From positions 62,001 through 126,000 of the forward strand of contig PHCZ01000011.1 of the NCBI GenBank assembly GCA_002840895.1: a stretch of 64,000 bases of DNA, in the 5' to 3' direction. Below are positions 1-64,000 of the stretch, in pieces; within the stretch, counting starts at the first letter, position 1, and each line of letters begins with the position of its first letter. Source of the stretch: Bacteroidetes bacterium HGW-Bacteroidetes-8. Lineage in GTDB: Bacteria; Bacteroidota; Bacteroidia; Bacteroidales; UBA932. The notes under the pieces were generated by a model. The model was given only the letters and a program-made list of their open reading frames with translations, was not told the origin of the DNA and ran no database searches. A program made the position numbers and the translations under genes.

Positions 1-474
1 GAGAAGACACCCTCTTATTTAGGAGCAGTATTATACAATCTGACTGCAAATAAATATGGATTTGGGTTTAATTTCAATACTGCCTTCTCATCTGTATTCG
101 ATATCAACATTAATTCAACCAGCATGTTTATTCAATCTTTCAACGGATTAAATAGAAACGACGCTTTTACTGAAAACCTTACTATCGAACCGAAAATCCA
201 ACTTGGTAAAAGATCTAAACTTATTTTGAATGGAAGATACTACCATTACGGCAATCGTCAACTGCCTAATAAAGAGCAAAATGATTTCATATTGAACTCC
301 TCATTTTCCTACCGATTAGACAAGAAAGGTAACTACAACCTTTGGTTAAGCGCCAACGATATTTTCAATCAGCAGCGGAACATAGCTATAAACCTTGGAG
401 AAGACTATACAAGTACGGTACGTACACTAATCCCCGGCAGATACTGGCTAATAAAAGCAGAATTTAAGTTTTAG
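1..474 (+). CDS. Outer-membrane beta-barrel protein, C-terminal part (partial)
   Basis: The reading frame is open from the first base of the window, so the start lies upstream. The visible 157 residues alternate polar and hydrophobic residues in short strands and end in phenylalanine (KAEFKF), as expected for the last strands of an outer-membrane barrel recognised by the BAM machinery. The phrase LWLSANDIFNQQRN near residues 113-126 is typical of the C-terminal strands of Bacteroidota outer-membrane beta-barrel proteins related to TonB-dependent receptors. The substrate cannot be read from this fragment. It converges on the gene that follows. Confidence 0.75.
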   Translation, partial: EKTPSYLGAVLYNLTANKYGFGFNFNTAFSSVFDININSTSMFIQSFNGLNRNDAFTENLTIEPKIQLGKRSKLILNGRYYHYGNRQLPNKEQNDFILNSSFSYRLDKKGNYNLWLSANDIFNQQRNIAINLGEDYTSTVRTLIPGRYWLIKAEFKF

Positions 475-511
475 ACCCATTTAATAGAGGCCCGTACATA
501 GATGCAAAAGC

Positions 512-1531
512 TTAGTCTAATTCTTTCAATTCCCGCTTCAATTCGTTGATTAGTTGTTTTTCAGATGGAAGATAAAGTTGATATTTGCTTGCCATAATTG
601 TGTTGTTGTTCTCCGGCAAAGTGTATTTTACCAACGTATTGTTTTTATCGGCACAAAGCAGTATTCCTATGGTAGGGTTCTCTTCGATGCTCTTCTCATT
701 GCGGTCATAATAGTTGACATACATCTGCAATTGCCCTATATCTTCGTGTGTGATTTTTTGCGTTTTCAACTCGATTACTACGAAGCAGTGCAATAGTCTG
801 TTATAGAAGACCAGGTCTGCGAAAAACTCGTCATCTTCCAACAATATCCTTTTCTGCCTTGCCACAAACGAAAATCCGTTTCCAAGTTCCAACAAGAATG
901 CCTGTAAATTAGAGATTAACGCACTCTCCAAATCTTTTTCGTAGTAGGTTGCATCGCGCTTCAACCCCAGAAACTCCAATATCATAGGATCTTTTATGAT
1001 TTCTGTTGGTGATTCGGGAATGCGTTCTTTACGAGCAACTTCAAGAACCGATTTCTTATCATTACTTAACAACAACCGTTCATATAATCCTGAATTTATC
1101 TGCCTCTCTAACTCCCTACCAGTCCAGTTATTATTGAGTGTTTCGTGTTCGTAGTACTCTTGTTTATCTTCGTTATCTATCTGCAACAAAAGTCTATATT
1201 GTGACCAGTTAAATTGTGAACGCAGTGCGTTCATAATTGGGTAAGCTCGGTAAAATTGCCTGCAAAATGCTAATTGACGATACGAAAATCCACTACCAAA
1301 CTCCGACTCAATCTTGTTGGCGAGATTATGCAACAAGTATGTTCCGTATTCCGCGCGCTCCTTGCCTGCTTGTTCTTCCACTACGATGCGTTCACCAAGT
1401 TTCCAATACATCCGTACTCGCTCAAAATCTACACCCCGTATAGCGTCATTGCGAGAGGTAGTTATTATGTTCCGGATATCGGAAACGAATTCGTTTCTCA
1501 ATTCTATATTAGATTGGATTTGTAATTTCAT
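512..1531 (-). CDS. YhcG/DUF1016-type PDDEXK nuclease domain protein
   Basis: This 339-residue protein matches the YhcG/DUF1016 layout. A helical N-terminal region (about 15-150, with the RMYWKLGERIV and GFSYRQLAFCRQFY signatures) is followed by a nuclease-like C-terminal domain (about 180-330). The C-terminal half has a PDDEXK-type core: D239, then E254-L-K256 in VVIELKTQ, then the helix GQLQMYVNYYD. Members are thought to act on DNA and often sit in mobile or defence regions, but the precise role is not settled. It stands alone, with no restriction-modification genes beside it. A CAAATATA box on the plus strand (TATATTTG read on the minus strand) 25 bp upstream supports this start. Confidence 0.85.
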   Translation of the reverse strand: MKLQIQSNIELRNEFVSDIRNIITTSRNDAIRGVDFERVRMYWKLGERIVVEEQAGKERAEYGTYLLHNLANKIESEFGSGFSYRQLAFCRQFYRAYPIMNALRSQFNWSQYRLLLQIDNEDKQEYYEHETLNNNWTGRELERQINSGLYERLLLSNDKKSVLEVARKERIPESPTEIIKDPMILEFLGLKRDATYYEKDLESALISNLQAFLLELGNGFSFVARQKRILLEDDEFFADLVFYNRLLHCFVVIELKTQKITHEDIGQLQMYVNYYDRNEKSIEENPTIGILLCADKNNTLVKYTLPENNNTIMASKYQLYLPSEKQLINELKRELKELD

Positions 1532-1555
1532 TCCTCATAAGTTTGAGTTGACAAA

Positions 1556-1563
1556 CAAATATA
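1556..1563 (-). promoter_or_regulatory. Bacteroidota -7 box (TATATTTG) for the DUF1016 gene
   Basis: Read on the minus strand this is TATATTTG, a match to the Bacteroidota -7 consensus TAnnTTTG. It lies 25 bp upstream of the ATG, which fits a short leader. No clear TTTG -33 box is present at 19 bp spacing. Confidence 0.5.
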
Positions 1564-1640
1564 GTAAACTATTTTAATCATTACCAACCATTTGAAAAAT
1601 ATTTTTCAGCCTCCAAATCAACTCCAGATCCCTCATAAAA

Positions 1641-1668
1641 AGTTCGGAAAATTGTCCTCTTAGGGGTA
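1641..1668 (+). repeat. Degenerate 28-base motif, copy 1
   Basis: This copy matches 2505-2532 at 23 of 28 positions, with the invariant core TTGTCCTCTTA. Both copies lie in gene-free DNA and both are followed within a few tens of bases by an inverted repeat. The two copies bracket the 190-residue membrane-protein gene. Confidence 0.5.
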
Positions 1669-1672
1669 CGGG

Positions 1673-1706
1673 AAAGAGGATGACATTTAAGTCATCCTCT
1701 TTTTTT
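1673..1706 (+). terminator. Rho-independent terminator-like hairpin
   Basis: A perfect 12-bp stem (AAAGAGGATGAC, 1673-1684, paired with 1691-1702) with a six-base loop is followed by a T tract on the plus strand. No plus-strand gene ends nearby: the last one ends at 474. It may end a read-through transcript, or an unrecognised small RNA from the 1532-1670 region. Confidence 0.6.
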
Positions 1707-1857
1707 ATGTGTTTTTATCACTAATAGCTCCGGCAAGACGGTGTCATAGATTGTGTCCAGTCCGGAAATAGACTCTTTATCAATTTACATCTCTAAGAAT
1801 CTGTATAAATATACCAAATATTATAGAAGAGTATAGTATAACTGAATAATTTATTAA

Positions 1858-1865
1858 TACATTTG
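1858..1865 (+). promoter_or_regulatory. Bacteroidota -7 box (TACATTTG)
   Basis: TACATTTG fits TAnnTTTG and lies about 40 bp before the ATG at 1906. The -33 position lacks a TTTG. Confidence 0.4.
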
Positions 1866-1905
1866 TGTTCAGGTATTAACAAGTATATTAACCTCCAAAA
1901 TAATT

Positions 1906-2478
1906 ATGAATTTTCTACTCTCAATAAAAACCATGGTTTTAATTACAGCCCTGGTCTCCCTTTTTCAAGCGTTATTTGTATTAATTCGCAGAAGACCAAT
2001 TGTGTTTAATTATTCTCATTATTTATTAACCTTGATTCCGATATTACTAATATCCTATTTTTCAATAGGTGATGATACATTTATGATCAATAACATTTTC
2101 ATACTGTTTTTCTCTATTGCCTTAATTTTTATTATTAGTAGAATGTTCTGCGGGGTGACCATTTTGGGAAGTTCCGATGCCGAACTTCAAAATAAGCTTG
2201 CTGATTATTTGAATAATCGAGGGATTGAGTTTGAGCAGATTCCAAAAACAATATATATCAATAAAAAAGATGTTACTCTGTCAATCACTTCCAATGATAA
2301 TTTCGGGACATCAGGTATCTCAATAAAAGGCAAGGTGACAGACTTAACTGTTAACAATATTGTGAAGGCGTTACGACAAAAAAATCTTCAATTCAACATA
2401 AAATACCCAATTTATGCTGCCGTAAGCGCGGTTTTACTCTTGATCACATATTTTATGTTAATTAGTATTTCTCATTAA
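1906..2478 (+). CDS. Unknown small integral membrane protein
   Basis: I do not recognise a family for this 190-residue protein. It has three hydrophobic segments near the N-terminus (about 9-26, 36-51 and 57-77), then a soluble domain of about 90 residues (80-165) with alternating beta-strand and helix character, and a final membrane segment (about 168-187). A hydrophobic bundle enclosing a small soluble domain suggests a membrane sensor or accessory protein, but no catalytic motif is visible. The gene stands alone and is flanked by two copies of a degenerate 28-base motif. Base composition is AT-rich compared with the operons further right. Confidence 0.6.
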   Translation: MNFLLSIKTMVLITALVSLFQALFVLIRRRPIVFNYSHYLLTLIPILLISYFSIGDDTFMINNIFILFFSIALIFIISRMFCGVTILGSSDAELQNKLADYLNNRGIEFEQIPKTIYINKKDVTLSITSNDNFGTSGISIKGKVTDLTVNNIVKALRQKNLQFNIKYPIYAAVSAVLLLITYFMLISISH

Positions 2479-2504
2479 TCATAAATATATCAAGCATATA
2501 AGAA

Positions 2505-2532
2505 GGTTCAGAAAGTTGTCCTCTTACGTGTA
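2505..2532 (+). repeat. Degenerate 28-base motif, copy 2
   Basis: This is the partner of 1641-1668 (23 of 28 identical, core TTGTCCTCTTA). It lies just after the stop of the small membrane-protein gene and before an imperfect inverted repeat. Confidence 0.5.
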
Positions 2533-2544
2533 TTGAAACAAAAT

Positions 2545-2575
2545 AACCCTAATTGATAATAAGTCAGTTAGGGTT
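2545..2575. repeat. Inverted repeat downstream of the membrane-protein gene
   Basis: The arms AACCCTAATTGA (2545-2556) and TCAGTTAGGGTT (2564-2575) pair over 12 bases with a single G-T wobble and a seven-base loop. There is no T tract on the plus strand; on the minus strand the following bases are T-rich. It could be a weak terminator or a processing hairpin. Confidence 0.45.
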
Positions 2576-2736
2576 CCTCTATTTCGGCTGTATGGCATAG
2601 AAAATGCATTTAACTATCGATATCAATTTCAAGTTTTTATAAAACTCACAAGTAGCCATCACCAGGCGTGTTTTAATGACTTTGAGGCAATCAAAAGAAT
2701 ACAAGTAAAGTGAATAAATCTGATAATTTTAAAAGG

Positions 2737-3990
2737 ATGAAAAAAACAACAACACTTTTAGTTCTCCTAATCTCTGCCATATCAATTATGGCTCAGAGCA
2801 AGTTACAAAATTACGATTCATATATCCGCAAGGCTGACTCACTTTATCGTGCAAACGATTTCAAGAATTCATCTTTCGCATTTTCGGAGGCGTTTAAAGT
2901 CCCTGATGCGAAAATCACGATGAACCAACGGTATAATTCTGCTTGTTCGTATGCCTTGGCAAACAAACCGGATAGCGCTTTTTTAAATCTAAATCATATT
3001 GCATCTTTTATGAATTATGCCAATTATGGGCATATCATAGCTGACCCCGATTTAAAATCCTTACATACAGATAGTAGATGGACGGCGCTTATCAAAGTAG
3101 TGAAATTAAATAAGGATAAGGCCTATGCAAGTCTGGATTTTGTTACATTATACAAGCATAAGATTGAAGTTTTTGTAGCCGGTATGCAAAATAATCAATC
3201 AGGCAAACCCGTCATTGTTTTTGAAAATGGAATGGCCGATAACTATGCAAGATGGGCTTCAATAATTGATGAATTTTCTAAAACTAATGTGGTTTTTGCC
3301 TATAACCGACCTCGAATTGGGGAATCAGAAGACGACAGCTTGCCTCCAACCACGAAACATATAGTTGAAAATCTAAGAGAAATGTTAATCAAAAAAGGAC
3401 TTAAGCCGCCTTATTTGTTAGTATCGCATTCGTTTGGTGGAGCCTATATCCGAAGTTTTGCTTCAGATTATCCCAACGAAATAGCCGGACTTGTTTTTGT
3501 TGATCCTGTTGATTTTACGAAAAAAAAAGGAATGGGCGATTTGCCCTACCTAGAAATTGGCTTGACCCAGCATCAAATCGACTCGATATTTGGGCAGCCT
3601 TATAAAAATTTCACCGAAAAACTATATGCAGAAATGCCTAGATACTACGTGGAAGAGGTAAAGATATTACGCCAATTAACAAAGACCGATTTTGCTGAGT
3701 GCGACAAAAACCCTTTACCAAATGTACCTGTTCATTTTATAAAGGCAGGCGGTTTTGCCAACTCCGAACCACCCACTATCTATGACAGAGAAAAAATGTG
3801 GCGAATTAATAGCAATATCCAAATTAAGCGATGGATGGAACTTTTGTATCCACTAAAATATGGACGATTTTTTTATAGTTCAAGTTCAGGGCATATGATG
3901 CAAACTGATGATCCCGAAATTGTTATTTCTAGTATAAAACTAGCATTAAGCGACTATGATAAAATTTTAAAGGAGTCAGAAAGCCGTTAA
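2737..3990 (+). CDS. Secreted alpha/beta hydrolase with N-terminal helical (TPR-like) region
   Basis: The ATG at 2737 is chosen over an upstream in-frame GTG because it opens directly into a signal peptide (MKKTTTLLVLL... ending IMAQ, about residue 20). Residues 25-120 form helical hairpins resembling a tetratricopeptide region (RKADSLYRANDF, YNSACSYALANKPDSAF). Residues about 140-410 form an alpha/beta hydrolase: the nucleophile elbow SHSFGG places the serine at residue 232, an acid is plausible in VFVDPVD, and a late histidine occurs in SSGHMMQTDDPE. This layout is common in Bacteroidota hydrolases of unknown substrate. It should act in the periplasm or on the cell surface. It appears to be transcribed alone. 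Confidence 0.8.
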   Translation: MKKTTTLLVLLISAISIMAQSKLQNYDSYIRKADSLYRANDFKNSSFAFSEAFKVPDAKITMNQRYNSACSYALANKPDSAFLNLNHIASFMNYANYGHIIADPDLKSLHTDSRWTALIKVVKLNKDKAYASLDFVTLYKHKIEVFVAGMQNNQSGKPVIVFENGMADNYARWASIIDEFSKTNVVFAYNRPRIGESEDDSLPPTTKHIVENLREMLIKKGLKPPYLLVSHSFGGAYIRSFASDYPNEIAGLVFVDPVDFTKKKGMGDLPYLEIGLTQHQIDSIFGQPYKNFTEKLYAEMPRYYVEEVKILRQLTKTDFAECDKNPLPNVPVHFIKAGGFANSEPPTIYDREKMWRINSNIQIKRWMELLYPLKYGRFFYSSSSGHMMQTDDPEIVISSIKLALSDYDKILKESESR

Positions 3991-4133
3991 CTAGGTGTGT
4001 AGATAATGTAGGTTGACATTTGAGTTCAAGAAGGAGGACAGTATATAAGTGAAAAGCAGATAACAAAAATAGGATTTAGTCACTTATATAGTGTATAGTT
4101 CGAATCCGGGAATTGGGTCTGGAGATAAAAAAA

Positions 4134-5327
4134 TTACTGAATGGGCTTAAAAGTAAGCAATTCAGAAATTTTAGTCACTGTTCTTCTATCCACTTTATAT
4201 GAAAAAGGCTTATCAATCTCAACCGGTAATTTGGTAAATAATGAGGCTATCTCATTCTTTCCATCCTGCATAAAAACGAACGACCCCTCTCCAAAGCCAA
4301 AAAAATTGCCGAAACTTGAAATTGTCTTTACAAAACGTCCATCACTCTCATACAATCGAAGCGGAAAGAGGAATCGTTTTCCAGTGGAGTAGAGATCATC
4401 TTCCAAAGCGGAATAATTCCTTTTATCTTCAAATTCCACATCAAACTGAATATATCTATCTCCATTCGGACCCCAGTCAATTGGACATCTGTTGGTAATA
4501 TCACTTGGAATAAACATATTCCAAAAACTCCATTTTTGGTTTGGTTTAGGAAAATCCATCTTACCGGCATCATAAACTCCCTTTTGATAATACTTTGCTT
4601 GTAAAAATGGAGATTCCTGCTTCATCTTCTCCAGTATTGCAGTTTTTGGGGCATCAAAAACAGGCTTGGGAGGGAAGGTACAAGATAGTTGCAGTGGTAT
4701 TTGGTCCGGTAGATCTACCTTCATCTCTCTAAAAGCACTTTTTAAATCTGCTTCATAAACCAGATTAGAGAGTTGGGTCACTGCTCCGTTGTAAACTTTG
4801 TATGACAAAGAGCCCCCTTTTTCTACAGCAACACCCGATAAAAAAGTGGGATAGACCCCTTGCTGTACATAGACGACACCAAGATATCCGTCGCCGAGAA
4901 GGTAGCCCCAATTCGAAATAGTTTTAACAAATTTGCCGTTAAACTCATAAAGGTCGAGGGTAAATGTTAAGCTATGATTTGTACCTGCCATATCGTCTAC
5001 TACACGATAAGGGCGGTTATTTTTATCGGGCACCACATTCACTACCACATATCTGTCTCCATTTACACCCCAATCTATCGGCTTTTTGGTTGAAACATCC
5101 ATAGCCGCTTGAAAATTAGAGAGTGTCCAAAGATCATTATCTGCGGGTATGGGCTTACTTAGTTTTGCAGACCAAGCTTTTACCTTATAGTGCTTTGTAA
5201 AGAAAGATGGTACCTCATTGCTTCTCTTTACCAGAGTGAGTATTAATTGGGCTTTTTCATCGCTGCTCTGCCCAAGTAGAGATAACGAAAAGATACTTAG
5301 TACAAATAAAATTACAACTCTCTTCAT
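4134..5327 (-). CDS. Secreted protein of unknown function with an internal duplication
   Basis: The start at 5327 (MKRVVILFVLSIFSL, a signal peptide) is preferred to one ten codons upstream because a minus-strand TAATTTTG box overlaps the longer start. The mature protein has two related halves. One covers roughly residues 50-200 and the other roughly 265-395. Each carries PIDWGxNGDRY, then a D-D pair, then LYE-x-G-FVKTIS, then a glycine/aromatic stretch and a SYKV motif. I do not recognise the family or any catalytic residues; two copies of a beta-rich carbohydrate- or peptide-binding-like fold is one possibility. It is monocistronic and diverges from the lipoprotein/radical SAM pair. Confidence 0.65.
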   Translation of the reverse strand: MKRVVILFVLSIFSLSLLGQSSDEKAQLILTLVKRSNEVPSFFTKHYKVKAWSAKLSKPIPADNDLWTLSNFQAAMDVSTKKPIDWGVNGDRYVVVNVVPDKNNRPYRVVDDMAGTNHSLTFTLDLYEFNGKFVKTISNWGYLLGDGYLGVVYVQQGVYPTFLSGVAVEKGGSLSYKVYNGAVTQLSNLVYEADLKSAFREMKVDLPDQIPLQLSCTFPPKPVFDAPKTAILEKMKQESPFLQAKYYQKGVYDAGKMDFPKPNQKWSFWNMFIPSDITNRCPIDWGPNGDRYIQFDVEFEDKRNYSALEDDLYSTGKRFLFPLRLYESDGRFVKTISSFGNFFGFGEGSFVFMQDGKNEIASLFTKLPVEIDKPFSYKVDRRTVTKISELLTFKPIQ

Positions 5328-5354
5328 AAAATAATCAGGTTTATAATTGGTAAG

Positions 5355-5362
5355 CAAAATTA
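5355..5362 (-). promoter_or_regulatory. Bacteroidota -7 box (TAATTTTG)
   Basis: Read on the minus strand, TAATTTTG fits TAnnTTTG. It lies about 28 bp upstream of the ATG at 5327 and overlaps the longer alternative start at 5357, which argues for the shorter protein. Confidence 0.4.
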
Positions 5363-5433
5363 GTTAATCTTTATTAATCTTAAAAATGCAACGATAGTAC
5401 ACTTTTGCGCATCTTATAGTAAAGTTAAAGGCA

Positions 5434-5892
5434 ATGAAAATAAGTTATGTAAAAGTATCTGCCTGGATTATGAGCGGAGCAATGACTCTGCTGGGCTTCT
5501 CGTCGTGTGATAATTTAATTGAGCCCAGATGTGAATATGGTACCCCTCACGCTAAATACACTGTGAAGGGGCGTGTTACCAATGAGCAAGGTGTTGCTAT
5601 TCCCGGAATTCAGGTTATTATTGAGAGGAGTGGGAATCCTCTGAGCAGCAGGGTTGACATTGCAAATCAAACATCCGGCAGTACCGGCGAATTTGCAAAG
5701 AGTTTTGAATATGTTTTCCCGGAAAATCAAAATTTTACTCTAAAATTTTCTGATATAGACGGTCCGGCTAATGGAGTTTATAAGGCAAAAACAGAAAGTT
5801 TTGTAATTCCTTTAAGCGAATTGAAGGGTGGAGACAAAAGCTGGTACTCTGGAGAAGCAGTTAAGGAGGTAGTAGTTAAGCTCGAAGAGTAG
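5434..5892 (+). CDS. Putative lipoprotein of the rSAM/lipoprotein system
   Basis: This 152-residue protein has a lipoprotein signal (hydrophobic stretch, then LLGFSSC with C26 as the lipidation site). After it comes CEYGTPHAKYTVKGRV, the hallmark of the Bacteroidales lipoproteins that sit beside a dedicated radical SAM/SPASM enzyme (the pair I recall as TIGR04133/TIGR04134). Residues 40-150 form a carboxypeptidase-regulatory-like beta sandwich (VTNEQGVAIPGIQVIIE). The next gene encodes the radical SAM partner and its start abuts this stop, so the two are probably translationally coupled. Being the partner's substrate is an inference: no modified residue is known. Confidence 0.8.
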   Translation: MKISYVKVSAWIMSGAMTLLGFSSCDNLIEPRCEYGTPHAKYTVKGRVTNEQGVAIPGIQVIIERSGNPLSSRVDIANQTSGSTGEFAKSFEYVFPENQNFTLKFSDIDGPANGVYKAKTESFVIPLSELKGGDKSWYSGEAVKEVVVKLEE

Positions 5893-5894
5893 TG

Positions 5895-6998
5895 ATGTCT
5901 CATTTCAAGAGTGATTACATTGGTCTGAGAAAGAGGGCTGCACTGGAGATTTTTAGGTTGCAGAGGGATACTCTTATAAAGAGGCATCCTCTTAAGGCAC
6001 TTTTTTGGGAGTGCACCCTCAGGTGTAATCTTAACTGTATCCATTGTGGAAGTGACTGCAAAAAAGAGGCTGAGAAATCTGAGATGCCTGTAGCAGATTT
6101 CTTAAGGGTTGCACAAGAGATAAAAAGCTCTGTTAATCCCAACAATGTATTGATAATCTTCACCGGAGGAGAGGCGCTTATAAGAGAGGATATAGATTAT
6201 TGTGGGCTGGAGCTTTACAGGATGGGGTTCCCGTGGGGTATTGTTACAAATGGAATGTTACTGGACGAAAATAGACTTAACTCTCTTATAAAGTGCGGAA
6301 TACACACATTGACTATTAGTCTGGACGGATTCGAGCCCGAGCACAATATGATGAGGGGCGACGTCAGAAGCTTCGCTAATGCCGAGAGAGCCATTAAACT
6401 TCTTTGCCGTCCGGAAGTATCAAGTGAGATTTTGTGGGATGTGGTAACCTGCGTCACTCCAATGAATATTAACCACCTCAATAGATTCAGAGAGTATCTG
6501 ATATCTGTGGGAGTAAAAAGCTGGCGACTCTTTACTGTTTTCCCGGTTGGGAGGGCTGCAACCGATACAAGGCTCAAACTTGACCCTGCTGATCTTAGAA
6601 AATTGATGGAGTTTATAGTTCAGACAAGAGAAGAGGGGAAGATATGCTGCTCATACGGATGCGAAGGATTTCTAGGTGGGTATGAGGCAGAGGTGAGAGA
6701 TAATTTTTATATGTGCAACGCCGGTATTACTGTGTCGGGGATACTGGCAGATGGCTCCATAGGGGCGTGCCCAAGCATAAGAGCTGAGTTAAAACAGGGA
6801 AATATCTATAACGACTCATTTATGGATGTGTGGAATAACAGATATGAGAAATTCCGCGACAGAGAGTGGGCAAAGAAGGGGGTATGCAAGAGCTGCAGCA
6901 GTTTCAGATATTGTATGGGAAACGGAATGCATCTTAGAGACAATAACGATAATTTGCTCTTTTGTCACCTACACAGGCTTAGCAGCAAAGGGATTTAA
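5895..6998 (+). CDS. Radical SAM/SPASM protein of the rSAM/lipoprotein system
   Basis: The 367-residue enzyme carries a radical SAM cluster motif C44-x3-C48-x2-C51 within CTLRCNLNCIHCGSDC, with extra cysteines at 40 and 55. FTGGEAL follows as the glycine-rich SAM-binding strand, and then TISLDG. The C-terminal third (about 250-360) is cysteine-rich like a SPASM/twitch domain (CNAG, GACPS, CKSCSSFRYCMGN, CHLHR) and probably binds auxiliary Fe-S clusters. SPASM enzymes usually modify peptides or proteins, and the abutting lipoprotein gene is the obvious candidate target. A GTG overlaps the upstream stop by one base; the ATG at 5895 is taken as the start. Confidence 0.88.
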   Translation: MSHFKSDYIGLRKRAALEIFRLQRDTLIKRHPLKALFWECTLRCNLNCIHCGSDCKKEAEKSEMPVADFLRVAQEIKSSVNPNNVLIIFTGGEALIREDIDYCGLELYRMGFPWGIVTNGMLLDENRLNSLIKCGIHTLTISLDGFEPEHNMMRGDVRSFANAERAIKLLCRPEVSSEILWDVVTCVTPMNINHLNRFREYLISVGVKSWRLFTVFPVGRAATDTRLKLDPADLRKLMEFIVQTREEGKICCSYGCEGFLGGYEAEVRDNFYMCNAGITVSGILADGSIGACPSIRAELKQGNIYNDSFMDVWNNRYEKFRDREWAKKGVCKSCSSFRYCMGNGMHLRDNNDNLLFCHLHRLSSKGI

Positions 6999-7047
6999 AA
7001 CAGTTATATCGAATTAGTAGAGATACGAAACTAATTAAGTTCGGGAA

Positions 7048-8358
7048 TTACATATCATCCATTGAATAACCTTTAAGTTCCACTTTGTATGAGGCCAATT
7101 CACTTTTTATGGAATCTACTTTCGTTCTAAGTTGTTTAAGATCAATTTTTCTTGAATTCCGTTTTACTTCCGCCACCAACGCTGTTTTGTCCAGTTCATT
7201 CAGGGCTAAAATGTCTATTTCGTTCTCGCCCTTACTGTCCCAATAACTGCCGATACTCATTACCTTTTCGTTCTCTATTATCATCTCCCGAAAATATTTT
7301 TCAAGGATCAGACCACTATATTGTTCGTAATCACGATAAATGTACTCCTGCAAGAGGTCATATTTACCCATTTCTATAATGGACTGGTTGGGATAAATAA
7401 ACCTAAACCAAAAACGGAGATAGTTGTCTTGGATGCTCCAACGAGCCTTACGGCTTTCCGGTTTTGAGAATATGGGTTTGTTGCGCCTGATTAGGGAGTA
7501 CTCCTTTTCAAGATTTGATAGATAGGCCCCTGTGTTTTTACCAATAATGGAATCTATCTCGCCTTGTTTAGTTTTGCCGGACGCTATAAGTTGCAAAATT
7601 GAAAAATAGGTCCCATACTCTTTACCAAACACCGAAATAAGTAGTTCGCGCCCTTCGTTCAGAAAAGGGGAATCCTGCCTTACGACCATATTTAGCATCT
7701 TCTCTTGAGTAATAGCTCCGGACTCCATTAGTAACTCGATATATTTAGGAACTCCTCCGGTAATCATATACAGGCAAAGAAGGTCTTCCGGAGTATAGTT
7801 CGGGTTAAAGTCATTCAAAATTTCTTTTATTATGCTTACAGTAAATGGTTGGAGGGTCATTTTTGAAGTTAGGCGGCCGAATAATGGCTCCTTTTTGTTT
7901 TCGAAAATCCTCATCATCATCGAATAAATAGAGCCACAGACTATAAAGTTGATTTTGGTTTTTTCCTTATATCTATCCCACAACTCTTGTATCTCACTGA
8001 AAATAGCTGAATTTACACTGTTAAACTCTTGGAACTCATCAATAAAGAGTGTAAAATTTTGAGTGGTAGCATAAATAAGTAGCTGCTTAAATAGGTCCCT
8101 AAAGTGTGTTATGTTCCCGAAAATCTGCAAACCTAATGCCTCCAAGGCCTCTTTCTGGAATTGTTCGCATAAAAGCGATTCACTTTTTCGAGAGACGAAC
8201 AGATATAAATACTTCTCTCCTTTAAGGGACTCTAACAGTAGGGATGTCTTTCCGATACGTCGGCGTCCAATCATAACTGTGAAAACAGCACTTTTTTCAG
8301 ATTGTTTGCGGTTTTGTTCGAGAATATCTATCTCATTAACTCTATCGTAAAATTTCAT
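7048..8358 (-). CDS. AAA ATPase with C-terminal DUF234/PDDEXK-like domain
   Basis: This 436-residue protein opens with FYDRVNEIDIL and a Walker A loop GRRRIGKTS (31-39). Walker B is FTLFIDEFQEF, with D108 and E109. ARC-type motifs follow (CGSIYSMM, PLFGR, TGGVPKYIELL). A winged-helix segment (GKTKQGEIDSIIGKN) and a C-terminal nuclease-like domain with EIDILALNE and AEVKR complete the layout. It matches the archaeal-type ATPase/DUF234 family, widespread in Bacteroidota and often linked to mobile or defence DNA. The cellular role is unknown. It stands alone between the radical SAM pair and the GH130 fusion. Confidence 0.85.
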   Translation of the reverse strand: MKFYDRVNEIDILEQNRKQSEKSAVFTVMIGRRRIGKTSLLLESLKGEKYLYLFVSRKSESLLCEQFQKEALEALGLQIFGNITHFRDLFKQLLIYATTQNFTLFIDEFQEFNSVNSAIFSEIQELWDRYKEKTKINFIVCGSIYSMMMRIFENKKEPLFGRLTSKMTLQPFTVSIIKEILNDFNPNYTPEDLLCLYMITGGVPKYIELLMESGAITQEKMLNMVVRQDSPFLNEGRELLISVFGKEYGTYFSILQLIASGKTKQGEIDSIIGKNTGAYLSNLEKEYSLIRRNKPIFSKPESRKARWSIQDNYLRFWFRFIYPNQSIIEMGKYDLLQEYIYRDYEQYSGLILEKYFREMIIENEKVMSIGSYWDSKGENEIDILALNELDKTALVAEVKRNSRKIDLKQLRTKVDSIKSELASYKVELKGYSMDDM

Positions 8359-8584
8359 ATATTATTATTGCATTACAAGAACTAATGGTATTTCTACTGG
8401 CTTTTTAATTATTTTAACACCCATTATCTTAATGGCCATTACAAAAATAAAGTTATTTTTTGAATTCCCAAATAAACTCTGAGAATAATACATAATCCAA
8501 GCGGAATTGTGTAAGTTTTTCGATTCGATTTTTGTGAACTTTATAATTATTTCAATCATAGTAACCTGGAATAAAAAAAACAAA

Positions 8585-11500
8585 ATGGTAGTAGTTAAGA
8601 AAGAGGGGATTATTCTGGAGAAGAGCTCCAATGAATTTGAGAATGAGGGTGTGCTTAACCCTGCTGTCATTCGTGTAGGAGACAGTGTACATATATTCTA
8701 CCGGGCTGTGAGTAACGGAAATTACTCAAGTATTGGTTATTGCAGGTTAGATGGACCGTTAACTTTAGCAGAGAGATGGGATAGACCTATAATGGTCTCG
8801 GAGTTTGATTATGAGGCGCACGGAGTCGAAGATGCACGAATAGTATCTATCGACAACACATACTATATGACATATACTGCATATGATGGGATAAATGCGC
8901 GAGGAGCTTTGGCTACATCTAAAGATCTTAGAAATTTCACAAAAAAGGGGATTATTGTACCTCCAATTACCTACTCCGAATTTGTTGATATCGCAGAAAA
9001 TGTGGGTGAGATAAATATAAAATATTATCGCAACCATAAATTTTACTATCAGGAGGCAGATCCCGAGAAGAAGATGATGCTTTGGGATAAAAACGTTATC
9101 TTTTTTCCTAGAAAAATTGATGGAAAATTTGTTTTTCTTCACAGAATAAGACCTGGAATTCAAATTGTTAGTGTAAATAGCCTGGATGAGTTGACAGAAA
9201 GTTTCTGGAGAGACTATTTTCACAATTTTCACGATTATATAGTTCTCGATCCAATATATTCACACGAATACTCCTATGTAGGAGGCGGTTGCCCTCCTAT
9301 AGAAACGGAGGCCGGATGGCTTCTCATCTATCACGGAGTAGAGAAAACTCAAAGAGGGCTAGTCTACTCTGCTTGTGCAGCGCTTCTGGATATTGACAAT
9401 CCAGCAAAACTGATATCGCGCCTACCCTACGCTCTCTTTTCACCCGAATATGACTGGGAGCTAATCGGCGAAGTAAATAATGTTGTCTTTCCAACCGGAA
9501 CAGCTCTCTTCGGAGATACGCTCTTCATCTATTACGGAGCAGCAGATGAACAGATTGCCTGTGCATCTTTAAACTTACCATCTCTGCTAAAAGAGTTGGT
9601 GGAGAACAACGATGAGGCAGATAAATCAATAGGAATGACTCCGGAGATACTTGTTCTAACATCATATCCTCCCAGAGTTTGCGGAATTGCTACGTACTCG
9701 CAAGATCTTATAACTGCGGTTACAAATAAATTTGGCAGCTCATTCTCAATTAAAATTTGTGCCTTGGAGACTCCATTTGAGAAGCATAGCTATCCAGACG
9801 AAGTTGACTATATTCTTAACACTTCTGAGTATAAAGATTACCAAAAGCTTACAGATTTCATTAACAATAATGATTTAATAAAAGGTATTCTTATTCAACA
9901 CGAGTTTGGGCTATTTGATAATGAAAATGAAAATGATCTGTTCGGCAAATTTTTATTCACGCTCCAAAAACCTGTAATTCTGGTTTTTCATACTGTAATT
10001 CCTAACCCGGACAGCTTCTTAAGAGTTAAAGTAAAAAACATCATTGACGCTGTTGGTGCAATTATAGTAATGACAAATAACTCTGCAAAGATTCTTATTA
10101 ATGAATATGATGCAGTAAAGAGCAAGATCTCCGTAATACCACACGGCACACACCTGGTGTTTCACTCAGATCGAGATTTTCTTAAAAGCAAATACAAATT
10201 AAAAGGGAAAAAAGTTCTTACAACCTTTGGACTTCTCAGCTCGGGAAAGAGCATAGAGACAACTCTGGATGCACTTCCTACAATAATAAAAAAATACCCG
10301 GAGGTAGTATTCATTGTGATCGGCAAAACGCACCCCACAATTATTAAGTCCGAAGGGGAGAGATATAGGGAGATGTTGGAGGCAAAAGTCTCTGCTTTGA
10401 AGATTGGCAAGCACGTAAGATTTATTAATAGTTTTATGGCTCTCGAAGAGCTGCTCGAGTATCTGCAACTTACAGATATATATCTTTTTACTACAAAAAA
10501 TCCATTTCAGGCAGTGAGTGGCACATTCGCCTATGCAATGAGTTGTGCCTGTCCTATTATATCAACTCCAATACCTCACGCAAAAGAGGTTATGAATAGA
10601 GATACCGGGATAATTATAGATTTTGGTAGTTCCGATCAACTTGCACAAGGTGTTATACGTCTGTTAGGTGATGAGCCTTTAAGATTGAGTATGAGTTCAA
10701 ACGCGCTTCAGAAAATTGTCTCAACATCCTGGGAGAACTCTGCTATTGCTCACGCTGAGTTGTTTAAGAAGATAATTCAGGACAATATTCCGCTTAAATA
10801 TAATCTGCCTAAAGTAAATCTGGGATATATTAAAGAGATGACAACCGATATTGGTATTATTCAATTTGCAAGAATAAATCAACCGGATATAGGCTCGGGT
10901 TACACTCTTGACGATAACGCAAGAGCACTAATAGCGTTATGTATGCACTCCAAACTGACCTCAGACCCACAAGAGACAGATCTTATAAGAACATATCTTA
11001 ATTTCATTGACCTCTGTCAACAACCATCCGGGAATTTTTTAAACTATGTAGACCCGCAGTGCAACTTTACAGAGCAGAACAATGTAAATCTTGATGATGC
11101 AAATGGAAGAGCCATTTGGGCATTAGGGTACACTATCTCTCTAAGCTCCATTCTTCCGGAAAAACTGGTCTCAAAAGCTATTAAAATAATTAAACGAGCT
11201 ATCCCTTACATAAAAAATATGTACTCCAGCAGAGCGATGGCTTTTGCTGTAAAAGGTCTCTATTTTTACAATCTGCACTCTTCTTCAAAAGGAAATATTA
11301 AGCTTATAAAAATTTTTGCAGATAGGCTTTCGGAGATGTTTAAGCACGAATCGTCAAAAGATTGGATGTGGTTTGAAGATTATCTCACATATGCAAACAG
11401 CTCCCTTCCGGAGAGTATGTTATATGCGTGGCTTGCAACTGAAGATCAAACCTATAAAGAGGTATCTGTAAAATCATTTAAATTTTTACTTTCCAAAACC

Positions 11501-11860
11501 TTTAAGCGAAGCGGAATTGTGGTAATCTCGAATAAGGGGTGGTTACAAAAAGGAGAAATACCTGGAGATTATGGAGAACAGCCTATTGATGTCGCCTATA
11601 CAATAATGGCTTTAGGTACGTTCTATGACATTTTTAAAGAGGATGAGTATATTAAAAAGATCTCAATTGCCTTTAACTGGTTTCTAGGGAAGAACCGTTT
11701 AAACCAGATTGTCTACAATCCTTGCACAGGCGGGTGTTATGACGGTCTTGAAGAGACACACGTGAATTTGAATCAGGGGGCAGAGTCCACAATAAGCTAC
11801 CTGCTTGCAAGACTCACTATTGGAAAGTACTACACCTTTAATGCAAATATTAAGAGATGA
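8585..11860 (+). CDS. GH130 mannoside-phosphorylase-like / GT4 glycosyltransferase / helical domain fusion
   Basis: The ATG at 8585 starts exactly at the GH130-like domain; the 26 upstream in-frame codons look non-coding. Residues about 1-350 are GH130-like: YRAVS, GVEDARI with the expected catalytic Asp at 83, GGGCPPI, YHGV and YYGAAD. Residues about 360-740 resemble a GT4 glycosyltransferase (SYPPRVCGIATYSQ, HGTH, TFGLLSSGK, VSGTFAYA). Residues about 745-1090 form a helical domain starting DIGIIQFARINQPD, with GYTLDDNARAL, probably an alpha/alpha toroid. In many bacteria these activities lie in adjacent genes. The likely role is cytoplasmic synthesis or turnover of a mannose-containing glycan. 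No signal peptide is present. Confidence 0.83.
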   Translation: MVVVKKEGIILEKSSNEFENEGVLNPAVIRVGDSVHIFYRAVSNGNYSSIGYCRLDGPLTLAERWDRPIMVSEFDYEAHGVEDARIVSIDNTYYMTYTAYDGINARGALATSKDLRNFTKKGIIVPPITYSEFVDIAENVGEINIKYYRNHKFYYQEADPEKKMMLWDKNVIFFPRKIDGKFVFLHRIRPGIQIVSVNSLDELTESFWRDYFHNFHDYIVLDPIYSHEYSYVGGGCPPIETEAGWLLIYHGVEKTQRGLVYSACAALLDIDNPAKLISRLPYALFSPEYDWELIGEVNNVVFPTGTALFGDTLFIYYGAADEQIACASLNLPSLLKELVENNDEADKSIGMTPEILVLTSYPPRVCGIATYSQDLITAVTNKFGSSFSIKICALETPFEKHSYPDEVDYILNTSEYKDYQKLTDFINNNDLIKGILIQHEFGLFDNENENDLFGKFLFTLQKPVILVFHTVIPNPDSFLRVKVKNIIDAVGAIIVMTNNSAKILINEYDAVKSKISVIPHGTHLVFHSDRDFLKSKYKLKGKKVLTTFGLLSSGKSIETTLDALPTIIKKYPEVVFIVIGKTHPTIIKSEGERYREMLEAKVSALKIGKHVRFINSFMALEELLEYLQLTDIYLFTTKNPFQAVSGTFAYAMSCACPIISTPIPHAKEVMNRDTGIIIDFGSSDQLAQGVIRLLGDEPLRLSMSSNALQKIVSTSWENSAIAHAELFKKIIQDNIPLKYNLPKVNLGYIKEMTTDIGIIQFARINQPDIGSGYTLDDNARALIALCMHSKLTSDPQETDLIRTYLNFIDLCQQPSGNFLNYVDPQCNFTEQNNVNLDDANGRAIWALGYTISLSSILPEKLVSKAIKIIKRAIPYIKNMYSSRAMAFAVKGLYFYNLHSSSKGNIKLIKIFADRLSEMFKHESSKDWMWFEDYLTYANSSLPESMLYAWLATEDQTYKEVSVKSFKFLLSKTFKRSGIVVISNKGWLQKGEIPGDYGEQPIDVAYTIMALGTFYDIFKEDEYIKKISIAFNWFLGKNRLNQIVYNPCTGGCYDGLEETHVNLNQGAESTISYLLARLTIGKYYTFNANIKR

Positions 11861-11876
11861 TTGAGAGTTTACCGGG

Positions 11877-13139
11877 TTATCTTACTTGAAAAATAACTGC
11901 AAAGGTAAATTCAACCTCCTTCTCCTGCCACTCAGGGATTTGAACTTCAGAAAGTTTTTTAGCAACCCTTATGCACTCTTTTTCGAGTAATTTTATGTTT
12001 TTGGTACCCACAGGTTTAGTGTCGGGATTTTTTGCGTAACCCACAACAATAATCTCTGGCAATAGCTGGGAATCTATCTCCTCCTTGGACTTTTCAATTT
12101 CACACTCCTTTACAATCCCCTTCCTTACCTCTACCGAGACATATATCTTACCTTCGGTTGAAGACTCCTTTGCCTCCAATGGATATAGTAAGTTCCGGGC
12201 TATAAATTGAGTAATTATCTTTGCCGAAGCTTCTGATAACTCTCTTTCCATTCCTTTCGGCTCAGTTGCCGGGCGAAAAGAGAACATTACAAACAGCAGT
12301 GCTGCAACAGGAAGAATAACCAGATTCTTCAACGCTGCATAATTTCTTGATGGTTTTTTGTTAATCATAACGATTCTTTTTTTAATTAGATTTGAAAAAC
12401 TGTGAGCCAATGGAATATTAATACTGCCTGTGGCTATATTTAATAAAGTATATTGGTAATCTTTAACGCGCCCTCGCTCCTTTAACGCTTTACTATCTGC
12501 AATGTATTCGTGATTTAGCACTATTGATCTCTTCAAAAGCCATATAAACGGATTAAACCACAGCAGCGGAATAAGAATTTCTACCAGTAGAAGATCGAAT
12601 GTGTGCCCCTCTTTTATATGAATTTTTTCGTGCTCAAGCACCTCAGTATATGCAGCACTATTAAATATCTTCTCAGGAATAACTATATATGGGAAGAATG
12701 AGAATGAGGAGTAATCTAACTCTGTAATTATTACGGCAGGAAATCTCTCGTTTAGAACCCTCCCTTTTCTAATGATCTTATGCGTTTTTAACAACCCAAA
12801 CGCAAGTTTTATATAAAGAACCAGGGTAACAAGAAGATAAATAGTTAAGAGGGTATATATGAAGTCAATCTGAGTAATATTACTGGAAACGGCCGTCTCA
12901 ACATAATCCCCGGTCGAAACAAACACCCCAACTCGCTCCAGGGCAAGATTTTGTGACACCCCTGTTTTGAAAGGTGCCAAACGAATTAATGGGATAATAA
13001 TTGAGATAATGGGAATACCAACCAGTAAAACCCTGTTTCTCCTGTAAAAGGTATCTCCTCCAAAAAAGAGATTGTAGCTTAGGTAAAAAACTATAATACA
13101 GAGAGATACTTTTAATAAATATATCAGTAAATCAGCCAT
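11877..13139 (-). CDS. BlaR1-family M56 metallopeptidase with TonB-like C-terminus
   Basis: The 420-residue protein has N-terminal membrane segments (about 5-25, 37-55 and 93-115), then a zinc-protease motif H170-E171-x2-H174 (EHEKIHIKEGH), the WFNPFIW membrane segment, and NHEYIADSKAL. A further membrane segment lies near 270-285. The periplasmic C-terminal 110 residues (ITQFIARNLLYPLEA to the end) resemble a TonB C-terminal domain rather than the penicillin-binding domain of true BlaR1, so beta-lactam sensing should not be assumed. It overlaps the BlaI-like regulator by 8 bp, as in classic blaI-blaR1 pairs. The protease presumably inactivates that repressor on a periplasmic signal. Confidence 0.88.
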   Translation of the reverse strand: MADLLIYLLKVSLCIIVFYLSYNLFFGGDTFYRRNRVLLVGIPIISIIIPLIRLAPFKTGVSQNLALERVGVFVSTGDYVETAVSSNITQIDFIYTLLTIYLLVTLVLYIKLAFGLLKTHKIIRKGRVLNERFPAVIITELDYSSFSFFPYIVIPEKIFNSAAYTEVLEHEKIHIKEGHTFDLLLVEILIPLLWFNPFIWLLKRSIVLNHEYIADSKALKERGRVKDYQYTLLNIATGSINIPLAHSFSNLIKKRIVMINKKPSRNYAALKNLVILPVAALLFVMFSFRPATEPKGMERELSEASAKIITQFIARNLLYPLEAKESSTEGKIYVSVEVRKGIVKECEIEKSKEEIDSQLLPEIIVVGYAKNPDTKPVGTKNIKLLEKECIRVAKKLSEVQIPEWQEKEVEFTFAVIFQVR

Positions 13140-13500
13140 TTTTCTCCCCCTTTTCTATTATATCGATAATTTTTTTCAGATCGTTTGGAGTTAGCTTCTT
13201 TTCATTTACAAAGAATGAGACCACATTTTTATATGACGATCCAAAATAATCATTTACGACCTCTTTCATAAAATATCTGCGAAACTCCTCCTTCTTGACA
13301 AGAGGGTAATATTCGTGATTTTTGCCATAGGCTTTATGTCCAACATAACCTTTTTCTTCAAGACCTCTAATTAGTGACGAAAAAGTTGTATACAAAGGCT
13401 TTGGTTCTGGATAAAGCTCAATAAGATCTTTAACGAAACCCTTTTTTGCTCTCCAAAGAATTTTCATAGCCTCCTCCTCTTTTCTTGTAAGTCTTTTCAT
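13132..13500 (-). CDS. BlaI/MecI/CopY-family transcriptional repressor
   Basis: The 122-residue protein begins MKRLTRKEEEAMKILWRAKKGFVKDLIELYPEP, the winged-helix start of the BlaI/MecI/CopY family. The recognition helix follows in YTTFSSLIRGLEEKGYV, and then a C-terminal dimerisation helix (about 75-120). It overlaps the M56 peptidase gene and is the first gene of the pair. An inverted repeat with arms TTCAGTTAT/ATAACTGAA and repeated ATATAAC sequences in the 80 bp upstream are probable operators for autoregulation. Its regulon cannot be read from this window. Confidence 0.9.
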   Translation of the reverse strand: MKRLTRKEEEAMKILWRAKKGFVKDLIELYPEPKPLYTTFSSLIRGLEEKGYVGHKAYGKNHEYYPLVKKEEFRRYFMKEVVNDYFGSSYKNVVSFFVNEKKLTPNDLKKIIDIIEKGEKNG

Positions 13501-13581
13501 AACTCAACTGGTTTTTTAGATATATAACTGCTTTTGCAAATATATAACGGCTTTTTCAGTTATGCAAATAAAATAACTGAA
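13501..13581 (-). promoter_or_regulatory. Probable BlaI-type operator/promoter region
   Basis: Between the repressor start and 13581 lies a perfect inverted repeat with nine-base arms (13555-13563 and 13573-13581, TTCAGTTAT/ATAACTGAA, nine-base spacer). Two further direct copies of an ATATAAC[T/C]G element lie nearer the gene. Their position immediately upstream of a BlaI-family gene makes repressor binding the natural reading. Confidence 0.5.
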
Positions 13582-13621
13582 AATTTGTCTGCAACTAAGA
13601 AATCCTTGAAAAATAACTCCT

Positions 13622-16600
13622 CTACAAAACCATTAGTGACTCCATAAAATTTCGCATATCGAATGTGACCTCAAGAAAACTCTTACCTCCTGTAATCTCT
13701 CTTATCTGTCTGTCTGCAGAGAGGGGGTCCATTCGGCCGCTCCCCATTTGATCCATAACATTGTTTACTCTGTCCCAGTACTCTTTGTGCTTTTGCCACG
13801 CCTCGTGAGAAGGTGTCCCCGGTTTTGGTCTCTTCTTTTCGAAAAGAGGGTTCATCTTACTCTTGTAATCCTTTGAGCTCCCCCGGGCAATCTCAACATA
13901 CTTTTCAACCCTCTGAAACTCAGGAGAGCCCTTCATATGCTCAGCTTTATAGTAGGTAACATCCGAAGTTTGACCCGCCCAGGCCTTGTTTGCGTGAAGA
14001 ATCCCATTCTTCTGGAGGACATTTAGGTCTGCATATGCATCTCCCACTTTACTGTGAGTAATATTCTCCCAGGAGTGTTTAGGATTTTGACCTGTCTCTG
14101 CAAGATATGCCCTCTCCCAGGCATCCTGAGCATCTGAATGCCACGCTTCAATTGAGGTATTCTCTCCGTTTTTCATTGGAGGTATTGGTTTTCCGTCGGG
14201 GCCAATCTTTGCCTTTCTTCCTGCATCGTAGTCCATATTTACAGTCTTACTGCCAAGCAGATCTTCCGGTTGAACAGTCTCGCCTCTGGCCTGCTTCTCC
14301 CTTGCACGTTGCAATTCTGCAGGGTTAGGTCTGTTACGGATCGGCTCCAGCTGCTCCTTACTCCACCCGCGACCATCCATATCCTGCTGAAAACGCTTCT
14401 CAACCCTAGTGTGAACTCTGTCCATAGAGTTGCTGTAACGTTTTATCAGATCAAGATTTTTTGGATTTTTTTGCATAGTCTTCATCATCATCTTGGCCTG
14501 AGGGGAGCTGTGAATTTTTGCAGATCTGTCGTCCAACTCCACCAGAATCTTCTTTATCTCACTTGGCGGTGCGCCGGCTTTTCTTGCCTGCTCGAGCTTC
14601 TCATATGTCCTCTTGTATGAGGTTACCTTATTCCTACCATCTGCAACCTGCTCTCTGTAAATAGCCATCTCCTGTTGGGAGAGAGGGCGGTTGAAATCGT
14701 CCAGATCCTTGGCAGGTTTTGCCTTTGGACGGTTAGGATCCGGAGCCTGTGACTGAGATGCTCTTTTTGAGTTGGGGCCGTCAATCTCAGGAAACTCCCC
14801 GTTTGGTCTTGAGAAGGCAGATGATATCTTTCCCATACCAAAGTTAAGCGCTTTGTCGGTGATATAACCCTTTGCAGCCTCCCACCCTGCCCCTTTTATT
14901 CCGTCAATAAAGTCCCCTCCATTATTGACAGCCTCCTCAAAGCCTCTAAACCCGTCAACAGCCAGCCCTGCAGCCGTATTATAAGATCCTGCCACCCTCA
15001 GGAAGGCCTCTTTAGGCCCTCCCTCTATGTAACCGGTTACCCCCTGATACATATTATTCACATACTGTCCGCCAAAAAGTGATAGTCCCATCATAGTGTA
15101 GTCTGCTGTAGTCTTTACTACCTGTGCAGTTTGCAGGCAGCTCTCGGCCCACTCTGCCTCTTCGACTGCCTCTTTATTATCTGCTTTTGCCTGAGCTATT
15201 TTCTCTTCGTAATATTTCTTCCCTATAGCGTTAGCCTCCTCAACAACTGCTCTTGCACCCGCCTCGTCCAGATTCCCCACCATCTCACCTTTGAATTTGC
15301 TGTTAATTATCTCCCTCGCCTCCCTAGCTTTATCATCCGGAAGACGATCTGCTGCCTCATAGGCCTTTCTTATGCTGCGGCTTATATTCTCCATCTTCTG
15401 CTGATTCTGTGCAATGTTTTGTATAAAGCTGCTCTTTGCATAGTCGTCCCAGGCAGATCTTGTATGTACGGTTTTACCTGTCCTGATTGTCGCAATGCGG
15501 TCCTTCTCTGCCTGCTGGTCTGCCTGAGCACCAAGAATTCTGAGCCGCAGAGACTCTCTTCTTATGGGATCTCTCTCTTTTGCCAGCTCCTCTCTGTCCT
15601 TAACCATATTCTTGTCAATAATTGCCAGGTTGTTTACGTGGAACTGTACTGCCTCCTCGTCCAACTTTTTACGCTCCTCTGCACTCTTATCATCAACTAA
15701 ATGCAACCCACTTGATGTCGGCTTTGCAGATGTCTGTACAGGGCTCTTCTTAACTGTACCGGCAGATGCAACTCCACCCGACATCTCTGCTGCAAAGCTC
15801 TTCTTAAGCTCATCCGGAATAAATATATTATCGGGATCGTGGGCAAAATCGTCCCATCTCCCCTCTTCCGTCCACTTTATAGCTGTTTTAAAAAAGGCAT
15901 CTGCCATACGGTTCTTGGTAATTGCCTTTGTAAACGAATCCTCCCATATAGAGAAATTTTTATTCTGCTTCTTATCAAGGTCAATCAGTTGCCTCATCCT
16001 TGAATCTGAAGTCTCAGGAAATGAAGGTATTTGAGGGTAATTGAACTTTAGAAAATAGTTGAAAATCTTTCCGTCATTTGCCCCTCCTACCCCTCTTCCG
16101 ACATACTCAGGAGCCAATAGCTCCCTCCGTATGAACTTATCTCCCATTCCTCCGGTAACACTGGTCTTTCCGGGAAGATCAGAATAGTTGCACTCTGCAC
16201 ATAGTTCAATGTTATAGTATTTCTCTCCATCGGGAGTATCTATCTTGTAGATATAGATATATTTTGGATAGTAGATCTCCCCAAGTTTATATGACGGGTC
16301 AAAAAATTGGTTCTGGGTTCCTGCCCAGCACCCCTCAGGGGTGAATGTAGAGAGAAGAGATTTAAGAAAATCCTTCTCTTTTTTGTACTGTGTTTGTCTC
16401 TGCTCCATCAGTGCACGACCATCCGGAGGATTTCCTAAATCTGTGAGTGATTTAATAATCTGTTCTAGCCTCTTTTCCCTTGAGACTAGCAGATTTTTAT
16501 ATTTGGATGCGAGATCCATATAGGCTCTCACACTCTCCGGGTCATCAAATTCCGCTGCGAATCCGGCATTTTGGACCGCCTCCTCCAAAAGCTGGCTGGT

Positions 16601-17467
16601 CTGAACAACGGCAGCTCTGTAAAGCAGGAACTCGCCCAAAAGAGGGTTGAATTTATTCATATAATCTACCGCCTCTTTGAAAGGGGTCTGCCTCAGAGGA
16701 GACCAGCCCTCTATAAATTCGGCCTCTTGCGAGTCGTTCATCGGTCCATAAACAAGTCTCATCCCCTCCATTGCCGCAGCAACAGACCCATCCCACTGAC
16801 TGGCAGTAATTTTATTTATATCCAGAAACGGTATCTGTTTTGCAGGCTGGATTGTCTCTCCCTTTACTTCGAGAGCTCTTGTTGCAGCTATCTTCTCAGT
16901 TGTCCCCTTTTTAATATTTTCATTGGGTTTGGGGCCTGCAATAGTTATCCCTGCGATGAAATCTGCAGCCTCTTTCCTGAGCTCCTTTTTTTTATCTGCT
17001 TTATCAAAGACAAAAACCTGATACATTAATCCATCAACCACAGGCGTAAATATAAAACCTCTGTGATTGAAAGCAGGGGCTATGTATGACATCATATGGC
17101 ACTTATCTTTTCCAAGAGTTTTGTACCGACTTTCATATTCAACGTGATCTATAAAATCATTTCGATCTTGATGGCTCTTTTTAATATAGCCAATATGGGT
17201 CTCGAAATCTCGAATATGTCTGGTAATAGTCCCTTTGTGTCTTAATCTTACAATGTATCGCAACTCACCATTGACAATTTGCCTGAATGTAAGAAACTCT
17301 TCATTGGAGAACTCCTTGTCCAGAGTCCAGTTTGGAAGGAGTTTGTACTCAAAGATTCCTGTTTGCCCGCTCTTAACCTGGGAGTAGAGATATCCCTCAC
17401 TGTTAAGATTTAACGAAGCAATAGCCAGGAGTACAAAAGCCATTGCAGTTTGCATAATACTTCTCAT
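13622..17467 (-). CDS. Very large secreted protein of unknown function, polymorphic-toxin-like layout
   Basis: This 1281-residue protein has an N-terminal signal peptide (QTAMAFVLLAIASLN). Residues about 30-190 form a compact alpha/beta domain, and 200-340 are helical. Residues 370-480 form a beta-rich segment with paired cysteines (ELCAECNYS) and many aromatics. Residues 590-770 are strongly coiled-coil (charged, Ala/Glu/Lys-rich). Residues 780-880 are Gly/Ala-rich and weakly hydrophobic (MMGLSLFGGQY, GWEAAKGYITDKALNF), like the linker before the toxin module in some polymorphic toxins. The last 330 residues are hydrophilic, ending in MESLMVL. I do not recognise a family or a known toxin domain, and no immunity gene is apparent. 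It appears to be monocistronic. Confidence 0.7.
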   Translation of the reverse strand: MRSIMQTAMAFVLLAIASLNLNSEGYLYSQVKSGQTGIFEYKLLPNWTLDKEFSNEEFLTFRQIVNGELRYIVRLRHKGTITRHIRDFETHIGYIKKSHQDRNDFIDHVEYESRYKTLGKDKCHMMSYIAPAFNHRGFIFTPVVDGLMYQVFVFDKADKKKELRKEAADFIAGITIAGPKPNENIKKGTTEKIAATRALEVKGETIQPAKQIPFLDINKITASQWDGSVAAAMEGMRLVYGPMNDSQEAEFIEGWSPLRQTPFKEAVDYMNKFNPLLGEFLLYRAAVVQTSQLLEEAVQNAGFAAEFDDPESVRAYMDLASKYKNLLVSREKRLEQIIKSLTDLGNPPDGRALMEQRQTQYKKEKDFLKSLLSTFTPEGCWAGTQNQFFDPSYKLGEIYYPKYIYIYKIDTPDGEKYYNIELCAECNYSDLPGKTSVTGGMGDKFIRRELLAPEYVGRGVGGANDGKIFNYFLKFNYPQIPSFPETSDSRMRQLIDLDKKQNKNFSIWEDSFTKAITKNRMADAFFKTAIKWTEEGRWDDFAHDPDNIFIPDELKKSFAAEMSGGVASAGTVKKSPVQTSAKPTSSGLHLVDDKSAEERKKLDEEAVQFHVNNLAIIDKNMVKDREELAKERDPIRRESLRLRILGAQADQQAEKDRIATIRTGKTVHTRSAWDDYAKSSFIQNIAQNQQKMENISRSIRKAYEAADRLPDDKAREAREIINSKFKGEMVGNLDEAGARAVVEEANAIGKKYYEEKIAQAKADNKEAVEEAEWAESCLQTAQVVKTTADYTMMGLSLFGGQYVNNMYQGVTGYIEGGPKEAFLRVAGSYNTAAGLAVDGFRGFEEAVNNGGDFIDGIKGAGWEAAKGYITDKALNFGMGKISSAFSRPNGEFPEIDGPNSKRASQSQAPDPNRPKAKPAKDLDDFNRPLSQQEMAIYREQVADGRNKVTSYKRTYEKLEQARKAGAPPSEIKKILVELDDRSAKIHSSPQAKMMMKTMQKNPKNLDLIKRYSNSMDRVHTRVEKRFQQDMDGRGWSKEQLEPIRNRPNPAELQRAREKQARGETVQPEDLLGSKTVNMDYDAGRKAKIGPDGKPIPPMKNGENTSIEAWHSDAQDAWERAYLAETGQNPKHSWENITHSKVGDAYADLNVLQKNGILHANKAWAGQTSDVTYYKAEHMKGSPEFQRVEKYVEIARGSSKDYKSKMNPLFEKKRPKPGTPSHEAWQKHKEYWDRVNNVMDQMGSGRMDPLSADRQIREITGGKSFLEVTFDMRNFMESLMVL

Positions 17468-17603
17468 TATATTATGATTTTAATCCACTATAAATTTAAA
17501 CTAATTTCCGGCTAGAAATTGACCGGATTATCAAAAAGCAGTTATTTTTTACGAAATGGCGTTAAACAAAAAATTATACCTTTATGTTTCAAAACCAAAT
17601 TTT

Positions 17604-18092
17604 ATGAAAATTGATTTAACTGAGGTAGAGATAAAGCCGGTAGAGGAAAAGGAGATAGAGCTGCTTACGAAATACAGGATGGCCTATCTAACCGAACTGC
17701 AAGGGGAGCAGTCATCTGAATATCAGATGAAACTTAATAAAGAGCTTAATATGTTTTTTGAGCAGGCTATGGCAGAGCAGCGCTTCTTCGCCTTTATGGC
17801 GGCGTATAAGGGAGAGGTTGTCAGTTTTGGGGCTATGGTGGTAAAGAAGATTCCCGGAGATTTCAATAAACCTTTTTACCTGGAGGGGGATATATTGAAT
17901 ATGTACTCCATCCCTTCGGTCAGAAGAAATGGTGTCTCTGCACTAATACTAAAGCAACTAATTGATGAAGCGGGTAAACGTGGTATAAGCAAAATCTCTC
18001 TGCATACCACAAAAGAGGGCGAAAAGCTATACCGAAATTTTGGGTTCAGTGAGCCTATTTACCCTGTTTTAGAGCTATGCACCAACTTCTAA
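17604..18092 (+). CDS. GNAT-family N-acetyltransferase
   Basis: The 162-residue protein (from the ATG at 17604; a start 16 codons upstream is possible but lacks family similarity) follows the GNAT fold. N-terminal strand and helix (IKPVEEKEIELLTKYRMAYL) lead to the central strands FFAFMAAYKGEVVSFGAMVV and the acetyl-CoA loop MYSIPSVRRNGVSALILKQLIDEA. The C-terminal strand is ISLHTTKEGEKLYRNFGFSEP. The pyrophosphate-binding R/Q-x-x-G-x-A motif appears as RRNGVSA. The acceptor substrate is not evident. It diverges from the 1281-residue gene with a short shared upstream region. Confidence 0.85.
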   Translation: MKIDLTEVEIKPVEEKEIELLTKYRMAYLTELQGEQSSEYQMKLNKELNMFFEQAMAEQRFFAFMAAYKGEVVSFGAMVVKKIPGDFNKPFYLEGDILNMYSIPSVRRNGVSALILKQLIDEAGKRGISKISLHTTKEGEKLYRNFGFSEPIYPVLELCTNF

Positions 18093-18221
18093 ATATGTTA
18101 CTGAAATAGGGTTAGCTTCACAATGTGGGAATAATGCAACTTTAACAATAAGTTATGTAAGAAATAAAAGGCGGCAGATGGTCAACTTTGTTTTATAGAA
18201 AACCTAAATAATAAAATCATT

Positions 18222-18407
18222 ATGCCAGTACTTACTATTTTAATTGTACTTATTGTTGCAGGCATCGTTTTATGGCTTGTTAACACCTACATCCCTATGG
18301 ACAGACAAATCAAGAAGATCTTGAATATTGTCGTTGTTATCGTTGTAATAATATGGTTGTTAAGGATATTCGGCGTGCTGGATTTCCTGAAAGACGTATC
18401 TGTCTAA
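18222..18407 (+). CDS. Thivi_2564-family small membrane protein
   Basis: This 61-residue protein has two hydrophobic helices (about 3-21 and 33-53) separated by NTYIPMDRQIKKILN. That is the characteristic pattern of the small Thivi_2564 family, whose function is unknown. The helix-IPMD-helix layout is widespread in environmental bacteria. A strong terminator follows immediately, so it is transcribed as a single short gene. Confidence 0.85.
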   Translation: MPVLTILIVLIVAGIVLWLVNTYIPMDRQIKKILNIVVVIVVIIWLLRIFGVLDFLKDVSV

Positions 18408-18418
18408 TTTTCTATGTT

Positions 18419-18455
18419 GGGTAGAAGTCTAAAAATAGACTTTTACCCTTTTTTT
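18419..18455 (+). terminator. Rho-independent terminator
   Basis: A 13-bp stem (18419-18431 with 18436-18448, one G-T wobble) with an AAAA loop is followed by seven T residues. It ends the small membrane-protein transcript and overlaps the end of the convergent gene. Confidence 0.8.
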
Positions 18456-18655
18456 CTTGACATAAAAACAATAACTCCTCCAACTCCCATAACCGCAACC
18501 CCAATAAAAGGTGAGATATTGAGATTGTGTGGCTTATCTCTTGTTATCTCAACCTTACCCAGGTCAACAACTTTCTCTCTGGTAAAGACAGTAACCACAG
18601 AGAAAATTGTTAATACTAATCCGGCAAGAATAATTACAAACCCCAAATTTTTCAT
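18443..18655 (-). CDS. Small two-helix membrane protein
   Basis: This 70-residue protein has hydrophobic helices at about 4-24 and 49-65, linked by a polar beta-like stretch (KVVDLGKVEITRDKPHNLNISP). The pattern resembles small DUF3185-like membrane proteins seen near stress genes, but I cannot name the family with confidence. It lies 13 bp downstream of the CsbD-like gene and is probably co-transcribed with it. Its end overlaps the terminator of the convergent gene. Confidence 0.65.
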   Translation of the reverse strand: MKNLGFVIILAGLVLTIFSVVTVFTREKVVDLGKVEITRDKPHNLNISPFIGVAVMGVGGVIVFMSRKKG

Positions 18656-18668
18656 CTGATTATCTGCT

Positions 18669-18854
18669 TTATAGATTTGATATTATTTTATGAAGCTCCT
18701 CTTTTGATTTGCCCAGCTTTTTCTGGAGTCTTCCATAGAGTTCATCCTCCTTACCCTCTGCTAACATCAGGTCGTCGTCAGTCAAGATCGCAAATTTTTG
18801 TTTCAACTTGCCCATTGTCTCGTTCCATTTCCCTTTTGCCTCTGTTGTATTCAT
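18669..18854 (-). CDS. CsbD-family stress-response protein
   Basis: This 61-residue hydrophilic helical protein has the CsbD signature: TEAKGKWNETMGKLKQKF, then LTDDDLMLAEGKEDELYGRLQKKLGKSKEEL. CsbD-like proteins are small, abundant and typically induced by general stress; their biochemical role is unclear. The gene is first in a probable two-gene transcript with the small membrane protein downstream. Confidence 0.9.
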   Translation of the reverse strand: MNTTEAKGKWNETMGKLKQKFAILTDDDLMLAEGKEDELYGRLQKKLGKSKEELHKIISNL

Positions 18855-18980
18855 AATAGAAAATATTAATGTGAAAAAATTATCACTTTACAAATTTTCA
18901 ATTATTAGCTCTTAAATGCTTTACATAATTATGGCTATAAGTTGCAATATTCACATTATGCTTATAATTTCATTTATATC

Positions 18981-18988
18981 TATATTTG
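18981..18988 (+). promoter_or_regulatory. Bacteroidota -7 box (TATATTTG)
   Basis: TATATTTG fits TAnnTTTG and lies 43 bp before the ATG of the NamZ-like gene. This places the probable start of transcription for the three-gene operon near 18995. No good TTTG at -33. Confidence 0.5.
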
Positions 18989-19031
18989 TCTGAAGCTCGT
19001 TAAATATTCTCAATACTAAAACTAAACTTGT

Positions 19032-20216
19032 ATGAAGACAACTGCTCAAACAATCTTATCGGTAATTTTTGCCGCAATGGTTTTAACCGGATGTGCAAAA
19101 AAAGAGGTGCCGGAAATTATTCCGGGTGCAGAGAGAACAGAGGCATACCTCCCTTTACTTGAGGGGAAGAGTGTTGCACTGGCGATTAACAACAGCTCCG
19201 TTATTAACGGGATACCTATTCTTGATACTCTTATCTCCCTGGGAGTTAATGTTGTTAAGATATTCAGTCCGGAACACGGTTTCCGTGGAGGTAATCAATA
19301 CGACTCTTTAGATGTAAAAACCGGGATTCCTGTAGTTGATCTATACCGTTCAAAGTCCTATAAGCCTCAGCCGGAAGATTTTGAAGGTGTAGATATTATG
19401 ATCTTTGATATGCAGGATGTAGGGGTTAGATTTTACACCTACCTCTCAACTATGCATTATGTTATGGAGGCTTGTGCAGAAAACGGCAAACAACTAATAA
19501 TCCTGGATCGCCCCAACCCTAATGATTTTTATGTAGATGGCCCTGTTCTCAAAGATACAGCTTTCCACTCTTTCGTAGGTATGCATCTGATACCGATTGT
19601 TCACGGTCTCACTTTTGGAGAGTATGCAAATATGATTAATGACCAGGGGTGGCTTAAAGATGGAGTGAAATGTAATCTCAGCGTTGTAGAGGTTGCAAAT
19701 TATGAGCACGGCAAATCATTCAAAATGGTTGTAGATCCATCTCCGAACCTAAATACAATGCAGTCAATATACCTTTACCCATCACTGTGCCTGTTTGAAG
19801 GAACTGTAATCAGCCAGGGACGCGGCACGATGTTCCCTTTCCAGGTACTTGGTAACCCGGACCTTAAAGATAAATACTCATTTTCGTTTACCCCGGGTTC
19901 AATTGAAGGGATGAGCAAGAAACCGCCTCATATGGATGCAGAGTGCTTTGGCCTGGACCTTCGTGAATATGATACTAATATATTCCGCGAAAGTGGACGA
20001 ATCAACCTGAGCTGGTTAATTGAGTTCTACAACAACTATCCCGAGAAAGATAAGTTCTTCCGCCCCTATTTTGACCTGCTGGCAGGTGGAGATCATCTGA
20101 AAAAGCAGATAATTGAAGGTAAGAGCGAAGATGAGATTCGTCAAAGTTGGGAGCCGGAGCTTACCCAATACAAAGAGATGAGAAAGAAGTATCTGCTCTA
20201 CAAGGATTTTCAATAA
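19032..20216 (+). CDS. DUF1343/NamZ-like exo-beta-N-acetylmuramidase lipoprotein
   Basis: The 394-residue protein has a lipoprotein signal (AAMVLTGC, lipid Cys at 21). It is followed by the DUF1343 pattern: LLEGKSVALAINNSSVINGIPILDTL, VNVVKIFSPEHGFRG, VDIMIFDMQDVGVRFYTYLSTMHYVMEA, LDRPNPND, HGLTFGEYANM, and PSPNLNTMQSIYLYPSLCLFEGT. Family members (NamZ, GH171) release N-acetylmuramic acid from the non-reducing ends of peptidoglycan fragments, so cell-wall recycling or scavenging is likely. Its stop is 4 bp before an anSME-like gene, which in turn is 6 bp before a secreted His-rich protein, so the three form an operon. Confidence 0.9.
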   Translation: MKTTAQTILSVIFAAMVLTGCAKKEVPEIIPGAERTEAYLPLLEGKSVALAINNSSVINGIPILDTLISLGVNVVKIFSPEHGFRGGNQYDSLDVKTGIPVVDLYRSKSYKPQPEDFEGVDIMIFDMQDVGVRFYTYLSTMHYVMEACAENGKQLIILDRPNPNDFYVDGPVLKDTAFHSFVGMHLIPIVHGLTFGEYANMINDQGWLKDGVKCNLSVVEVANYEHGKSFKMVVDPSPNLNTMQSIYLYPSLCLFEGTVISQGRGTMFPFQVLGNPDLKDKYSFSFTPGSIEGMSKKPPHMDAECFGLDLREYDTNIFRESGRINLSWLIEFYNNYPEKDKFFRPYFDLLAGGDHLKKQIIEGKSEDEIRQSWEPELTQYKEMRKKYLLYKDFQ

Positions 20217-20220
20217 AAAG

Positions 20221-21513
20221 TTGCGAAAGAACTACATCACCCTCTCGGATGCAATAAAGATACAGGGGCCTAAAGCATTTACGGCTATGACAAAACCTGT
20301 AGGCTCCAATTGTAACCTCTATTGTAAATATTGCTATTATCTGGATAAAGAGCGTTTCTATGGAAAGGGGAGAAAGGTTTTTCCGGATGATCTGCTTGAG
20401 AAGTATATCCGGCAATATATTGAGGGTAATCAGGTGGAGGTTGTGAGTTTTGTATGGCACGGAGGTGAACCATTGATGGCGGGACTGGATTTCTATAAGA
20501 GAGTTGTTGAGTTGCAGTTTAAGCACAATCCAAATAAAAAACGAATTGAGAACTCCATACAGACAAATGCAACTCTTTTGAATGAAGAGTGGTGCAGATT
20601 TTTTAAAAAATATGGGTTTTTAGTAGGGGTATCAATTGACGGGCCAAAATCTATACACGATACAAACCGGCTTAACAGAGAGGGCTTCTCCTCTTTTGAT
20701 AAAACAATAAAGGGGATAGATCTGCTTAAACGCTTTAAAGTTGAGTTCAACACCCTTTCTGTTGTCACCAACTTAAGTGAGGGGAAGGGTAAATCTATCT
20801 ATATCTTTTTAAAATCTATAGGCTCACAATATATGCAGTTTCTTCCTGCAGTAGATTATATAACCCAAGAGAATGATGCAAGGCCGGTTATTGTCTCCCC
20901 ACTTTTTGAAAGCAGCGCCACACCTGCACCCTGGTCTCTCTCCTCGGCAGGGTATGGTAAGTTTTTAACCGATATCTTTGACGAATGGGTTGTAAACGAT
21001 GTCGGGAAAATATTTGTCCAGCTCTTTGACCTTACCCTAGCCTCGTGGGTTGGTATTGAGCCCTCTGTTTGCGCTTACAGGGAAACCTGTGGTGACAATA
21101 TTGCGGTTGAGCACAATGGAGATGTATACTCCTGCGACCATTTTGTATATCCCGAGCATATTGTTGGAAACTTATACAGAGATGACCTTCAAGATATCAT
21201 ATCCTCCGGTGGGCAGATAAATTTCGGTATAAACAAAAGAAACACTCTCTCCAGGGAGTGCCTGCGTTGTGAATACTATTTTGCCTGTGGAGGAGAGTGC
21301 CCTAAACACAGACATTTCACTACCGGTGAGGGTGATAAGAAATTTGCCCTATGTGAAGGAATTAAGGCCTATTACAAACATACAGAGCCATATATGAAGT
21401 ATATGGTAGAGCTACTAGCTCAGGAGAGAGCACCCAGAGAGATTATTCCGTGGGCTCGAAACATTATTAAGGATGGTACGTTTATTGCACCTGCAATTAC
21501 AAAAAAATTATAA
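20221..21513 (+). CDS. Anaerobic sulfatase-maturase-like radical SAM/SPASM enzyme
   Basis: The 430-residue protein has the anSME signature CNLYCKYCYYLDK (C31, C35, C38), WHGGEPL, the FKKYGFLVGVSIDGP strand, and C-terminal clusters (CAYRETCG, CDHFVYPEH, CLRCEYYFACGGECPKHR). Two auxiliary Fe-S clusters of a SPASM domain are expected. Classical members oxidise a Cys or Ser of a sulfatase CxPxR motif to formylglycine. No sulfatase is in the window, so the target may be elsewhere or different. The start is TTG, 4 bp after the NamZ-like stop; an ATG 22 codons further in would trim close to the cluster. Confidence 0.87.
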   Translation: MRKNYITLSDAIKIQGPKAFTAMTKPVGSNCNLYCKYCYYLDKERFYGKGRKVFPDDLLEKYIRQYIEGNQVEVVSFVWHGGEPLMAGLDFYKRVVELQFKHNPNKKRIENSIQTNATLLNEEWCRFFKKYGFLVGVSIDGPKSIHDTNRLNREGFSSFDKTIKGIDLLKRFKVEFNTLSVVTNLSEGKGKSIYIFLKSIGSQYMQFLPAVDYITQENDARPVIVSPLFESSATPAPWSLSSAGYGKFLTDIFDEWVVNDVGKIFVQLFDLTLASWVGIEPSVCAYRETCGDNIAVEHNGDVYSCDHFVYPEHIVGNLYRDDLQDIISSGGQINFGINKRNTLSRECLRCEYYFACGGECPKHRHFTTGEGDKKFALCEGIKAYYKHTEPYMKYMVELLAQERAPREIIPWARNIIKDGTFIAPAITKKL

Positions 21514-21519
21514 ATCTTT

Positions 21520-22251
21520 ATGAAAAAATTATTATCAATCTTTTGTCTGTCGGCGTTTATGCTTAGTACAGGCGTCGCATTTTCGCAAAACACAATAGAG
21601 GCTCACGAAATCTCTGCCAGTGTCCCTGAGTTGGTTGCATTTCATTCAATAATTGCCCCTATGTGGCATAAAGCATATCCCTCTAAAGATATGAATGCAC
21701 TAAAAGCACTTGTTCCTCAAATTAAGGAGAATATGGTAAAAATGAATAGTGCAAAGCTTCCCGGAATTTTGAGAGAGAAAGCTGCTGCCTGGAAAAGTGA
21801 ATTGGAAAAATTCAATATGGTTGCAGATAACTACTACGCTGCCGCTTCCGGTAACGACGATGCCGCCCTTCTACTTGCCGCAGAGAAGCTCCACTCTGCT
21901 TATGAAGCTATGAACAGAGTAGTAAGACCTTTTAATAAAGAGATGGACGAGTACCATAAGACTCTTTATGTTATTTATCACAAACATCTCCCCGAGAAGA
22001 ATTTCGATGCAATATCAACAATGATGGATGCATTTATCCTTCAGGCAGATGCTGTTACAAAACATCCGGAAGATAAACTTATCAAACGCCTTAAAGACAA
22101 AACTCCAAGATACTACACTATTTCTAAGGATCTATACGCAGCTACCATAGCAGTTAAAGAGACCCTTTCCGGAAAAGATGCTTCAAAGAAAGAGGCTGCG
22201 ATTGAGAAGATGCACACAACTTATCAGAAGCTGGAGTCAGTTTTTGAATAA
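21520..22251 (+). CDS. Secreted helical His-rich protein with internal duplication, unknown function
   Basis: The 243-residue protein has a signal peptide ending near AFSQ (residue 23). The mature part is almost wholly helical and consists of two similar halves. FHSIIAPMWHKAYPSKDMNAL matches YHKTLYVIYHKHLPEKNFDAI, and AAEKLHSAYEAM matches AIEKMHTTYQKL. Each half thus has a pair of histidines spaced eight apart plus a later histidine. This suggests two four-helix-bundle-like domains with possible metal- or haem-binding sites. There is no CXXCH motif, so covalent haem is not expected. It is last in the NamZ-anSME operon and is the most obvious local candidate target of the radical SAM enzyme, but that is speculation. 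Confidence 0.65.
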   Translation: MKKLLSIFCLSAFMLSTGVAFSQNTIEAHEISASVPELVAFHSIIAPMWHKAYPSKDMNALKALVPQIKENMVKMNSAKLPGILREKAAAWKSELEKFNMVADNYYAAASGNDDAALLLAAEKLHSAYEAMNRVVRPFNKEMDEYHKTLYVIYHKHLPEKNFDAISTMMDAFILQADAVTKHPEDKLIKRLKDKTPRYYTISKDLYAATIAVKETLSGKDASKKEAAIEKMHTTYQKLESVFE

Positions 22252-22268
22252 GCTTTTCACCCGCTCCT

Positions 22269-23861
22269 TTACTTTGAAGAAGCAATATCGTATCCTATCT
22301 CAAAGTATACCCTAACATCCTCAACCATCCCTTTTGTGTCCCATATTTCGGGATCATAACTGTCGGATGGTTTGTGGTAATTATCTTTAATCCAGTTTTC
22401 TGATTTAGCCAGACCCCACTCTTTGCCCTCTATTAAATTATCTATCCCTTTCGATAGGTAAAGTGTTGGAACTCCAACCTTGGCAAAACTGAAATGGTCC
22501 GAACGGAAATATCCACCCTTTTCCGGAGTGGGGTCGGGGCAAATATATCTCCCATATTTTTTTAGAACAGATTGAGCATAACCATCAAGGGTAGATCTTC
22601 CCATACCGACAATTGTCATATCCTTAGTCCGGCCAAATATGTTTAATCCATCCATATTTATGACACCAACTGTCTTATCAAGAGGATAAATAGGATTCAG
22701 TGCATAGAATTCACTCCCCAAAAGACCCTGCTCCTCACAGGTTACAGCAAGAAAAAGAATAGATCTATCCTGTATTTTTGCAAGAGTTGTAAAGGCCTGG
22801 GCTATCTCCAGAAGGGCAGCTGTTCCTGTTGCGTTATCAAGGGCACCATTTAAAATTGAGTCCTCTCCAAACATTGGATTTATTCCCAGATGATCCCAGT
22901 GAGCAGTATAGATTAGATACTCGTTTGAAATTTTCTTTCCGGGCCATAGAGCAGCAACATTGTTAGACTTTATATACTCAACCTTGTTCTCAATTTTGAC
23001 AGATGCACTCATATTCATCTTAACGGGTTTAAAGCCGCGTACAGATGCCGATGAAACACTCCTGTCATAGTCAAGCCCTGAGCCTTCAAAGAGCCTCTTT
23101 GCGCACTCTGTGGTAAACCAGCTCTGTAGGTAGAGCTCAGACTTAGAAAGCATATCATCTGCAAGATAAAATTTAGCTCCTGTCCAGCTTCCCTGAACCA
23201 CGCCCCAAGGATATGCAGCAGCACCCGTTTCGTGAATTATAATTGCAGCCTTTGCCCCCTGCCTTGCCGCCTCCTCGAACTTATATGTCCACCTACCATA
23301 ATAGGTCATAGTACGACCCTCAAACAGGGTAGAGTCCGATGTTGCATAACCGGGGTCGTTAACCAGCATCAATACTGTTTTACCTTTAACATCAAGGCCT
23401 TGATAATCATTCCAGTTATGTTCGGGAGCATTAATTCCGTACCCTACAAAGATTATCTCAGAGTTGTCAAAGCTCACCTCACTGCTCAACTGTGGAGTAC
23501 CTCCTGCAAACTCTTCAGAAAAAATAAGATTATACTCTCCCTTGTTTGACTTTATTTTAAATTTCATCTGCTTATCTGCAGATATCTTTACCAGTGGTAT
23601 CTCCTGAAAGAAACTATCTCCATTGCCCGGTTGTAGCCCTATTTTAGTGAATTGCTCTTCAAGGTAACGAATTGTTCTCTCTTCGCCTATTGTTGATGGG
23701 GCTCGCCCCTGAAATTCATCGGAAGCGAGAATTGAAATGTGAGCTTTTAGGTCATTTCCCGATATACTGTCAATTGCAAATTTAAAATTTTTCTCTTTTG
23801 AATTGCAACTCAGAATAATAGATGCCATTGAAAGGCATAGTATCAAGTTTTTCCAGGACAT
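22269..23861 (-). CDS. M28-family metallopeptidase (lipoprotein) with PA domain
   Basis: The 530-residue protein has a lipoprotein signal (ASIILSC, Cys 19). N-terminal residues 35-80 (ISGNDLKAHISILASDEFQGRAP) are typical of Bacteroidota M28 peptidases. A protease-associated domain is inserted at about 130-260 (GKTVLMLVNDPGY). The zinc site follows: YTAHWDHLG with the first His/Asp ligands, NGALDNATGTAALLEIA, VTCEEQGLLGS with catalytic Glu, and a final YFRSDHFSFAKVGVP histidine. It should be an envelope-anchored aminopeptidase. It converges with the NamZ operon, 17 bp apart, with no terminator hairpin apparent. Confidence 0.9.
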   Translation of the reverse strand: MSWKNLILCLSMASIILSCNSKEKNFKFAIDSISGNDLKAHISILASDEFQGRAPSTIGEERTIRYLEEQFTKIGLQPGNGDSFFQEIPLVKISADKQMKFKIKSNKGEYNLIFSEEFAGGTPQLSSEVSFDNSEIIFVGYGINAPEHNWNDYQGLDVKGKTVLMLVNDPGYATSDSTLFEGRTMTYYGRWTYKFEEAARQGAKAAIIIHETGAAAYPWGVVQGSWTGAKFYLADDMLSKSELYLQSWFTTECAKRLFEGSGLDYDRSVSSASVRGFKPVKMNMSASVKIENKVEYIKSNNVAALWPGKKISNEYLIYTAHWDHLGINPMFGEDSILNGALDNATGTAALLEIAQAFTTLAKIQDRSILFLAVTCEEQGLLGSEFYALNPIYPLDKTVGVINMDGLNIFGRTKDMTIVGMGRSTLDGYAQSVLKKYGRYICPDPTPEKGGYFRSDHFSFAKVGVPTLYLSKGIDNLIEGKEWGLAKSENWIKDNYHKPSDSYDPEIWDTKGMVEDVRVYFEIGYDIASSK

Positions 23862-24034
23862 AATTGATCCTCCATTTTAAGTTTATTCCGAAAGTTATAA
23901 TATTTTTTGATACAACTCTCTAACATAGTTTCTCTTAATTACACTTTCACAATTATTGCCGCACTGTTTACACCCTCAGGTAAACTTTTTTGATGTTATG
24001 TGTGTTTTGATTATCAAACACAAAAAGATCAAAG

Positions 24035-24577
24035 ATGATACGATTGATTACGCCATATTATTTTCTTTTACTTACCCTCCCTTTTTTTTCTCTTGTAGCC
24101 AACGGCCAGCAAAGCTCATCAAAGACTGCTGACTCTTTTATTGTCGCAGATCCGGTAATTCTTGTTGTAGATTACAACAGGCTAAAACCCATTTACACAA
24201 AAGAGAACGACACACTATATGTGGTAAACTTCTGGGCAACCTGGTGCAGGCCTTGCGTAGAGGAGCTGCCAGACTTTATGGTAGTGAATGATAGGTTCAA
24301 GGATAACCAGAAATTTAAGATGATTCTTGTATCTCTTGACGATGCAGAGAAGGCAAACGGTACTGTAAAGAACTTTGCAAAACGACTGAAGCTAAATGTA
24401 GATAACTATCTGCTTGACGATATTAAAAAGATGAATGAGTGGATTCCCGATGTTGATTCGCTTTGGTCCGGATCTATTCCTGCAACACTCTTTATCAAAA
24501 ACGGAAGAAGCCTCCGCTTCGTAGAGAACTCGCTCGACAAAGATGAGTTGGAGAGTATTATAAAACTCTATCTTTAA
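24035..24577 (+). CDS. Secreted thioredoxin-fold protein (TlpA-like)
   Basis: The 180-residue protein has an N-terminal hydrophobic signal (YYFLLLTLPFFSLVANGQ) and a thioredoxin fold with the redox motif WATWCRPC near residues 68-75. Then come MILVSLDDAE and a C-terminal strand IPATLFIKNGRSL containing the cis-proline (IP). It is expected to be a periplasmic thiol-disulfide oxidoreductase. It lies 68 bp upstream of another thioredoxin-fold gene and is probably co-transcribed with it. Confidence 0.85.
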   Translation: MIRLITPYYFLLLTLPFFSLVANGQQSSSKTADSFIVADPVILVVDYNRLKPIYTKENDTLYVVNFWATWCRPCVEELPDFMVVNDRFKDNQKFKMILVSLDDAEKANGTVKNFAKRLKLNVDNYLLDDIKKMNEWIPDVDSLWSGSIPATLFIKNGRSLRFVENSLDKDELESIIKLYL

Positions 24578-24645
24578 AAATATCCATAAAATCATCTAAA
24601 ACAAAATCTTACATATATTTAATAACAACAAAACAATTACAGAAT

Positions 24646-25257
24646 ATGAAAACAATAAAAAAAATAGCCGGACTCCTTTTAATCTCCCTCTTTACATTTA
24701 GCAACCTCTCTGCCCAGGGTTATAAGGTTGGAGATGCTGCCACAGACTTCAAACTTAAGGGGGTGGACAATAAAATGGTATCTCTTGCAGATCACAAAGA
24801 TGCAAAGGGATTTATCGTTATTTTCACCTGCAACCATTGCCCCTACTCAATTGCATATGAAGATAGAATCATTGCTCTTGACAAGAAGTATGCACCACTG
24901 GGATATCCGGTAGTTGCAATTAACCCCAATGACCCGGCACTCGAGCCTAAGGATAGTTTTGAACTGATGATAAAGAGAGCAAAGGAGAAGGGTTTCACCT
25001 TCCCATATCTTTTTGATGATGGTCAGAAGATCTTCCCTCAGTACGGAGCAACAAAGACACCACACGTGTTTATACTTAAAAAAGAGGGAGCCAAAAACAT
25101 CGTTAAATATATCGGGGCAATTGACGACAACTACAAAAATGCCGGCGATGTATCCAAAAAATATGTTGAGAATGCAGTAGAGGCTCTGCTTGCAAACAAA
25201 GAGGTTGAGGTTAAAACAACAGTTGCAATAGGCTGCTCAATTAAAGTGAAAAAGTGA
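24646..25257 (+). CDS. Secreted peroxiredoxin/thioredoxin-like protein (CNHC active site)
   Basis: The 203-residue protein has a signal peptide (LLLISLFTFSNLSAQ) and then an AhpC/TSA-type fold: YKVGDAATDFKLKGVDNKMVSLADH, then FIVIFTCNHCPYSIAYEDRI with a CxxC-type CNHC motif, VVAINPNDP, and a cis-proline strand TPHVFILK. It matches the common Bacteroidota redoxin family with NHCPY. It is probably periplasmic and reduces a disulfide or peroxide. A bidirectional terminator follows its stop. Confidence 0.87.
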   Translation: MKTIKKIAGLLLISLFTFSNLSAQGYKVGDAATDFKLKGVDNKMVSLADHKDAKGFIVIFTCNHCPYSIAYEDRIIALDKKYAPLGYPVVAINPNDPALEPKDSFELMIKRAKEKGFTFPYLFDDGQKIFPQYGATKTPHVFILKKEGAKNIVKYIGAIDDNYKNAGDVSKKYVENAVEALLANKEVEVKTTVAIGCSIKVKK

Positions 25258-25301
25258 CTCTGGCAGTGTTTGATGTAACTGATTAACTATGTTCTTATTG
25301 A

Positions 25302-25337
25302 AAAAGGCAGTTTTCCCGCTATGGAAAACTGCCTTTT
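25302..25337. terminator. Bidirectional rho-independent terminator
   Basis: A perfect 15-bp stem (25302-25316 with 25323-25337) with loop CGCTAT, an A run on the left and a T run on the right. It serves both the plus-strand redoxin gene ending at 25257 and the minus-strand TlpA-like gene ending at 25383. Confidence 0.88.
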
Positions 25338-25382
25338 ATAATACGGTCACCTTTTGATGTATACATCAAACAATGGCAAAGT

Positions 25383-26513
25383 CTATTTCAAAATCTCTGC
25401 AAGTTTGTCCAAAAGAGCTTTACCTCTTAAGTTCTTTGCCAGAATCTTTCCATTAGGATCTAGCAGCAGGTTTTGAGGAATCGACCTGATTCCATACATA
25501 GTTGATACCTCATTATTCCAATACTTAAGGTCGGATACCTGAGTCCAGGTAAGACCATCTTTCTCAATAGCATTAAGCCAATTCTGTCTCCCCTGCTCAT
25601 TATCAAGCGATACGCCAAGAACGGTAAATCCCTTATCTTTAAATTCGTTGAATGCCTTTACTACATTAGGATTCTCTGCACGGCAAGGGCCACACCAAGA
25701 TGCCCAAAAGTCTATCAAAACATACTTTCCTCTAAAATCTGAGAGTTTAACAGGGTTTCCGTTCGGGTCATTCTGAGTAAACTCGGGAGCAATTGCTCCT
25801 ACCATTGTTAACTTCATTTTATCCAGGCTTGCCGCAAATGCTTTCCCTGCTGTGCTGTTCTTTACATCTGAAGTTAGAGCCTCATACAGAGGAGCTACCT
25901 TTTGATAATCCGGAATAGATCCCCCTAATGCGATTATAGCATCAAGACTTATTACACTTGAAGGGTTTGACTTAATAAAAGCCAGTGTAGCTGCCTCCTG
26001 CTCTGCAGTGATTGCTGCATATCTTACTCCAAATGGTGCTCTCACAGCTTCATCCTTCTGTTTATCTGCTGGGAGTGCACTAAACTCTGCATTGAATGCT
26101 GCCATCTTATCTGCAGATGGTTTAAGGGCATTAATATAGTTTTGATTATCTGTATTCAACTTTGAGCCTGTAAATTTGGCCCCCTTAAGTGAATCCTTTG
26201 CAGTTATACCTATTACAGCTGACTCAAGGTAAACCTGAAGGTTTGGAAGTGTCCTGGATCTTGCACCTGTCCCTTTGTGATTAAGCACTAGGGCTGCCTT
26301 AATAGGTGCACCAACACTACCTTTAAATTCAAACTTACCATCTACAATTGCAGAGGAGTCTATAATAATTGCTGTTGCAGTACGGTAAGTAAGATATACT
26401 TTTGCCGGGGCATTAAGCTTAGCCACCTCACCTTTAATGGTGTAGGTTCCGTCTTGTGCAAACATTGCCATTGGAGCCAAAAGCAGTATAGCTGCTAAAA
26501 TTGTTTTTTTCAT
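25383..26513 (-). CDS. DUF4369/TlpA-like thiol-disulfide oxidoreductase, secreted
   Basis: The start at 26513 is chosen because MKKTILAAILLLAPMAMFAQ is a clean signal peptide; the longer frame adds ten unlikely residues. Residues about 22-120 form the beta-rich DUF4369-like domain (GTYTIKGEVAKLNAPAKVYLTY), followed by a helical linker with repeated Ala/Lys. The C-terminal thioredoxin domain (about 230-376) has APEFTQNDPNGNPVKLSDFRG and WASWCGPCRAENP. The family is very common in Bacteroidota and probably acts on periplasmic disulfides. It lies about 30 bp downstream of a similar gene, suggesting a tandem duplication and one operon. Confidence 0.87.
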   Translation of the reverse strand: MKKTILAAILLLAPMAMFAQDGTYTIKGEVAKLNAPAKVYLTYRTATAIIIDSSAIVDGKFEFKGSVGAPIKAALVLNHKGTGARSRTLPNLQVYLESAVIGITAKDSLKGAKFTGSKLNTDNQNYINALKPSADKMAAFNAEFSALPADKQKDEAVRAPFGVRYAAITAEQEAATLAFIKSNPSSVISLDAIIALGGSIPDYQKVAPLYEALTSDVKNSTAGKAFAASLDKMKLTMVGAIAPEFTQNDPNGNPVKLSDFRGKYVLIDFWASWCGPCRAENPNVVKAFNEFKDKGFTVLGVSLDNEQGRQNWLNAIEKDGLTWTQVSDLKYWNNEVSTMYGIRSIPQNLLLDPNGKILAKNLRGKALLDKLAEILK

Positions 26514-26545
26514 AAGATTATTAATTAGTGATTTACTATTCATTT

Positions 26546-27673
26546 TTATTTTTTGCCGAAAAGCTCGGCAAGCTTTTTCTCCAGCTCTCCGTTTTGAGTA
26601 AAGCCAACCTCTTTTAAAATTATCTTTCCGGCGGGATCTATTAAAAACGAAGTGGGGAATGCAGTTACGGCAAACTCACTCATAATGTTTTTACTATCCC
26701 ATACCTGTGGCCACGGATTATTTATTTGTGGCAGAATTTTTAACCAAGGTTCAATCTTTGAGTCTGTAGAGATGCCCAGAATCTCGAAGTTTTTATCCTT
26801 ATACTTTGCATAGATCTCTCTCATATGCGGGAAGGCCTGCTTGCAGGGAGCACACCAGCTTGCCCAGAAATCTATCCATACATATTTCCCTCTAAATGAG
26901 TCAAAAGATATTGGATTTCCGTTCTGGTCATTAAGCACAAAGTTCTTTACTTGTGACCCACTGTTTGTCCCTTTAACGCCACGAATATATGCGGCAACCT
27001 TCTCTCCATCGGGAGTTTTTTGAATTTGAGGTGAAAGCTTATCGTAAAGCTCCTCTAATTCTGTTATTTTTAATTGCCTCCCGGCTGAGTTTAAAATGTA
27101 GGCTCCGAGAAAAGAGTCCTTGTTCTCGCTAATACTAGAAGATAACAGATCTCTCATATATACCTTACTGAGCGAGTCTCTAAGGAAATTAATTTTAGGG
27201 TAAAGCGGATCATTTTGGGGAACCCACACCCTACCTAAAGAGCTCTCAATTTCGTCGCTTACTTTTGCTGTTATCTCATTTTGTTGTTTTAAAAAACTAT
27301 GAAAGCCTACTGTAGCGCTAGGGCCTGTTATTGTAGATTTAAAAAACCCTTGAGCTATCTCCAAATGAATAAATATATCTCCGGTTCCATCAATTAGCAA
27401 AGGGAATGGACGAAAACCAAGATTTATCTTCATTTCGTATTCTGTGTAAAAAAGCTGAGTATAGGTCTCGGTAAAAGGGAGTGTAATATTGAAGGTTCCA
27501 TCTACTATAATTGCCTCAGCCACCGGAGATGATTGGCCGTAATAGAATATTTTTTGATACCCCTTTGTATCTCCTGTAACTTTACCTGTGATATTTACTG
27601 ATTTAATCTCCTGAGCAGATGCAGAGAACACCAAGAGAGAGATTATTATTGTTGTAAAAAAATATTTTAAATT
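26546..27673 (-). CDS. DUF4369/TlpA-like thiol-disulfide oxidoreductase, secreted (paralogue)
   Basis: From the ATG at 27673 the protein has 375 residues with a signal peptide (FFTTIIISLLVFSASAQ). An N-terminal beta domain (KSVNITGKVTGDTKGYQKIFYYG) and a helical middle are followed by a C-terminal thioredoxin domain with WASWCAPCKQAFPH, GISTDSKIEPW and a cis-proline strand FPTSFLIDPAGKI. It shares its layout with the downstream gene and is probably its paralogue. It is likely first in a two-gene transcript. The region upstream holds repeat elements rather than an obvious TAnnTTTG box. Confidence 0.87.
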   Translation of the reverse strand, partial: NLKYFFTTIIISLLVFSASAQEIKSVNITGKVTGDTKGYQKIFYYGQSSPVAEAIIVDGTFNITLPFTETYTQLFYTEYEMKINLGFRPFPLLIDGTGDIFIHLEIAQGFFKSTITGPSATVGFHSFLKQQNEITAKVSDEIESSLGRVWVPQNDPLYPKINFLRDSLSKVYMRDLLSSSISENKDSFLGAYILNSAGRQLKITELEELYDKLSPQIQKTPDGEKVAAYIRGVKGTNSGSQVKNFVLNDQNGNPISFDSFRGKYVWIDFWASWCAPCKQAFPHMREIYAKYKDKNFEILGISTDSKIEPWLKILPQINNPWPQVWDSKNIMSEFAVTAFPTSFLIDPAGKIILKEVGFTQNGELEKKLAELFGKK

Positions 27674-27787
27674 CATTATTAATAATTTAAACGCACTCCA
27701 TAAATACACATAAAGGTGTAACCACCCTAAAGTGACATAAAGTTAAGACAACAAAAATGGGGATTAGTTTAATTACCCTCTAATAAA

Positions 27788-27815
27788 AAGCGGTCAATAA
27801 CATCGGCTCACGGAG
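27788..27815 (+). repeat. Dispersed repeat C, copy 1 (left arm only)
   Basis: This segment begins AAGCGGTCAATAACATCGG and ends CACGGAG. It matches the left arm of the full hairpin at 53550-53622 and, on the opposite strand, 48102-48130. All three lie between genes. Confidence 0.6.
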
Positions 27816-27848
27816 TCAGCTAGGAATTTTTTTACAAAAAGAAATCTC

Positions 27849-28072
27849 ACAGCAGGAAAGCCAATCTCCCGCGGGCTGTTAAATAACCCCCTCTGCACCA
27901 CCCCTTTTTACAAAAGAAATCACATAGCAGGAACACAATTCTCTCCACGGGCTGTATAATAAAAACCCTTCGCAACAATAGGGCACACTCAGCCGGAAGG
28001 AGCGGGATGGACGTGCCCGTTGTGCAGAGGGGGGTATAAGCCCGCAACGTTTAAAATATGCTTTCCTGCTGT
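27849..28072. repeat. Fold-back repeat element (224 bp) with inverted ends
   Basis: The ends are perfect 13-base inverted repeats (ACAGCAGGAAAGC at 27849-27861, complement at 28060-28072). Further in, GTGCAGAGGGGG-type sequence at 28022-28034 complements 27885-27898, so the element can fold over most of its length. It contains a degraded tandem copy (about 27907-27957) of its own left part. The block 27981-28023 (GGGCAC...GTGCCC hairpin) is also at 45145-45204. It encodes nothing recognisable and has no clear target-site duplication. Confidence 0.65.
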
Positions 28073-28083
28073 AATTAACTCAA

Positions 28084-29526
28084 CTAGAGAATTCGCACAC
28101 CCTCTTGTGTATAATACTCAACAGGGGCAAATTTTTCGAGCGTCCCTTTTATATCGGCCACCTTCCCCTCAATAATAATTAGAGACTCGTATGGTTTAAT
28201 ATATTTTTGAGCTGCTTCTCTTATAGCTTCTGCCGTTACAGAGGCAATTTTGAGAGGGTAGGTAGTGAGGTAGTCGTCCGGAAGATTGAACTTATCCTTG
28301 ACCATCCCAAAGCCTATTATTGCCGGAGAGTTAAGCTGTGACATTGATCTGGCATAGTCGCCAATTAGTCCGTTCTTTGCCATATCAAGAGTTTTCGCGG
28401 AGACCAATTCGTTTCTCATCCTTAGCATTTCAAAAAAGATATTCTCAAGAGCGTATGCTGTCTGGGAATTTCTGACCAGAGTGTTACTGGAGCACTGCCC
28501 TCCGGTGATGTTGATCGAGAGGATATTGTTAGCTCCGTAACTCAACCCTTTATCTAACCTTATATTTTGATTGAGGTTGGACATATAGCCAGCTCCGTAT
28601 ATCTGATTCATAACCATTAGAAGAGCCTCATTCTCCCCGTAAGGAAACGCATCGCCCATTGGCCATCTTACAGATATTCTTGATTGTACAGCATTGGGAT
28701 TATCAATTACAAAGATTTTTGTTGATGTAGGAAAGCTCTTTGAGAAGCTGTTTTCAAAATCGGTTTTATTACGGACTCCCCCCTTCCATCCTTTAAAATG
28801 CTTCATAATTATGGCATTCGCCTCCTCAATTGTGAAATCTCCAGATAAAATGCAGTAACTGTTATCCGGGTTGATATATTTACTAAAGTAGCTCTCTACA
28901 GACTCTTTAGTTATATTTTTGAATTCCTCAACTGTCTCCTCCATTTTTGGAGGTGTAGTGCTTGTGTAAAAAGTCAAAGAGTCCTGTAACCTGGCAAGAA
29001 AAGTGCTCTTTGTAGGCTTTGCAACGGTTGTACCCGAGTCGGAAAGTTTTTTTAACCCTTTTTCAACCGCCTCTTTTACAGCATTATCATCAATTCCTGG
29101 GGAGGTGAGATAGGAGGTCATAATTGGGAAAAGAGTATCTATCTGGCTCTTCATCCCGGAACAGGTTACACTATTAACAAATCCTGTTATCGTAGCTGCA
29201 TATAAATCTGCTTTATCTTTTATCTGAGCAGCAGAGAATATGCTGCTCCCTTTTGAAAAAATATCTGAGAGTACTCTTCTTGCCTCAGGTTCTCTCTCAA
29301 GCGGGATCAATGGAACCCCAAACTCTACAGTTATCCTGAATTTTGGGTATCCGGCCTTTTTTATTAGAAAGACTCTCATATTGTTGTCGGCTACAAAAGA
29401 GTGGAACTCCCCGATTCGAATTGGCTTTGCCTCTGTAGGAGCCGGTTTTACATTGGGATCTATCTGAGCTTCCGCAACAGCAAAGGCGAATGTGAATAGC
29501 AGTATAAATAGTATTATCTTTTTCAT
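28084..29526 (-). CDS. M16-family peptidase-like protein, non-catalytic subunit
   Basis: The 480-residue protein has a signal peptide (LFILLFTFAFAVAEAQ) and the two-lobed M16 fold. The zinc motif HxxEH is absent at the expected N-terminal position, where PEARRVLSDIFSKGSS is found instead. The C-terminal lobe retains the R/Y signature region (IRLDKGLSYGANN, as in the family's ERGLxYS). M16 enzymes often work as a heterodimer of a zinc subunit and a non-catalytic partner. The zinc subunit is encoded 4 bp upstream. It is the last gene of the nine-gene operon. It probably acts in the periplasm in proteolysis of a protein or peptide. Confidence 0.9.
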   Translation of the reverse strand: MKKIILFILLFTFAFAVAEAQIDPNVKPAPTEAKPIRIGEFHSFVADNNMRVFLIKKAGYPKFRITVEFGVPLIPLEREPEARRVLSDIFSKGSSIFSAAQIKDKADLYAATITGFVNSVTCSGMKSQIDTLFPIMTSYLTSPGIDDNAVKEAVEKGLKKLSDSGTTVAKPTKSTFLARLQDSLTFYTSTTPPKMEETVEEFKNITKESVESYFSKYINPDNSYCILSGDFTIEEANAIIMKHFKGWKGGVRNKTDFENSFSKSFPTSTKIFVIDNPNAVQSRISVRWPMGDAFPYGENEALLMVMNQIYGAGYMSNLNQNIRLDKGLSYGANNILSINITGGQCSSNTLVRNSQTAYALENIFFEMLRMRNELVSAKTLDMAKNGLIGDYARSMSQLNSPAIIGFGMVKDKFNLPDDYLTTYPLKIASVTAEAIREAAQKYIKPYESLIIIEGKVADIKGTLEKFAPVEYYTQEGVRIL

Positions 29527-29530
29527 CTCT

Positions 29531-30856
29531 CTATTTCTTAGGGTAAATAACCATTATTTTGCGATTCTCTGGAACAAAATACTCCTTGACAACTCGCTTT
29601 ATATCTTCATTGGTAATTGACTTATACTCCGGGATCAGTCTGTTAACCCTTTGAGAGTCTCCCCACTCAAGATAACTTATAGCCAGAACATCTGCAAGAA
29701 ATGGCATATCAAAAAACATATCTGTAAAACCACTTTCATACGATAATTTTAACTGAGATAATCTTTTGGTATCAAGTCCTTTATCTGCAAGCTCCCTAAC
29801 AACTCCCTCTATGACATCAACCACTTTTTGGTAGTTTGTAGAGTCTTTAAAGCTGCTGCGGAACCAGAAGCTTCCAGCTTTTTCGTACATCTCTGTAGTT
29901 GACGAGATCTTTATTAATGCTTGATTCGTTTTCTCAATTAAACTCAATGGAGAGTCGGCGTCAAATGTAAGATGGCTGTTAATAAAAGTAATAATAGTTG
30001 CATCCGGGTGAGTCTCCGGAACTGTCTTGTATGAGACTACAATGTGAGGGTTTTTAAGCCCTGCAACAGAGTCTATTTTTACCTCCCCCGATATAAATCT
30101 CTCGGTGAAAACGGGCTGTATAACCGGCTTCCCTTTTGGAATCCTGTTAAAATATGCGTTTATGTACTTTTTAGCCTCAACAACATCTACATCTCCTGTG
30201 ATAACGAGACAGGCATTATTTGGGACATAAAATTTATTGAAGAACTCCTGAAAATCCCCTGTACTTGCGGCATCCAGATGCTCCATTGAGCCAACAACAG
30301 GCCATCTGTATGAGTACTCTTTATACTCAAATGCCTGCATCTTCTCCGGAACCCTTCCCAATGGATTTGTATCATATCTCTGGCGGCTCTCCTCCTTCAC
30401 AACCTCTTTCTCTCTTGCAATTACCTTTTCGGAGATAATTGGGTGCAGCATCCTCTCGGACTCTATCCAAAGCCCCAGCCTGAGTTGATTTGATGGGAGA
30501 ATGGTGTAGTAGTAGGTTCTGTCTGCAGATGTGTTAGCATTGCTATAACCCCCTGCCTCTCTCATATAGTTCTCCATCTCCCCTTCAGGAATGTTCTTTG
30601 TGCCATTAAATAGCAAGTGTTCGAAAAGATGAGCAAATCCGGTACGATCTGCTCTCTCATTTTTACTCCCCACGTGGTACATCACCCCTACATTTACGAT
30701 TGGAGATGTGTTATCCTGACAAATTATTACGTGCAGTCCGTTCCTCAGTTTGAACTCTATGGTTTTGGCTGTAGGTGCAAATTGGCTCTGCGCGCAAAGG
30801 GTCAGAAAGCTTAAAGATGCTATTGCAATAACTATTAATCTTTTCATATTGTACAT
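29531..30856 (-). CDS. M16-family zinc metallopeptidase, catalytic subunit
   Basis: The 441-residue protein has a signal peptide (IVIAIASLSFLTLCAQ). The inverted zinc motif H76-L-F-E79-H80 lies in TGFAHLFEHLLFNGT, and the distal glutamate is expected in IESERM. The first lobe continues with ANTSADRTYYYTILP, and the second lobe lacks the motif. The ATG overlaps the stop of the ChaN-like gene by one base; an ATG three codons later is an alternative start. With the non-catalytic neighbour it would form a periplasmic pitrilysin-like chamber that degrades small proteins or peptides. Related M16 proteases (FusC, PqqL) serve iron uptake by digesting imported ferredoxin. Confidence 0.92.
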   Translation of the reverse strand: MYNMKRLIVIAIASLSFLTLCAQSQFAPTAKTIEFKLRNGLHVIICQDNTSPIVNVGVMYHVGSKNERADRTGFAHLFEHLLFNGTKNIPEGEMENYMREAGGYSNANTSADRTYYYTILPSNQLRLGLWIESERMLHPIISEKVIAREKEVVKEESRQRYDTNPLGRVPEKMQAFEYKEYSYRWPVVGSMEHLDAASTGDFQEFFNKFYVPNNACLVITGDVDVVEAKKYINAYFNRIPKGKPVIQPVFTERFISGEVKIDSVAGLKNPHIVVSYKTVPETHPDATIITFINSHLTFDADSPLSLIEKTNQALIKISSTTEMYEKAGSFWFRSSFKDSTNYQKVVDVIEGVVRELADKGLDTKRLSQLKLSYESGFTDMFFDMPFLADVLAISYLEWGDSQRVNRLIPEYKSITNEDIKRVVKEYFVPENRKIMVIYPKK

Positions 30857-31854
30857 TATAGTGGACTAGCAATATATGTTACTGTCATATCGTCCTGTAC
30901 TACAATATTGAAGTTTGCTCTGTTGTCCCTCTCCTCAAAATTCATTACCTGAGACTTTTTGATTATCGAAGCTGTTTTTACCCTCACCTGTGGGTTGTAA
31001 TGCTTTAGATAGTACTCAATTGAGGTGTGGTTAGCAGAGTGAAACTCACCATTGAAATGGTAGAAGAATTTTCCCGGAGTCCAGTTTTTGAGAATAAAGT
31101 ATGCCATTGTAGCATCTTTAAGCGCTTGTGCTTTTACCAGATTAGATGGTCTGCTGCCGTGCATAGCCCCCATTGTTGGGCCACTCTCCTTCTGTTTCTT
31201 GTCAAACTCTTCGTCTGTAGGGAAAACAGATGCCATTTTTGCATATACAGGTTGTGTCAGGTCAAAGTGAATCGGAAGTGGTGGCATATAGCTTTTTGCT
31301 TGGTCCGAAAGCGAATCCAGATACTCTATTCCTTTTTGAAAAACGATTCTTGCATATCTTCTTGGAACATTTGTACAGATAAAGGGTAGTCCGTTCTGTT
31401 GGGCATAGACAAGTATTGGCTTATAGTCGGTAGTAAAATTTGACCACAGTTTACTGCTCTCCGTGTAAGATTTCCCATCAACCAGTTTAAGAACCATCAT
31501 CTCGTCCATAATAAGCTGGTTATCTGTCTCCCACATCTCTGCTCCAACAACCAGTTTCTCTCCCTTCATTTGGTGGAAAGCCTTTAGCAGACTCAACTCC
31601 AGCCAGTGTGAAATTGGATCATTATGAAGCTCCCCAAACAGAAAGATATCTGCATCAAGTAACTCATTAACCATTTGTGAATAGGTGACCTTTTCTCCTT
31701 TATCGTTGTATATCACATAGGCAGGAAAGTCGTTTGTATAGGTGTTTAACTGAGTCTCCTGTTTTGCCGGCGGGGTCTCTTTTTTCCCTTTGTTGCTCTG
31801 AGCAAAAAGTGAGACAGATAACAAAAGAAGTATTATGACTGATATTTTTTTCAT
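30856..31854 (-). CDS. ChaN-family (haem-binding/Tiki-like) secreted protein
   Basis: The 332-residue protein has a signal peptide (VIILLLLSVSLFAQ). A ChaN-like domain begins at about residue 70: ADIFLFGELHNDPISHWLELSLLKAF and then VVGAEMWETDNQLIMDEM, with the conserved GE-H and E-E motifs. Later come FICTNVPRRYARIV and HFNGEFHSANHTSIEYYL. Known ChaN-like lipoproteins bind haem as a dimer, and the wider Tiki fold includes metalloproteases. No lipobox is present. It lies between the barrel protein and the M16 pair in one operon, which suggests a role in handling iron, haem or a related cargo. Confidence 0.88.
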   Translation of the reverse strand: MKKISVIILLLLSVSLFAQSNKGKKETPPAKQETQLNTYTNDFPAYVIYNDKGEKVTYSQMVNELLDADIFLFGELHNDPISHWLELSLLKAFHQMKGEKLVVGAEMWETDNQLIMDEMMVLKLVDGKSYTESSKLWSNFTTDYKPILVYAQQNGLPFICTNVPRRYARIVFQKGIEYLDSLSDQAKSYMPPLPIHFDLTQPVYAKMASVFPTDEEFDKKQKESGPTMGAMHGSRPSNLVKAQALKDATMAYFILKNWTPGKFFYHFNGEFHSANHTSIEYYLKHYNPQVRVKTASIIKKSQVMNFEERDNRANFNIVVQDDMTVTYIASPL

Positions 31855-31877
31855 TTTATGCTTTTTATATTCTGTTA

Positions 31878-33437
31878 TTAGAAATTGAACACCAGATTAA
31901 CCGATATGTTCATATAGTTATCTTCCAATGTAAAGGAGGCAAGGCTTTCGTAATTTGAGATCGATACAGGTTTAATAAAATCTCCCTTTAAGTTTAACTC
32001 CACTCGTTGAGATCTGCTCGTATTGAACTCGGTGCCAAGAACCAGCCCCACTCTGTAAAAACCGGAAGTGAGATATGCAAACGCCGGTATAGCAATCTGT
32101 GTATTGTAAAAGTTCTCAGAAGCCGCCATCGGGTTATGTTTGCCGGAGATATTCATCTTGTAGGACCCAAATCCACCAATGATAAAGTTCACTCGCTCGA
32201 TACTACCAAGAGTGAGATCTGCAGATAGTGTCCCCTCCAGATTATTATAATCTATAGTGTGGCCGTAATTAAAATCGTTTTGGCCGGTGTTGTCAAAATT
32301 TATGTTTGCAGATACCCTTCTAAGTAAAGTTCCCTCTTTTAGATAGGCCAGGTAAAGATTTGCCTTTACTTTAAAAAGTTCATAGTTGTCCTGGAAGAGC
32401 CCTGCTGTCTCTTTATAGACAGCCCCTGTTCCCAGGATGTTTTTTACATCGAGATTTGAAATCCAGCTCCCGTTCTCTCTATTGTCTCTGAATCTCACTG
32501 CAAAATCCTGGCAAAGATATGAGTACCTCGCAATGTTCTCTTTTCTCTCCTGCAGAGTTGAGACAGATTTAAGCAACCAATCTTCATCTGCAAAATAGAT
32601 AGAGTAGATAAAATCCATAATCTTACTACCCTTTATATGCCTGAGAGAAGCTACTGCCCCATATCTGGCATCTATAGTTCGCATCTGGGACGGTGAGTTG
32701 TCCCAGGTTCCAAGCCCCTCGTTTAGAAAGAGATGATATCTTTCCGGTTCCGTTCCGTGTTGATATTTATTACGTATGGCCGACTCGTTTTTCACTCTGT
32801 TGAAAAAGAGCCCCAATGTTGCAAAACTCTTCTCTCCAAAACTCAGCGTAATGGAGGGAAGAATTTGCATATCAAGTGTATAGCTTTCATTTCTGGTGTC
32901 AAAAGTGCGGAAATTGAGGTCTCCAAGATATTTGAATGCAACTCCCGCACTTAATCTGTTTGACAGACTTTTTTGTATAGCAACATTAAAGTCATATGAC
33001 TGAGTTTTCCACGTCCCCTCCTGCTCAACCATATAGTAGAAAGGAGAGCCGTTTGAGGGCAGGTTGTAGGAGAGGTTCCATTTACCTGTTGTTGCATTAC
33101 CATTTGTGTATGCTACACTCCCGAAAAACCTTAGCCCCTTTTTTGAGAGAGTTTTTACAGATTCAGTCTTTATCTCCAGCAGATTTCTTGAAAAGAGCAA
33201 TTGAGGATGTGTATAATCTCCTTTTGAGCTTGAGTATCCAGTGGATATCAATGCAAAATCTCCTTTGTCCCAAAACCGCAACATCGAAGGAAGTTTTGCA
33301 TAGGTGTTAAAATACTCCTCTCTTTGTAATGATCTATCAACAATATCTTTTACATTAAGGGAGTCACTAACACCTGCAAGAGATATCTGTGTACAGAAGA
33401 GAGAGATTATAAGAATCGATAATTGCCTCTTTTTCAT
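31878..33437 (-). CDS. DUF6850-like outer-membrane beta-barrel protein
   Basis: The ATG at 33437 is taken as the start because it opens into a signal peptide (LSILIISLFCTQISLAG). The mature protein of about 500 residues is made of amphipathic beta strands with periodic aromatic residues and ends in LVFNF, a typical outer-membrane C-terminus. It starts SLNVKDIVDRSLQREEYFNTYAKLPSMLRFWDKGDFALIS. I recognise this as the family I recall as DUF6850, which accompanies a DUF4876 protein and a TonB-dependent receptor. It has no plug domain, so it may be a passive or accessory barrel. It sits 18 bp after the DUF4876-like gene in the same operon. Confidence 0.8.
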   Translation of the reverse strand: MKKRQLSILIISLFCTQISLAGVSDSLNVKDIVDRSLQREEYFNTYAKLPSMLRFWDKGDFALISTGYSSSKGDYTHPQLLFSRNLLEIKTESVKTLSKKGLRFFGSVAYTNGNATTGKWNLSYNLPSNGSPFYYMVEQEGTWKTQSYDFNVAIQKSLSNRLSAGVAFKYLGDLNFRTFDTRNESYTLDMQILPSITLSFGEKSFATLGLFFNRVKNESAIRNKYQHGTEPERYHLFLNEGLGTWDNSPSQMRTIDARYGAVASLRHIKGSKIMDFIYSIYFADEDWLLKSVSTLQERKENIARYSYLCQDFAVRFRDNRENGSWISNLDVKNILGTGAVYKETAGLFQDNYELFKVKANLYLAYLKEGTLLRRVSANINFDNTGQNDFNYGHTIDYNNLEGTLSADLTLGSIERVNFIIGGFGSYKMNISGKHNPMAASENFYNTQIAIPAFAYLTSGFYRVGLVLGTEFNTSRSQRVELNLKGDFIKPVSISNYESLASFTLEDNYMNISVNLVFNF

Positions 33438-33455
33438 AATCTGAATCAATTTTTT

Positions 33456-34706
33456 CTATTTCTTGTCGTAAGAGTAAGGTGTTGGTGGAGTAACCACTTC
33501 GAGATCTACAGTTGAGTTATTTGTATCCATCACAACAACTCTGCCTGTAGATAGTGTTTTAGCAATTTTCCTGCGAAGACTCTTCCCGGTATAGTTGGCA
33601 CTTCCGTTGGCCTGAGCATAAGAGAAGCCTGAGTCGATATTTGCAGGAAGACGTTTAAATGCTGCCGAACTGCTCTTTGCAAGTATATCTACCCCGTCAA
33701 TTATAGCGGTTACCGGTATCTTGGTATAGAACACCTGAGTTGTGGTTATTGTAGGGTCCTGTATGGTCTCTGTAGGGTTTGCACTCAATCTTACCAATGC
33801 AATCGATGCATAGTCATCCATATTGAAGAAGCCGTTGTTTTGAATATTCAGGAAAATGCAATTCATAGTTGGAACATCCGGATTATCTACATCAAAGAAT
33901 GTACTTCCTGTTCTTCCCAGAGACTGTAACCAGGTAATCGCATAGGTGTCAAACTTAGCTTTAGTATTATCTACAGTTACAGCAAGCGGTTTCAACTCCT
34001 TATAGTTAATTGCATTTATTGCAACAACTGCACCCATTCCCGGTTGAATCGGGTATTGTGTTCCTGTTCCCGGAAACTGAAGTATCTTGGATGCATAAAC
34101 CACACTTGTAAGAGGAAGACCAAGAACAACATCATTGGCATTTTGTCCCGCTTTAGTCGGGCCTAAGAATGCAACATAGAGTTTATCTAAATATTGAACC
34201 TCATCTGAGTTATTGTAGATTTCAAAAAACTGATCTTTGAACATTATTGCGTAACCGTCGTTGGCTGCACCAAGTGAATAAACCTCTTTAATTACAAGAT
34301 CTCCTCCGGCCTTACCGTCCAGGGTAAGTGTCTGAACACTGGTCTGTAGCGGTAGAACTGTAATATTTGAGGCAGATGCATTGATAGTAACAGCCTTGTT
34401 AAAGCCTGTATAGTTAAATGCCACCTCTGGAGTCAACTCTATAGAGGAAGAAATATTGTAGGTCGATGGAGCAATATCTTCAAATTTGGCAACACCAGCT
34501 GGATTGGTTAAAACCACCTTTTTTGTGTTGTCAACAGTGTTTGTAATCTCAACAGGGATATTACTTAGTGTCACTCCGTTGAATGCTGCAGATGCTTTTA
34601 ATGTAACCTGAATAATCGAGAGCTCCGGGGCCTGCTTCTCACACGCAGAGAAGGTCAGTAACGAACCTAATGCAATAAGTGCTAATGTAAAGTTAATTTT
34701 TCTCAT
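33456..34706 (-). CDS. DUF4876-like surface lipoprotein
   Basis: The 416-residue protein has a lipoprotein signal (ALGSLLTFSAC, Cys 21). An N-terminal beta-sandwich domain resembles a carboxypeptidase-regulatory or SpaA-like fold (LKASAAFNGVTLSNIPVEITN, GVAKFEDIAPSTYNIS; about 35-115). The larger C-terminal domain has GGDLVIKEVYSLGA and DQFFEIYNNSDEVQYLDKLYVA, a pattern I associate with DUF4876 and with lamin-tail-like domains. It lies between the TonB-dependent receptor and the barrel protein and is probably surface-exposed, perhaps capturing the receptor's cargo. Confidence 0.8.
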   Translation of the reverse strand: MRKINFTLALIALGSLLTFSACEKQAPELSIIQVTLKASAAFNGVTLSNIPVEITNTVDNTKKVVLTNPAGVAKFEDIAPSTYNISSSIELTPEVAFNYTGFNKAVTINASASNITVLPLQTSVQTLTLDGKAGGDLVIKEVYSLGAANDGYAIMFKDQFFEIYNNSDEVQYLDKLYVAFLGPTKAGQNANDVVLGLPLTSVVYASKILQFPGTGTQYPIQPGMGAVVAINAINYKELKPLAVTVDNTKAKFDTYAITWLQSLGRTGSTFFDVDNPDVPTMNCIFLNIQNNGFFNMDDYASIALVRLSANPTETIQDPTITTTQVFYTKIPVTAIIDGVDILAKSSSAAFKRLPANIDSGFSYAQANGSANYTGKSLRRKIAKTLSTGRVVVMDTNNSTVDLEVVTPPTPYSYDKK

Positions 34707-34727
34707 AATTAATTGTAATTTAGTTTA

Positions 34728-37364
34728 TTATATTTTAAAAGTTATTCCAAATCCGAATGATATTTTGCTGTTGAGCGAGGTTCTGAAGTTGTTGATTACA
34801 TCTGTGTAATATGGGTTATACCAGAAGCAGTTGTTAGCATAAAAGGTAAAACTATGCCCCTGCTTTGTCTCTTTTCTAATGTTAAGGTGAAAGTTCGGGT
34901 AAAAAGGAGATTTTGAGGGGTAGGCTTGTGTAGGATTTAATTGCAAATCTTTATACTCTTCGCTGTCTCTAAGCTCCTGAGGAATCTCTATATAATTGGC
35001 CATCTCGTCGTAGTAGGCTACAGGCCTAAGGTCCGGATTAACATTGACAGATTTGTTGTAGATATTCAACTCCGTTGTAAGAGTTATAATAATTCTTAAG
35101 TCGGGAATCTGCTGTATAACTGTAAGGTTAGCACTGGCTATCTGAACACTCCGCACCCAGCTTTGGTATACCCCATATCTACTTTGCGAAACCGAATTGT
35201 TTGAAACCCGAACCGAGGGAACGTTATCAAATGTCTCACTGGAAATATATTGACCTGTAAGGTTTATACCGGTATTGGTAGATTTGATTCTTGGTGGTGA
35301 GAATGTCAACTCTACACCTTTTGTTTCGGATCTTTGGTTATTAACATATACCGAATATGTTCTTGGAAGATAGGTTACATTGTTGGGGTCCTCCTCCACA
35401 ATAGGGGGCCTTCCCACAGGCTCAGATACAATCTTATATCCCTGATTTTTGAATACTGCAAGCTGGGTTGCAGAGGTTATCCCTCTCGAGAGCAGCTTTT
35501 GGTAACCTGTCAATCTAATGTTATAGCCAGATCTATCATACTCCAGAGCGATCTCTCTAGTCTCTCCTCTGCCCGGTTTCAGCGATGTGTTATTTGGCTT
35601 TATTACATATGAGGTAACAATTGCCAGCCTCTCTTCCGGTTTAGGGTCGTAGTAGCTTAGATTTACCAGGTCAAAATAGACAGGGCCGGGGTACAGAGTG
35701 ATCATTGCAGGCGCTTTATATGATACTCCCCAGGCTCCTCTAATTTTAAAACTCTTTTTAACCCCTAGTGTGGCTGACACTCTGGGAGAGAATAGGTTAT
35801 ATCTCTCAATAATTCTATCATACCTGAGCCCCAACCGTAAATTGTACATAATATCCTTAAACTCCCTTGTAATGGTTGTTTGGTGATAGAGCGAAAAATT
35901 CTTTGATGCCGGGAGCTCATTAAAGAGGACACCTCTGCTCCCGGGTGTTCCTGCCGGGCCTACCCCCCCCTCTCCCTCTACTCTCCCTTTCCCGAAGTTC
36001 TTGTCGTAGGTATACTCCATTCCGGTTGTAAAGGATAGGTTATTGTTTGCTATTACACTGTTCTGCTCTGCCTCCAACCTTGCATATCCGTTTATTGGAA
36101 GCCCCTCCATAACGGTAGTCTGCATATAGCTCAGAGGTGAATAGGTTGTAAAATATGTGCCGGTTTCGGTAGGCTCAACCATTGGTCTGGGACCGTCTGT
36201 AACCTCCTGCTCCAGCTTAGTATATTGTGTCGTTAAATTGAGACTAAGAGTATAGTTGAGCTTCCCAAGAAGATCTAACCTCCCATTAATCCCGAACATA
36301 AATCTGTTATTCTTTATATCTCTGTTTGAGAGTAAAACCTCCTGAGGCTCAATCCTGCGTCCGTCTCCACTAAAGCCGTATGAGGCAGATAGTGTGTTGT
36401 TCCAGTTTAACTTTTCGTTTAGAGTTGCTGTCCATCTGGCCCCAACGTTAACTCTCTGGAAGTAATCTCTTACCTCTGTTGGTTGGCCAACAGAGTAGGC
36501 GTAGTCTGTATCTAAATTTAGATATCCCAACTTTTTAAGCTTGAGCCCTCTTGAGAGACTTGCCTGGTATGTAGATGGAGTTGAGTTGAAGGAGATGCTC
36601 AATGGGGAGTAACCCGCCTTCCTCGTTACAATTACCGCTCCCGATGTGATGTTCCCGTATCTGGCACTTGCAACCCCTGTTACAACCTCTACCGACTCAA
36701 TATTTGATGCAGGTATCTCTCTTAAATCAAGACCTTTATTGGCAACATTAGTTCCCCCTGAAAGGCTGGAAGCGGGGTTTGCCACCTGCAGATTTGCATC
36801 GTTGCTTAGGGGAGTTCCGTCTACAACTATTGCAGTTCCAAATGAGTTTACTGCAGATGTCTCTGCTGTCCTTAAATCCAGTTGAGCTGTTAGGGTTAGT
36901 TTTTGGGGCTGAAGTTTTCCTCCGGGCAGTAGTGACATTACATCACTAAGACTTATGGCCTGAACCTGCTTTATAGCCTCGCTTCCTATTGAGTATGTGC
37001 TTGAACCCTCTTTGCTCTGAGAGGTTGTAGCTGTCACAACAACCTCGTTCAGGCTTAAAGACATCTCCTTAAGAGAAAAGCTGACAGCAGAAAGCTCTCC
37101 GGTTACCTTAAGCAACCTCTCTTGAGGCTCAAAGCCCAGAATTGAAACCTTGATTTTATGCTCTCCGGAAGGGATCTGCAGTTTATACTCCCCCTTTTCG
37201 TTAGAGTAGGTAAAATACTGGGTCCCCTGTACAAATACAGATGCAAAATAGATAGGCTCACCTGTAGTTTGAGAGGTGATTCTTCCCGAAACAGTCTGTT
37301 TTTGAGCTGATGCTATAAATGGCAGAGTTATAAATATCAGCCCCAGTAAAATTATATTTTTCAT
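34728..37364 (-). CDS. TonB-dependent receptor of the nine-gene operon
   Basis: The 878-residue protein has a signal peptide (IILLGLIFITLPFIASAQ), a carboxypeptidase-regulatory-like domain (about 22-105, VSGRITSQTTGEPIYFASVFVQG), a plug domain (about 115-250: LNEVVVTAT, VVDGTPL, IPASNIESVEVVTGVASARYGNITSGAV) and a barrel of about 600 residues ending ISFGFGITFKI. The ATG overlaps the upstream stop (ATGA). It is not SusC-type, having no SusD partner. A G8 tract (minus strand, 35963-35970) inside the coding region encodes part of EGEGGVGPAG in an extracellular-loop-like region. A one-base slip there would truncate the receptor. Confidence 0.92.
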   Translation of the reverse strand: MKNIILLGLIFITLPFIASAQKQTVSGRITSQTTGEPIYFASVFVQGTQYFTYSNEKGEYKLQIPSGEHKIKVSILGFEPQERLLKVTGELSAVSFSLKEMSLSLNEVVVTATTSQSKEGSSTYSIGSEAIKQVQAISLSDVMSLLPGGKLQPQKLTLTAQLDLRTAETSAVNSFGTAIVVDGTPLSNDANLQVANPASSLSGGTNVANKGLDLREIPASNIESVEVVTGVASARYGNITSGAVIVTRKAGYSPLSISFNSTPSTYQASLSRGLKLKKLGYLNLDTDYAYSVGQPTEVRDYFQRVNVGARWTATLNEKLNWNNTLSASYGFSGDGRRIEPQEVLLSNRDIKNNRFMFGINGRLDLLGKLNYTLSLNLTTQYTKLEQEVTDGPRPMVEPTETGTYFTTYSPLSYMQTTVMEGLPINGYARLEAEQNSVIANNNLSFTTGMEYTYDKNFGKGRVEGEGGVGPAGTPGSRGVLFNELPASKNFSLYHQTTITREFKDIMYNLRLGLRYDRIIERYNLFSPRVSATLGVKKSFKIRGAWGVSYKAPAMITLYPGPVYFDLVNLSYYDPKPEERLAIVTSYVIKPNNTSLKPGRGETREIALEYDRSGYNIRLTGYQKLLSRGITSATQLAVFKNQGYKIVSEPVGRPPIVEEDPNNVTYLPRTYSVYVNNQRSETKGVELTFSPPRIKSTNTGINLTGQYISSETFDNVPSVRVSNNSVSQSRYGVYQSWVRSVQIASANLTVIQQIPDLRIIITLTTELNIYNKSVNVNPDLRPVAYYDEMANYIEIPQELRDSEEYKDLQLNPTQAYPSKSPFYPNFHLNIRKETKQGHSFTFYANNCFWYNPYYTDVINNFRTSLNSKISFGFGITFKI
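35963..35970 (-). repeat. G8 homopolymer inside the TonB-dependent receptor gene
   Basis: Eight consecutive G residues on the coding (minus) strand fall within codons for Glu-Gly-Gly-Val. In the sequence as given the frame is open. Tracts of this length are prone to slipped-strand mispairing. Confidence 0.8.
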
Positions 37365-37861
37365 CAATTATTATCCGGTTGAGGTGTTGACTGGGTGCCA
37401 AGAGTGATTGAAGTTTTTGAGATAACCTCGTTGAATTTTCTTACCTGTTCCGGGGTGCAGATTCCTCTTATGTTCTCATAAAATTTCATCGTCAAATCTC
37501 TGTTAAGGGATTGTGCCATAATAAAATCTTCATAAATTTTATTCAGAACAACAGTGTCATTATCTGCTCCTGCGGTATTAAACCTCTCCTTAACGCTTCT
37601 TAGCCTCATCCCTACCTCTTTCAGACTCAAACTATAATCGTTCACAATTGAGTCAAAAACCTCGACTTGATTCCCGGAAAGGCTCAGATACTTAACAAAA
37701 AAGGTGTTCACCCCCTCTATGCTTCTCTTGGACTGGGCCTCTCTCTGCTTGGCGAGATACATATTAACACCTATGGTACTGACAATAGTGATGTTAAAAA
37801 TTGCCAGAATTATTACCCAGAGCTTTAATCTTCTTACTGATTTCAAATAATTACTACTCAT
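37364..37861 (-). CDS. Membrane-anchored Spy/CpxP/CnrX-like periplasmic protein
   Basis: The 165-residue protein has one N-terminal membrane anchor (about 12-33, LWVIILAIFNITIVSTIGVNM) and then a helical periplasmic part. It contains LSLSGNQVEVFDSIVNDY and a late CTPEQVRKFNEVI, reminiscent of the LTxxQ repeats of Spy/CpxP and of the CnrX sensor. There are no histidines, so a metal site like that of CnrX is not evident. It follows a sigma factor and a small membrane protein, the same order of roles as in sigma/anti-sigma/sensor trios. It probably senses an envelope signal and frees the sigma factor. Its stop overlaps the receptor start. Confidence 0.75.
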   Translation of the reverse strand: MSSNYLKSVRRLKLWVIILAIFNITIVSTIGVNMYLAKQREAQSKRSIEGVNTFFVKYLSLSGNQVEVFDSIVNDYSLSLKEVGMRLRSVKERFNTAGADNDTVVLNKIYEDFIMAQSLNRDLTMKFYENIRGICTPEQVRKFNEVISKTSITLGTQSTPQPDNN

Positions 37862-37870
37862 ATCTCTGAA

Positions 37871-38194
37871 TTAAAATGGTAAAAAAAATGCTCCAAACCC
37901 AACACTCATAATATCTACACCTACAGAATCCGAGATAGAACCGGCAGCACTTGATATCTCATACAGGTTGCCGATAATGCACCCTATACTTACCGAAGCA
38001 GCTATTGATACACCATAGATAAATGCAGTCTTGAAGGTGAGCCGTTGAGTTTCAAAGGTGGCTTGCAGGCTCAGCTCCGTCACTCTATCCATAATCATAT
38101 CAACTCTGTTACTCTGTAAAACCATCTCCTTCTCATTTTCGATAGCGGTGTAGAGTTGTTTTTCAAAATCTGAATTATTGTAAGTCGTTTTCAT
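37871..38194 (-). CDS. Small single-pass membrane protein, probable anti-sigma factor
   Basis: This 107-residue protein has a soluble N-terminal part of about 50 residues (DFEKQLYTAIENEKEMVLQSN), then a hydrophobic segment (about 55-75, FIYGVSIAASVSIGCIIGNLY) and a short tail. It has no sequence signature I recognise. It overlaps the ECF sigma gene by 20 bp and precedes the Spy-like gene by 9 bp, the position and topology of a minimal anti-sigma factor such as CnrY. That role is inferred from context only. Confidence 0.65.
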   Translation of the reverse strand: MKTTYNNSDFEKQLYTAIENEKEMVLQSNRVDMIMDRVTELSLQATFETQRLTFKTAFIYGVSIAASVSIGCIIGNLYEISSAAGSISDSVGVDIMSVGFGAFFLPF

Positions 38195-38753
38195 TTATAA
38201 CTGATATTAATTTTTCTTTTAACTGTTTTTTTGCTCTTTGAATAAGCGATTCAACTGCGTGAACCGATAGTGACATAATCTTTGCAATCTCTTTTTGGGA
38301 CATATCGTCTAGTCTGCTAAATATAAATGCTACTCTCTGCCTCTCAGGCAGCCGGTCTATCTCCTTATAGATAAGCTCTTGCGCCTCTTTACTTGACAAT
38401 AATCTGTGAGGGTTGTCATTTTTATTTGTTTGTAAAAGATTGGCAATTGCTCCAATTTTTGTTTCGTAAAAAGAGGAAATTGTTCTCTTATCTCTCTTTC
38501 TTAAAAAAGTATATGCACTGTTTATCCCTATCCTATATAACCAGGTCGAGAACTCCGAACTCCCCCGAAAACTCCCCAAAGAGATAAAGGCCCTTAGGAA
38601 TGTCTCCTGAGTAATGTCTTCGGCATCTTGCACCTGATGAACAAATCCCCTTGAAAGAATAAATATCCTTTCGTGGTATCTCTCCACTAGTAGACGAAAC
38701 ATCTCTGTCTCGCCATCAAGAACTCTCTCGATTATTTTATCCTCCGATATCAT
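38175..38753 (-). CDS. ECF RNA polymerase sigma factor (RpoE-like)
   Basis: From the ATG at 38753 the protein has 192 residues. A GTG three codons upstream is an alternative. Region 2 is clear (about 15-80: FRLLVERYHERIFILSRGFVHQVQDAEDITQETFLRAFISL, FSTWLYRIGINSAYTFLRK). Region 4 follows (about 130-185: IDRLPERQRVAFIFSRLDDMSQKEIAKIMSLSVHAVESLIQRAKKQLKEKL). It is the first gene of a tightly spaced nine-gene operon and presumably drives that operon on release from the small membrane protein. A G8 tract lies about 45 bp upstream of its start. Confidence 0.92.
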   Translation of the reverse strand: MISEDKIIERVLDGETEMFRLLVERYHERIFILSRGFVHQVQDAEDITQETFLRAFISLGSFRGSSEFSTWLYRIGINSAYTFLRKRDKRTISSFYETKIGAIANLLQTNKNDNPHRLLSSKEAQELIYKEIDRLPERQRVAFIFSRLDDMSQKEIAKIMSLSVHAVESLIQRAKKQLKEKLISVINENDLQ

Positions 38754-38796
38754 TGTATACACCTCTTAGACGCAACTTGTAAGAAAATCCGTCGTT

Positions 38797-38804
38797 GGGG
38801 GGGG
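38797..38804. repeat. G8 homopolymer between divergent genes
   Basis: Eight G residues on the plus strand lie 44-51 bp upstream of the ECF sigma start and 38 bp before the -7 box of the divergent dehydrogenase gene. This is within the zone where the operon promoter must lie, so a length change could alter promoter spacing. Confidence 0.75.
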
Positions 38805-38841
38805 CAAATAAACGTTAAAAAAAATTGAACTACAAATCTCT

Positions 38842-38849
38842 TATCTTTG
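38842..38849 (+). promoter_or_regulatory. Bacteroidota -7 box (TATCTTTG) for the SDR gene
   Basis: TATCTTTG is a full match to TAnnTTTG, 27 bp before the ATG at 38876. A TTG occurs about 14 bp upstream rather than at the usual 19 bp. Confidence 0.55.
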
Positions 38850-38875
38850 TTACTCTGCAATAAATAGTTGAAAAT

Positions 38876-39802
38876 ATGAAAAAACAAAACTGGACAATAG
38901 AGAGTATTGGCAACCAAAGTGGTAAAAGAGTTATTATAACCGGTGGTGCGAGCGGAATCGGACTGGAGGCTGCAAAGGTGCTTTCGGCTAAGGGGGCAGA
39001 AGTTATTATTGCTGTAAGAAATATTGAGAAGGGGGAGAGGGCAATTGCTCGGGTTAAGGCAGTTAATCCATTAGCAATCATATCCCTTATGAGCCTCGAT
39101 CTTGGAGACCTGGCAAGTGTGCGGGAGTTTGCGCAAGAGTTTACTCAAAAATATAAGAGTCTGGATCTTCTTATAAATAATGCCGGAGTTATGATCCCTC
39201 CATATCAAAAAACAAAAGATGGGTTTGAACTGCAGTTCGGCACTAACCACCTTGCCCACTTTGCTCTAACAGGGCTGCTCCTGCCTCTGCTAACATCTAC
39301 ACCGGAGTCCAGAATTATAACTGTGAGCAGTATTGCAAGCAGGGGAGCAAAAATCTACTTCGACAATCTGGACGGATCAAAAGGTTTTTCAACAATGAAC
39401 TTTTACCGTCAAAGTAAATTTTCTAACCTATTGTTCGGCAAAGAGCTCAACAACAGGCTTAAGCAATCGGGGTTAAATCCAATAAGCATCGTTTGTCACC
39501 CCGGCGTATCTGCAACCAATCTCTTTATGAGAGGCTCAGGTAAAGAGGGGGGCAAAGTAATGACCTTTCTTTTATCTCTCTTTGCCCAACCTGCACACAA
39601 GGGAGCCCTCCCCACCCTTTTCGCTGCAACAAATCCGCAACTTCAAGGCGGAGAGTACATAGGCCCGGACGGAGTTGCAAACTTTAGAGGCAACCCTGTC
39701 ATTACATCGGAGGGTGATAAACTCTTCAAGGCAGATATCTCACAGAAGCTATGGGAGATATCGGAACAGCTCACCGGCGTAAGTTATTTGTCAAAATACT
39801 AA
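38876..39802 (+). CDS. Short-chain dehydrogenase/reductase
   Basis: The 308-residue protein has the classical SDR features. The cofactor loop TGGASGIG is at 22-29. A basic residue follows the second strand (AVRN), suggesting NADP preference. Then come LDLGDLASVREFA, LINNAGVM, a catalytic serine in ITVSSIAS, and the Y-x3-K pair in FYRQSKFSN (near 178-182). The layout resembles retinol-dehydrogenase-like SDRs. The substrate is unknown. It is divergent from the ECF operon and has no clear metabolic neighbours. Confidence 0.9.
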   Translation: MKKQNWTIESIGNQSGKRVIITGGASGIGLEAAKVLSAKGAEVIIAVRNIEKGERAIARVKAVNPLAIISLMSLDLGDLASVREFAQEFTQKYKSLDLLINNAGVMIPPYQKTKDGFELQFGTNHLAHFALTGLLLPLLTSTPESRIITVSSIASRGAKIYFDNLDGSKGFSTMNFYRQSKFSNLLFGKELNNRLKQSGLNPISIVCHPGVSATNLFMRGSGKEGGKVMTFLLSLFAQPAHKGALPTLFAATNPQLQGGEYIGPDGVANFRGNPVITSEGDKLFKADISQKLWEISEQLTGVSYLSKY

Positions 39803-39903
39803 TTGCCTCTTTATTAGGCAAGCCCCACGATGCTTGGCAAGGTTTATAGGGTATTTGTTTGTTTGTTGATCTTATATGTAGAAAAACATTAATTTCTTCA
39901 GAT

Positions 39904-41163
39904 ATGAAAACAACAGTTAAACAAAGTATCCTGCTGATTCTTGCCTTAGCAATATTTTCGGGAGCCACTCCTGTTTGGGGACAGCAGACAAAAGACTTCT
40001 TTACAGTAAAAGGGGTAGTTAAGGACAATCGCTCCGGAAAGACTCTGGAGTATGTAAACATCTCCGTTGCGGGGACAAACATTGGTACCATAACAAATAC
40101 CAATGGAGAGTTCTCGATTAAGATTAAGGACTCACTCAATGCTAAAACAGTTATTGTATCTCACATAGGATACATTACAAGCAAGTTTTCTGTAACCGGT
40201 AAGAGCGAAGAGGGTGTCACTGTTCAACTTACACCTCAACCAAACCTGCTGGACGAGATAACAATCCGTGCCATTGATGCAAAATTATTGGTTGAGAGGG
40301 CAATAGCAAAAATAGAACAAAACTACAGCGCTAACCCAAGTATGCTCTCCGGATTCTATCGTGAGACAATAAGGAAAAGAAAAAATTACATCAATGTATC
40401 TGAGGCTATAGTGGAGATCTACAAAACTCCTTACTCAGATGGACTTTATAGAGACCTTATCCAGATTTATAAAGGCAGAAAGCTTATTAGTCCAAAAGCC
40501 GACGACACCCTTATGGTAAAATTGCTGGGTGGGCCTAATCTCTCAATCTATCTTGATGTAGTGAAAAATCCGGATCTTATGCTAAACAGCAAAACTCTCT
40601 CTTATTATAAATTCTCTATGGAGGAGTCTGTTATGATAGAAGATCGTCCCCACTATGTGGTTACTTTTACTCCTCAGGTAATTCTACCTTACTCACTGCA
40701 CTATGGAAAACTTTACATAGACAGAGAGAGTCTCACATTCTCAAGGGCAGAGTTCAGTGTAAGTATGGATGACAAAAACAAGGCAACTCAGGCAATTCTT
40801 AAAAAGAAACCTATGGGTATGGTTTTCAAACCGGAAGATGTCTCATTCCTGGTTACCTATAAAATGCGGGATGGAAAGAGCTATCTCAACTACATCCGCA
40901 GCGAGCTTCGCTTTAAGTGTGACTGGAAGAGGAGACTCTTCTCTACAAACTATGCAATTGTCTCTGAGACTGTAATTACCGGGGGCAAAGGAGAGGTATC
41001 TGCAAAAATACCGCATAAGCTGGCCTTTAGGGAGAGTCAGTCGCTCTCAGATAAAGTTAACAGCTTCTACGATGCCAACTTCTGGGAAGACTACAATATC
41101 ATAGAGCCCGACGAGTCTCTGGAGTATGCCGTTAACCGATTAAAAAAGGAGAATCTAAAATAA
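39904..41163 (+). CDS. Carboxypeptidase-regulatory-like domain protein
   Basis: The ATG at 39904 starts a signal peptide (SILLILALAIFSGATPVWGQ). Residues about 33-115 form a carboxypeptidase-regulatory-like beta sandwich (FTVKGVVKDNRSGKTLEYVNISVAGTNIG). A conserved C-terminal domain of about 290 residues has LLVERAIAKIEQNYSANPSMLSGFYRETIRKRKNYINVSEAIVEIYKTPY and ends at EPDESLEYAVNRLK. The same C-terminal domain occurs in the STN-domain protein three genes downstream, so they are paralogues. Function is unknown; both are predicted to be exported and have no barrel. It ends 30 bp before the FecI-like gene and may be co-transcribed. Confidence 0.8.
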   Translation: MKTTVKQSILLILALAIFSGATPVWGQQTKDFFTVKGVVKDNRSGKTLEYVNISVAGTNIGTITNTNGEFSIKIKDSLNAKTVIVSHIGYITSKFSVTGKSEEGVTVQLTPQPNLLDEITIRAIDAKLLVERAIAKIEQNYSANPSMLSGFYRETIRKRKNYINVSEAIVEIYKTPYSDGLYRDLIQIYKGRKLISPKADDTLMVKLLGGPNLSIYLDVVKNPDLMLNSKTLSYYKFSMEESVMIEDRPHYVVTFTPQVILPYSLHYGKLYIDRESLTFSRAEFSVSMDDKNKATQAILKKKPMGMVFKPEDVSFLVTYKMRDGKSYLNYIRSELRFKCDWKRRLFSTNYAIVSETVITGGKGEVSAKIPHKLAFRESQSLSDKVNSFYDANFWEDYNIIEPDESLEYAVNRLKKENLK

Positions 41164-41193
41164 CCGAGTGATATCTTTCGTATATTTGAAAGT

Positions 41194-41745
41194 ATGTTAA
41201 ACGATCTGTTGCTCATTAAAAAAGTTAAAGAGGGGGATATTAAGGCTTTCGAAATCCTTTTCCGGAAATACTATCCCCCTCTCTCTTATTATGCTGTTAC
41301 CATAACCGGCATAAGTGATGCAGCAGAAGATATTATTCAGGACCTCTTCTACCATATGTGGAAAGAGAGGGAGAATGTTCAAATATTCAGCTCTTTGAAA
41401 AGTTACCTCTATAGCGCTGTAAGAAACAGATCCCTTCAATATTGCGAAAGGAGAAAGCTGGACGAGAGATACAGAGGGAGCAACCTCAACCTAGGCTCCC
41501 AGGCAACGGAGCCCGATTCCCTTAACGGAATTGAGTACAGAGAGCTGGAGCAGATAATTAAAAAGAGTCTTGAGAGAATGCCTTCCAGAAGAGTAGAGAT
41601 TTTTCGAATGCACAGGTTTGGTAACCAAAAATACAGGGAGATTGCAGAGGCTCTCTCCGTTTCAGTTAAAACAGTTGAGGCCGAGATGACAAAGGCACTT
41701 AAAGAGATAAGAAAAGAGATAGAACTTCACACTTCAATATTATGA
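41194..41745 (+). CDS. FecI-type ECF RNA polymerase sigma-70 factor
   Basis: The 183-residue protein has region 2 (AFEILFRKYYPPLSYYAVTITGISDAAEDIIQDLFYHMWKERE, about 16-60) and region 4 (LERMPSRRVEIFRMHRFGNQKYREIAEALSVSVKTVEAEMTKALKEIRKEI, about 125-178). It matches the Bacteroidota FecI family. Its stop overlaps the FecR start (ATGA). The target would normally be an adjacent TonB-dependent receptor, but here an STN-domain protein without a barrel follows. Confidence 0.92.
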   Translation: MLNDLLLIKKVKEGDIKAFEILFRKYYPPLSYYAVTITGISDAAEDIIQDLFYHMWKERENVQIFSSLKSYLYSAVRNRSLQYCERRKLDERYRGSNLNLGSQATEPDSLNGIEYRELEQIIKKSLERMPSRRVEIFRMHRFGNQKYREIAEALSVSVKTVEAEMTKALKEIRKEIELHTSIL

Positions 41746-42584
41746 TTTCTAAGAATATAAACAATAAAACAGATGCTGCCTGGAACAAGCTCCATAACAG
41801 ACTTGAAATAGAGGGACTGCTGGAGGCTAAGAGTGAGAACAAAGTGATACGGGCATTTGCAAAATCAACGGCACTCCGTGTGGCTGCCGCACTGGTCATA
41901 CTTATTGGTGCTACCCTCTATCTTACAGTTTGGAATAAAGGTTCAGAGACTCTTCTTTCGGTTTATAACTCTGAGGAGAGTTCGACAGTTGCAACAACCC
42001 TGGAAGATGGCTCAACCGTTTTTCTTGCAAAGAACACCACACTCTCATATCCAAAGCATTTCAATAAAGAGCGTAGAGAGGTCCGTCTGGAGGGAAATGC
42101 CTATTTCGAGATTTTTAAAAACCCTGCTAAACCCTTTATTGTTGAGACAGAACTCATCAGTATAGAGGTGCTGGGCACATCATTTAATGTAGCTGTATCG
42201 AACACCTCTCTACCATCTATTGCAGTAAACACAGGAAGAGTTAGCGTCACATTAAAAAGCAACGGTCAGAGAGTTACTCTCCTGGCAGGAGAGAGTGCAG
42301 TGATTAGGTCCGGGTCGCTACATTCTATGCCCACAGAAGATCTCGAACAGTTCAGCTTATATATGAACCGAATCCATTTTAAAGATGAAAAGCTCTCAGA
42401 TGTGGTGAGAATAATTAATAAAAACTCCCCACAACTCTCAATTGAACTTGCCCCTGGATTAGAAGAGCGTTTTATCACCGCAACCTTTACGGGAAACTCT
42501 CCCGACACAATGGCTCAGCTTATTTGTGTTGCTCTAAATCTAAATTATACAATGCAAGAGGGAAAAGTTCTCATACACGAATAA
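41742..42584 (+). CDS. FecR-family anti-sigma factor/sensor
   Basis: The 280-residue protein has a cytoplasmic N-terminal part with the WNKLHNRLEIE region, one membrane helix (about 42-62, LRVAAALVILIGATLYLTVW), then the FecR domain (about 75-175: TVATTLEDGSTVFLAKNTTLSYPKHFNKERREVRLEGNAYFEI, FIVETELISIEVLGTSFNV). The C-terminal DUF4974-like domain (about 205-278: IHFKDEKLSDVVRIINKNSPQLSIEL) often interacts with the STN domain of its receptor. The next gene encodes an STN domain, consistent with direct signalling between them. Confidence 0.93.
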   Translation: MISKNINNKTDAAWNKLHNRLEIEGLLEAKSENKVIRAFAKSTALRVAAALVILIGATLYLTVWNKGSETLLSVYNSEESSTVATTLEDGSTVFLAKNTTLSYPKHFNKERREVRLEGNAYFEIFKNPAKPFIVETELISIEVLGTSFNVAVSNTSLPSIAVNTGRVSVTLKSNGQRVTLLAGESAVIRSGSLHSMPTEDLEQFSLYMNRIHFKDEKLSDVVRIINKNSPQLSIELAPGLEERFITATFTGNSPDTMAQLICVALNLNYTMQEGKVLIHE

Positions 42585-42602
42585 CAGCAATATGTGAGCA
42601 AA

Positions 42603-44201
42603 ATGGGAAAACTCATAAAATCTCTATTGATAACACTCCTTGCGGGTGCTTCAATCATCTCCGCGAGTACTCTTGGAGCAGAGGTTTTTGAACTCCCAAA
42701 CTCTTTAACTCTCCAAAATGGTAATTCGGAACAAGATGAATTACAAAGAGTTGTGACTATTCCACGAGGAAGGAGAACGATCTACCAATTGCTCGGCAAA
42801 ATTTCTGAACAGACCGGTCTTCTCTTTATTTACGACAGTAAAATTGTTGAGAATGATAAAAAGGTCGCCGTCAATCCCGGAGAGTACTCTCTGGAAGAGG
42901 CGGTTAAGCTGATTACCGACAATAGAGATCTAAAAATAAAGATTGAGGAGAACTACATCCTCCTATTTTTACCATCTGCAGATGTTGCGGAGAATCTGGT
43001 CAAACAGGCAGATGAGAGAGAGCCATCAAATACAACACTTCCGGATGGTGGACACTTCACCTTAACCGGCACCATTAAAGATCGTATGACAGATGAACCC
43101 ATAGAGTTCGCCACAGTAGGTGTTGACACCAAACCATACGGTACTGTCTCCAACCTTAACGGGGAGTTCATATTTACCCTCCCGGACTCTCTTATCGATT
43201 CCCACATTAAGATCTCCCACCTGGGGTATCAGAGTCGCCTTTTCAAGGCCTCACTTCTTGCTGGACAAAGAGCCACATTCTATCTGGATCAGAGGATAAT
43301 CCCTCTTCAGGAGATAGTAGTGAGGGCAATAGACCCATCCAAAACTATCCGGGAGATGATAGCAGCCAGAGTTCGTAACTACAATAGTGAGCCTCTGTAC
43401 CTCACAGCCTTTTACAGAGAGGGCATAGAGTACAAGAACAATATTTCCTTAAGCGAAGCGGTATTGAAAATATATAAAACCGGAGTTGTTCAAGGAGCTA
43501 ATAGCGAGCAGGTTAAAGTGCTTAAAATGCGTCGTTTGGCAAGTTCTCCCGATAAGGACACCCTTGTTACAAAGATCAAATCAAGTATAAATTCCTCTTT
43601 ACTTTTGGATCTTGTCAAAAACCTGCCCGATTTTCTCCTGCCACAGGCAAATCAGCAGTATAACTTCTCCCACACAGACATTACTGTTATTGACGACAGA
43701 AGGGTTTATGTAATCTCCTTTGAACAAAAGGAGGAGATTACCGCTCCGCTTTTTAGAGGGAAACTATATATAGATGCAGGGAATTGGGCTTTGACCCAAG
43801 CTCGGTTTGAGGTAAATCCCACATATGTAGGAAAGGCAACAGATGATATTATTGTCAAACAGAGCCGCAAGGTTGAAATTATACCCGAGAGAGTTGAGTA
43901 TATAGTCTCTTATAAATCACATAACGGGGTATATACGCTTAACCACGTTAGGGGTGATCTCACTTTTCGTGTAAGACCAAAGCGAAAGCTCTTCAGTTCC
44001 AACCTGCACGTATGGTTTGAGATGGTTAACTGTAAAACGGAGAGCACAAATGTAACCCCAATACCAAGAGAGGAGAGAATCTCAACCAGAGAGATCTTCT
44101 CCGAGATAAGCTACTCTTACGATAAAGATTTTTGGGGAAACTTCAATGTAATTCTACCCGAAGAGAATTTAAAGGATTTTATCAAGAGATATGCTTTTTA
44201 A
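42603..44201 (+). CDS. STN-domain and carboxypeptidase-regulatory-like protein without a TonB barrel
   Basis: The ATG at 42603 is preferred over a GTG three codons upstream. The 532-residue protein has a signal peptide, an STN domain (about 50-125: RRTIYQLLGKISEQTGLLFIYDSKIVENDKKV, LEEAVKLITDNRDLKIKI), a carboxypeptidase-regulatory-like domain (about 150-235: LTGTIKDRMTDEPIEFATVGVD), and the same C-terminal domain as the protein at 39904-41163 (SEPLYLTAFYREGIEYKNNISLSEAVLKIYKTG). No plug or beta-barrel follows. It sits directly after FecI-FecR, with a TAATG overlap to the NUDIX gene downstream. It may be a sensor that substitutes for a receptor. Confidence 0.82.
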   Translation: MGKLIKSLLITLLAGASIISASTLGAEVFELPNSLTLQNGNSEQDELQRVVTIPRGRRTIYQLLGKISEQTGLLFIYDSKIVENDKKVAVNPGEYSLEEAVKLITDNRDLKIKIEENYILLFLPSADVAENLVKQADEREPSNTTLPDGGHFTLTGTIKDRMTDEPIEFATVGVDTKPYGTVSNLNGEFIFTLPDSLIDSHIKISHLGYQSRLFKASLLAGQRATFYLDQRIIPLQEIVVRAIDPSKTIREMIAARVRNYNSEPLYLTAFYREGIEYKNNISLSEAVLKIYKTGVVQGANSEQVKVLKMRRLASSPDKDTLVTKIKSSINSSLLLDLVKNLPDFLLPQANQQYNFSHTDITVIDDRRVYVISFEQKEEITAPLFRGKLYIDAGNWALTQARFEVNPTYVGKATDDIIVKQSRKVEIIPERVEYIVSYKSHNGVYTLNHVRGDLTFRVRPKRKLFSSNLHVWFEMVNCKTESTNVTPIPREERISTREIFSEISYSYDKDFWGNFNVILPEENLKDFIKRYAF

Positions 44202-44881
44202 TGGAAATTAAGCTCCCTCCCACTCTCCCCGGCAAAGAGGCACATTTGAAAATGGCCCCTCAGCCAAGAGTTATTACACTAATTCAAGAGCAGACTCCCC
44301 CTGCCCAGGCACAGGAGTCTGCTGTTTTAGTATTGCTCACCCCACCAAACCTCGCGGGTCGGGAGAACCTCGCGGGTCGGGAGAACCTCGCAGGTCAGGA
44401 GAACCTCGCGGGCCGGGAGCAGCTTCTGGATTGGCAGTTGCTGCTCATTCGGCGCAACACCTATGACGGAGTTCATTCGGGACAGATAGCCTTCCCGGGA
44501 GGTAAACGAGACAGTGAAGATCCCGACCTAATAGCAACAGCCTGCAGAGAGGCATACGAAGAGCTTGGTATCTCACGGGAGAGTTTCACAATTATTGGAG
44601 AGCTCTCAAAACTTTACGTACCTCCCAGCAACTTTACCATCTATCCTGTACTTGCTATCTCCACCGAGCCTATCTGTTACAAGCCAGACCCAAGAGAGGT
44701 CGCAGAGTATCTAACTGTTCCCCTAAATAGATTCAACCCCGCCTACTCAAAAATATGCAGAGTTCAGGCAGGCTCTTATCAGTGGGTAGATGCCCCCTGT
44801 TTTGTAATTGGAGAGCATTATGTATGGGGAGCAACAGCTATGATTATCTCCGAACTGTGGCACAGCTTTGCCAGTGTTTGA
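44201..44881 (+). CDS. NUDIX hydrolase (CoA pyrophosphatase-like) with NLAGRE tandem repeat
   Basis: The ATG at 44201 overlaps the upstream stop (TAATG) and gives 227 residues. The NUDIX box lies at about 99-123 (FPGGKRDSED, TACREAYEELGI), preceded by LLLIRRNTYDGVHSGQIA and followed by YVPPSNFTIYPVLAI, as in the CoA-pyrophosphatase subfamily. Residues 50-73 are four copies of NLAGRE, encoded by an 18-bp tandem repeat, in the loop before strand LLLIRR. This insertion is not part of the family fold and its copy number may vary. A MITE-like element begins about 50 bp after the stop. Confidence 0.88.
   Translation: MEIKLPPTLPGKEAHLKMAPQPRVITLIQEQTPPAQAQESAVLVLLTPPNLAGRENLAGRENLAGQENLAGREQLLDWQLLLIRRNTYDGVHSGQIAFPGGKRDSEDPDLIATACREAYEELGISRESFTIIGELSKLYVPPSNFTIYPVLAISTEPICYKPDPREVAEYLTVPLNRFNPAYSKICRVQAGSYQWVDAPCFVIGEHYVWGATAMIISELWHSFASV
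44348..44419 (+). repeat. In-frame 18-bp tandem repeat, four copies
   Basis: Four consecutive 18-base units (AACCTCGCGGGTCGGGAG; units 1 and 2 identical, 3 and 4 with two or one substitutions) encode NLAGRE, NLAGRE, NLAGQE, NLAGRE within the NUDIX gene. The unit is notably GC-rich compared with its surroundings. Confidence 0.92.
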
Positions 44882-45229
44882 TATAATTACCTGTATAACT
44901 ACCACTTACATTAACACTGGCAGAGACCTCTAAAGTTCCCCACGTGCTTAAACGAAATGATCTGTTAGTATTTTGTGAAAATAGCTGTATAACAGGTATA
45001 TATGATTCTTAATTTGCTAAAATCCAACTACAACGTTTTTCAACTATCTCATAATTAGATTTTTTCACAGAACACTGCCAGTAACTCACACAGCAGGAAA
45101 GCCATTCTCCCGCGGGCTGTTTAATACCCCCCTCTGCAGCAAAAGGGCACACTCAGCCGGAAGGAGCGAACTTGTGAGCGGATGAGGATGGACGTGCCCG
45201 TTGTCCGTTGTGGGGAACTTTAGCAGAGA
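44882..45229. other. Intergenic region filled by a MITE-like element
   Basis: This 348-base gene-free stretch between the NUDIX gene and the convergent serine-hydrolase gene is almost wholly occupied by the element at 44930-45223. The remaining bases show no promoter or terminator that I can support. Confidence 0.6.
44930..45223. mobile_element. MITE-like non-coding element with 14-bp inverted ends
   Basis: The 294-bp element is bounded by perfect 14-base inverted repeats (CTAAAGTTCCCCAC at 44930-44943, complement at 45210-45223). It is flanked by direct copies of GCAGAGAC (44920-44927 and 45223-45230), which could be a target-site duplication. It has no open frame. Its right half shares two long blocks with the fold-back element near 27.9 kb: 45089-45138, about 47 of 50 identical to 27848-27897, and 45145-45204, identical to 27981-28023 apart from a 17-base insertion. 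The insertion point is directly after the stop of the serine-hydrolase gene. Confidence 0.55.
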
Positions 45230-46651
45230 CTACAGAGATGTAGTAGCTAAATTGATAAGCTCTTTTACAAGCCCGTAAGTTTCGTCATCAAATCCTGTTT
45301 TGTAAGAGCGGGAGTTGCACAGGACTACACAATTTATATTTGGTCCCATAACCCACATTGTGGCGGTGCCGGCAAGATTTCCGCCGTGATACCAGGAGTC
45401 CGGGTAATATGTGTGATTCATTCTCCAGCCGAGGGCATATCTGTTATAAACTACAGATTGAGTTAGCATCATAGTACGGGTAGCGGGAGATATAATATCC
45501 GGGATTCCTGTTTTGCCATCTACGTGGAAAAGTAACTTTAGCATCTCCTCTGTAGATGCAATTACCCCTCCGGCTGCTGCAATAACCTGCATTTCGTTAC
45601 CATATCCGTTTGTCCCATCCTGTGAGTAGTAGACAACCTCATCCGGCCTGCGCCCAGACTGATCTCCACCAACGTGGACATTTGTAACTCCGGCCTCCAA
45701 TAAGACCTCTTTGAGAAATTGCTCATAACTCTTCCCTGAGAGCTTCTCTATAATCTTTCCCAAAGTACCGAAACCCATATTATAGTATGAATATGCCGTT
45801 CCAGGCTCGCTCTGAGAAGAGGTAAGCATATAGTTAATTCTCTGGTCCAGAGTCTGCCCATAAAAGCTGGATGTAAACATTGGGTCCGGATTGCTTGTCC
45901 AACCACTGTTGTGTTCCAAGAAATTTCTTACAGTTACCTTTGCCGCTTTTGCAGATATATTATTGGGAAACTCCTGCTCAAGAATCCCGCCCGGTCCAAA
46001 AACTTTACTCTCTACGGTGAGTTTTCCCTGCTCCATCAGCTTCATTATGCAAAGGGTAGTAAACTGCTTAGATACGCTTGCAAGACGAAAAAGATGGTTT
46101 GGCTTTGTTCGTACATCTCCCTCTTTAATAGCAAATCCTAACCCGGATTTATATACAATTTGCTCATTTTTAGATAGTGCAAAAGATATTCCCGGAATTG
46201 AATATTTATCCATAAAAGCATAAACCAACCGGTCAAACCTATAGTTACCCTCCTGAGTTACCACTCGGTACTCCTGATTTATACCCGACTCTGAGGTAAC
46301 TACAATCTTTACAATATTGGTAAAATCCAATGTTGGCGGTGCTCCGGTAACTGCGGTTCCGTTTATCTTAATTGTTGCTCCCGGGGAGATAGTAAAAGAT
46401 GGCTTTATTGATGAAAGATTTGTTCCTGCAGGTACTGTCATATATACAGTAAAGCTGGAGAAATATGGAGTGCAATCCTCTGTAAGGGTTGGATTATCTG
46501 CCTTTTTAAAGATAAAAGTAGTGAGATTATTGTAGTTAGATTTACCGGGTACAATTATAACATCCTCCTTTGAACAGGAGACAACAAATAGAGATAGCAC
46601 CACGAAAGCCACTAACCTGGAAGCTATCCGGGTAACATTGAATTTTTTCAT
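45230..46651 (-). CDS. Serine hydrolase (class C beta-lactamase/DD-peptidase-like) lipoprotein
   Basis: The 473-residue protein has a lipoprotein signal (LSLFVVSC, Cys 26), then an N-terminal beta domain (about 40-130, YNNLTTFIFKKADNPTL, of the DUF5018 sort). The serine hydrolase domain has S192-V-S-K195 (RLASVSKQFTTL) as nucleophile and general base, the YxN motif in YSYYNMGFG, and HGG in WYHGGNLAGT. It belongs to the beta-lactamase-fold group that includes D-aminopeptidases, esterases and peptidases; drug resistance should not be assumed. It lies 4 bp downstream of the aminopeptidase P gene, so the two are probably co-transcribed and act on peptides. Confidence 0.9.
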   Translation of the reverse strand: MKKFNVTRIASRLVAFVVLSLFVVSCSKEDVIIVPGKSNYNNLTTFIFKKADNPTLTEDCTPYFSSFTVYMTVPAGTNLSSIKPSFTISPGATIKINGTAVTGAPPTLDFTNIVKIVVTSESGINQEYRVVTQEGNYRFDRLVYAFMDKYSIPGISFALSKNEQIVYKSGLGFAIKEGDVRTKPNHLFRLASVSKQFTTLCIMKLMEQGKLTVESKVFGPGGILEQEFPNNISAKAAKVTVRNFLEHNSGWTSNPDPMFTSSFYGQTLDQRINYMLTSSQSEPGTAYSYYNMGFGTLGKIIEKLSGKSYEQFLKEVLLEAGVTNVHVGGDQSGRRPDEVVYYSQDGTNGYGNEMQVIAAAGGVIASTEEMLKLLFHVDGKTGIPDIISPATRTMMLTQSVVYNRYALGWRMNHTYYPDSWYHGGNLAGTATMWVMGPNINCVVLCNSRSYKTGFDDETYGLVKELINLATTSL

Positions 46652-46655
46652 TTTA

Positions 46656-48050
46656 TTAATTAGAGCTCATTTCGCGCTCTACATCCTCAACTGTAATCGG
46701 AAGTCTTTTCGAACCTAAAAGACGGCATCCTCTCTCGGTAACCAGGACATCATCTTCCAGACGAATTCCTCCAAAGTTGTAGTAATCTGTCAATTTATCA
46801 AAGTTGATAAAGTTGCTGTTTATCCCTTCGTTCTTCCACTTCTCAATTAGTGCAGGTATAAAGTAGCATCCCGGCTCTACAGTTATAACGTGACCCGGCC
46901 GAAGCTCTTTGCCCATTCTAAGAGACCTGAGACCAAACTGAGTTGCCCGTTTAAAGTTATCGCTATATCCCACAAAATTTTCACCCAAATCCTCCATATC
47001 GTGAACATCAAGGCCCATCTGATGACCCAGCCCGTGCGGCATAAAGAGGGCGTGTGCTCCGGCTGCAACAGCCTCGTCTACATCTCCCTTCATAAGACCT
47101 ATGTTAATAAGCCCCTGGGCGAGTACCCTTACTGCCGCAAGATGAACCTCCCGATATGTGATTCCAGGCCTTATCATATCTATTGCCAAATTATTGGCTG
47201 TGGAGACAATTGTGTAGATATCTCTCTGACGGGTTGTGAATTTTCCACCGGAAGGAATAGTGCGGGTAAAATCCGACGCATAGTGCATATTTGTCTCTGC
47301 ACCGGCATCAATTACAAGCAGACGGCCATCTGTAAGCACCTGGTGGTGCATATGATTATGAAGTGTCTCTCCATTTTGGGATAGGATTATTGGGAAGGAT
47401 GGCATTGTGCCATTTGAGATAGAGATCCCCTCCATAATTCCAACAAGCTCCTGTTCGACCATACCAAGTTTTGCCAACTTCATAGCTGTCATATGCATCA
47501 TATAGCCTATATCGGCAGCTCTGTCCATCTCCTCAATCTCACACCTCTCTTTAATCTCCCTTAAAGAGACTACAGCGCGTATCATATCTTGGGAAGCTCC
47601 ATCTTTGATTGCAGAGAATTCTACCCCAACCATTCTATTAATAGCTATCTTAATATTATCCCTATAGGGAGGTAGATAGTGTACCTTCCTTCCGGAAGAT
47701 TTTATTTTTGTAATATACTCCTCAAGAGAATCATAAGGGAGTACCTTATTAACTCCAACAAGAGCTGCTTTATCTCTCATTGCAGGCTGAGGCCCCATCC
47801 AGATTATATCATCTATACTTACATCGTTCCCGAAGAGTATCTCTTCACCACTATCTGCATCAATAACTGCAGCTAAATCGGGTTCGTCCAGCCCAAAAAA
47901 GTAGAGGAAGGAGGAGTCCTGCCTAAATCTGTATGTATTACCTGGATAATTCATACCCACTTCTGAATTGCCCATAAAAAGCATCACTCCGCTGCTAACC
48001 TTTTTTGCCAAATTGGCTCTTCTGTTTAGATATACCTCTTTTGAAAACAT
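46656..48050 (-). CDS. Aminopeptidase P-family (M24B) Xaa-Pro peptidase
   Basis: The 464-residue protein has the aminopeptidase P N-terminal domain (FSKEVYLNRRANLAKKV, GNSEVGMNYPGNTYRFRQDSSFLYFFGLDEPD). The pita-bread domain metal ligands follow: DAGAETNMHYASDFTRTIP (two Asp), FMPHGLGHQMGLDVHD (His), ITVEPGCYF (Glu), and GGIRLEDDVLVTE (Glu). There is no signal peptide, so it is cytoplasmic. It removes N-terminal residues preceding proline. A minus-strand TATCTTTG box lies about 30 bp upstream. The serine-hydrolase gene follows 4 bp downstream. Confidence 0.94.
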   Translation of the reverse strand: MFSKEVYLNRRANLAKKVSSGVMLFMGNSEVGMNYPGNTYRFRQDSSFLYFFGLDEPDLAAVIDADSGEEILFGNDVSIDDIIWMGPQPAMRDKAALVGVNKVLPYDSLEEYITKIKSSGRKVHYLPPYRDNIKIAINRMVGVEFSAIKDGASQDMIRAVVSLREIKERCEIEEMDRAADIGYMMHMTAMKLAKLGMVEQELVGIMEGISISNGTMPSFPIILSQNGETLHNHMHHQVLTDGRLLVIDAGAETNMHYASDFTRTIPSGGKFTTRQRDIYTIVSTANNLAIDMIRPGITYREVHLAAVRVLAQGLINIGLMKGDVDEAVAAGAHALFMPHGLGHQMGLDVHDMEDLGENFVGYSDNFKRATQFGLRSLRMGKELRPGHVITVEPGCYFIPALIEKWKNEGINSNFINFDKLTDYYNFGGIRLEDDVLVTERGCRLLGSKRLPITVEDVEREMSSN

Positions 48051-48078
48051 AGTTTTGTCTGTTTATTGGTGATTCTTA

Positions 48079-48086
48079 CAAAGATA
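48079..48086 (-). promoter_or_regulatory. Bacteroidota -7 box (TATCTTTG) for the aminopeptidase operon
   Basis: Read on the minus strand, TATCTTTG matches TAnnTTTG about 28 bp upstream of the ATG. It lies directly beside a copy of dispersed repeat C and the terminator of the upstream SusD gene. Confidence 0.55.
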
Positions 48087-48101
48087 ATAAGAAAACAATT
48101 A

Positions 48102-48130
48102 TCTCCGCGAGCCGCTGTAATTGATCGCTT
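48102..48130 (-). repeat. Dispersed repeat C, copy 2 (inverted orientation)
   Basis: Read on the minus strand it begins AAGCGATCAATTACAGCGG and continues CTCGCGGAG. It matches 27788-27815 with about five differences. It lies immediately beyond the SusD terminator. Confidence 0.55.
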
Positions 48131-48135
48131 AAAAA

Positions 48136-48163
48136 AGAGGGCTATCCTTTCGGATAGCCCTCT
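48136..48163 (-). terminator. Rho-independent terminator of the SusC/SusD operon
   Basis: A perfect 12-bp stem (AGAGGGCTATCC at 48136-48147 with 48152-48163) and a four-base loop, followed on the minus strand by six T residues. It ends the SusD transcript, 31 bp beyond the stop. Confidence 0.88.
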
Positions 48164-48193
48164 CGGCAAACCAAGTAATATACTTAAATCAAA

Positions 48194-50002
48194 TTACTGC
48201 ATGTCCCACCATACAGGAACTGAAAAAATATCCACATCAAATGCCTTAGGATTTGAGGCTCTTAGTTGTGCAGAGTTGTAGTTCATCTCGTGTGTAATAC
48301 CCATCATCCTTCTGAACCAGTAGTTATCCTGAGATTTTGAGGTCCCCGGAAGTTTAGTAGCACCGGTTGTTCCAAACTCAAATGGTCTGTCAAAATCCGG
48401 ATATACCACTCCAAAGTTCCCGATATTACCTGCAGAGAAGTTGAATCTTCTCATATCGTTCCAGTTCTGCTGAGTAAGAGACATAGCAATATACTTCTGC
48501 TGCATAATCTTTGCCATTGTAAGCTGAGAGGTTGTCTGAGCAACAGCTGCACTTGCAAGGAAGTTGTCTATATCGGTTGTACTCATTGGAGTTTTGGCCG
48601 GGTTCTCACTTCCTGTATACTGAGCAAGCTTGCTGTTCATCAGCTCCATATGTGCTCTGATACCTGCTTTATAAGCTATAAGTGCATTAGGAAGATCTCC
48701 CTGACGGAACAGAACCTCTGCTTTAATGAACATCATCTCGTGATATGTCATTATAAAGGTTGGAGACTCCGGTCTTGTATAGAACGAGCCTGTACTTAAA
48801 ATTGTACCATCTGTTGCTTTCCATAAACTCTCAGTTGTTGTTGCACCTGTCATTGCGCAGAGTGATCTTAATCCAACATAGGCAGTATCTCCCAAACGGA
48901 GTGGATTTGTTGAGTTGATAAAATACTTCTTGGTAGTAGTATTGAATGCCATCAGAAGTGGACCACCGCTTAGACGAATATTGCTTTTAAGAACATCAAC
49001 ACCTTTTGTTCTAATGAAACCTTTCTTGAAGCTTGAAGTAGCAGGGTCCCATACAAAATGGCTTTGACGGTAAGGCAGAATCTTGGCTGCTCTTGGGTCC
49101 TCAATACCGCTACCTCCTGTAAATGTGTTCTCAAGAAGATCTGTGTAGTACTTGGTGAAACGGTTACCGTCACTCCAGGCTGTAGTGTTAAACAGATAAG
49201 ATGTTTTGAGAGGGTCACCTATAATAACGTCTCCTGTCATATCCGACAAGTCATTCACGTGGTGAATAACAGAACTTTGCGCATTATTCGCCGGACCATT
49301 TGCAACTGCTGCAAGAATTTCGGTTGGGCTGTAAATAGATTTTTTTGATAGGTTATTGAGCCAGCGGGCTTTCAAACCGTAAATCATCTTTATCCATTTC
49401 TGAACATCTCCTCCATTCCAGCTATCTCCCTTCGATAGAGGAGTTGCTGTGGTTGGCTGTGTTTTTTGGAAATATGTCAATGCCAGGTCAAGTTCTGCCA
49501 TACAACCTTCGAAAATGGTTTTACCATCGTCATATTTTGGTGTGAGTGTAGAACCAAGAGCCTCTGTATAAGGCATCTCTCCATACCAGTCAAGCATCAG
49601 CATAAAGCCCATTGCCCTTAAAGTGTAGGCAGCACCTATGTAGTGCCACGCCTCCTCTTTCTCAGCAGTAGCAATCATATCTCCGATATTGCTGCCGGCA
49701 CCCACAAACCATCCCTGATAAGGGGTTGTAGAGGATCCCTGTGCAGGATTCCAGGCAGCCAGAAGTCCGTTAGCAGCTGTAGTTGAGTTTAGTGTAAGAG
49801 CTCCGGTAATTATCCCGGCACGCATACTTGCAGATCCGTAAGCATACTGATAGTGGTGCTGAATCCAAGGTAGTCTTGCATCAACAGATGCAACCAGATT
49901 GGTAGGTGAGTTAGGGTTGACATTAATGTCAAGCCACTTTTCACAAGAACTTAAGCTTAATACCAGCAAAGAAATTAAACCAAGTTTAAATATATTCTTC
50001 AT
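48194..50002 (-). CDS. SusD/RagB-family nutrient-binding lipoprotein (SusD-like_2 type)
   Basis: The ATG at 50002 opens a lipoprotein signal (ISLLVLSLSSC, then EKWLDINVNPNSPT). The 602-residue protein has the helical TPR scaffold of SusD proteins (YRAM-type helices, WHYIGAAYTLRAMGFMLMLDWYGEMPYTEAL; FPLS-like FIMTYHEMMFIKAEVLFRQGDLPNALIAYKAGIRAHME; QKYIAMSLTQQNWNDMRRFNF). It binds substrate over the SusC channel encoded immediately upstream (21 bp). No glycoside hydrolase is nearby; the local genes are peptidases, so a peptide substrate as for RagAB is plausible. Confidence 0.93.
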   Translation of the reverse strand: MKNIFKLGLISLLVLSLSSCEKWLDINVNPNSPTNLVASVDARLPWIQHHYQYAYGSASMRAGIITGALTLNSTTAANGLLAAWNPAQGSSTTPYQGWFVGAGSNIGDMIATAEKEEAWHYIGAAYTLRAMGFMLMLDWYGEMPYTEALGSTLTPKYDDGKTIFEGCMAELDLALTYFQKTQPTTATPLSKGDSWNGGDVQKWIKMIYGLKARWLNNLSKKSIYSPTEILAAVANGPANNAQSSVIHHVNDLSDMTGDVIIGDPLKTSYLFNTTAWSDGNRFTKYYTDLLENTFTGGSGIEDPRAAKILPYRQSHFVWDPATSSFKKGFIRTKGVDVLKSNIRLSGGPLLMAFNTTTKKYFINSTNPLRLGDTAYVGLRSLCAMTGATTTESLWKATDGTILSTGSFYTRPESPTFIMTYHEMMFIKAEVLFRQGDLPNALIAYKAGIRAHMELMNSKLAQYTGSENPAKTPMSTTDIDNFLASAAVAQTTSQLTMAKIMQQKYIAMSLTQQNWNDMRRFNFSAGNIGNFGVVYPDFDRPFEFGTTGATKLPGTSKSQDNYWFRRMMGITHEMNYNSAQLRASNPKAFDVDIFSVPVWWDMQ

Positions 50003-50029
50003 AATCATATTCTTATTAATATTTAACCC

Positions 50030-53000
50030 TTAGAATGTCAAATTAAGTCCCACAGACATTCCCGCTGTTGCCGGAACACCTGCGTAGTCTATACCTGCCG
50101 AGCTAGAACCGATAACTCCGGAACCTGCAACGCTGGTCTCGGGATCCATACCCTTATAGTTGGTTAGCAACCATAGGTTTGTTCCCTGAAGAGTTACAGT
50201 AAGTCCTTTTATTATGTTCTGCTTTTTGATAATGTCTTGCGGAAGTGTATATGAGAGATAAACCGAGCGAAGACGCAGCCAGTTTGTCTTTGTAATATAG
50301 TTTGCAGTTTCAAGCGGATGATACTGAGCCCAGTATTTTCTGATAATATCAGAGCCATAGTTTTGAACGCCTGCAATTGTGTAGGACTCATTTGCTTTAT
50401 AGGTTACAGTCTTTGGCTCAAGAGCTTGTGTAGCAGGGTTTAGTGAAACTCCTGATACTGTAAGAGACTCTCTGTCCATAGACCTCTTACTCATCCCTGC
50501 CATAGTCATATAGTAATCTGTTCCGTTAAAGATGTCTCCACCAACCCTTATGTCAAGAAGGAATGAGAGGTTAAAATTCTTGTACTGGAAACTGTTATTG
50601 AAACCTCCGGTGAAAGTGGCCTCTCTGTCACCAACCATTTTAGTTGTGAGGTTATCACTCAATGGCATTCCTGTATTCCAGTCCATAATTACTTTGCCTG
50701 CATCGTCTCTTCTCCAGGTTGAACCTGAAATTCCGAAGAATACACCATTATTGAATGATGCTGCTTTAGCATTGCCATACTGAACATCAGTAACATAAAG
50801 AACATCCTGACCTGTTAACAAACCCGAAACAGTTCCCCTGTTCCCTGCAAGGTTAAGTGTCATATCCCAAGTGAAATTCTTGTTTTGAACAGGAATTGCA
50901 TTAAGAGAGAGCTCCATACCTTTATTTACAATCCTTCCAACATTTACAGATAAAAGAATATAACCCGTTGACTGACCAAGACGTGGGGTTGTAATTTGGT
51001 TCTTACTCTCATTCTGATAGTATGTGAAGTCAAATCCGAGACGGCCATTAAAGAAACGTGCCTCAAGCCCTGCTTCTATAGATTCTGTTATCTCAGGCAT
51101 CAGATAAGGATTACCACGAGTCCAGTTGTTACCGACACCTGTTCCGGCTAGGAATGTTCTTGGTGCCCATAATACGGTACTGGTTGCATAAGGAGATGTG
51201 TCTTTACCAACTCTTGCCCACGACCCTCTGATCTTTGCAAATGAGAGAACATCGTTTTTAGGAAGTAACTCAGAGAAGACAAGGCTACCCCCAACTGATG
51301 GGTAGAAATAGGACCAATCCTCTTTTGGAAGAGTAGATGTCCAGTCATTTCTGCCGGTTACTGTAAGATATGCTATACTCTTATAAGCTGCTCTAAACTC
51401 ACCGTAAACCCCCATCAACCTTCTTTGAGAAAGGGTTGTCTGAGAGAATTTGTCTACATTATTGATGTTGCCAAAGCTGTAGAAACCCGGAGTAATAAAA
51501 TTATACCCGTGCATACCATCGTTCTTCACTTTAGTATCCTCTATAGATTGTCCGATAAGTAAGTTCAAATCAAAATCTGATATCTTCTTTTTGAAGTTCA
51601 TCATCAGGTTAGATGATATATACTCATAATTGGTAGTTGCGTGGCTTAGACGACCACCTTGATATGTTTCACGAACAGCTCCGCCCGGAGCGATAAATGT
51701 GTACTCAAACTTGTTGTAGGTGTCTATACCTGCTCTGTAGCTGATATCAAACCAATCTGTAACATTAAATGATGCGTTTATAGAACCTGTCAGACGTTTG
51801 TTCTCGTCATACATCTTGTTTTTATTGATAATCCAATATGGGTTCTCAACATCTGAAGAGAGTGGTTGAAGACCTTCGAACATACGGTATTTAGTACCAT
51901 CATCTTTAAGATACTTTGTGATATCCTCACTTCTGGCCCATCCGTACAGAGCAGTCATTGCTCCATTTCCGCCACCGCCCCAAAGGCCGTCTGTGGTGAG
52001 GGTCTTGTCGGTAAGTGCAGATGAGTAGGCAACATTTGCCCCAACTGTAAACTTGCCAAATTTTTGGTCTCCGTTAAAACGGAATGTATTTTTGCTGAAC
52101 CCGGTCTCCTGAATAATACCCTCTTGATCAAAACGAGAGGCAGAGAGGAAGAATGTTCCGTTTTTAGTTCCGCCGGACACATTAACGCTATTATCATAAA
52201 CAACGCCGCTTTGGAAGAAATCCTCTATGTTGTTATACATCTTATTGCTACCTGAGAATTTATCTCCCCAGGATTGAGTTGTATAGTCACTAAAAATCCC
52301 AACCTGGTTGTACATACCTCTTTTGTACATATCCTGCTGTTCAGGAAATCTATTTACCCAGCTGGTAGATAGTTTTGAACTGAAGGTTACCCTGGTAGCA
52401 CCCTCGGCACCCTTCTTAGTTGTAATCAAAATAACACCCGGAGCAGCTTTTGAACCATAAAGAGCAGTTGCTGCAGGACCTTTAAGAACAGACATATTCT
52501 CAATATCCTCCGGATTTATATCCATTATACGGTTACTGTTTGTGGTAGCACCTCTTGTAGCTCCGTCAAACCCGCTGTTACCTCCTATTGGCGTAGAGTT
52601 ATCATAGATAATCCCATCTACAACAAACAGAGGCTGGTTATCTCTTTCAAGAGATGTTCCCCCACGAATTATGATTTGTGCACCCGCACCTGCAGAACCG
52701 CTGGATTGAGTAACATTAACCCCGGCAATCTTACCCGAAAGTGAGTTAAGAATATTTGAGGTTTTGTTTTTTAGGATTTCGTCACTTTTAATATCCTGAA
52801 CAGCATATCCAAGGGCCTTTCTCTCCCTCTTAATACCAAGAGCAGTTACTACCAGCTCATCTAAAAGAAGGGCATCCTCCTCCATTGTCAGGTTAATAAT
52901 AATTCTGTTGTTAATTGGAACCCTCTCTGATTTCATACCTATGGCAGAAAATACAAGAACTGCGTTACCCGGAGCATTTATTGAAAAACTTCCATCCAGT

Positions 53001-53191
53001 TCGGTTGCTGCACCTGTTCTGGTACCCTCCACCATAACGGAAACACCCATTAGTGGAAGATTTGTTTTGTCAATAACTTTCCCGGTAACCTTTATGTTCT
53101 GTGCAAACAGAGTTCCGGTTAACAGAACTAAGGCGAATACCGACAGCATAAAGCGCATACACCGTACGGTTAGTTTGTGTGAAACATACAT
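50030..53191 (-). CDS. SusC/RagA-family TonB-linked outer-membrane transporter
   Basis: The 1053-residue protein has a signal peptide, a carboxypeptidase-regulatory-like domain (about 32-112, IKVTGKVIDKTNLPLMGVSVMVEGTRTGA), a plug (about 115-250: LDELVVTALGIKRERKALGYAVQDI, IIIRGGTSLERDNQPLFVVDGI, SVLKGPAATALYGSKAAPGVILITTKKG) and a long barrel ending MSVGLNLTF. It forms a lidded pair with the SusD protein 21 bp downstream. Its leader just before the ATG (TTAACCTAAAAA on the minus strand) is also found before the second susC gene. It is intact, unlike that paralogue. Confidence 0.95.
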   Translation of the reverse strand: MYVSHKLTVRCMRFMLSVFALVLLTGTLFAQNIKVTGKVIDKTNLPLMGVSVMVEGTRTGAATELDGSFSINAPGNAVLVFSAIGMKSERVPINNRIIINLTMEEDALLLDELVVTALGIKRERKALGYAVQDIKSDEILKNKTSNILNSLSGKIAGVNVTQSSGSAGAGAQIIIRGGTSLERDNQPLFVVDGIIYDNSTPIGGNSGFDGATRGATTNSNRIMDINPEDIENMSVLKGPAATALYGSKAAPGVILITTKKGAEGATRVTFSSKLSTSWVNRFPEQQDMYKRGMYNQVGIFSDYTTQSWGDKFSGSNKMYNNIEDFFQSGVVYDNSVNVSGGTKNGTFFLSASRFDQEGIIQETGFSKNTFRFNGDQKFGKFTVGANVAYSSALTDKTLTTDGLWGGGGNGAMTALYGWARSEDITKYLKDDGTKYRMFEGLQPLSSDVENPYWIINKNKMYDENKRLTGSINASFNVTDWFDISYRAGIDTYNKFEYTFIAPGGAVRETYQGGRLSHATTNYEYISSNLMMNFKKKISDFDLNLLIGQSIEDTKVKNDGMHGYNFITPGFYSFGNINNVDKFSQTTLSQRRLMGVYGEFRAAYKSIAYLTVTGRNDWTSTLPKEDWSYFYPSVGGSLVFSELLPKNDVLSFAKIRGSWARVGKDTSPYATSTVLWAPRTFLAGTGVGNNWTRGNPYLMPEITESIEAGLEARFFNGRLGFDFTYYQNESKNQITTPRLGQSTGYILLSVNVGRIVNKGMELSLNAIPVQNKNFTWDMTLNLAGNRGTVSGLLTGQDVLYVTDVQYGNAKAASFNNGVFFGISGSTWRRDDAGKVIMDWNTGMPLSDNLTTKMVGDREATFTGGFNNSFQYKNFNLSFLLDIRVGGDIFNGTDYYMTMAGMSKRSMDRESLTVSGVSLNPATQALEPKTVTYKANESYTIAGVQNYGSDIIRKYWAQYHPLETANYITKTNWLRLRSVYLSYTLPQDIIKKQNIIKGLTVTLQGTNLWLLTNYKGMDPETSVAGSGVIGSSSAGIDYAGVPATAGMSVGLNLTF

Positions 53192-53549
53192 AAATTAAGA
53201 ATTTTTAGGTTAACGATTTGTTGTTTAAATGGTCATTAAAAGTTAATATTTGGAATAGTAAGTTTTATTATCATAACAGATTGAAAGCATTGCCACCTCT
53301 TTTCGATTAAATAAATAGAAAATATCACGCGAGTAGTGCAATAGCTGAGTTGTAAAATTAATACTTTTATTGAATTATCCATAGAGAATCTGCCCTTTTT
53401 AATCCGCTAATGTGAATATTTTAAAGCAAATAATTAGATCACCTTTCAAATTAAAAGGCACCACAAATATGACAGATAGAGAAAGTGTAATTATTTTCTT
53501 ATTATTTACAAGCAATATTTAGACCATATAGCTTATAAGTGTAAAAAAT

Positions 53550-53622
53550 AAGCGGTCAATACCATCGTCTCTCGGAGTCAGCTAAGAAAAACATTGGCTC
53601 CCGAAGCCCGTATTGACCGCTT
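53550..53622. repeat. Dispersed repeat C, copy 3 (full hairpin)
   Basis: Perfect 12-base outer arms (AAGCGGTCAATA at 53550-53561, complement at 53611-53622) enclose a second partial pairing (CTCGGAGTCAGCT against GGCTCCCGA). This gives a hairpin of about 73 bases. The left arm and inner part match 27788-27820. It sits 8 bp from the DUF4251-gene terminator. Confidence 0.7.
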
Positions 53623-53629
53623 AAAAAGA

Positions 53630-53665
53630 AAAAGGGCAACTAAAATTGCTTTTAGTTGCCCTTTT
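53630..53665. terminator. Bidirectional rho-independent terminator
   Basis: A perfect 16-bp stem (53630-53645 with 53650-53665) with loop TTGC and T-rich flanks on both strands. It ends the second SusC/SusD operon after the DUF4251-like gene. Confidence 0.9.
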
Positions 53666-53681
53666 ATTTAAAACTACCGGA

Positions 53682-54188
53682 CTAAACTACATTTGGTCTT
53701 TTTATATACCTAGCCTCTGCTTTAGGAACAACCTCGCCCGAGAATCTGCGGGTGGTACCTTTGGTCGGGATAACAATGACCTCGGCATATCCGCCCCCTT
53801 TTCTTAACTGAATCTCGATTCTGGCTGTTATTGCACTTCCCTTAACCTGCATCTCAATAAAAAGATTACCCTTTTTGTCCTCTTTTATGTTGAAACTGGT
53901 CGCCTCCGTCTTGTTGGTAAAACTATTACTGCAGATAATCATACCTTGCAGATAAACATTTCCACCTTCAAAAGAGATGAAGTTAGCATCATCTGTGTTG
54001 GGCTCCGGAGTACCATCGCTCTTTTCATAACTGTCGGGAACAATGACAAACTCTTTAGCCTCAATTGCAGCTTTTGCTTTTTCGAACAGTGCCAAACCTG
54101 CCGCCTCTTTCTCTGCCTTTTTATTCTGAGCTGTGGCAAAAGAGAGAGATAAAACCAGGATTAATATGGTAAATAAAACTCTTTTCAT
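53682..54188 (-). CDS. DUF4251-like secreted protein
   Basis: The 168-residue protein has a signal peptide (LFTILILVLSLSFATAQ), a charged helix (KKAEKEAAGLALFEKAKAAIEAKEFVIVPDSY), and a beta-rich domain (FISFEGGNVYLQGMIICSNSF, EIQLRKGGGYAEVIVIPTKGTTRRFSGEVVP). This is the pattern I recall for DUF4251. Function is unknown; such proteins are exported and frequent in Bacteroidales. It lies 8 bp after the SusD/lipoprotein fusion and ends at a strong terminator, so it is the last gene of that operon. Confidence 0.82.
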   Translation of the reverse strand: MKRVLFTILILVLSLSFATAQNKKAEKEAAGLALFEKAKAAIEAKEFVIVPDSYEKSDGTPEPNTDDANFISFEGGNVYLQGMIICSNSFTNKTEATSFNIKEDKKGNLFIEMQVKGSAITARIEIQLRKGGGYAEVIVIPTKGTTRRFSGEVVPKAEARYIKRPNVV

Positions 54189-54196
54189 CTTACAGT

Positions 54197-56782
54197 TTAA
54201 TTAACGGCAATAGTACTTATACGGATAGCCTGAGTTGCATTGTTGGTACCCTCTTTTCCGTTTACGTGGAAAATATAGTTAACCCCTTTTGTCATAGAGT
54301 ACCCTGTAACTGTATGCGCCGTTTTCGTAGTAGCAGATGTGGTTGCAAAGTGTGTCAACTGCACTCCATTGGCATCAAAAAGAGCAAAAACCATAGAGGA
54401 CTCAGTTCCTGACCAAACTGCAATACCTTTTCTATCCAGCTTATAAGGCATATAGTCTGAAGCCTGCTTATAGTCGGCTGTAGCTATATCTATATAGGTT
54501 GTAACACCACCTACAACTCTTACCCCTTTAAGTGTAAGCCTGCCAAATGGTGTAACACCGTCTGCCTTATGGAAAAGATTTACAAAACGGATATAGGTAA
54601 GAGTGTCGTTCCAGGGGTGTCCTGTTGCATACTCCTCAGGGTCCTGCACCAATAGTGGCGGTTGTGTCGTTTGATAGATAAAGGCACTCCATTTACCTTT
54701 CGTTATTGTAAAGGTATTTGTATACGCCACAACATCCATCGTTGCAGACATAAAAGCATCTACCTTGACAGAACCGACAGGAACTCTGTGGTACTTTGCT
54801 GTACTGTTAGGGATGATACTTCCAAGAGCGGTACCTATTTGTGAGTATAGCACATCGTTATACTTTAGACGAGTAATGTTTTGTGTTGACGATGCTACCA
54901 GAGGGAGGTCATAAACCAGCCTAATCTGTGCATATGCGTTCTCGTCCAGATCTGTAGTTGGGTATGTGATTACATTTTTCTCGCAAGAGTAAAGTAAAAA
55001 CAACGAGAGTACAGATATTATTGATAATATTTTTTTCATCTTCAATTTATCGGCATCACCGGCAATAGGCTCAAGCTTCTTGAGAGAGCCAAGATTCCAC
55101 ATATACTCAGAGTTGTAACGAGGACGCAGTCGGTAGCAAGGTGCTCCATAGTTCCAGGCTGCAAACTTCTGTCTTCTGTTAATCACATCTGAAGGTGGCA
55201 GATAGAAGCCTTTGTAAATTCTTGTTGCATCTGTGTTTAGTTTGTGATAAACTACATCTGTGGTGTATGAGGTTCCAGTAACAGGAACTCCGCCGGCACC
55301 AACAACAAGGTCATAGTGATATCTTCTAAGGTCATTCCAGGTATCTAAACTCCAAGGATACAACGCTACATACTTCTGCATCATAATATGAGATAGAGAG
55401 AAGTCGTTAAGAGGGAGAGCGTTTACAAACTTACTGTTCAAATACTCGGCTGCAAGCACGTTAAACCTTGCTACACCAATTTTGTCACCTATTACAGATG
55501 TCTGTTTGTTAGCTGTGTTTTTAACCGGTGTACCGGGAACAATCAGGCTTTTAACCCAATCCATATGACCGCTTACTCCAAGTTTAAATGCCTCAAATGC
55601 AGGGGCTTTTTGCCCTTTACGGAAGAGAGCCTCAGCTTTGATAAGTTGAATCTCTGCATAGGTGCTCAAAGGGAATCTGGCATCATCTCTAAAGAGCCAT
55701 CTTCCTTTTCCGGCACTTGCCTCAGTAGGTGATCCTGTGCCACCCCAAAACGAAGTGTGAACCCCATATCCCTGTCTAACTCCAACGAAACTGAAGGTAC
55801 CCTTTTTGATATCATTTTGATTTGCAGGCATTGTATCCCTTGAACCGAACATCAAAATTGTACGTGGATCCAGAGTTGCAGTATCTGTGATAATCTGTTT
55901 CTCCAATAGACCCTCTATTGCCCCTGAAGCATTATAGTTAGGAACGGTACCTGTCATAACCTGAACCATATAGTCCGACTGTGAGTAGGTAAACGCCATA
56001 TTAGCCCTTAGGACACCAATGAAGTTTGTGTTATTTGAGATTCCGGTTGCATCGAAACGGAATGTTGCATCGTCTGCAGCGCTTGAGAATGAGAGATCTG
56101 CACAAGCAATTGCAGAGTCAAGATATTTTGCATCCTTCATAGACATTGCAATATAGTTTCTTGCAAGTGTTGCATAGGCAAACTTCTTCCATTTAGCCAC
56201 ATTACCACCATATATAAGGTCATTTGTTGCTAAAGATGGATATACGTTTTTGTCCTGTTTGTCAAACTCGGCAATCGCCTGTCTTGCCCAAGATCTAACC
56301 TGAGCAAATGCATACTCCTGAGTGTCGTAGCTATGTGCAAGAAGCCCTGGAACAAATGCATCCTTTACAGGAAGGTCTCCGTGAAGTGAAGCAAGCAGGT
56401 GCCAAGAGTAGGCTTTGATTGCAAGACCCATTCCGGCAAGGGTAAACTCCTCCCGTGCACGGCCATCGTCAATAATATGCTCAATATTTTTGCCCTGAAG
56501 CCAGTAAACAAACCTCCAGGCCTCTCCGCCGGCATCACTGCCTGAGTAATAACTGTGAATTCCAAAGACGCTAGCATAGCCGGTACCGCCAAAATATTGC
56601 ATCATCGGTGCCATTGCCCTAAGGTCATATCCAATTCCTTCATACGCTGCAATAGTTGGTGCAAGCCTTAAAATTGGAGCAACCCAGTCTGGTGCGTCTA
56701 CATTCTTATTAACATCCAGCCACTTGGTACAAGAGGTACCTATGACGAGAAATAGTGTTAATGATATTAATATTTTTCTCAT
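54197..56782 (-). CDS. SusD/RagB-family lipoprotein joined in frame to a DUF4397-like lipoprotein
   Basis: The 861-codon frame holds two proteins. Residues 1-581 are a SusD-like_2 lipoprotein (signal LFLVIGTSC, then TKWLDVNKNVDAP; QKYVALYPWSLDTWNDLRRYHYD; YNSEYMWN near the end). Residue 582 (ATG at 55039) begins a second lipoprotein signal ending LLYSCEK. A beta-rich domain of about 260 residues follows (AYAQIRLVYDLPLV..., DUF4397-like). An internal signal peptide in a fused product makes little sense, so either a stop codon has been lost or the second protein is made from its own start. The TTG codon at 55043-55045 is one base from TAG. It lies 12 bp after a frameshifted susC. Confidence 0.82.
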   Translation of the reverse strand: MRKILISLTLFLVIGTSCTKWLDVNKNVDAPDWVAPILRLAPTIAAYEGIGYDLRAMAPMMQYFGGTGYASVFGIHSYYSGSDAGGEAWRFVYWLQGKNIEHIIDDGRAREEFTLAGMGLAIKAYSWHLLASLHGDLPVKDAFVPGLLAHSYDTQEYAFAQVRSWARQAIAEFDKQDKNVYPSLATNDLIYGGNVAKWKKFAYATLARNYIAMSMKDAKYLDSAIACADLSFSSAADDATFRFDATGISNNTNFIGVLRANMAFTYSQSDYMVQVMTGTVPNYNASGAIEGLLEKQIITDTATLDPRTILMFGSRDTMPANQNDIKKGTFSFVGVRQGYGVHTSFWGGTGSPTEASAGKGRWLFRDDARFPLSTYAEIQLIKAEALFRKGQKAPAFEAFKLGVSGHMDWVKSLIVPGTPVKNTANKQTSVIGDKIGVARFNVLAAEYLNSKFVNALPLNDFSLSHIMMQKYVALYPWSLDTWNDLRRYHYDLVVGAGGVPVTGTSYTTDVVYHKLNTDATRIYKGFYLPPSDVINRRQKFAAWNYGAPCYRLRPRYNSEYMWNLGSLKKLEPIAGDADKLKMKKILSIISVLSLFLLYSCEKNVITYPTTDLDENAYAQIRLVYDLPLVASSTQNITRLKYNDVLYSQIGTALGSIIPNSTAKYHRVPVGSVKVDAFMSATMDVVAYTNTFTITKGKWSAFIYQTTQPPLLVQDPEEYATGHPWNDTLTYIRFVNLFHKADGVTPFGRLTLKGVRVVGGVTTYIDIATADYKQASDYMPYKLDRKGIAVWSGTESSMVFALFDANGVQLTHFATTSATTKTAHTVTGYSMTKGVNYIFHVNGKEGTNNATQAIRISTIAVN

Positions 56783-56793
56783 TTCTAAATCAA

Positions 56794-59469
56794 TTAAAAG
56801 GTTATGTTTACACCAAATGACAGACCTCGTGGAGCGGCAATTGCCATCATATCAAAGCCAACACCACCTGTTCCGCCTAATGACGCAGAGTTTGAGTTAC
56901 CAACAACATCGATACCGGAATAGTTTGTCCACACAAGAAGGTCGGTACCTGTTGCAAAAACAGATGCTGCAGAGATAACTCCTTTAGTTGCTTTGGCAAG
57001 CCATTTTCTGTCTACGTTGTAGTTAAGACGAACCTCACCCAGTCTCAGGTAGTTAACGCCTGTCTCAATCCAGTTAGGATCTGCTCCTGCATAACCATAC
57101 TGAATATCACCTAATTTTACAGCTATGTTATTGACAGTTGGAGTTTCTGAGTTCTCATTACCATCTTTTAAAACACCGTCAAATACAACCGGCCCGGCTT
57201 TTCTCATCTCAACTGACTCCAAGCTATAACCGTTTGTCATCATAATACGTTTTGTTCCGTTAACCATAGTTGCACCCAAACGTCCATCCAAAAGGGCAGA
57301 TATTGAGAAGGCCTTATATTTAAGAGTTGTCATAAAACCAAATTTAAGATCTGGTTCACGATCTCCTAAAACAGTCCAGGCACCAGAAGTCAATGGAAGA
57401 CCGGAAGATGGGTCTACCAATACTTGACCATTTGCATTCTTCTGGAAATCATTACCTGTTATTGAGGTGATAGGGAAACCTACTTTAATACCGTTTCTTA
57501 TGTTACCCGAAACCCAGGTGTATGGGTTGTAGTACTCGGTTACATTCTCAGGAAGAGATTCTACGTTACTCCAGTTTTTGCTCCAGTTAACTGAAACATT
57601 CCAGATAAGATCACGATTCTTAATGATATCTCCGCCGATTCTCATCTCAACCCCGCTGGTCTTAAACGAACCAACGTTCATATTGTTGAGGACGAAGCCG
57701 GTAGCGTAACTCATACGGAAACTTGTGATAATCTGATCTTCCGATAGAGTGTTGTAGTAAGCAACATCAAAATCGAGACGATTACGGAACAGACGTCCCT
57801 CCAGACCTACCTCCCAAGCTGTGTTCATCTCCGGCCTCAGGCTAAGGTTTGGACCAGTAAATCCATAACGGTAACCACCTGCAGTTGTAGATGTTGTCTC
57901 AAGTGCCGGGTAAATAGAGAGCGGTGGAGCATCCTTACCAACCTGAGCAACTGAACCCCTTATCTTAAGGTAACTGAAGGTCTCAGATCTTGTCTTGAAG
58001 AAAGGAAGGTCAGATACAATAAAGCTGGCCTCAACTCCCGGATAGAAGTACCTGTTATTGTCCATTGGAAGTGTAGATGACCAGTCATTTCTAGCCCTGA
58101 AGGTTAGGAATGCCATATTGTTGTATGACATCTCAAACGCTCCTGAGATAGCCTGAAGCCTTCTTTTATAGTCATTGGTTTTAGAAACCAGAGTTGTTAT
58201 ATCGCAGTTTGCAATTGACTGAAACTCTCTAACAAGAAACTTCTCACCTTTTACAGAGAGAGTTTTGTTTGCATTCTCCTGCTGGTGATAACCAACCTGA
58301 ATATTTGCAGAGAACTTACCAATATCTTTTTTGTATGAAGCAAGTATATTGATTGAAGGGTTGCTGGCAGCTACCCTTGCCTCATCATAAGATCCTGTAC
58401 CACCTCTGTTGTATGACCAATCCGGGTGACGAACAATCTTAATTGTGGTGTTGCTTATATCCATACCTACCTGACCGCGGATTAAGAAGTCTTTAAACGG
58501 AGTGAAGTTTAGAGCAAGGTTCGTAATGAAACGCTCATTTTCATCATAGTTTACGTTCTTATAAAGGTCAAAATATGGGTTAAGAATATCACCGTCCGAG
58601 TAATTGTTAGGGTAACGGATCTGACCTGCTTCGTTGAGATATACTCTCATATCATCTGTAAGAGGCCATATCATTGTTCTCTCAAGTGGACCGCCAGAAC
58701 CTTTACTAACTTTATTGTTAGTTGTAGAGGCATACTGGAGTGAAGTCTCAATATTGAGCCAGTTGTTCAGCTTGGCTGTACCGGAAACGGTAACGTTTGT
58801 ACGGGTATAGTCCGATGTAGGAACGATACCTGTTTGATTGGTAGTACTTGCTGCAGAGCGGAAGGTCATAAACTCGTTTCCTGCCTCAAAAGAGACATTA
58901 TGTCTTTGAGTTATACCGGTCTGGAAGAAGTTCTTAAGGTTGTCATAAAGTTTTGTCCCAGGTAGATATGGAGCACCATATTTTCTGGTTGTGTAGTAGT
59001 TTGTTACACCGTACATACCGTTATCGAACTCGGTTTGGAGCTCCGGATATCTGTATGCCTTGTCAAAACGGAACAGGTTGCTGTAACTTACAACTCCTTT
59101 ACCTTTTTTACCTTTTTTAGTTGTTATTATGATTGCACCGTTAGATGCATCACTTCCGTAAAGGGCAGCTGCTGCAGCTCCTTTAAGGATTGTCATACTC
59201 TCGATATCTTCCGGGTTGATGTCCGAACCGCGGTTTGAAAAGTCCAGGTTACGGTCTGCAACAGTCTCACTTCCGCCTGTTCTAACCGCAAGGTTTCCAA
59301 CAGGGTTAAAAGTTGAGTTGTTCATAGGGATACCATCTATTACATACAACGGGTTGTTGTTACCCGATATAGAGGTGGCTCCGCGGATAAGAACTGAGCT
59401 GGATGCTCCGGGAGTACCTGTAGAGTTGGTGATCTGAACCCCTGAAACACGACCCTGAAGGGCAGTCAC
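56794..59469 (-). CDS. SusC/RagA-family TonB-linked transporter, C-terminal part (frameshifted gene)
   Basis: This 891-residue frame carries most of the plug ([75 protein letters not shown]) and the whole barrel, ending LSFGVNITF. It lacks the signal peptide and regulatory domain, which are in the overlapping frame at 59466-59906. The frame is open upstream of the apparent start as far as 59556, reading [11 protein letters not shown]...[10 protein letters not shown], which continues the plug. A one-base deletion near 59557 therefore split one gene of about 1040 codons. The product is unlikely to be functional unless the frame is restored. Confidence 0.85.
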
Positions 59470-59906
59470 AAAGTTTTCACGACCAGATTCTGCAATCTCG
59501 GCGCCTCTGACGCTTTCAACTGCTCCTCCAACTGCACGGGCAGCTCTCTTAACACCTCCCCGACAACAATAGCCTCTTCCAGTAAAAGAGCATCTTCGCG
59601 AAGCTCAATTCTGATAGATGTCCTGTTTCTAACCTGAATTGTCTGTTTTTCATAGCCAATTGCAGATATCTCCAGAACTGCATTGCCCGGGATGTTGAGA
59701 ACAAATTTTCCATCAAGGTCGGCAGCGACACCCGTACGGGTACCCTGAACCAGAACGTTTGCACCAATGACAGGTTGCCCATTATCATCGGTAACAAGTC
59801 CGGAAACCTTGATGTTCTGTGCCCAAATAGTGCCTGCGAAAAGCAAAAGGGCGAAAACCAACAGGACTTTACGTCCTATACGGTCTCTCTTTCTTGAAAC
59901 ATGCAT
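59466..59906 (-). CDS. SusC/RagA-family transporter, N-terminal fragment (frameshifted gene)
   Basis: The 146-residue fragment has a signal peptide ([16 protein letters not shown]), a carboxypeptidase-regulatory-like domain (about 30-112: [28 protein letters not shown]) and the start of the plug ([10 protein letters not shown]). After VVG the frame leaves the family pattern ([12 protein letters not shown]...) and soon stops, while the other frame continues it. This is the front part of the gene at 56794-59469. The mutation lies next to GGGGA on the minus strand. The leader before its ATG resembles that of the intact susC. Confidence 0.85.
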
Positions 59907-59978
59907 GAGTTAAAAATTTTAGGTTAATAATTGAATTTTGTGTGGTTATTTTTTCATAGTAATTCGAACTATAATACG

Positions 59979-59986
59979 CAAAAATA
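59979..59986 (-). promoter_or_regulatory. Possible Bacteroidota -7 box (TATTTTTG) for the second susC
   Basis: Read on the minus strand, TATTTTTG fits TAnnTTTG, 73 bp upstream of the ATG. The surrounding DNA is very AT-rich, so a chance match is possible. Confidence 0.35.
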
Positions 59987-60146
59987 GTAAAAAAAAGCAT
60001 AGAAGCTTAAATTTTACATACAAAATCCCACTATTGGTTATAATTTATATCCATTTTTTAATAAGTCGGTATATAAATACAGTAGCAGAGTGTAATATAA
60101 TAAGATAATAAAGAGTATTTATACAGTTTGAAATAATGAGAAATTG

Positions 60147-61190
60147 TTATCCGATAATGGATTCCTTTAACAATTTTGACAAAATCTCTCCGTTACCATT
60201 AAGAATCGCAACTTCAATCGGAAGAGAGAAAATTCTTTTTCTGGTTTCGCTGTTGAGCCTCGTTAGCCCTTTCAATCTTTGAGAGTCTTTTTCTGTGGTG
60301 AATATTACCGCTTTAGGATATTTTTTTACCAAAGAGTTTATTCTTGATGCATCATACTTGGTAAAGTAGTGATGATCTCTGTAGTGAACCTTTTTAATTA
60401 TTTTATACCGATTAAGAAGGTGATACTCCAGTGGCTTTGGATTTGCAATAGCAGTGAGCAGTATTGCAAAGTTTGAGTATGTATATCTCTTGTCCCCCTC
60501 TTCAAAAATTGCCAATGGCTCTCCATACTGAATTGCAGAGAAGAGGAGTTTCTGGTGAGGCATTACCATAAGCTGATTTCTCCACATAAAGATCTCCTGA
60601 TCTGAAAGCTCAGGTGGACATTTTGTAACAATTATTGCATCTGCCCTCTTCATCTGTTCCGGCAAGTCACGTAGCCTTCCTACAGGAAGCAGATTATCCT
60701 CCTGAGGAGGATATCTGAAATCTACCAGTAAAAGGCTCAGTCCGGGGATTACTCTCCTATGTTGGAAGGCATCGTCCATAACTATAACTTCCGGTCTTGA
60801 TTGATGCTCCATCTGCATAAGGGTATTAATTCCCCTAACTCTGTCTCCGTCTACAGCCACTGTAACCCCCGGAAACTTCATTTTTATCTGCAATGGTTCG
60901 TCTCCTGCCTCAGTTGCGTTATCGGTAGTCTCAACAAATTGAAATCCCTTGCTCCTCCTTCCATAACCTCTGGATAAAACTGCCACTTTATAGTTCTCAA
61001 GCAACTCCCTTACAATAAATTCGGTATGAGGAGTTTTCCCGGTCCCTCCGGCAGATATGTTACCTATTGATATTATAGGAACATCAAATTTAAAAGATTT
61101 GAATATTCCGTTATCGTAGAGATAGTGCCTTATCTTAAGAGTTAAATAGTAGGGGAAGAGAGCTACTCTGTTAATGAAAAAAGATTTCAT
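60147..61190 (-). CDS. lpxK: Tetraacyldisaccharide 4'-kinase
   Basis: The 347-residue protein phosphorylates the 4' position of the lipid A precursor at the inner membrane. It has the N-terminal hydrophobic helix (FPYYLTLKIRHYLY), the P-loop SIGNISAGGTGKT (41-53), VLSRGYGRR, ITVDGDR-type VAVDGDRVRGI, VIVMDDAFQHRRVIPGLSLLLVD, and LPVGRLRDLPEQMKRADAIIVTK. It lies 41 bp downstream of dusB on the same strand. It confirms a lipopolysaccharide-bearing Gram-negative host. Confidence 0.96.
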   Translation of the reverse strand: MKSFFINRVALFPYYLTLKIRHYLYDNGIFKSFKFDVPIISIGNISAGGTGKTPHTEFIVRELLENYKVAVLSRGYGRRSKGFQFVETTDNATEAGDEPLQIKMKFPGVTVAVDGDRVRGINTLMQMEHQSRPEVIVMDDAFQHRRVIPGLSLLLVDFRYPPQEDNLLPVGRLRDLPEQMKRADAIIVTKCPPELSDQEIFMWRNQLMVMPHQKLLFSAIQYGEPLAIFEEGDKRYTYSNFAILLTAIANPKPLEYHLLNRYKIIKKVHYRDHHYFTKYDASRINSLVKKYPKAVIFTTEKDSQRLKGLTRLNSETRKRIFSLPIEVAILNGNGEILSKLLKESIIG

Positions 61191-61231
61191 TGTATGTTTG
61201 TAGTGTAAGTTAGGTTTGTGCTTTTATTATG

Positions 61232-62251
61232 TTACCCGAAGTTTTCCGGTACAAACTTACTGAATTTGTCTTCATCTGCTCCATATCTCTCCCTTATAAT
61301 CTCAATTAATTTTATAACCTCCCTGTAATCGCCCTCTGTCACAAGTTTCATCCTTAACTCCTTAAAATTGGGGAGAGATTTAAAATAGCTGGAGAGGTGG
61401 CGCCTCATCTCCAGCACCCCAACTCTCTCTCCCTTTACCTCTACAGATTTAAGCAGATGCCTTATTGCAATATCTGCCCTCTGGTTAACCGACTGGTCCG
61501 GCAGATGCTCTCCTGTTTGCAGATAGTGCTTAATCTCCCGGAATAGCCAGGGTTTCCCATAGGTTGCCCTCCCTATCATTATTCCGTCTACACCATATGT
61601 GTCGAAAGCCCTTTTTGCACCTTCGGCAGAGGTTATGTCGCCATTACCTATAATAGGTATACTCATTCTCGGATTTTTTTTAATCTCGCCTATCAGCGAC
61701 CAATCTGACTCCCCTTTGTACATCTGCGATCTTGTACGCCCGTGAACGGTAAGCGCTGCTATCCCCACATCCTGCAGCTGCTCTGCAAGTTCTACTATTA
61801 TTTTGCTGTTTTCGTCCCAGCCGAGCCGGGTCTTTACTGTTACGGGTAGTTTTACTGCTCCCACAACTCTTCTTGTAATCTCAACCATTTTTTCGGGGTA
61901 ACGCATCATCCCCGACCCGGCTCCTCTGTTAGCTATCTTGTTTACCGGGCATCCGAAGTTTATGTCTATAAAGGATGGGTTGACGCTTGCTGCCATAACT
62001 GCAGCCTCTACCATAGGTTCGGTGAGGTGACCATATATCTGTATCCCGATAGGAAATTCATAGGGGTAGATGAGTAACTTCTCGTGAGCTCTCTTTGCAT
62101 CTCTGATGAGTGCATCCGATGAGACAAACTCGGTATACATAACGTCGGCTCCAAACTCTTTGCAGATATAACGGAAAGATGGGTCTGTAACATCCTCCAT
62201 TGGTGCCAGAAAAAGGGGATACTCTCCCAGCTCGATATCTGCAATTTTCAT
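61232..62251 (-). CDS. dusB: tRNA-dihydrouridine synthase (DusB-like)
   Basis: This flavoenzyme reduces uridines in the tRNA D-loop. The ATG at 62251 (MKIADIELG) gives 339 residues. A longer start at 62275 is rejected because a minus-strand TACTTTTG box overlaps it. Family motifs in order: FLAPMEDVTDPSFRYICKEFGADVMYTEFVSSDAL, IQIYGH, IDINFGCPVNKIANRGAGSGMM with the catalytic Cys, VKTRLGWD, LTVHGRTRSQMYKG, IGNGDI, and GIMIGRATYGKPWLF. It is upstream of lpxK in a probable two-gene transcript and diverges from rplM. Confidence 0.94.
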   Translation of the reverse strand: MKIADIELGEYPLFLAPMEDVTDPSFRYICKEFGADVMYTEFVSSDALIRDAKRAHEKLLIYPYEFPIGIQIYGHLTEPMVEAAVMAASVNPSFIDINFGCPVNKIANRGAGSGMMRYPEKMVEITRRVVGAVKLPVTVKTRLGWDENSKIIVELAEQLQDVGIAALTVHGRTRSQMYKGESDWSLIGEIKKNPRMSIPIIGNGDITSAEGAKRAFDTYGVDGIMIGRATYGKPWLFREIKHYLQTGEHLPDQSVNQRADIAIRHLLKSVEVKGERVGVLEMRRHLSSYFKSLPNFKELRMKLVTEGDYREVIKLIEIIRERYGADEDKFSKFVPENFG

Positions 62252-62272
62252 CTTTATTGGAACTTTGGGAGA

Positions 62273-62280
62273 CAAAAGTA
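62273..62280 (-). promoter_or_regulatory. Bacteroidota -7 box (TACTTTTG) deciding the dusB start
   Basis: Read on the minus strand, TACTTTTG matches TAnnTTTG. Transcription would begin about 62267, inside the longest open frame, which supports translation from the ATG at 62251. Confidence 0.5.
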
Positions 62281-62323
62281 GATATTTGAATTATAATAAA
62301 AAAATGTAACAGTTGTATAGGAT

Positions 62324-62354
62324 TTTGTCACTTCCAAAAATAGTTTTATCTTTG
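62324..62354 (+). promoter_or_regulatory. Bacteroidota housekeeping promoter of the rplM operon
   Basis: A -33 TTTG (62324-62327) and a -7 TATCTTTG (62347-62354) are separated by 19 bp, a textbook match to the Bacteroidota consensus. Transcription should start near 62361, about 55 bases before the GTG start of rplM. Confidence 0.85.
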
Positions 62355-62359
62355 CAGCC

Positions 62360-62374
62360 CCCTATTTTATAGGG
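62360..62374 (+). promoter_or_regulatory. Leader hairpin at the start of the rplM transcript
   Basis: CCCTAT (62360-62365) pairs perfectly with ATAGGG (62369-62374) around a TTT loop, at the predicted transcription start. It may be a mRNA-stabilising hairpin or part of a ribosomal-protein leader. Autoregulation by L13 is only a possibility. Confidence 0.4.
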
Positions 62375-62416
62375 TCATCGCAGCAAAATTAACGTATTAA
62401 TCTAAAGATCAAGAAA

Positions 62417-62869
62417 GTGGACACATTGAGTTACAAGACTGTATCGGCCAACAAAGCTACTGTCACTAAGGAGTGGGTAGTTATTGACGGAACCGATCAG
62501 GTAGTAGGAAGGCTTGCATCCAGAATAGCACTTATTCTGCGTGGCAAAAACAAGCCAAGCTTTACCCCTCACGTGGACTGCGGAGATAACGTAATCGTTA
62601 TCAACGCCGATAAAGTCCGTCTGACGGGTAAGAAGATGACAGACAAAGTTTATGTTCGTCACACCGGTTATCCCGGCGGTCAAAGGTTTGCCTCCCCTAA
62701 GGAGTTGCTGACCCGTAAGCCGTTGGCAGTAGTAGAGCACGCCGTGAAGGGTATGCTTCCGAAAAATCGTCTTGGTGCAGAGTTGTTTCGCAACCTGTTC
62801 GTATACGCAGGATCGGAGCATCCACATCAGGCTCAGCAACCAAAAGAAATTCATTTAAACGAAATTTAA
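62417..62869 (+). CDS. rplM: 50S ribosomal protein L13
   Basis: The 150-residue protein is a full-length Bacteroidales-type L13: DTLSYKTVSANKATVTKEWVVIDGTDQVVGRLAS, PSFTPHVDCGDNVIVINADKVRLTGKK, HTGYPGGQR, and VKGMLPKNRLGAELFRNLFVYAGSEHPHQAQQP. The start codon is GTG, as judged by the conserved N-terminus. It leads the rplM-rpsI-rpsB gene order typical of the phylum and is driven by a strong consensus promoter. Confidence 0.98.
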   Translation: MDTLSYKTVSANKATVTKEWVVIDGTDQVVGRLASRIALILRGKNKPSFTPHVDCGDNVIVINADKVRLTGKKMTDKVYVRHTGYPGGQRFASPKELLTRKPLAVVEHAVKGMLPKNRLGAELFRNLFVYAGSEHPHQAQQPKEIHLNEI

Positions 62870-62878
62870 ACAAAGAGC

Positions 62879-63268
62879 ATGGAATTAATTAACGCCCTTG
62901 GAAGACGAAAATCAGCAGTTGCTCGCGTTTATGTAAACTCAGGAAAAGGCAACATTACGATCAACGAGCGTCCTCTCGAAGTTTACTTCAAAGAGGAGAC
63001 TCTTCACTACATCGTAAGACAAGCTCTGGAGCTCACCAACACCCTTGGAATGTTTGACATCAAAGTAAATCTTGATGGCGGCGGACAAAAAGGTCAGGCA
63101 GAGGCTTTAAGACTTGCAATTGCCCGCGCTCTCTGCAAAATTGATGCAGAGCAGTATCGCCCTGTCCTCAAGTCCAACGGACTTCTGACCCGCGACCCTA
63201 GAGAGGTTGAGAGAAAGAAACCGGGACAACCAGGTGCACGTAAGCGCTTCCAATTCAGCAAACGTTAG
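62879..63268 (+). CDS. rpsI: 30S ribosomal protein S9
   Basis: The 129-residue protein has the S9 pattern: [15 protein letters not shown] at the start, the NERPLEVYF loop, [19 protein letters not shown], and the basic C-terminal tail [17 protein letters not shown], which reaches the ribosomal P site. It begins 9 bp after rplM, as in most bacteria. No unusual features. Confidence 0.98.
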
Positions 63269-63438
63269 TGTTTGTTTGCAGATTAAAAATGCACAGCACG
63301 GAAACAAAACGAAGGACCTGTATATTTCAGCTACCCCAGTTTGTCCTGCTGCGGAAAATCCGGAAGACCATTTAACAGATGCTACTGCGGATTGAAGAAA
63401 AGAGAAAAACAAATTATTTTAAAAAAAGAATTTTAAAA
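63269..63438 (+). other. Intergenic leader between rpsI and rpsB
   Basis: The 170 bases between the two ribosomal genes contain GC-rich patches (GCTGCGGAAAATCCGG) that could fold. I see no terminator or clear TAnnTTTG box. It may be an untranslated leader for rpsB, but no specific motif is recognised. Confidence 0.3.
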
Positions 63439-64000
63439 ATGCCTAGAACAAATTTCCAAGATCTACTTGATGCAGGTGTACACTTTGGCCACCTAAAGAG
63501 GAAATGGAATCCAAAGATGGCTCCCTACATTTTTATGGAAAAAAACGGGATCCACATCATTGACCTGCACAAGACCGTTATCAAAATAGATGAGGCTGCA
63601 AATGTGATGAAGCAACTTGCTCGCGCAGGCCGCAAAATCCTTTTCGTAGCTACAAAAAAACAGGCGAAAGATATCGTATCAGAAAAAGCGCTTGCTGTAA
63701 ATATGCCATATGTTACAGAGCGTTGGCCGGGTGGAATGCTAACTAACTTCCCTACAATTCGTAAGGCGGTTAAGAAGATGAACACCATCGACAAAATGAT
63801 GACAGACGGTACTTTCGAAACACTGGCAAAACGTGAAAAACTTCAGGTTACACGCCAGAGAGCAAAACTTGAAAAGAACCTTGGTTCTATTGCAGATCTT
63901 AACAGACTGCCATCTGCCCTATTTATCATTGACATCCAAAAAGAGATGAACGCCGTAAAAGAGGCAAATCGTCTGAATATACCAGTAATCGCTATGGTTG
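63439..64000 (+). CDS. rpsB: 30S ribosomal protein S2 (partial, runs off the window)
   Basis: The ATG at 63439 begins MPRTNFQDLLDAGVHFGHLKRKWNPKMAPYIFMEKNGIHIIDL, the conserved S2 start. VATKKQAKDIV, YVTERWPGGMLTNFPTIRK and LPSALFIIDIQKEMNAVKEANRLNIPVIAMV follow. The frame is open to the last base, with about 187 codons visible of a protein usually near 240-280. The elongation factor Ts gene would be expected next. Confidence 0.97.
   Translation, partial: MPRTNFQDLLDAGVHFGHLKRKWNPKMAPYIFMEKNGIHIIDLHKTVIKIDEAANVMKQLARAGRKILFVATKKQAKDIVSEKALAVNMPYVTERWPGGMLTNFPTIRKAVKKMNTIDKMMTDGTFETLAKREKLQVTRQRAKLEKNLGSIADLNRLPSALFIIDIQKEMNAVKEANRLNIPVIAMV

What the first reader, a model, noticed from the sequence alone, without database searches (positions are those of the whole stretch)
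28084..38753. Nine-gene ECF-controlled operon linking a TonB receptor, two accessory surface proteins, a ChaN protein and an M16 protease pair
Seen: nine minus-strand genes with gaps of about 25 bp or less or overlaps (two ATGA/TAATG type): ECF sigma, small membrane protein, Spy-like sensor, TonB-dependent receptor, DUF4876-like lipoprotein, DUF6850-like barrel, ChaN-like protein, catalytic M16 (HLFEH), non-catalytic M16. Known: ChaN-family proteins bind haem, and M16 proteases FusC and PqqL digest imported iron proteins. Inference: the operon imports a haem- or iron-carrying protein or peptide, cuts it in the periplasm and hands on the cofactor. I know of no described system with this exact set.
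Basis: partly seen in the sequence, partly recalled or inferred. Interest (0 to 1): 0.85.

Follow-up and report, generated by a model that had tools for sequence, protein, structure and literature searches.

The report
Outer-membrane importer wired to a protease
A bacterial gene cluster pairs an outer-membrane importer and a surface protein with a two-part protease, and related clusters carry other proteases in the same slot, which suggests that they take in and cut up proteins or peptides, probably for iron or haem.

Summary
The nine genes are there as described and form a conserved unit. The full set recurs in five other genomes. TBDT, DUF4876, DUF6850, ChaN and the M16 pair recur in seven more loci, including Flavobacteriaceae with changed gene order. 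In five genomes 8 of 15 DUF4876-type receptors, against 0 of 135 others, have a co-directional M16 or S46 peptidase downstream. In a wider sample the slot holds S46, M16, met-zincin or gingipain-like C25+HEAT proteins, or instead DUF4857/ABC genes or a di-haem peroxidase. The M16 pair resembles the two-chain Sphingomonas peptidase 3AMJ, not single-chain FusC or PqqL. In print, other DUF4876 loci are strongly induced by low iron. Verdict: probably a Bacteroidota counterpart of the Fus 'protease-associated import' systems, with a different receptor type and interchangeable proteases. Iron or haem as cargo and a protein as substrate are inferred; a small-molecule substrate stays open. New variant of a known kind.

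The parts
38765..38794 (-). Putative ECF-type promoter, CGACGGATT-15 nt-TCTAAG, just upstream of the ECF gene
   Evidence: Both blocks and the spacing are shared with L202, L203, L204 while the linker differs (the script aligned the wrong gene for L201, whose copy was found). Exact copies in 5 of 280 loci, each at this operon. The only exact copy in each of 5 genomes with the operon; none in L205's genome or in 4 same-genus genomes without ChaN
38175..38762 (-). ECF sigma factor (195 aa from GTG; ATG at 38753)
   Evidence: Pfam Sigma70_r2 and r4_2; TIGR02937
37871..38194 (-). Small protein (107 aa) with one hydrophobic stretch, likely anti-sigma factor
   Evidence: Position, overlap with ECF, hydrophobic stretch by eye; no Pfam match
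37364..37861 (-). Membrane-anchored Spy/CnrX-like putative sensor (165 aa), no histidine
   Evidence: Two of six family members match Metal_resist, best E 0.0022, the window protein none; His count
34728..37367 (-). TonB-dependent receptor with CarbopepD_reg_2 domain, no STN domain detected
   Evidence: Pfam
33456..34706 (-). DUF4876 lipoprotein, probably surface-exposed
   Evidence: PF16215; Cys22 present in 45 of 45 rows, 34 with two or more acidic residues in the next seven; profile matches solved structure 4Q1Z, E 2.3e-79
31878..33449 (-). DUF6850 protein, probable outer-membrane beta-barrel
   Evidence: PF21012; signal peptide and terminal Phe by eye; no solved relative at E<=1
30856..31854 (-). 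ChaN-like protein with signal peptide
   Evidence: PF04187, 166 bits; profile matches 2G5G, E 1.6e-10
29531..30856 (-). Catalytic M16 subunit (HLFEH)
   Evidence: Pfam; H76, E79, H80 and E155/E156 invariant in 11 rows; best solved match 4NNZ, then the 3AMJ active subunit
28084..29526 (-). Non-catalytic M16 subunit with R-x6-Y pair (R323, Y330)
   Evidence: No HxxEH; best solved match the 3AMJ inactive subunit, with R and Y in register; both invariant in 13 rows

Best explanation
The operon encodes a protease-associated import system. The DUF4876 lipoprotein, on the cell surface, captures a protein or peptide ligand and hands it to the TonB-dependent receptor; the DUF6850 barrel helps at the outer membrane. 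In the periplasm the two M16 proteins form one clam-shell peptidase: one chain brings the zinc site, the other the R/Y pair that completes it. It cuts the imported polypeptide, and ChaN binds the released haem (or acts as a further hydrolase). The ECF factor, a small anti-sigma protein and a Spy/CnrX-like sensor switch the operon on. Shown: gene content, conservation as a unit, active-site residues kept and split over two chains, peptidases preferentially coupled to this receptor type, a shared promoter-like block. Inferred: that the substrate is a polypeptide, that it carries iron or haem, ChaN's role, and what the sensor detects.
For: ChaN with M16 genes in 12 of the 80 named DUF4876 loci, gene order changed in three (the 80 were the best matches to the window protein, so close kin are over-represented). 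8 of 15 DUF4876-type receptors against 0 of 135 others have a co-directional M16 or S46 gene within 9.5 kb. S46, M16, met-zincin and C25-like proteins alternate in the same slot and have been exchanged repeatedly. Catalytic motifs mostly kept. Two-chain M16 match. FecR-type regulators in other lineages. DUF4876 loci 20.8-214.5-fold up in low iron in P. gingivalis, BT3631-33 112-128-fold and BT1933-39 3.5-7.4-fold in B. thetaiotaomicron (PMC10434189 passages). The Fus systems show the same pattern: FusC, other proteases, or cytochrome c peroxidase where FusC is absent (PMC6793856, section 6 read).
Against: 44 of 137 sampled loci have no recognised cargo gene, and 26 have DUF4857/ABC genes instead, so the receptor core does not need a protease. 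I saw no iron data for a ChaN/M16 locus. The sensor has no histidine and the receptor no detected STN domain, so nothing in the regulators points to iron. 5 of 8 ChaN genes in the family lie away from DUF4876. Receptor-M16 links are not unique to this type: 5 of the 135 other receptors face a fused M16 gene head to head. PqqU suggests that an M16-linked receptor can import a small cofactor.
Confidence: 0.52

Rival explanations
1. The system imports peptides as food (nitrogen and carbon), not iron. The surface lipoprotein and receptor take up oligopeptides and the M16 pair shortens them for amino-acid catabolism, as S46 dipeptidyl peptidases do elsewhere.
For: In the sampled loci S46 enzymes are the second commonest peptidase after the C25+HEAT type, though 0 of the 80 named loci have one in the 6.5-kb window. 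An M28 peptidase lies 4.2 kb downstream in the window and in L089.
Against: DUF4876 loci are among the genes most induced by low iron in two species. ChaN, di-haem peroxidase and PepSY-type partners fit iron or haem better. FecI/FecR regulators.
Confidence: 0.2
2. The system imports a small cofactor or metal chelate (haem itself, a siderophore, a PQQ-like molecule). The M16 pair trims a peptide tag or a peptidic chelator, or removes stray peptides, and is not needed to digest a protein.
For: PqqU, as I recall the receptor of the PqqL neighbourhood, is reported as a PQQ importer found also in Bacteroidota and Gemmatimonadetes (PMC12124388 passages). The receptor profile hits ferric enterobactin receptors. 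Many DUF4876 loci have no recognised protease.
Against: Four unrelated peptidase classes have been recruited to the same slot, which is easiest to explain by a polypeptide substrate.
Confidence: 0.22
3. The M16 pair and ChaN do periplasmic quality control or defence (for example cleaving harmful peptides that enter through the receptor), and are co-expressed with the receptor for protection.
For: A Spy/CnrX-like sensor next to an ECF factor is more typical of envelope stress than of iron (general knowledge); the M16 enzyme HrrP degrades host peptides aimed at bacteria (table in PMC12731061).
Against: The same peptidase set is kept where FecR stands in place of the sensor module (L211, L212, L225) or where no sigma module is seen next to the receptor (L206-L208, L213).
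Confidence: 0.06

Closest known systems
Fus ferredoxin uptake system (FusA/FusC) of Pectobacterium and other 'protease-associated import systems' of Proteobacteria (Grinter 2019)
   Same: TonB-dependent receptor plus periplasmic M16 protease in one operon; in both, other proteases or a cytochrome c peroxidase can stand in the protease's place
   Different: Receptor profile finds no entry named FusA or YddB; surface DUF4876 lipoprotein and DUF6850 barrel are extra; M16 is two chains, not one; ChaN present; lineage is Bacteroidota (the survey section read speaks of Proteobacteria; 'Bacteroid' occurs once in the text, for SusC)
PG1019-PG1022 of P. gingivalis and BT1933-39, BT3625-33 of B. thetaiotaomicron (low-iron stimulon, PMC10434189)
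   Same: DUF4876 lipoprotein with TonB-dependent receptor, induced by low iron
   Different: 'M16' and 'insulinase' do not occur in that text; ChaN was not searched for there; several genes are listed only as hypothetical; function not worked out in the passages seen
SPH2682/SPH2681 M16B peptidase of Sphingomonas sp. A1 (3AMJ)
   Same: Active and inactive subunits; HxxEH on one, R-x6-Y on the other
   Different: No receptor operon known to me; only distant sequence similarity
XusABC xenosiderophore system of B. thetaiotaomicron
   Same: TonB-dependent receptor plus surface lipoprotein, iron-induced
   Different: Lipoprotein is DUF4374; PepSY protein instead of proteases; ligand is a siderophore
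CnrYXH sigma/anti-sigma/sensor module (recalled)
   Same: ECF factor, small membrane protein and membrane-anchored periplasmic protein of the Metal_resist/LTXXQ kind in one cluster
   Different: Window sensor lacks the histidines that bind metal in CnrX (recalled); weak profile match only

Membership tests
Fus-type protease-associated import system | Receptor belongs to the FusA/YddB family | tested here: not met
   By sequence only: a profile of nine receptors hits 17 solved sequences at E<=0.001 (SusC, RagA, ferric enterobactin and colicin I receptors and some with generic names); none is named FusA or YddB
Fus-type protease-associated import system | Periplasmic M16 protease in the same operon | tested here: met
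   Pfam, signal peptides by eye; M16 with ChaN in 12 of 80 named loci
Fus-type protease-associated import system | Single-chain FusC/PqqL-type M16 | tested here: not met
   Two chains of 441 and 480 aa; FusC and PqqL entries rank below 4NNZ and 3AMJ; fused ~930-aa M16 occurs at other DUF4876 loci
Fus-type protease-associated import system | Imports and cleaves an iron-carrying protein; iron-dependent expression | not testable with these tools
   Only published expression data for other DUF4876 loci
M16B two-subunit peptidase | HxxEH...E on one subunit | tested here: met
   Invariant in 11 rows
M16B two-subunit peptidase | R/Y pair on the partner subunit | tested here: met
   R323 and Y330 invariant in 13 rows, aligned with R and Y of 3AMJ chain B
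M16B two-subunit peptidase | Subunits form a complex | not testable with these tools
ChaN (PF04187) | Profile score above the curated cut-off | tested here: met
   166.1 bits against 27.7
ChaN (PF04187) | Binds haem | not testable with these tools
   Profile aligns to 2G5G over positions 27-282 of 314; ligand residues not checked. Invariant GExH, E106, E109, H266 and H272 in 14 rows would also fit a Tiki/EreA-like hydrolase (recalled)
Cnr-type ECF/anti-sigma/sensor module | Sensor with Metal_resist fold | tested here: inconclusive
   Two of six members match, best E 0.0022, window protein none
Cnr-type ECF/anti-sigma/sensor module | Histidine metal ligands (recalled) | tested here: not met
   0 His in the window protein and in three of five relatives; 1 and 2 in the others

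The most novel reading that the evidence does not exclude
DUF4876/DUF6850 receptors define a large, unrecognised class of import systems of Bacteroidota, with members in Gemmatimonadota. They bring whole proteins or long peptides across the outer membrane and digest them in the periplasm with interchangeable proteases of four kinds (M16 zinc, met-zincin, S46 serine, C25-type cysteine), or strip the cofactor with a di-haem peroxidase. The window's ChaN/M16 form would be the haem-protein specialist, and P. gingivalis PG1019-1022 and strongly iron-induced B. thetaiotaomicron loci would belong to the class.
Probability: 0.4. Interest if true: 0.82.

Novelty: new variant of a known kind. Interest (0 to 1): 0.62.

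Why it matters
Protein import across the outer membrane for nutrition has been shown for few systems (general knowledge). If DUF4876 receptors do this, several strongly iron-induced and still unexplained loci of gut and oral Bacteroidota gain a testable function, and two domains of unknown function (DUF4876, DUF6850) gain a role. The repeated swapping of unrelated proteases in one operon slot would be a natural experiment on what the importer needs.

Tried and rejected
That gave 4Q1Z for DUF4876 and nothing for DUF6850.

Considered and rejected: (a) chance neighbourhood of M16 and ChaN; (b) HEAT proteins as mere scaffolds: their N-terminal part has an invariant HG and Cys in 27 of 27 aligned rows, and 4 of 27 match Peptidase_C25, best E 2.9e-6. 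Against this, a loose regular expression found both motifs in 50 of 52 long frames, and neither the single-sequence nor the profile search of solved structures found a gingipain, only HEAT repeats and unrelated weak hits; (c) the Trx/TlpA-like genes 25383-27709 as part of the unit: after a 374-base gap, next to the operon in L089/L201 but not among the genes printed for L202-L208; (d) metal sensing by the Spy-like protein through histidines.

Weak or negative: gene-by-gene identities follow the receptor only moderately over 11 operons (Spearman 0.29 to 0.57 over 55 pairs; L201 and L205 were not in this set). The promoter scan was about two standard deviations above shuffles (42 against 31.8, sd 5.2), the terminator scan at the shuffled level (11 against 10.9). 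One-mismatch copies of the promoter block occur about as often as the reversed control pattern. The ~290-aa lipoproteins that follow DUF6850 in four named loci scanned matched nothing convincing in Pfam. The FecR-linked receptor L211 has no detected STN domain either. S46 frames without the GNSG-type motif include the one at the window genome's own met-zincin locus, L053 (3 of 27 lack it).

Counting caveats: the 120 regions were picked by hand from the matches, favouring those with downstream DNA. L114 and L120 gave no DUF4876 hit by phmmer and L190 duplicates L090, so they were left out of the 137, which includes the window; the 137 is a slightly different set (tblastn, without window and L190). 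Greedy ORF picking can hide genes under antisense frames (L205 did). One search used the 150 Plug matches listed of 186, and I left out one S46 fragment (22 listed, 21 used). At least five named loci repeat sampled genomes (L201, L207, L214, L240, L243).
Full report
What is there. Its DUF4876 protein is 97% identical to that of the MAG Bacteroidetes bacterium HGW-Bacteroidetes-5 and about 80% to those of the MAGs UBA5548 (Bacteroidales), HGW-Bacteroidetes-7 and UBA12406 (Rikenellaceae), so it is probably a member of Bacteroidales. The nine genes were confirmed at the given coordinates, tightly packed on the minus strand, with Pfam support for seven of them. The small protein has no family match, and the Spy-like one only through relatives.

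Is it a unit? I collected related loci in two ways. First, searches for DUF4876 (PF16215) found matches in 15 of 198 genomes across the phylum, 67 of 119 in the same family and 48 of 295 in the same order. I fetched 139 regions around matches. Among these 80, 12 have both ChaN and M16 genes within 6.5 kb downstream of DUF4876 on the same strand, and 2 more have ChaN alone. The full set recurs in L201-L205; in L205, an uncultured Alistipes, the 106-aa small protein is matched by position only, and ChaN and the catalytic M16, first hidden by an antisense frame, were confirmed. L206 (Marinilabilia rubra), L207, L208 (Labilibaculum) and L213 (Saccharicrinis) have receptor, DUF4876, DUF6850, ChaN and the M16 pair with no sigma gene among the genes printed. 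In L211 (Maribacter), L212 and L225 (Formosa) the order is M16, M16, ChaN, and the operon starts with an ECF/FecR pair. A set that survives a change of order and of regulator is very likely a functional unit. In a receptor tree of 129 rows (FastTree) the four ChaN-bearing sampled loci (window, L089, L174, L121) form one fully supported group.

Chance. In five same-genus genomes, 8 of 15 DUF4876-type receptors have a co-directional M16 or S46 gene within 9.5 kb downstream, against 0 of 135 other receptors (Fisher 1.2e-9; 150 of 186 Plug matches were listed and used; the genomes are related, so the P value is only a guide). Five of the 135, one in each genome, do face a fused M16 gene head to head, so receptor-M16 links are not confined to DUF4876. 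In 119 family genomes ChaN is rare, 8 genes in 7 genomes, and 3 of the 8 lie within 5 kb downstream of DUF4876 against 0.0175 expected (P 5.4e-7; leaving out the near-copy genome G308, 2 of 7, P 8e-5). The other five ChaN genes are elsewhere, two of them weak partial matches.

What fills the slot. In 137 sampled loci the genes after DUF4876/DUF6850 fall into types: C25-like+HEAT 27, DUF4857/ABC 26, S46 14, M16 13, met-zincin+S46 4, ChaN+M16 3, BNR 3, di-haem peroxidase 2, ChaN only 1, none recognised 44. A second count by tblastn in a fixed 6.5-kb window gave, of 137 loci, 65 with a protease, 26 with DUF4857 and 2 with a peroxidase, with no overlap; of the 80 named loci, 21 with a protease, 27 with a peroxidase and 1 with DUF4857, again no overlap. 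The exclusiveness is not absolute outside that window: L066 has DUF4857 and, further on, an M16 gene, and L266 and L279 have DUF4857 upstream and a C25-like gene downstream. M16 needs at least 9 changes on starred branches of the receptor tree, so it has come or gone many times. The HEAT proteins deserve note: the part before the repeats carries an invariant His-Gly and an invariant Cys in 27 aligned sequences, and 4 of 27 match Peptidase_C25, the gingipain family, best E 2.9e-6. I read them as cysteine peptidases of that kind; searches of solved structures found no gingipain, mainly HEAT repeats. S46 frames keep a GNSG-type motif in 24 of 27, and met-zincins keep HExxHxxGxxH in 5 of 5.

The M16 pair. 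The first chain has HLFEH and conserved downstream glutamates, invariant in 11 sequences; its best solved relatives are 4NNZ and the active subunit of the Sphingomonas peptidase 3AMJ, with FusC and PqqL entries lower. The second chain lacks HxxEH; its best relative is the inactive subunit of 3AMJ, and R323 and Y330, invariant in 13 sequences, align with R and Y of that chain. A review places this R/Y pair in the fourth domain, where it completes the active site (PMC12731061, section 3.2 and passages read). So the window encodes a split M16B-like enzyme, whereas many other DUF4876 loci have a fused form of about 930 aa.

The surface parts. DUF4876 has a lipoprotein cysteine in 45 of 45 aligned sequences, followed by two or more acidic residues within seven positions in 34 of 45, which resembles the Bacteroidota surface-export signal (recalled). 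Its profile matches 4Q1Z, a solved 'putative lipoprotein' (E 2.3e-79). DUF6850 has no solved relative at E<=1. The window receptor shows no STN signalling domain, while two FecR-linked receptors, L053 and L066, do; a third, L211, does not.

Regulation. Upstream of the ECF gene a block CGACGGATT-15 bases-TCTAAG keeps both halves and the spacing in L202, L203 and L204, while the linker has diverged (the script took the wrong gene for L201, whose copy turned up). Among 280 loci, five carry it exactly, each at this operon. In ten genomes it occurs exactly once in each of five, all with the operon, and not in L205's genome or in four same-genus genomes without ChaN. The pattern came from these sequences, so its presence is by construction; its uniqueness is not. 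One-mismatch hits are at the level of the reversed control. It looks like an autoregulated ECF promoter with a very small regulon. The sensor has no histidine in the window, so a Cnr-like metal site is unlikely.

Iron. In PMC10434189 (passages read) PG1019-1022 are 20.8-214.5-fold, BT3631-3633 112-128-fold and BT1933-1939 3.5-7.4-fold up in low iron. BT1933-39 includes a HEAT-repeat protein, and BT3625-33 includes DUF4857, ABC and PepSY genes, which resembles two of the types found here. In PMC10470040 (one passage) a DUF4876 gene changes with haemin in the same direction as HmuY; in PMC12119571 (passages) PG_1019 varies together with HmuY in an RNA-binding-protein mutant; in PMC10101095 (one passage) PG_1019 and PG_1020 rise with the hmu genes. 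None of these loci is known to me as a ChaN/M16 type, so iron control of the window operon is an extrapolation.

Comparison with the known. The Fus system and its relatives were described as protease-associated import systems, and the survey reports that clusters without FusC in multiple cases carry a cytochrome c peroxidase, and some carry other proteases (PMC6793856, two sections read). The DUF4876 clusters show the same alternation with a different receptor type, a surface lipoprotein and an extra barrel. Receptor membership in the FusA family was tested by sequence and not met. A caution: PqqU of E. coli (YddB, as I recall) has since been reported as a PQQ importer also present in Bacteroidota and Gemmatimonadetes (PMC12124388, start of abstract and passages), so an M16 neighbour does not prove protein import.

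In print? Searches of the open-access library for DUF4876 (3 papers), DUF6850 (0), ChaN with TonB-dependent, M16 and heme (2), PG1019/PG1020 (8, 6 listed), a DUF4857/PepSY/HEAT/S46 mix (1) and BT locus tags (1) showed no description of this system. Two broader searches were seen only in part: 15 of 90 papers and 3 of 12,560. Subscription papers and preprints were not searchable.

Verdict. I give 0.52 to import and digestion of an iron- or haem-bearing polypeptide, 0.22 to a small-cofactor substrate, 0.20 to plain peptide nutrition.

Noticed in passing
G000:C16:55884-59209 (within about 6 kb before the window start at C16:62001): A second receptor (about 650 aa) faces a fused M16 gene head to head; the same pair is present in all five same-genus genomes tested, an independent receptor-M16 link without DUF4876.
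   Followed up: partly
L051 3226-7686 (two frames) and 65 other HEAT-labelled frames: HEAT-repeat proteins at DUF4876 loci, often in tandem pairs, look like gingipain-type (C25) cysteine peptidases.
   Followed up: partly
L052 11677-13632, L122 10280-12289, L117 9957-11915: A ~650-aa membrane protein with 4Fe-4S domains lies near S46 or M16 genes at these DUF4876 loci; L138 6847-8811 looks alike at its start but was not scanned. It could be an electron donor for releasing iron.
   Followed up: no
L224, L235, L241, L242, L244-L248, L250-L253, L256, L258, L259, L261-L265, L267, L269-L271, L276, L278: In Flavobacterium, Pedobacter and other genera a di-haem peroxidase (CCP_MauG type) follows the DUF6850 position in 27 of 80 named loci, never with a co-directional protease in the 6.5-kb window.
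   Followed up: partly
L219, L222, L223: The receptor-DUF4876-DUF6850 core is also in MAGs titled Gemmatimonadetes or Gemmatimonas; L217, also so titled, has a DUF4876 match and a receptor.
   Followed up: no
G000: C16 (window), C17:181344, C17:199311, C11:815157: The genome carries four DUF4876 systems with four different downstream sets: ChaN+M16 pair, C25-like HEAT pair, S46, and met-zincin+S46.
   Followed up: yes
window 22269-23861 (-): M28 peptidase 4.2 kb downstream of the operon, also present at the same distance in L089.
   Followed up: no
window 13622-17467 (-): A 1281-aa open frame without any Pfam match at E 1e-6.
   Followed up: no
window 41194-42584 (+): A second ECF-like gene (by similarity to the first) followed by a FecR-like gene (Pfam).
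   Followed up: no
window 48194-53191 and 54197-59469 (-): Two SusC/SusD-like pairs close to the operon, the second SusD-like protein unusually long, 861 aa.
   Followed up: no
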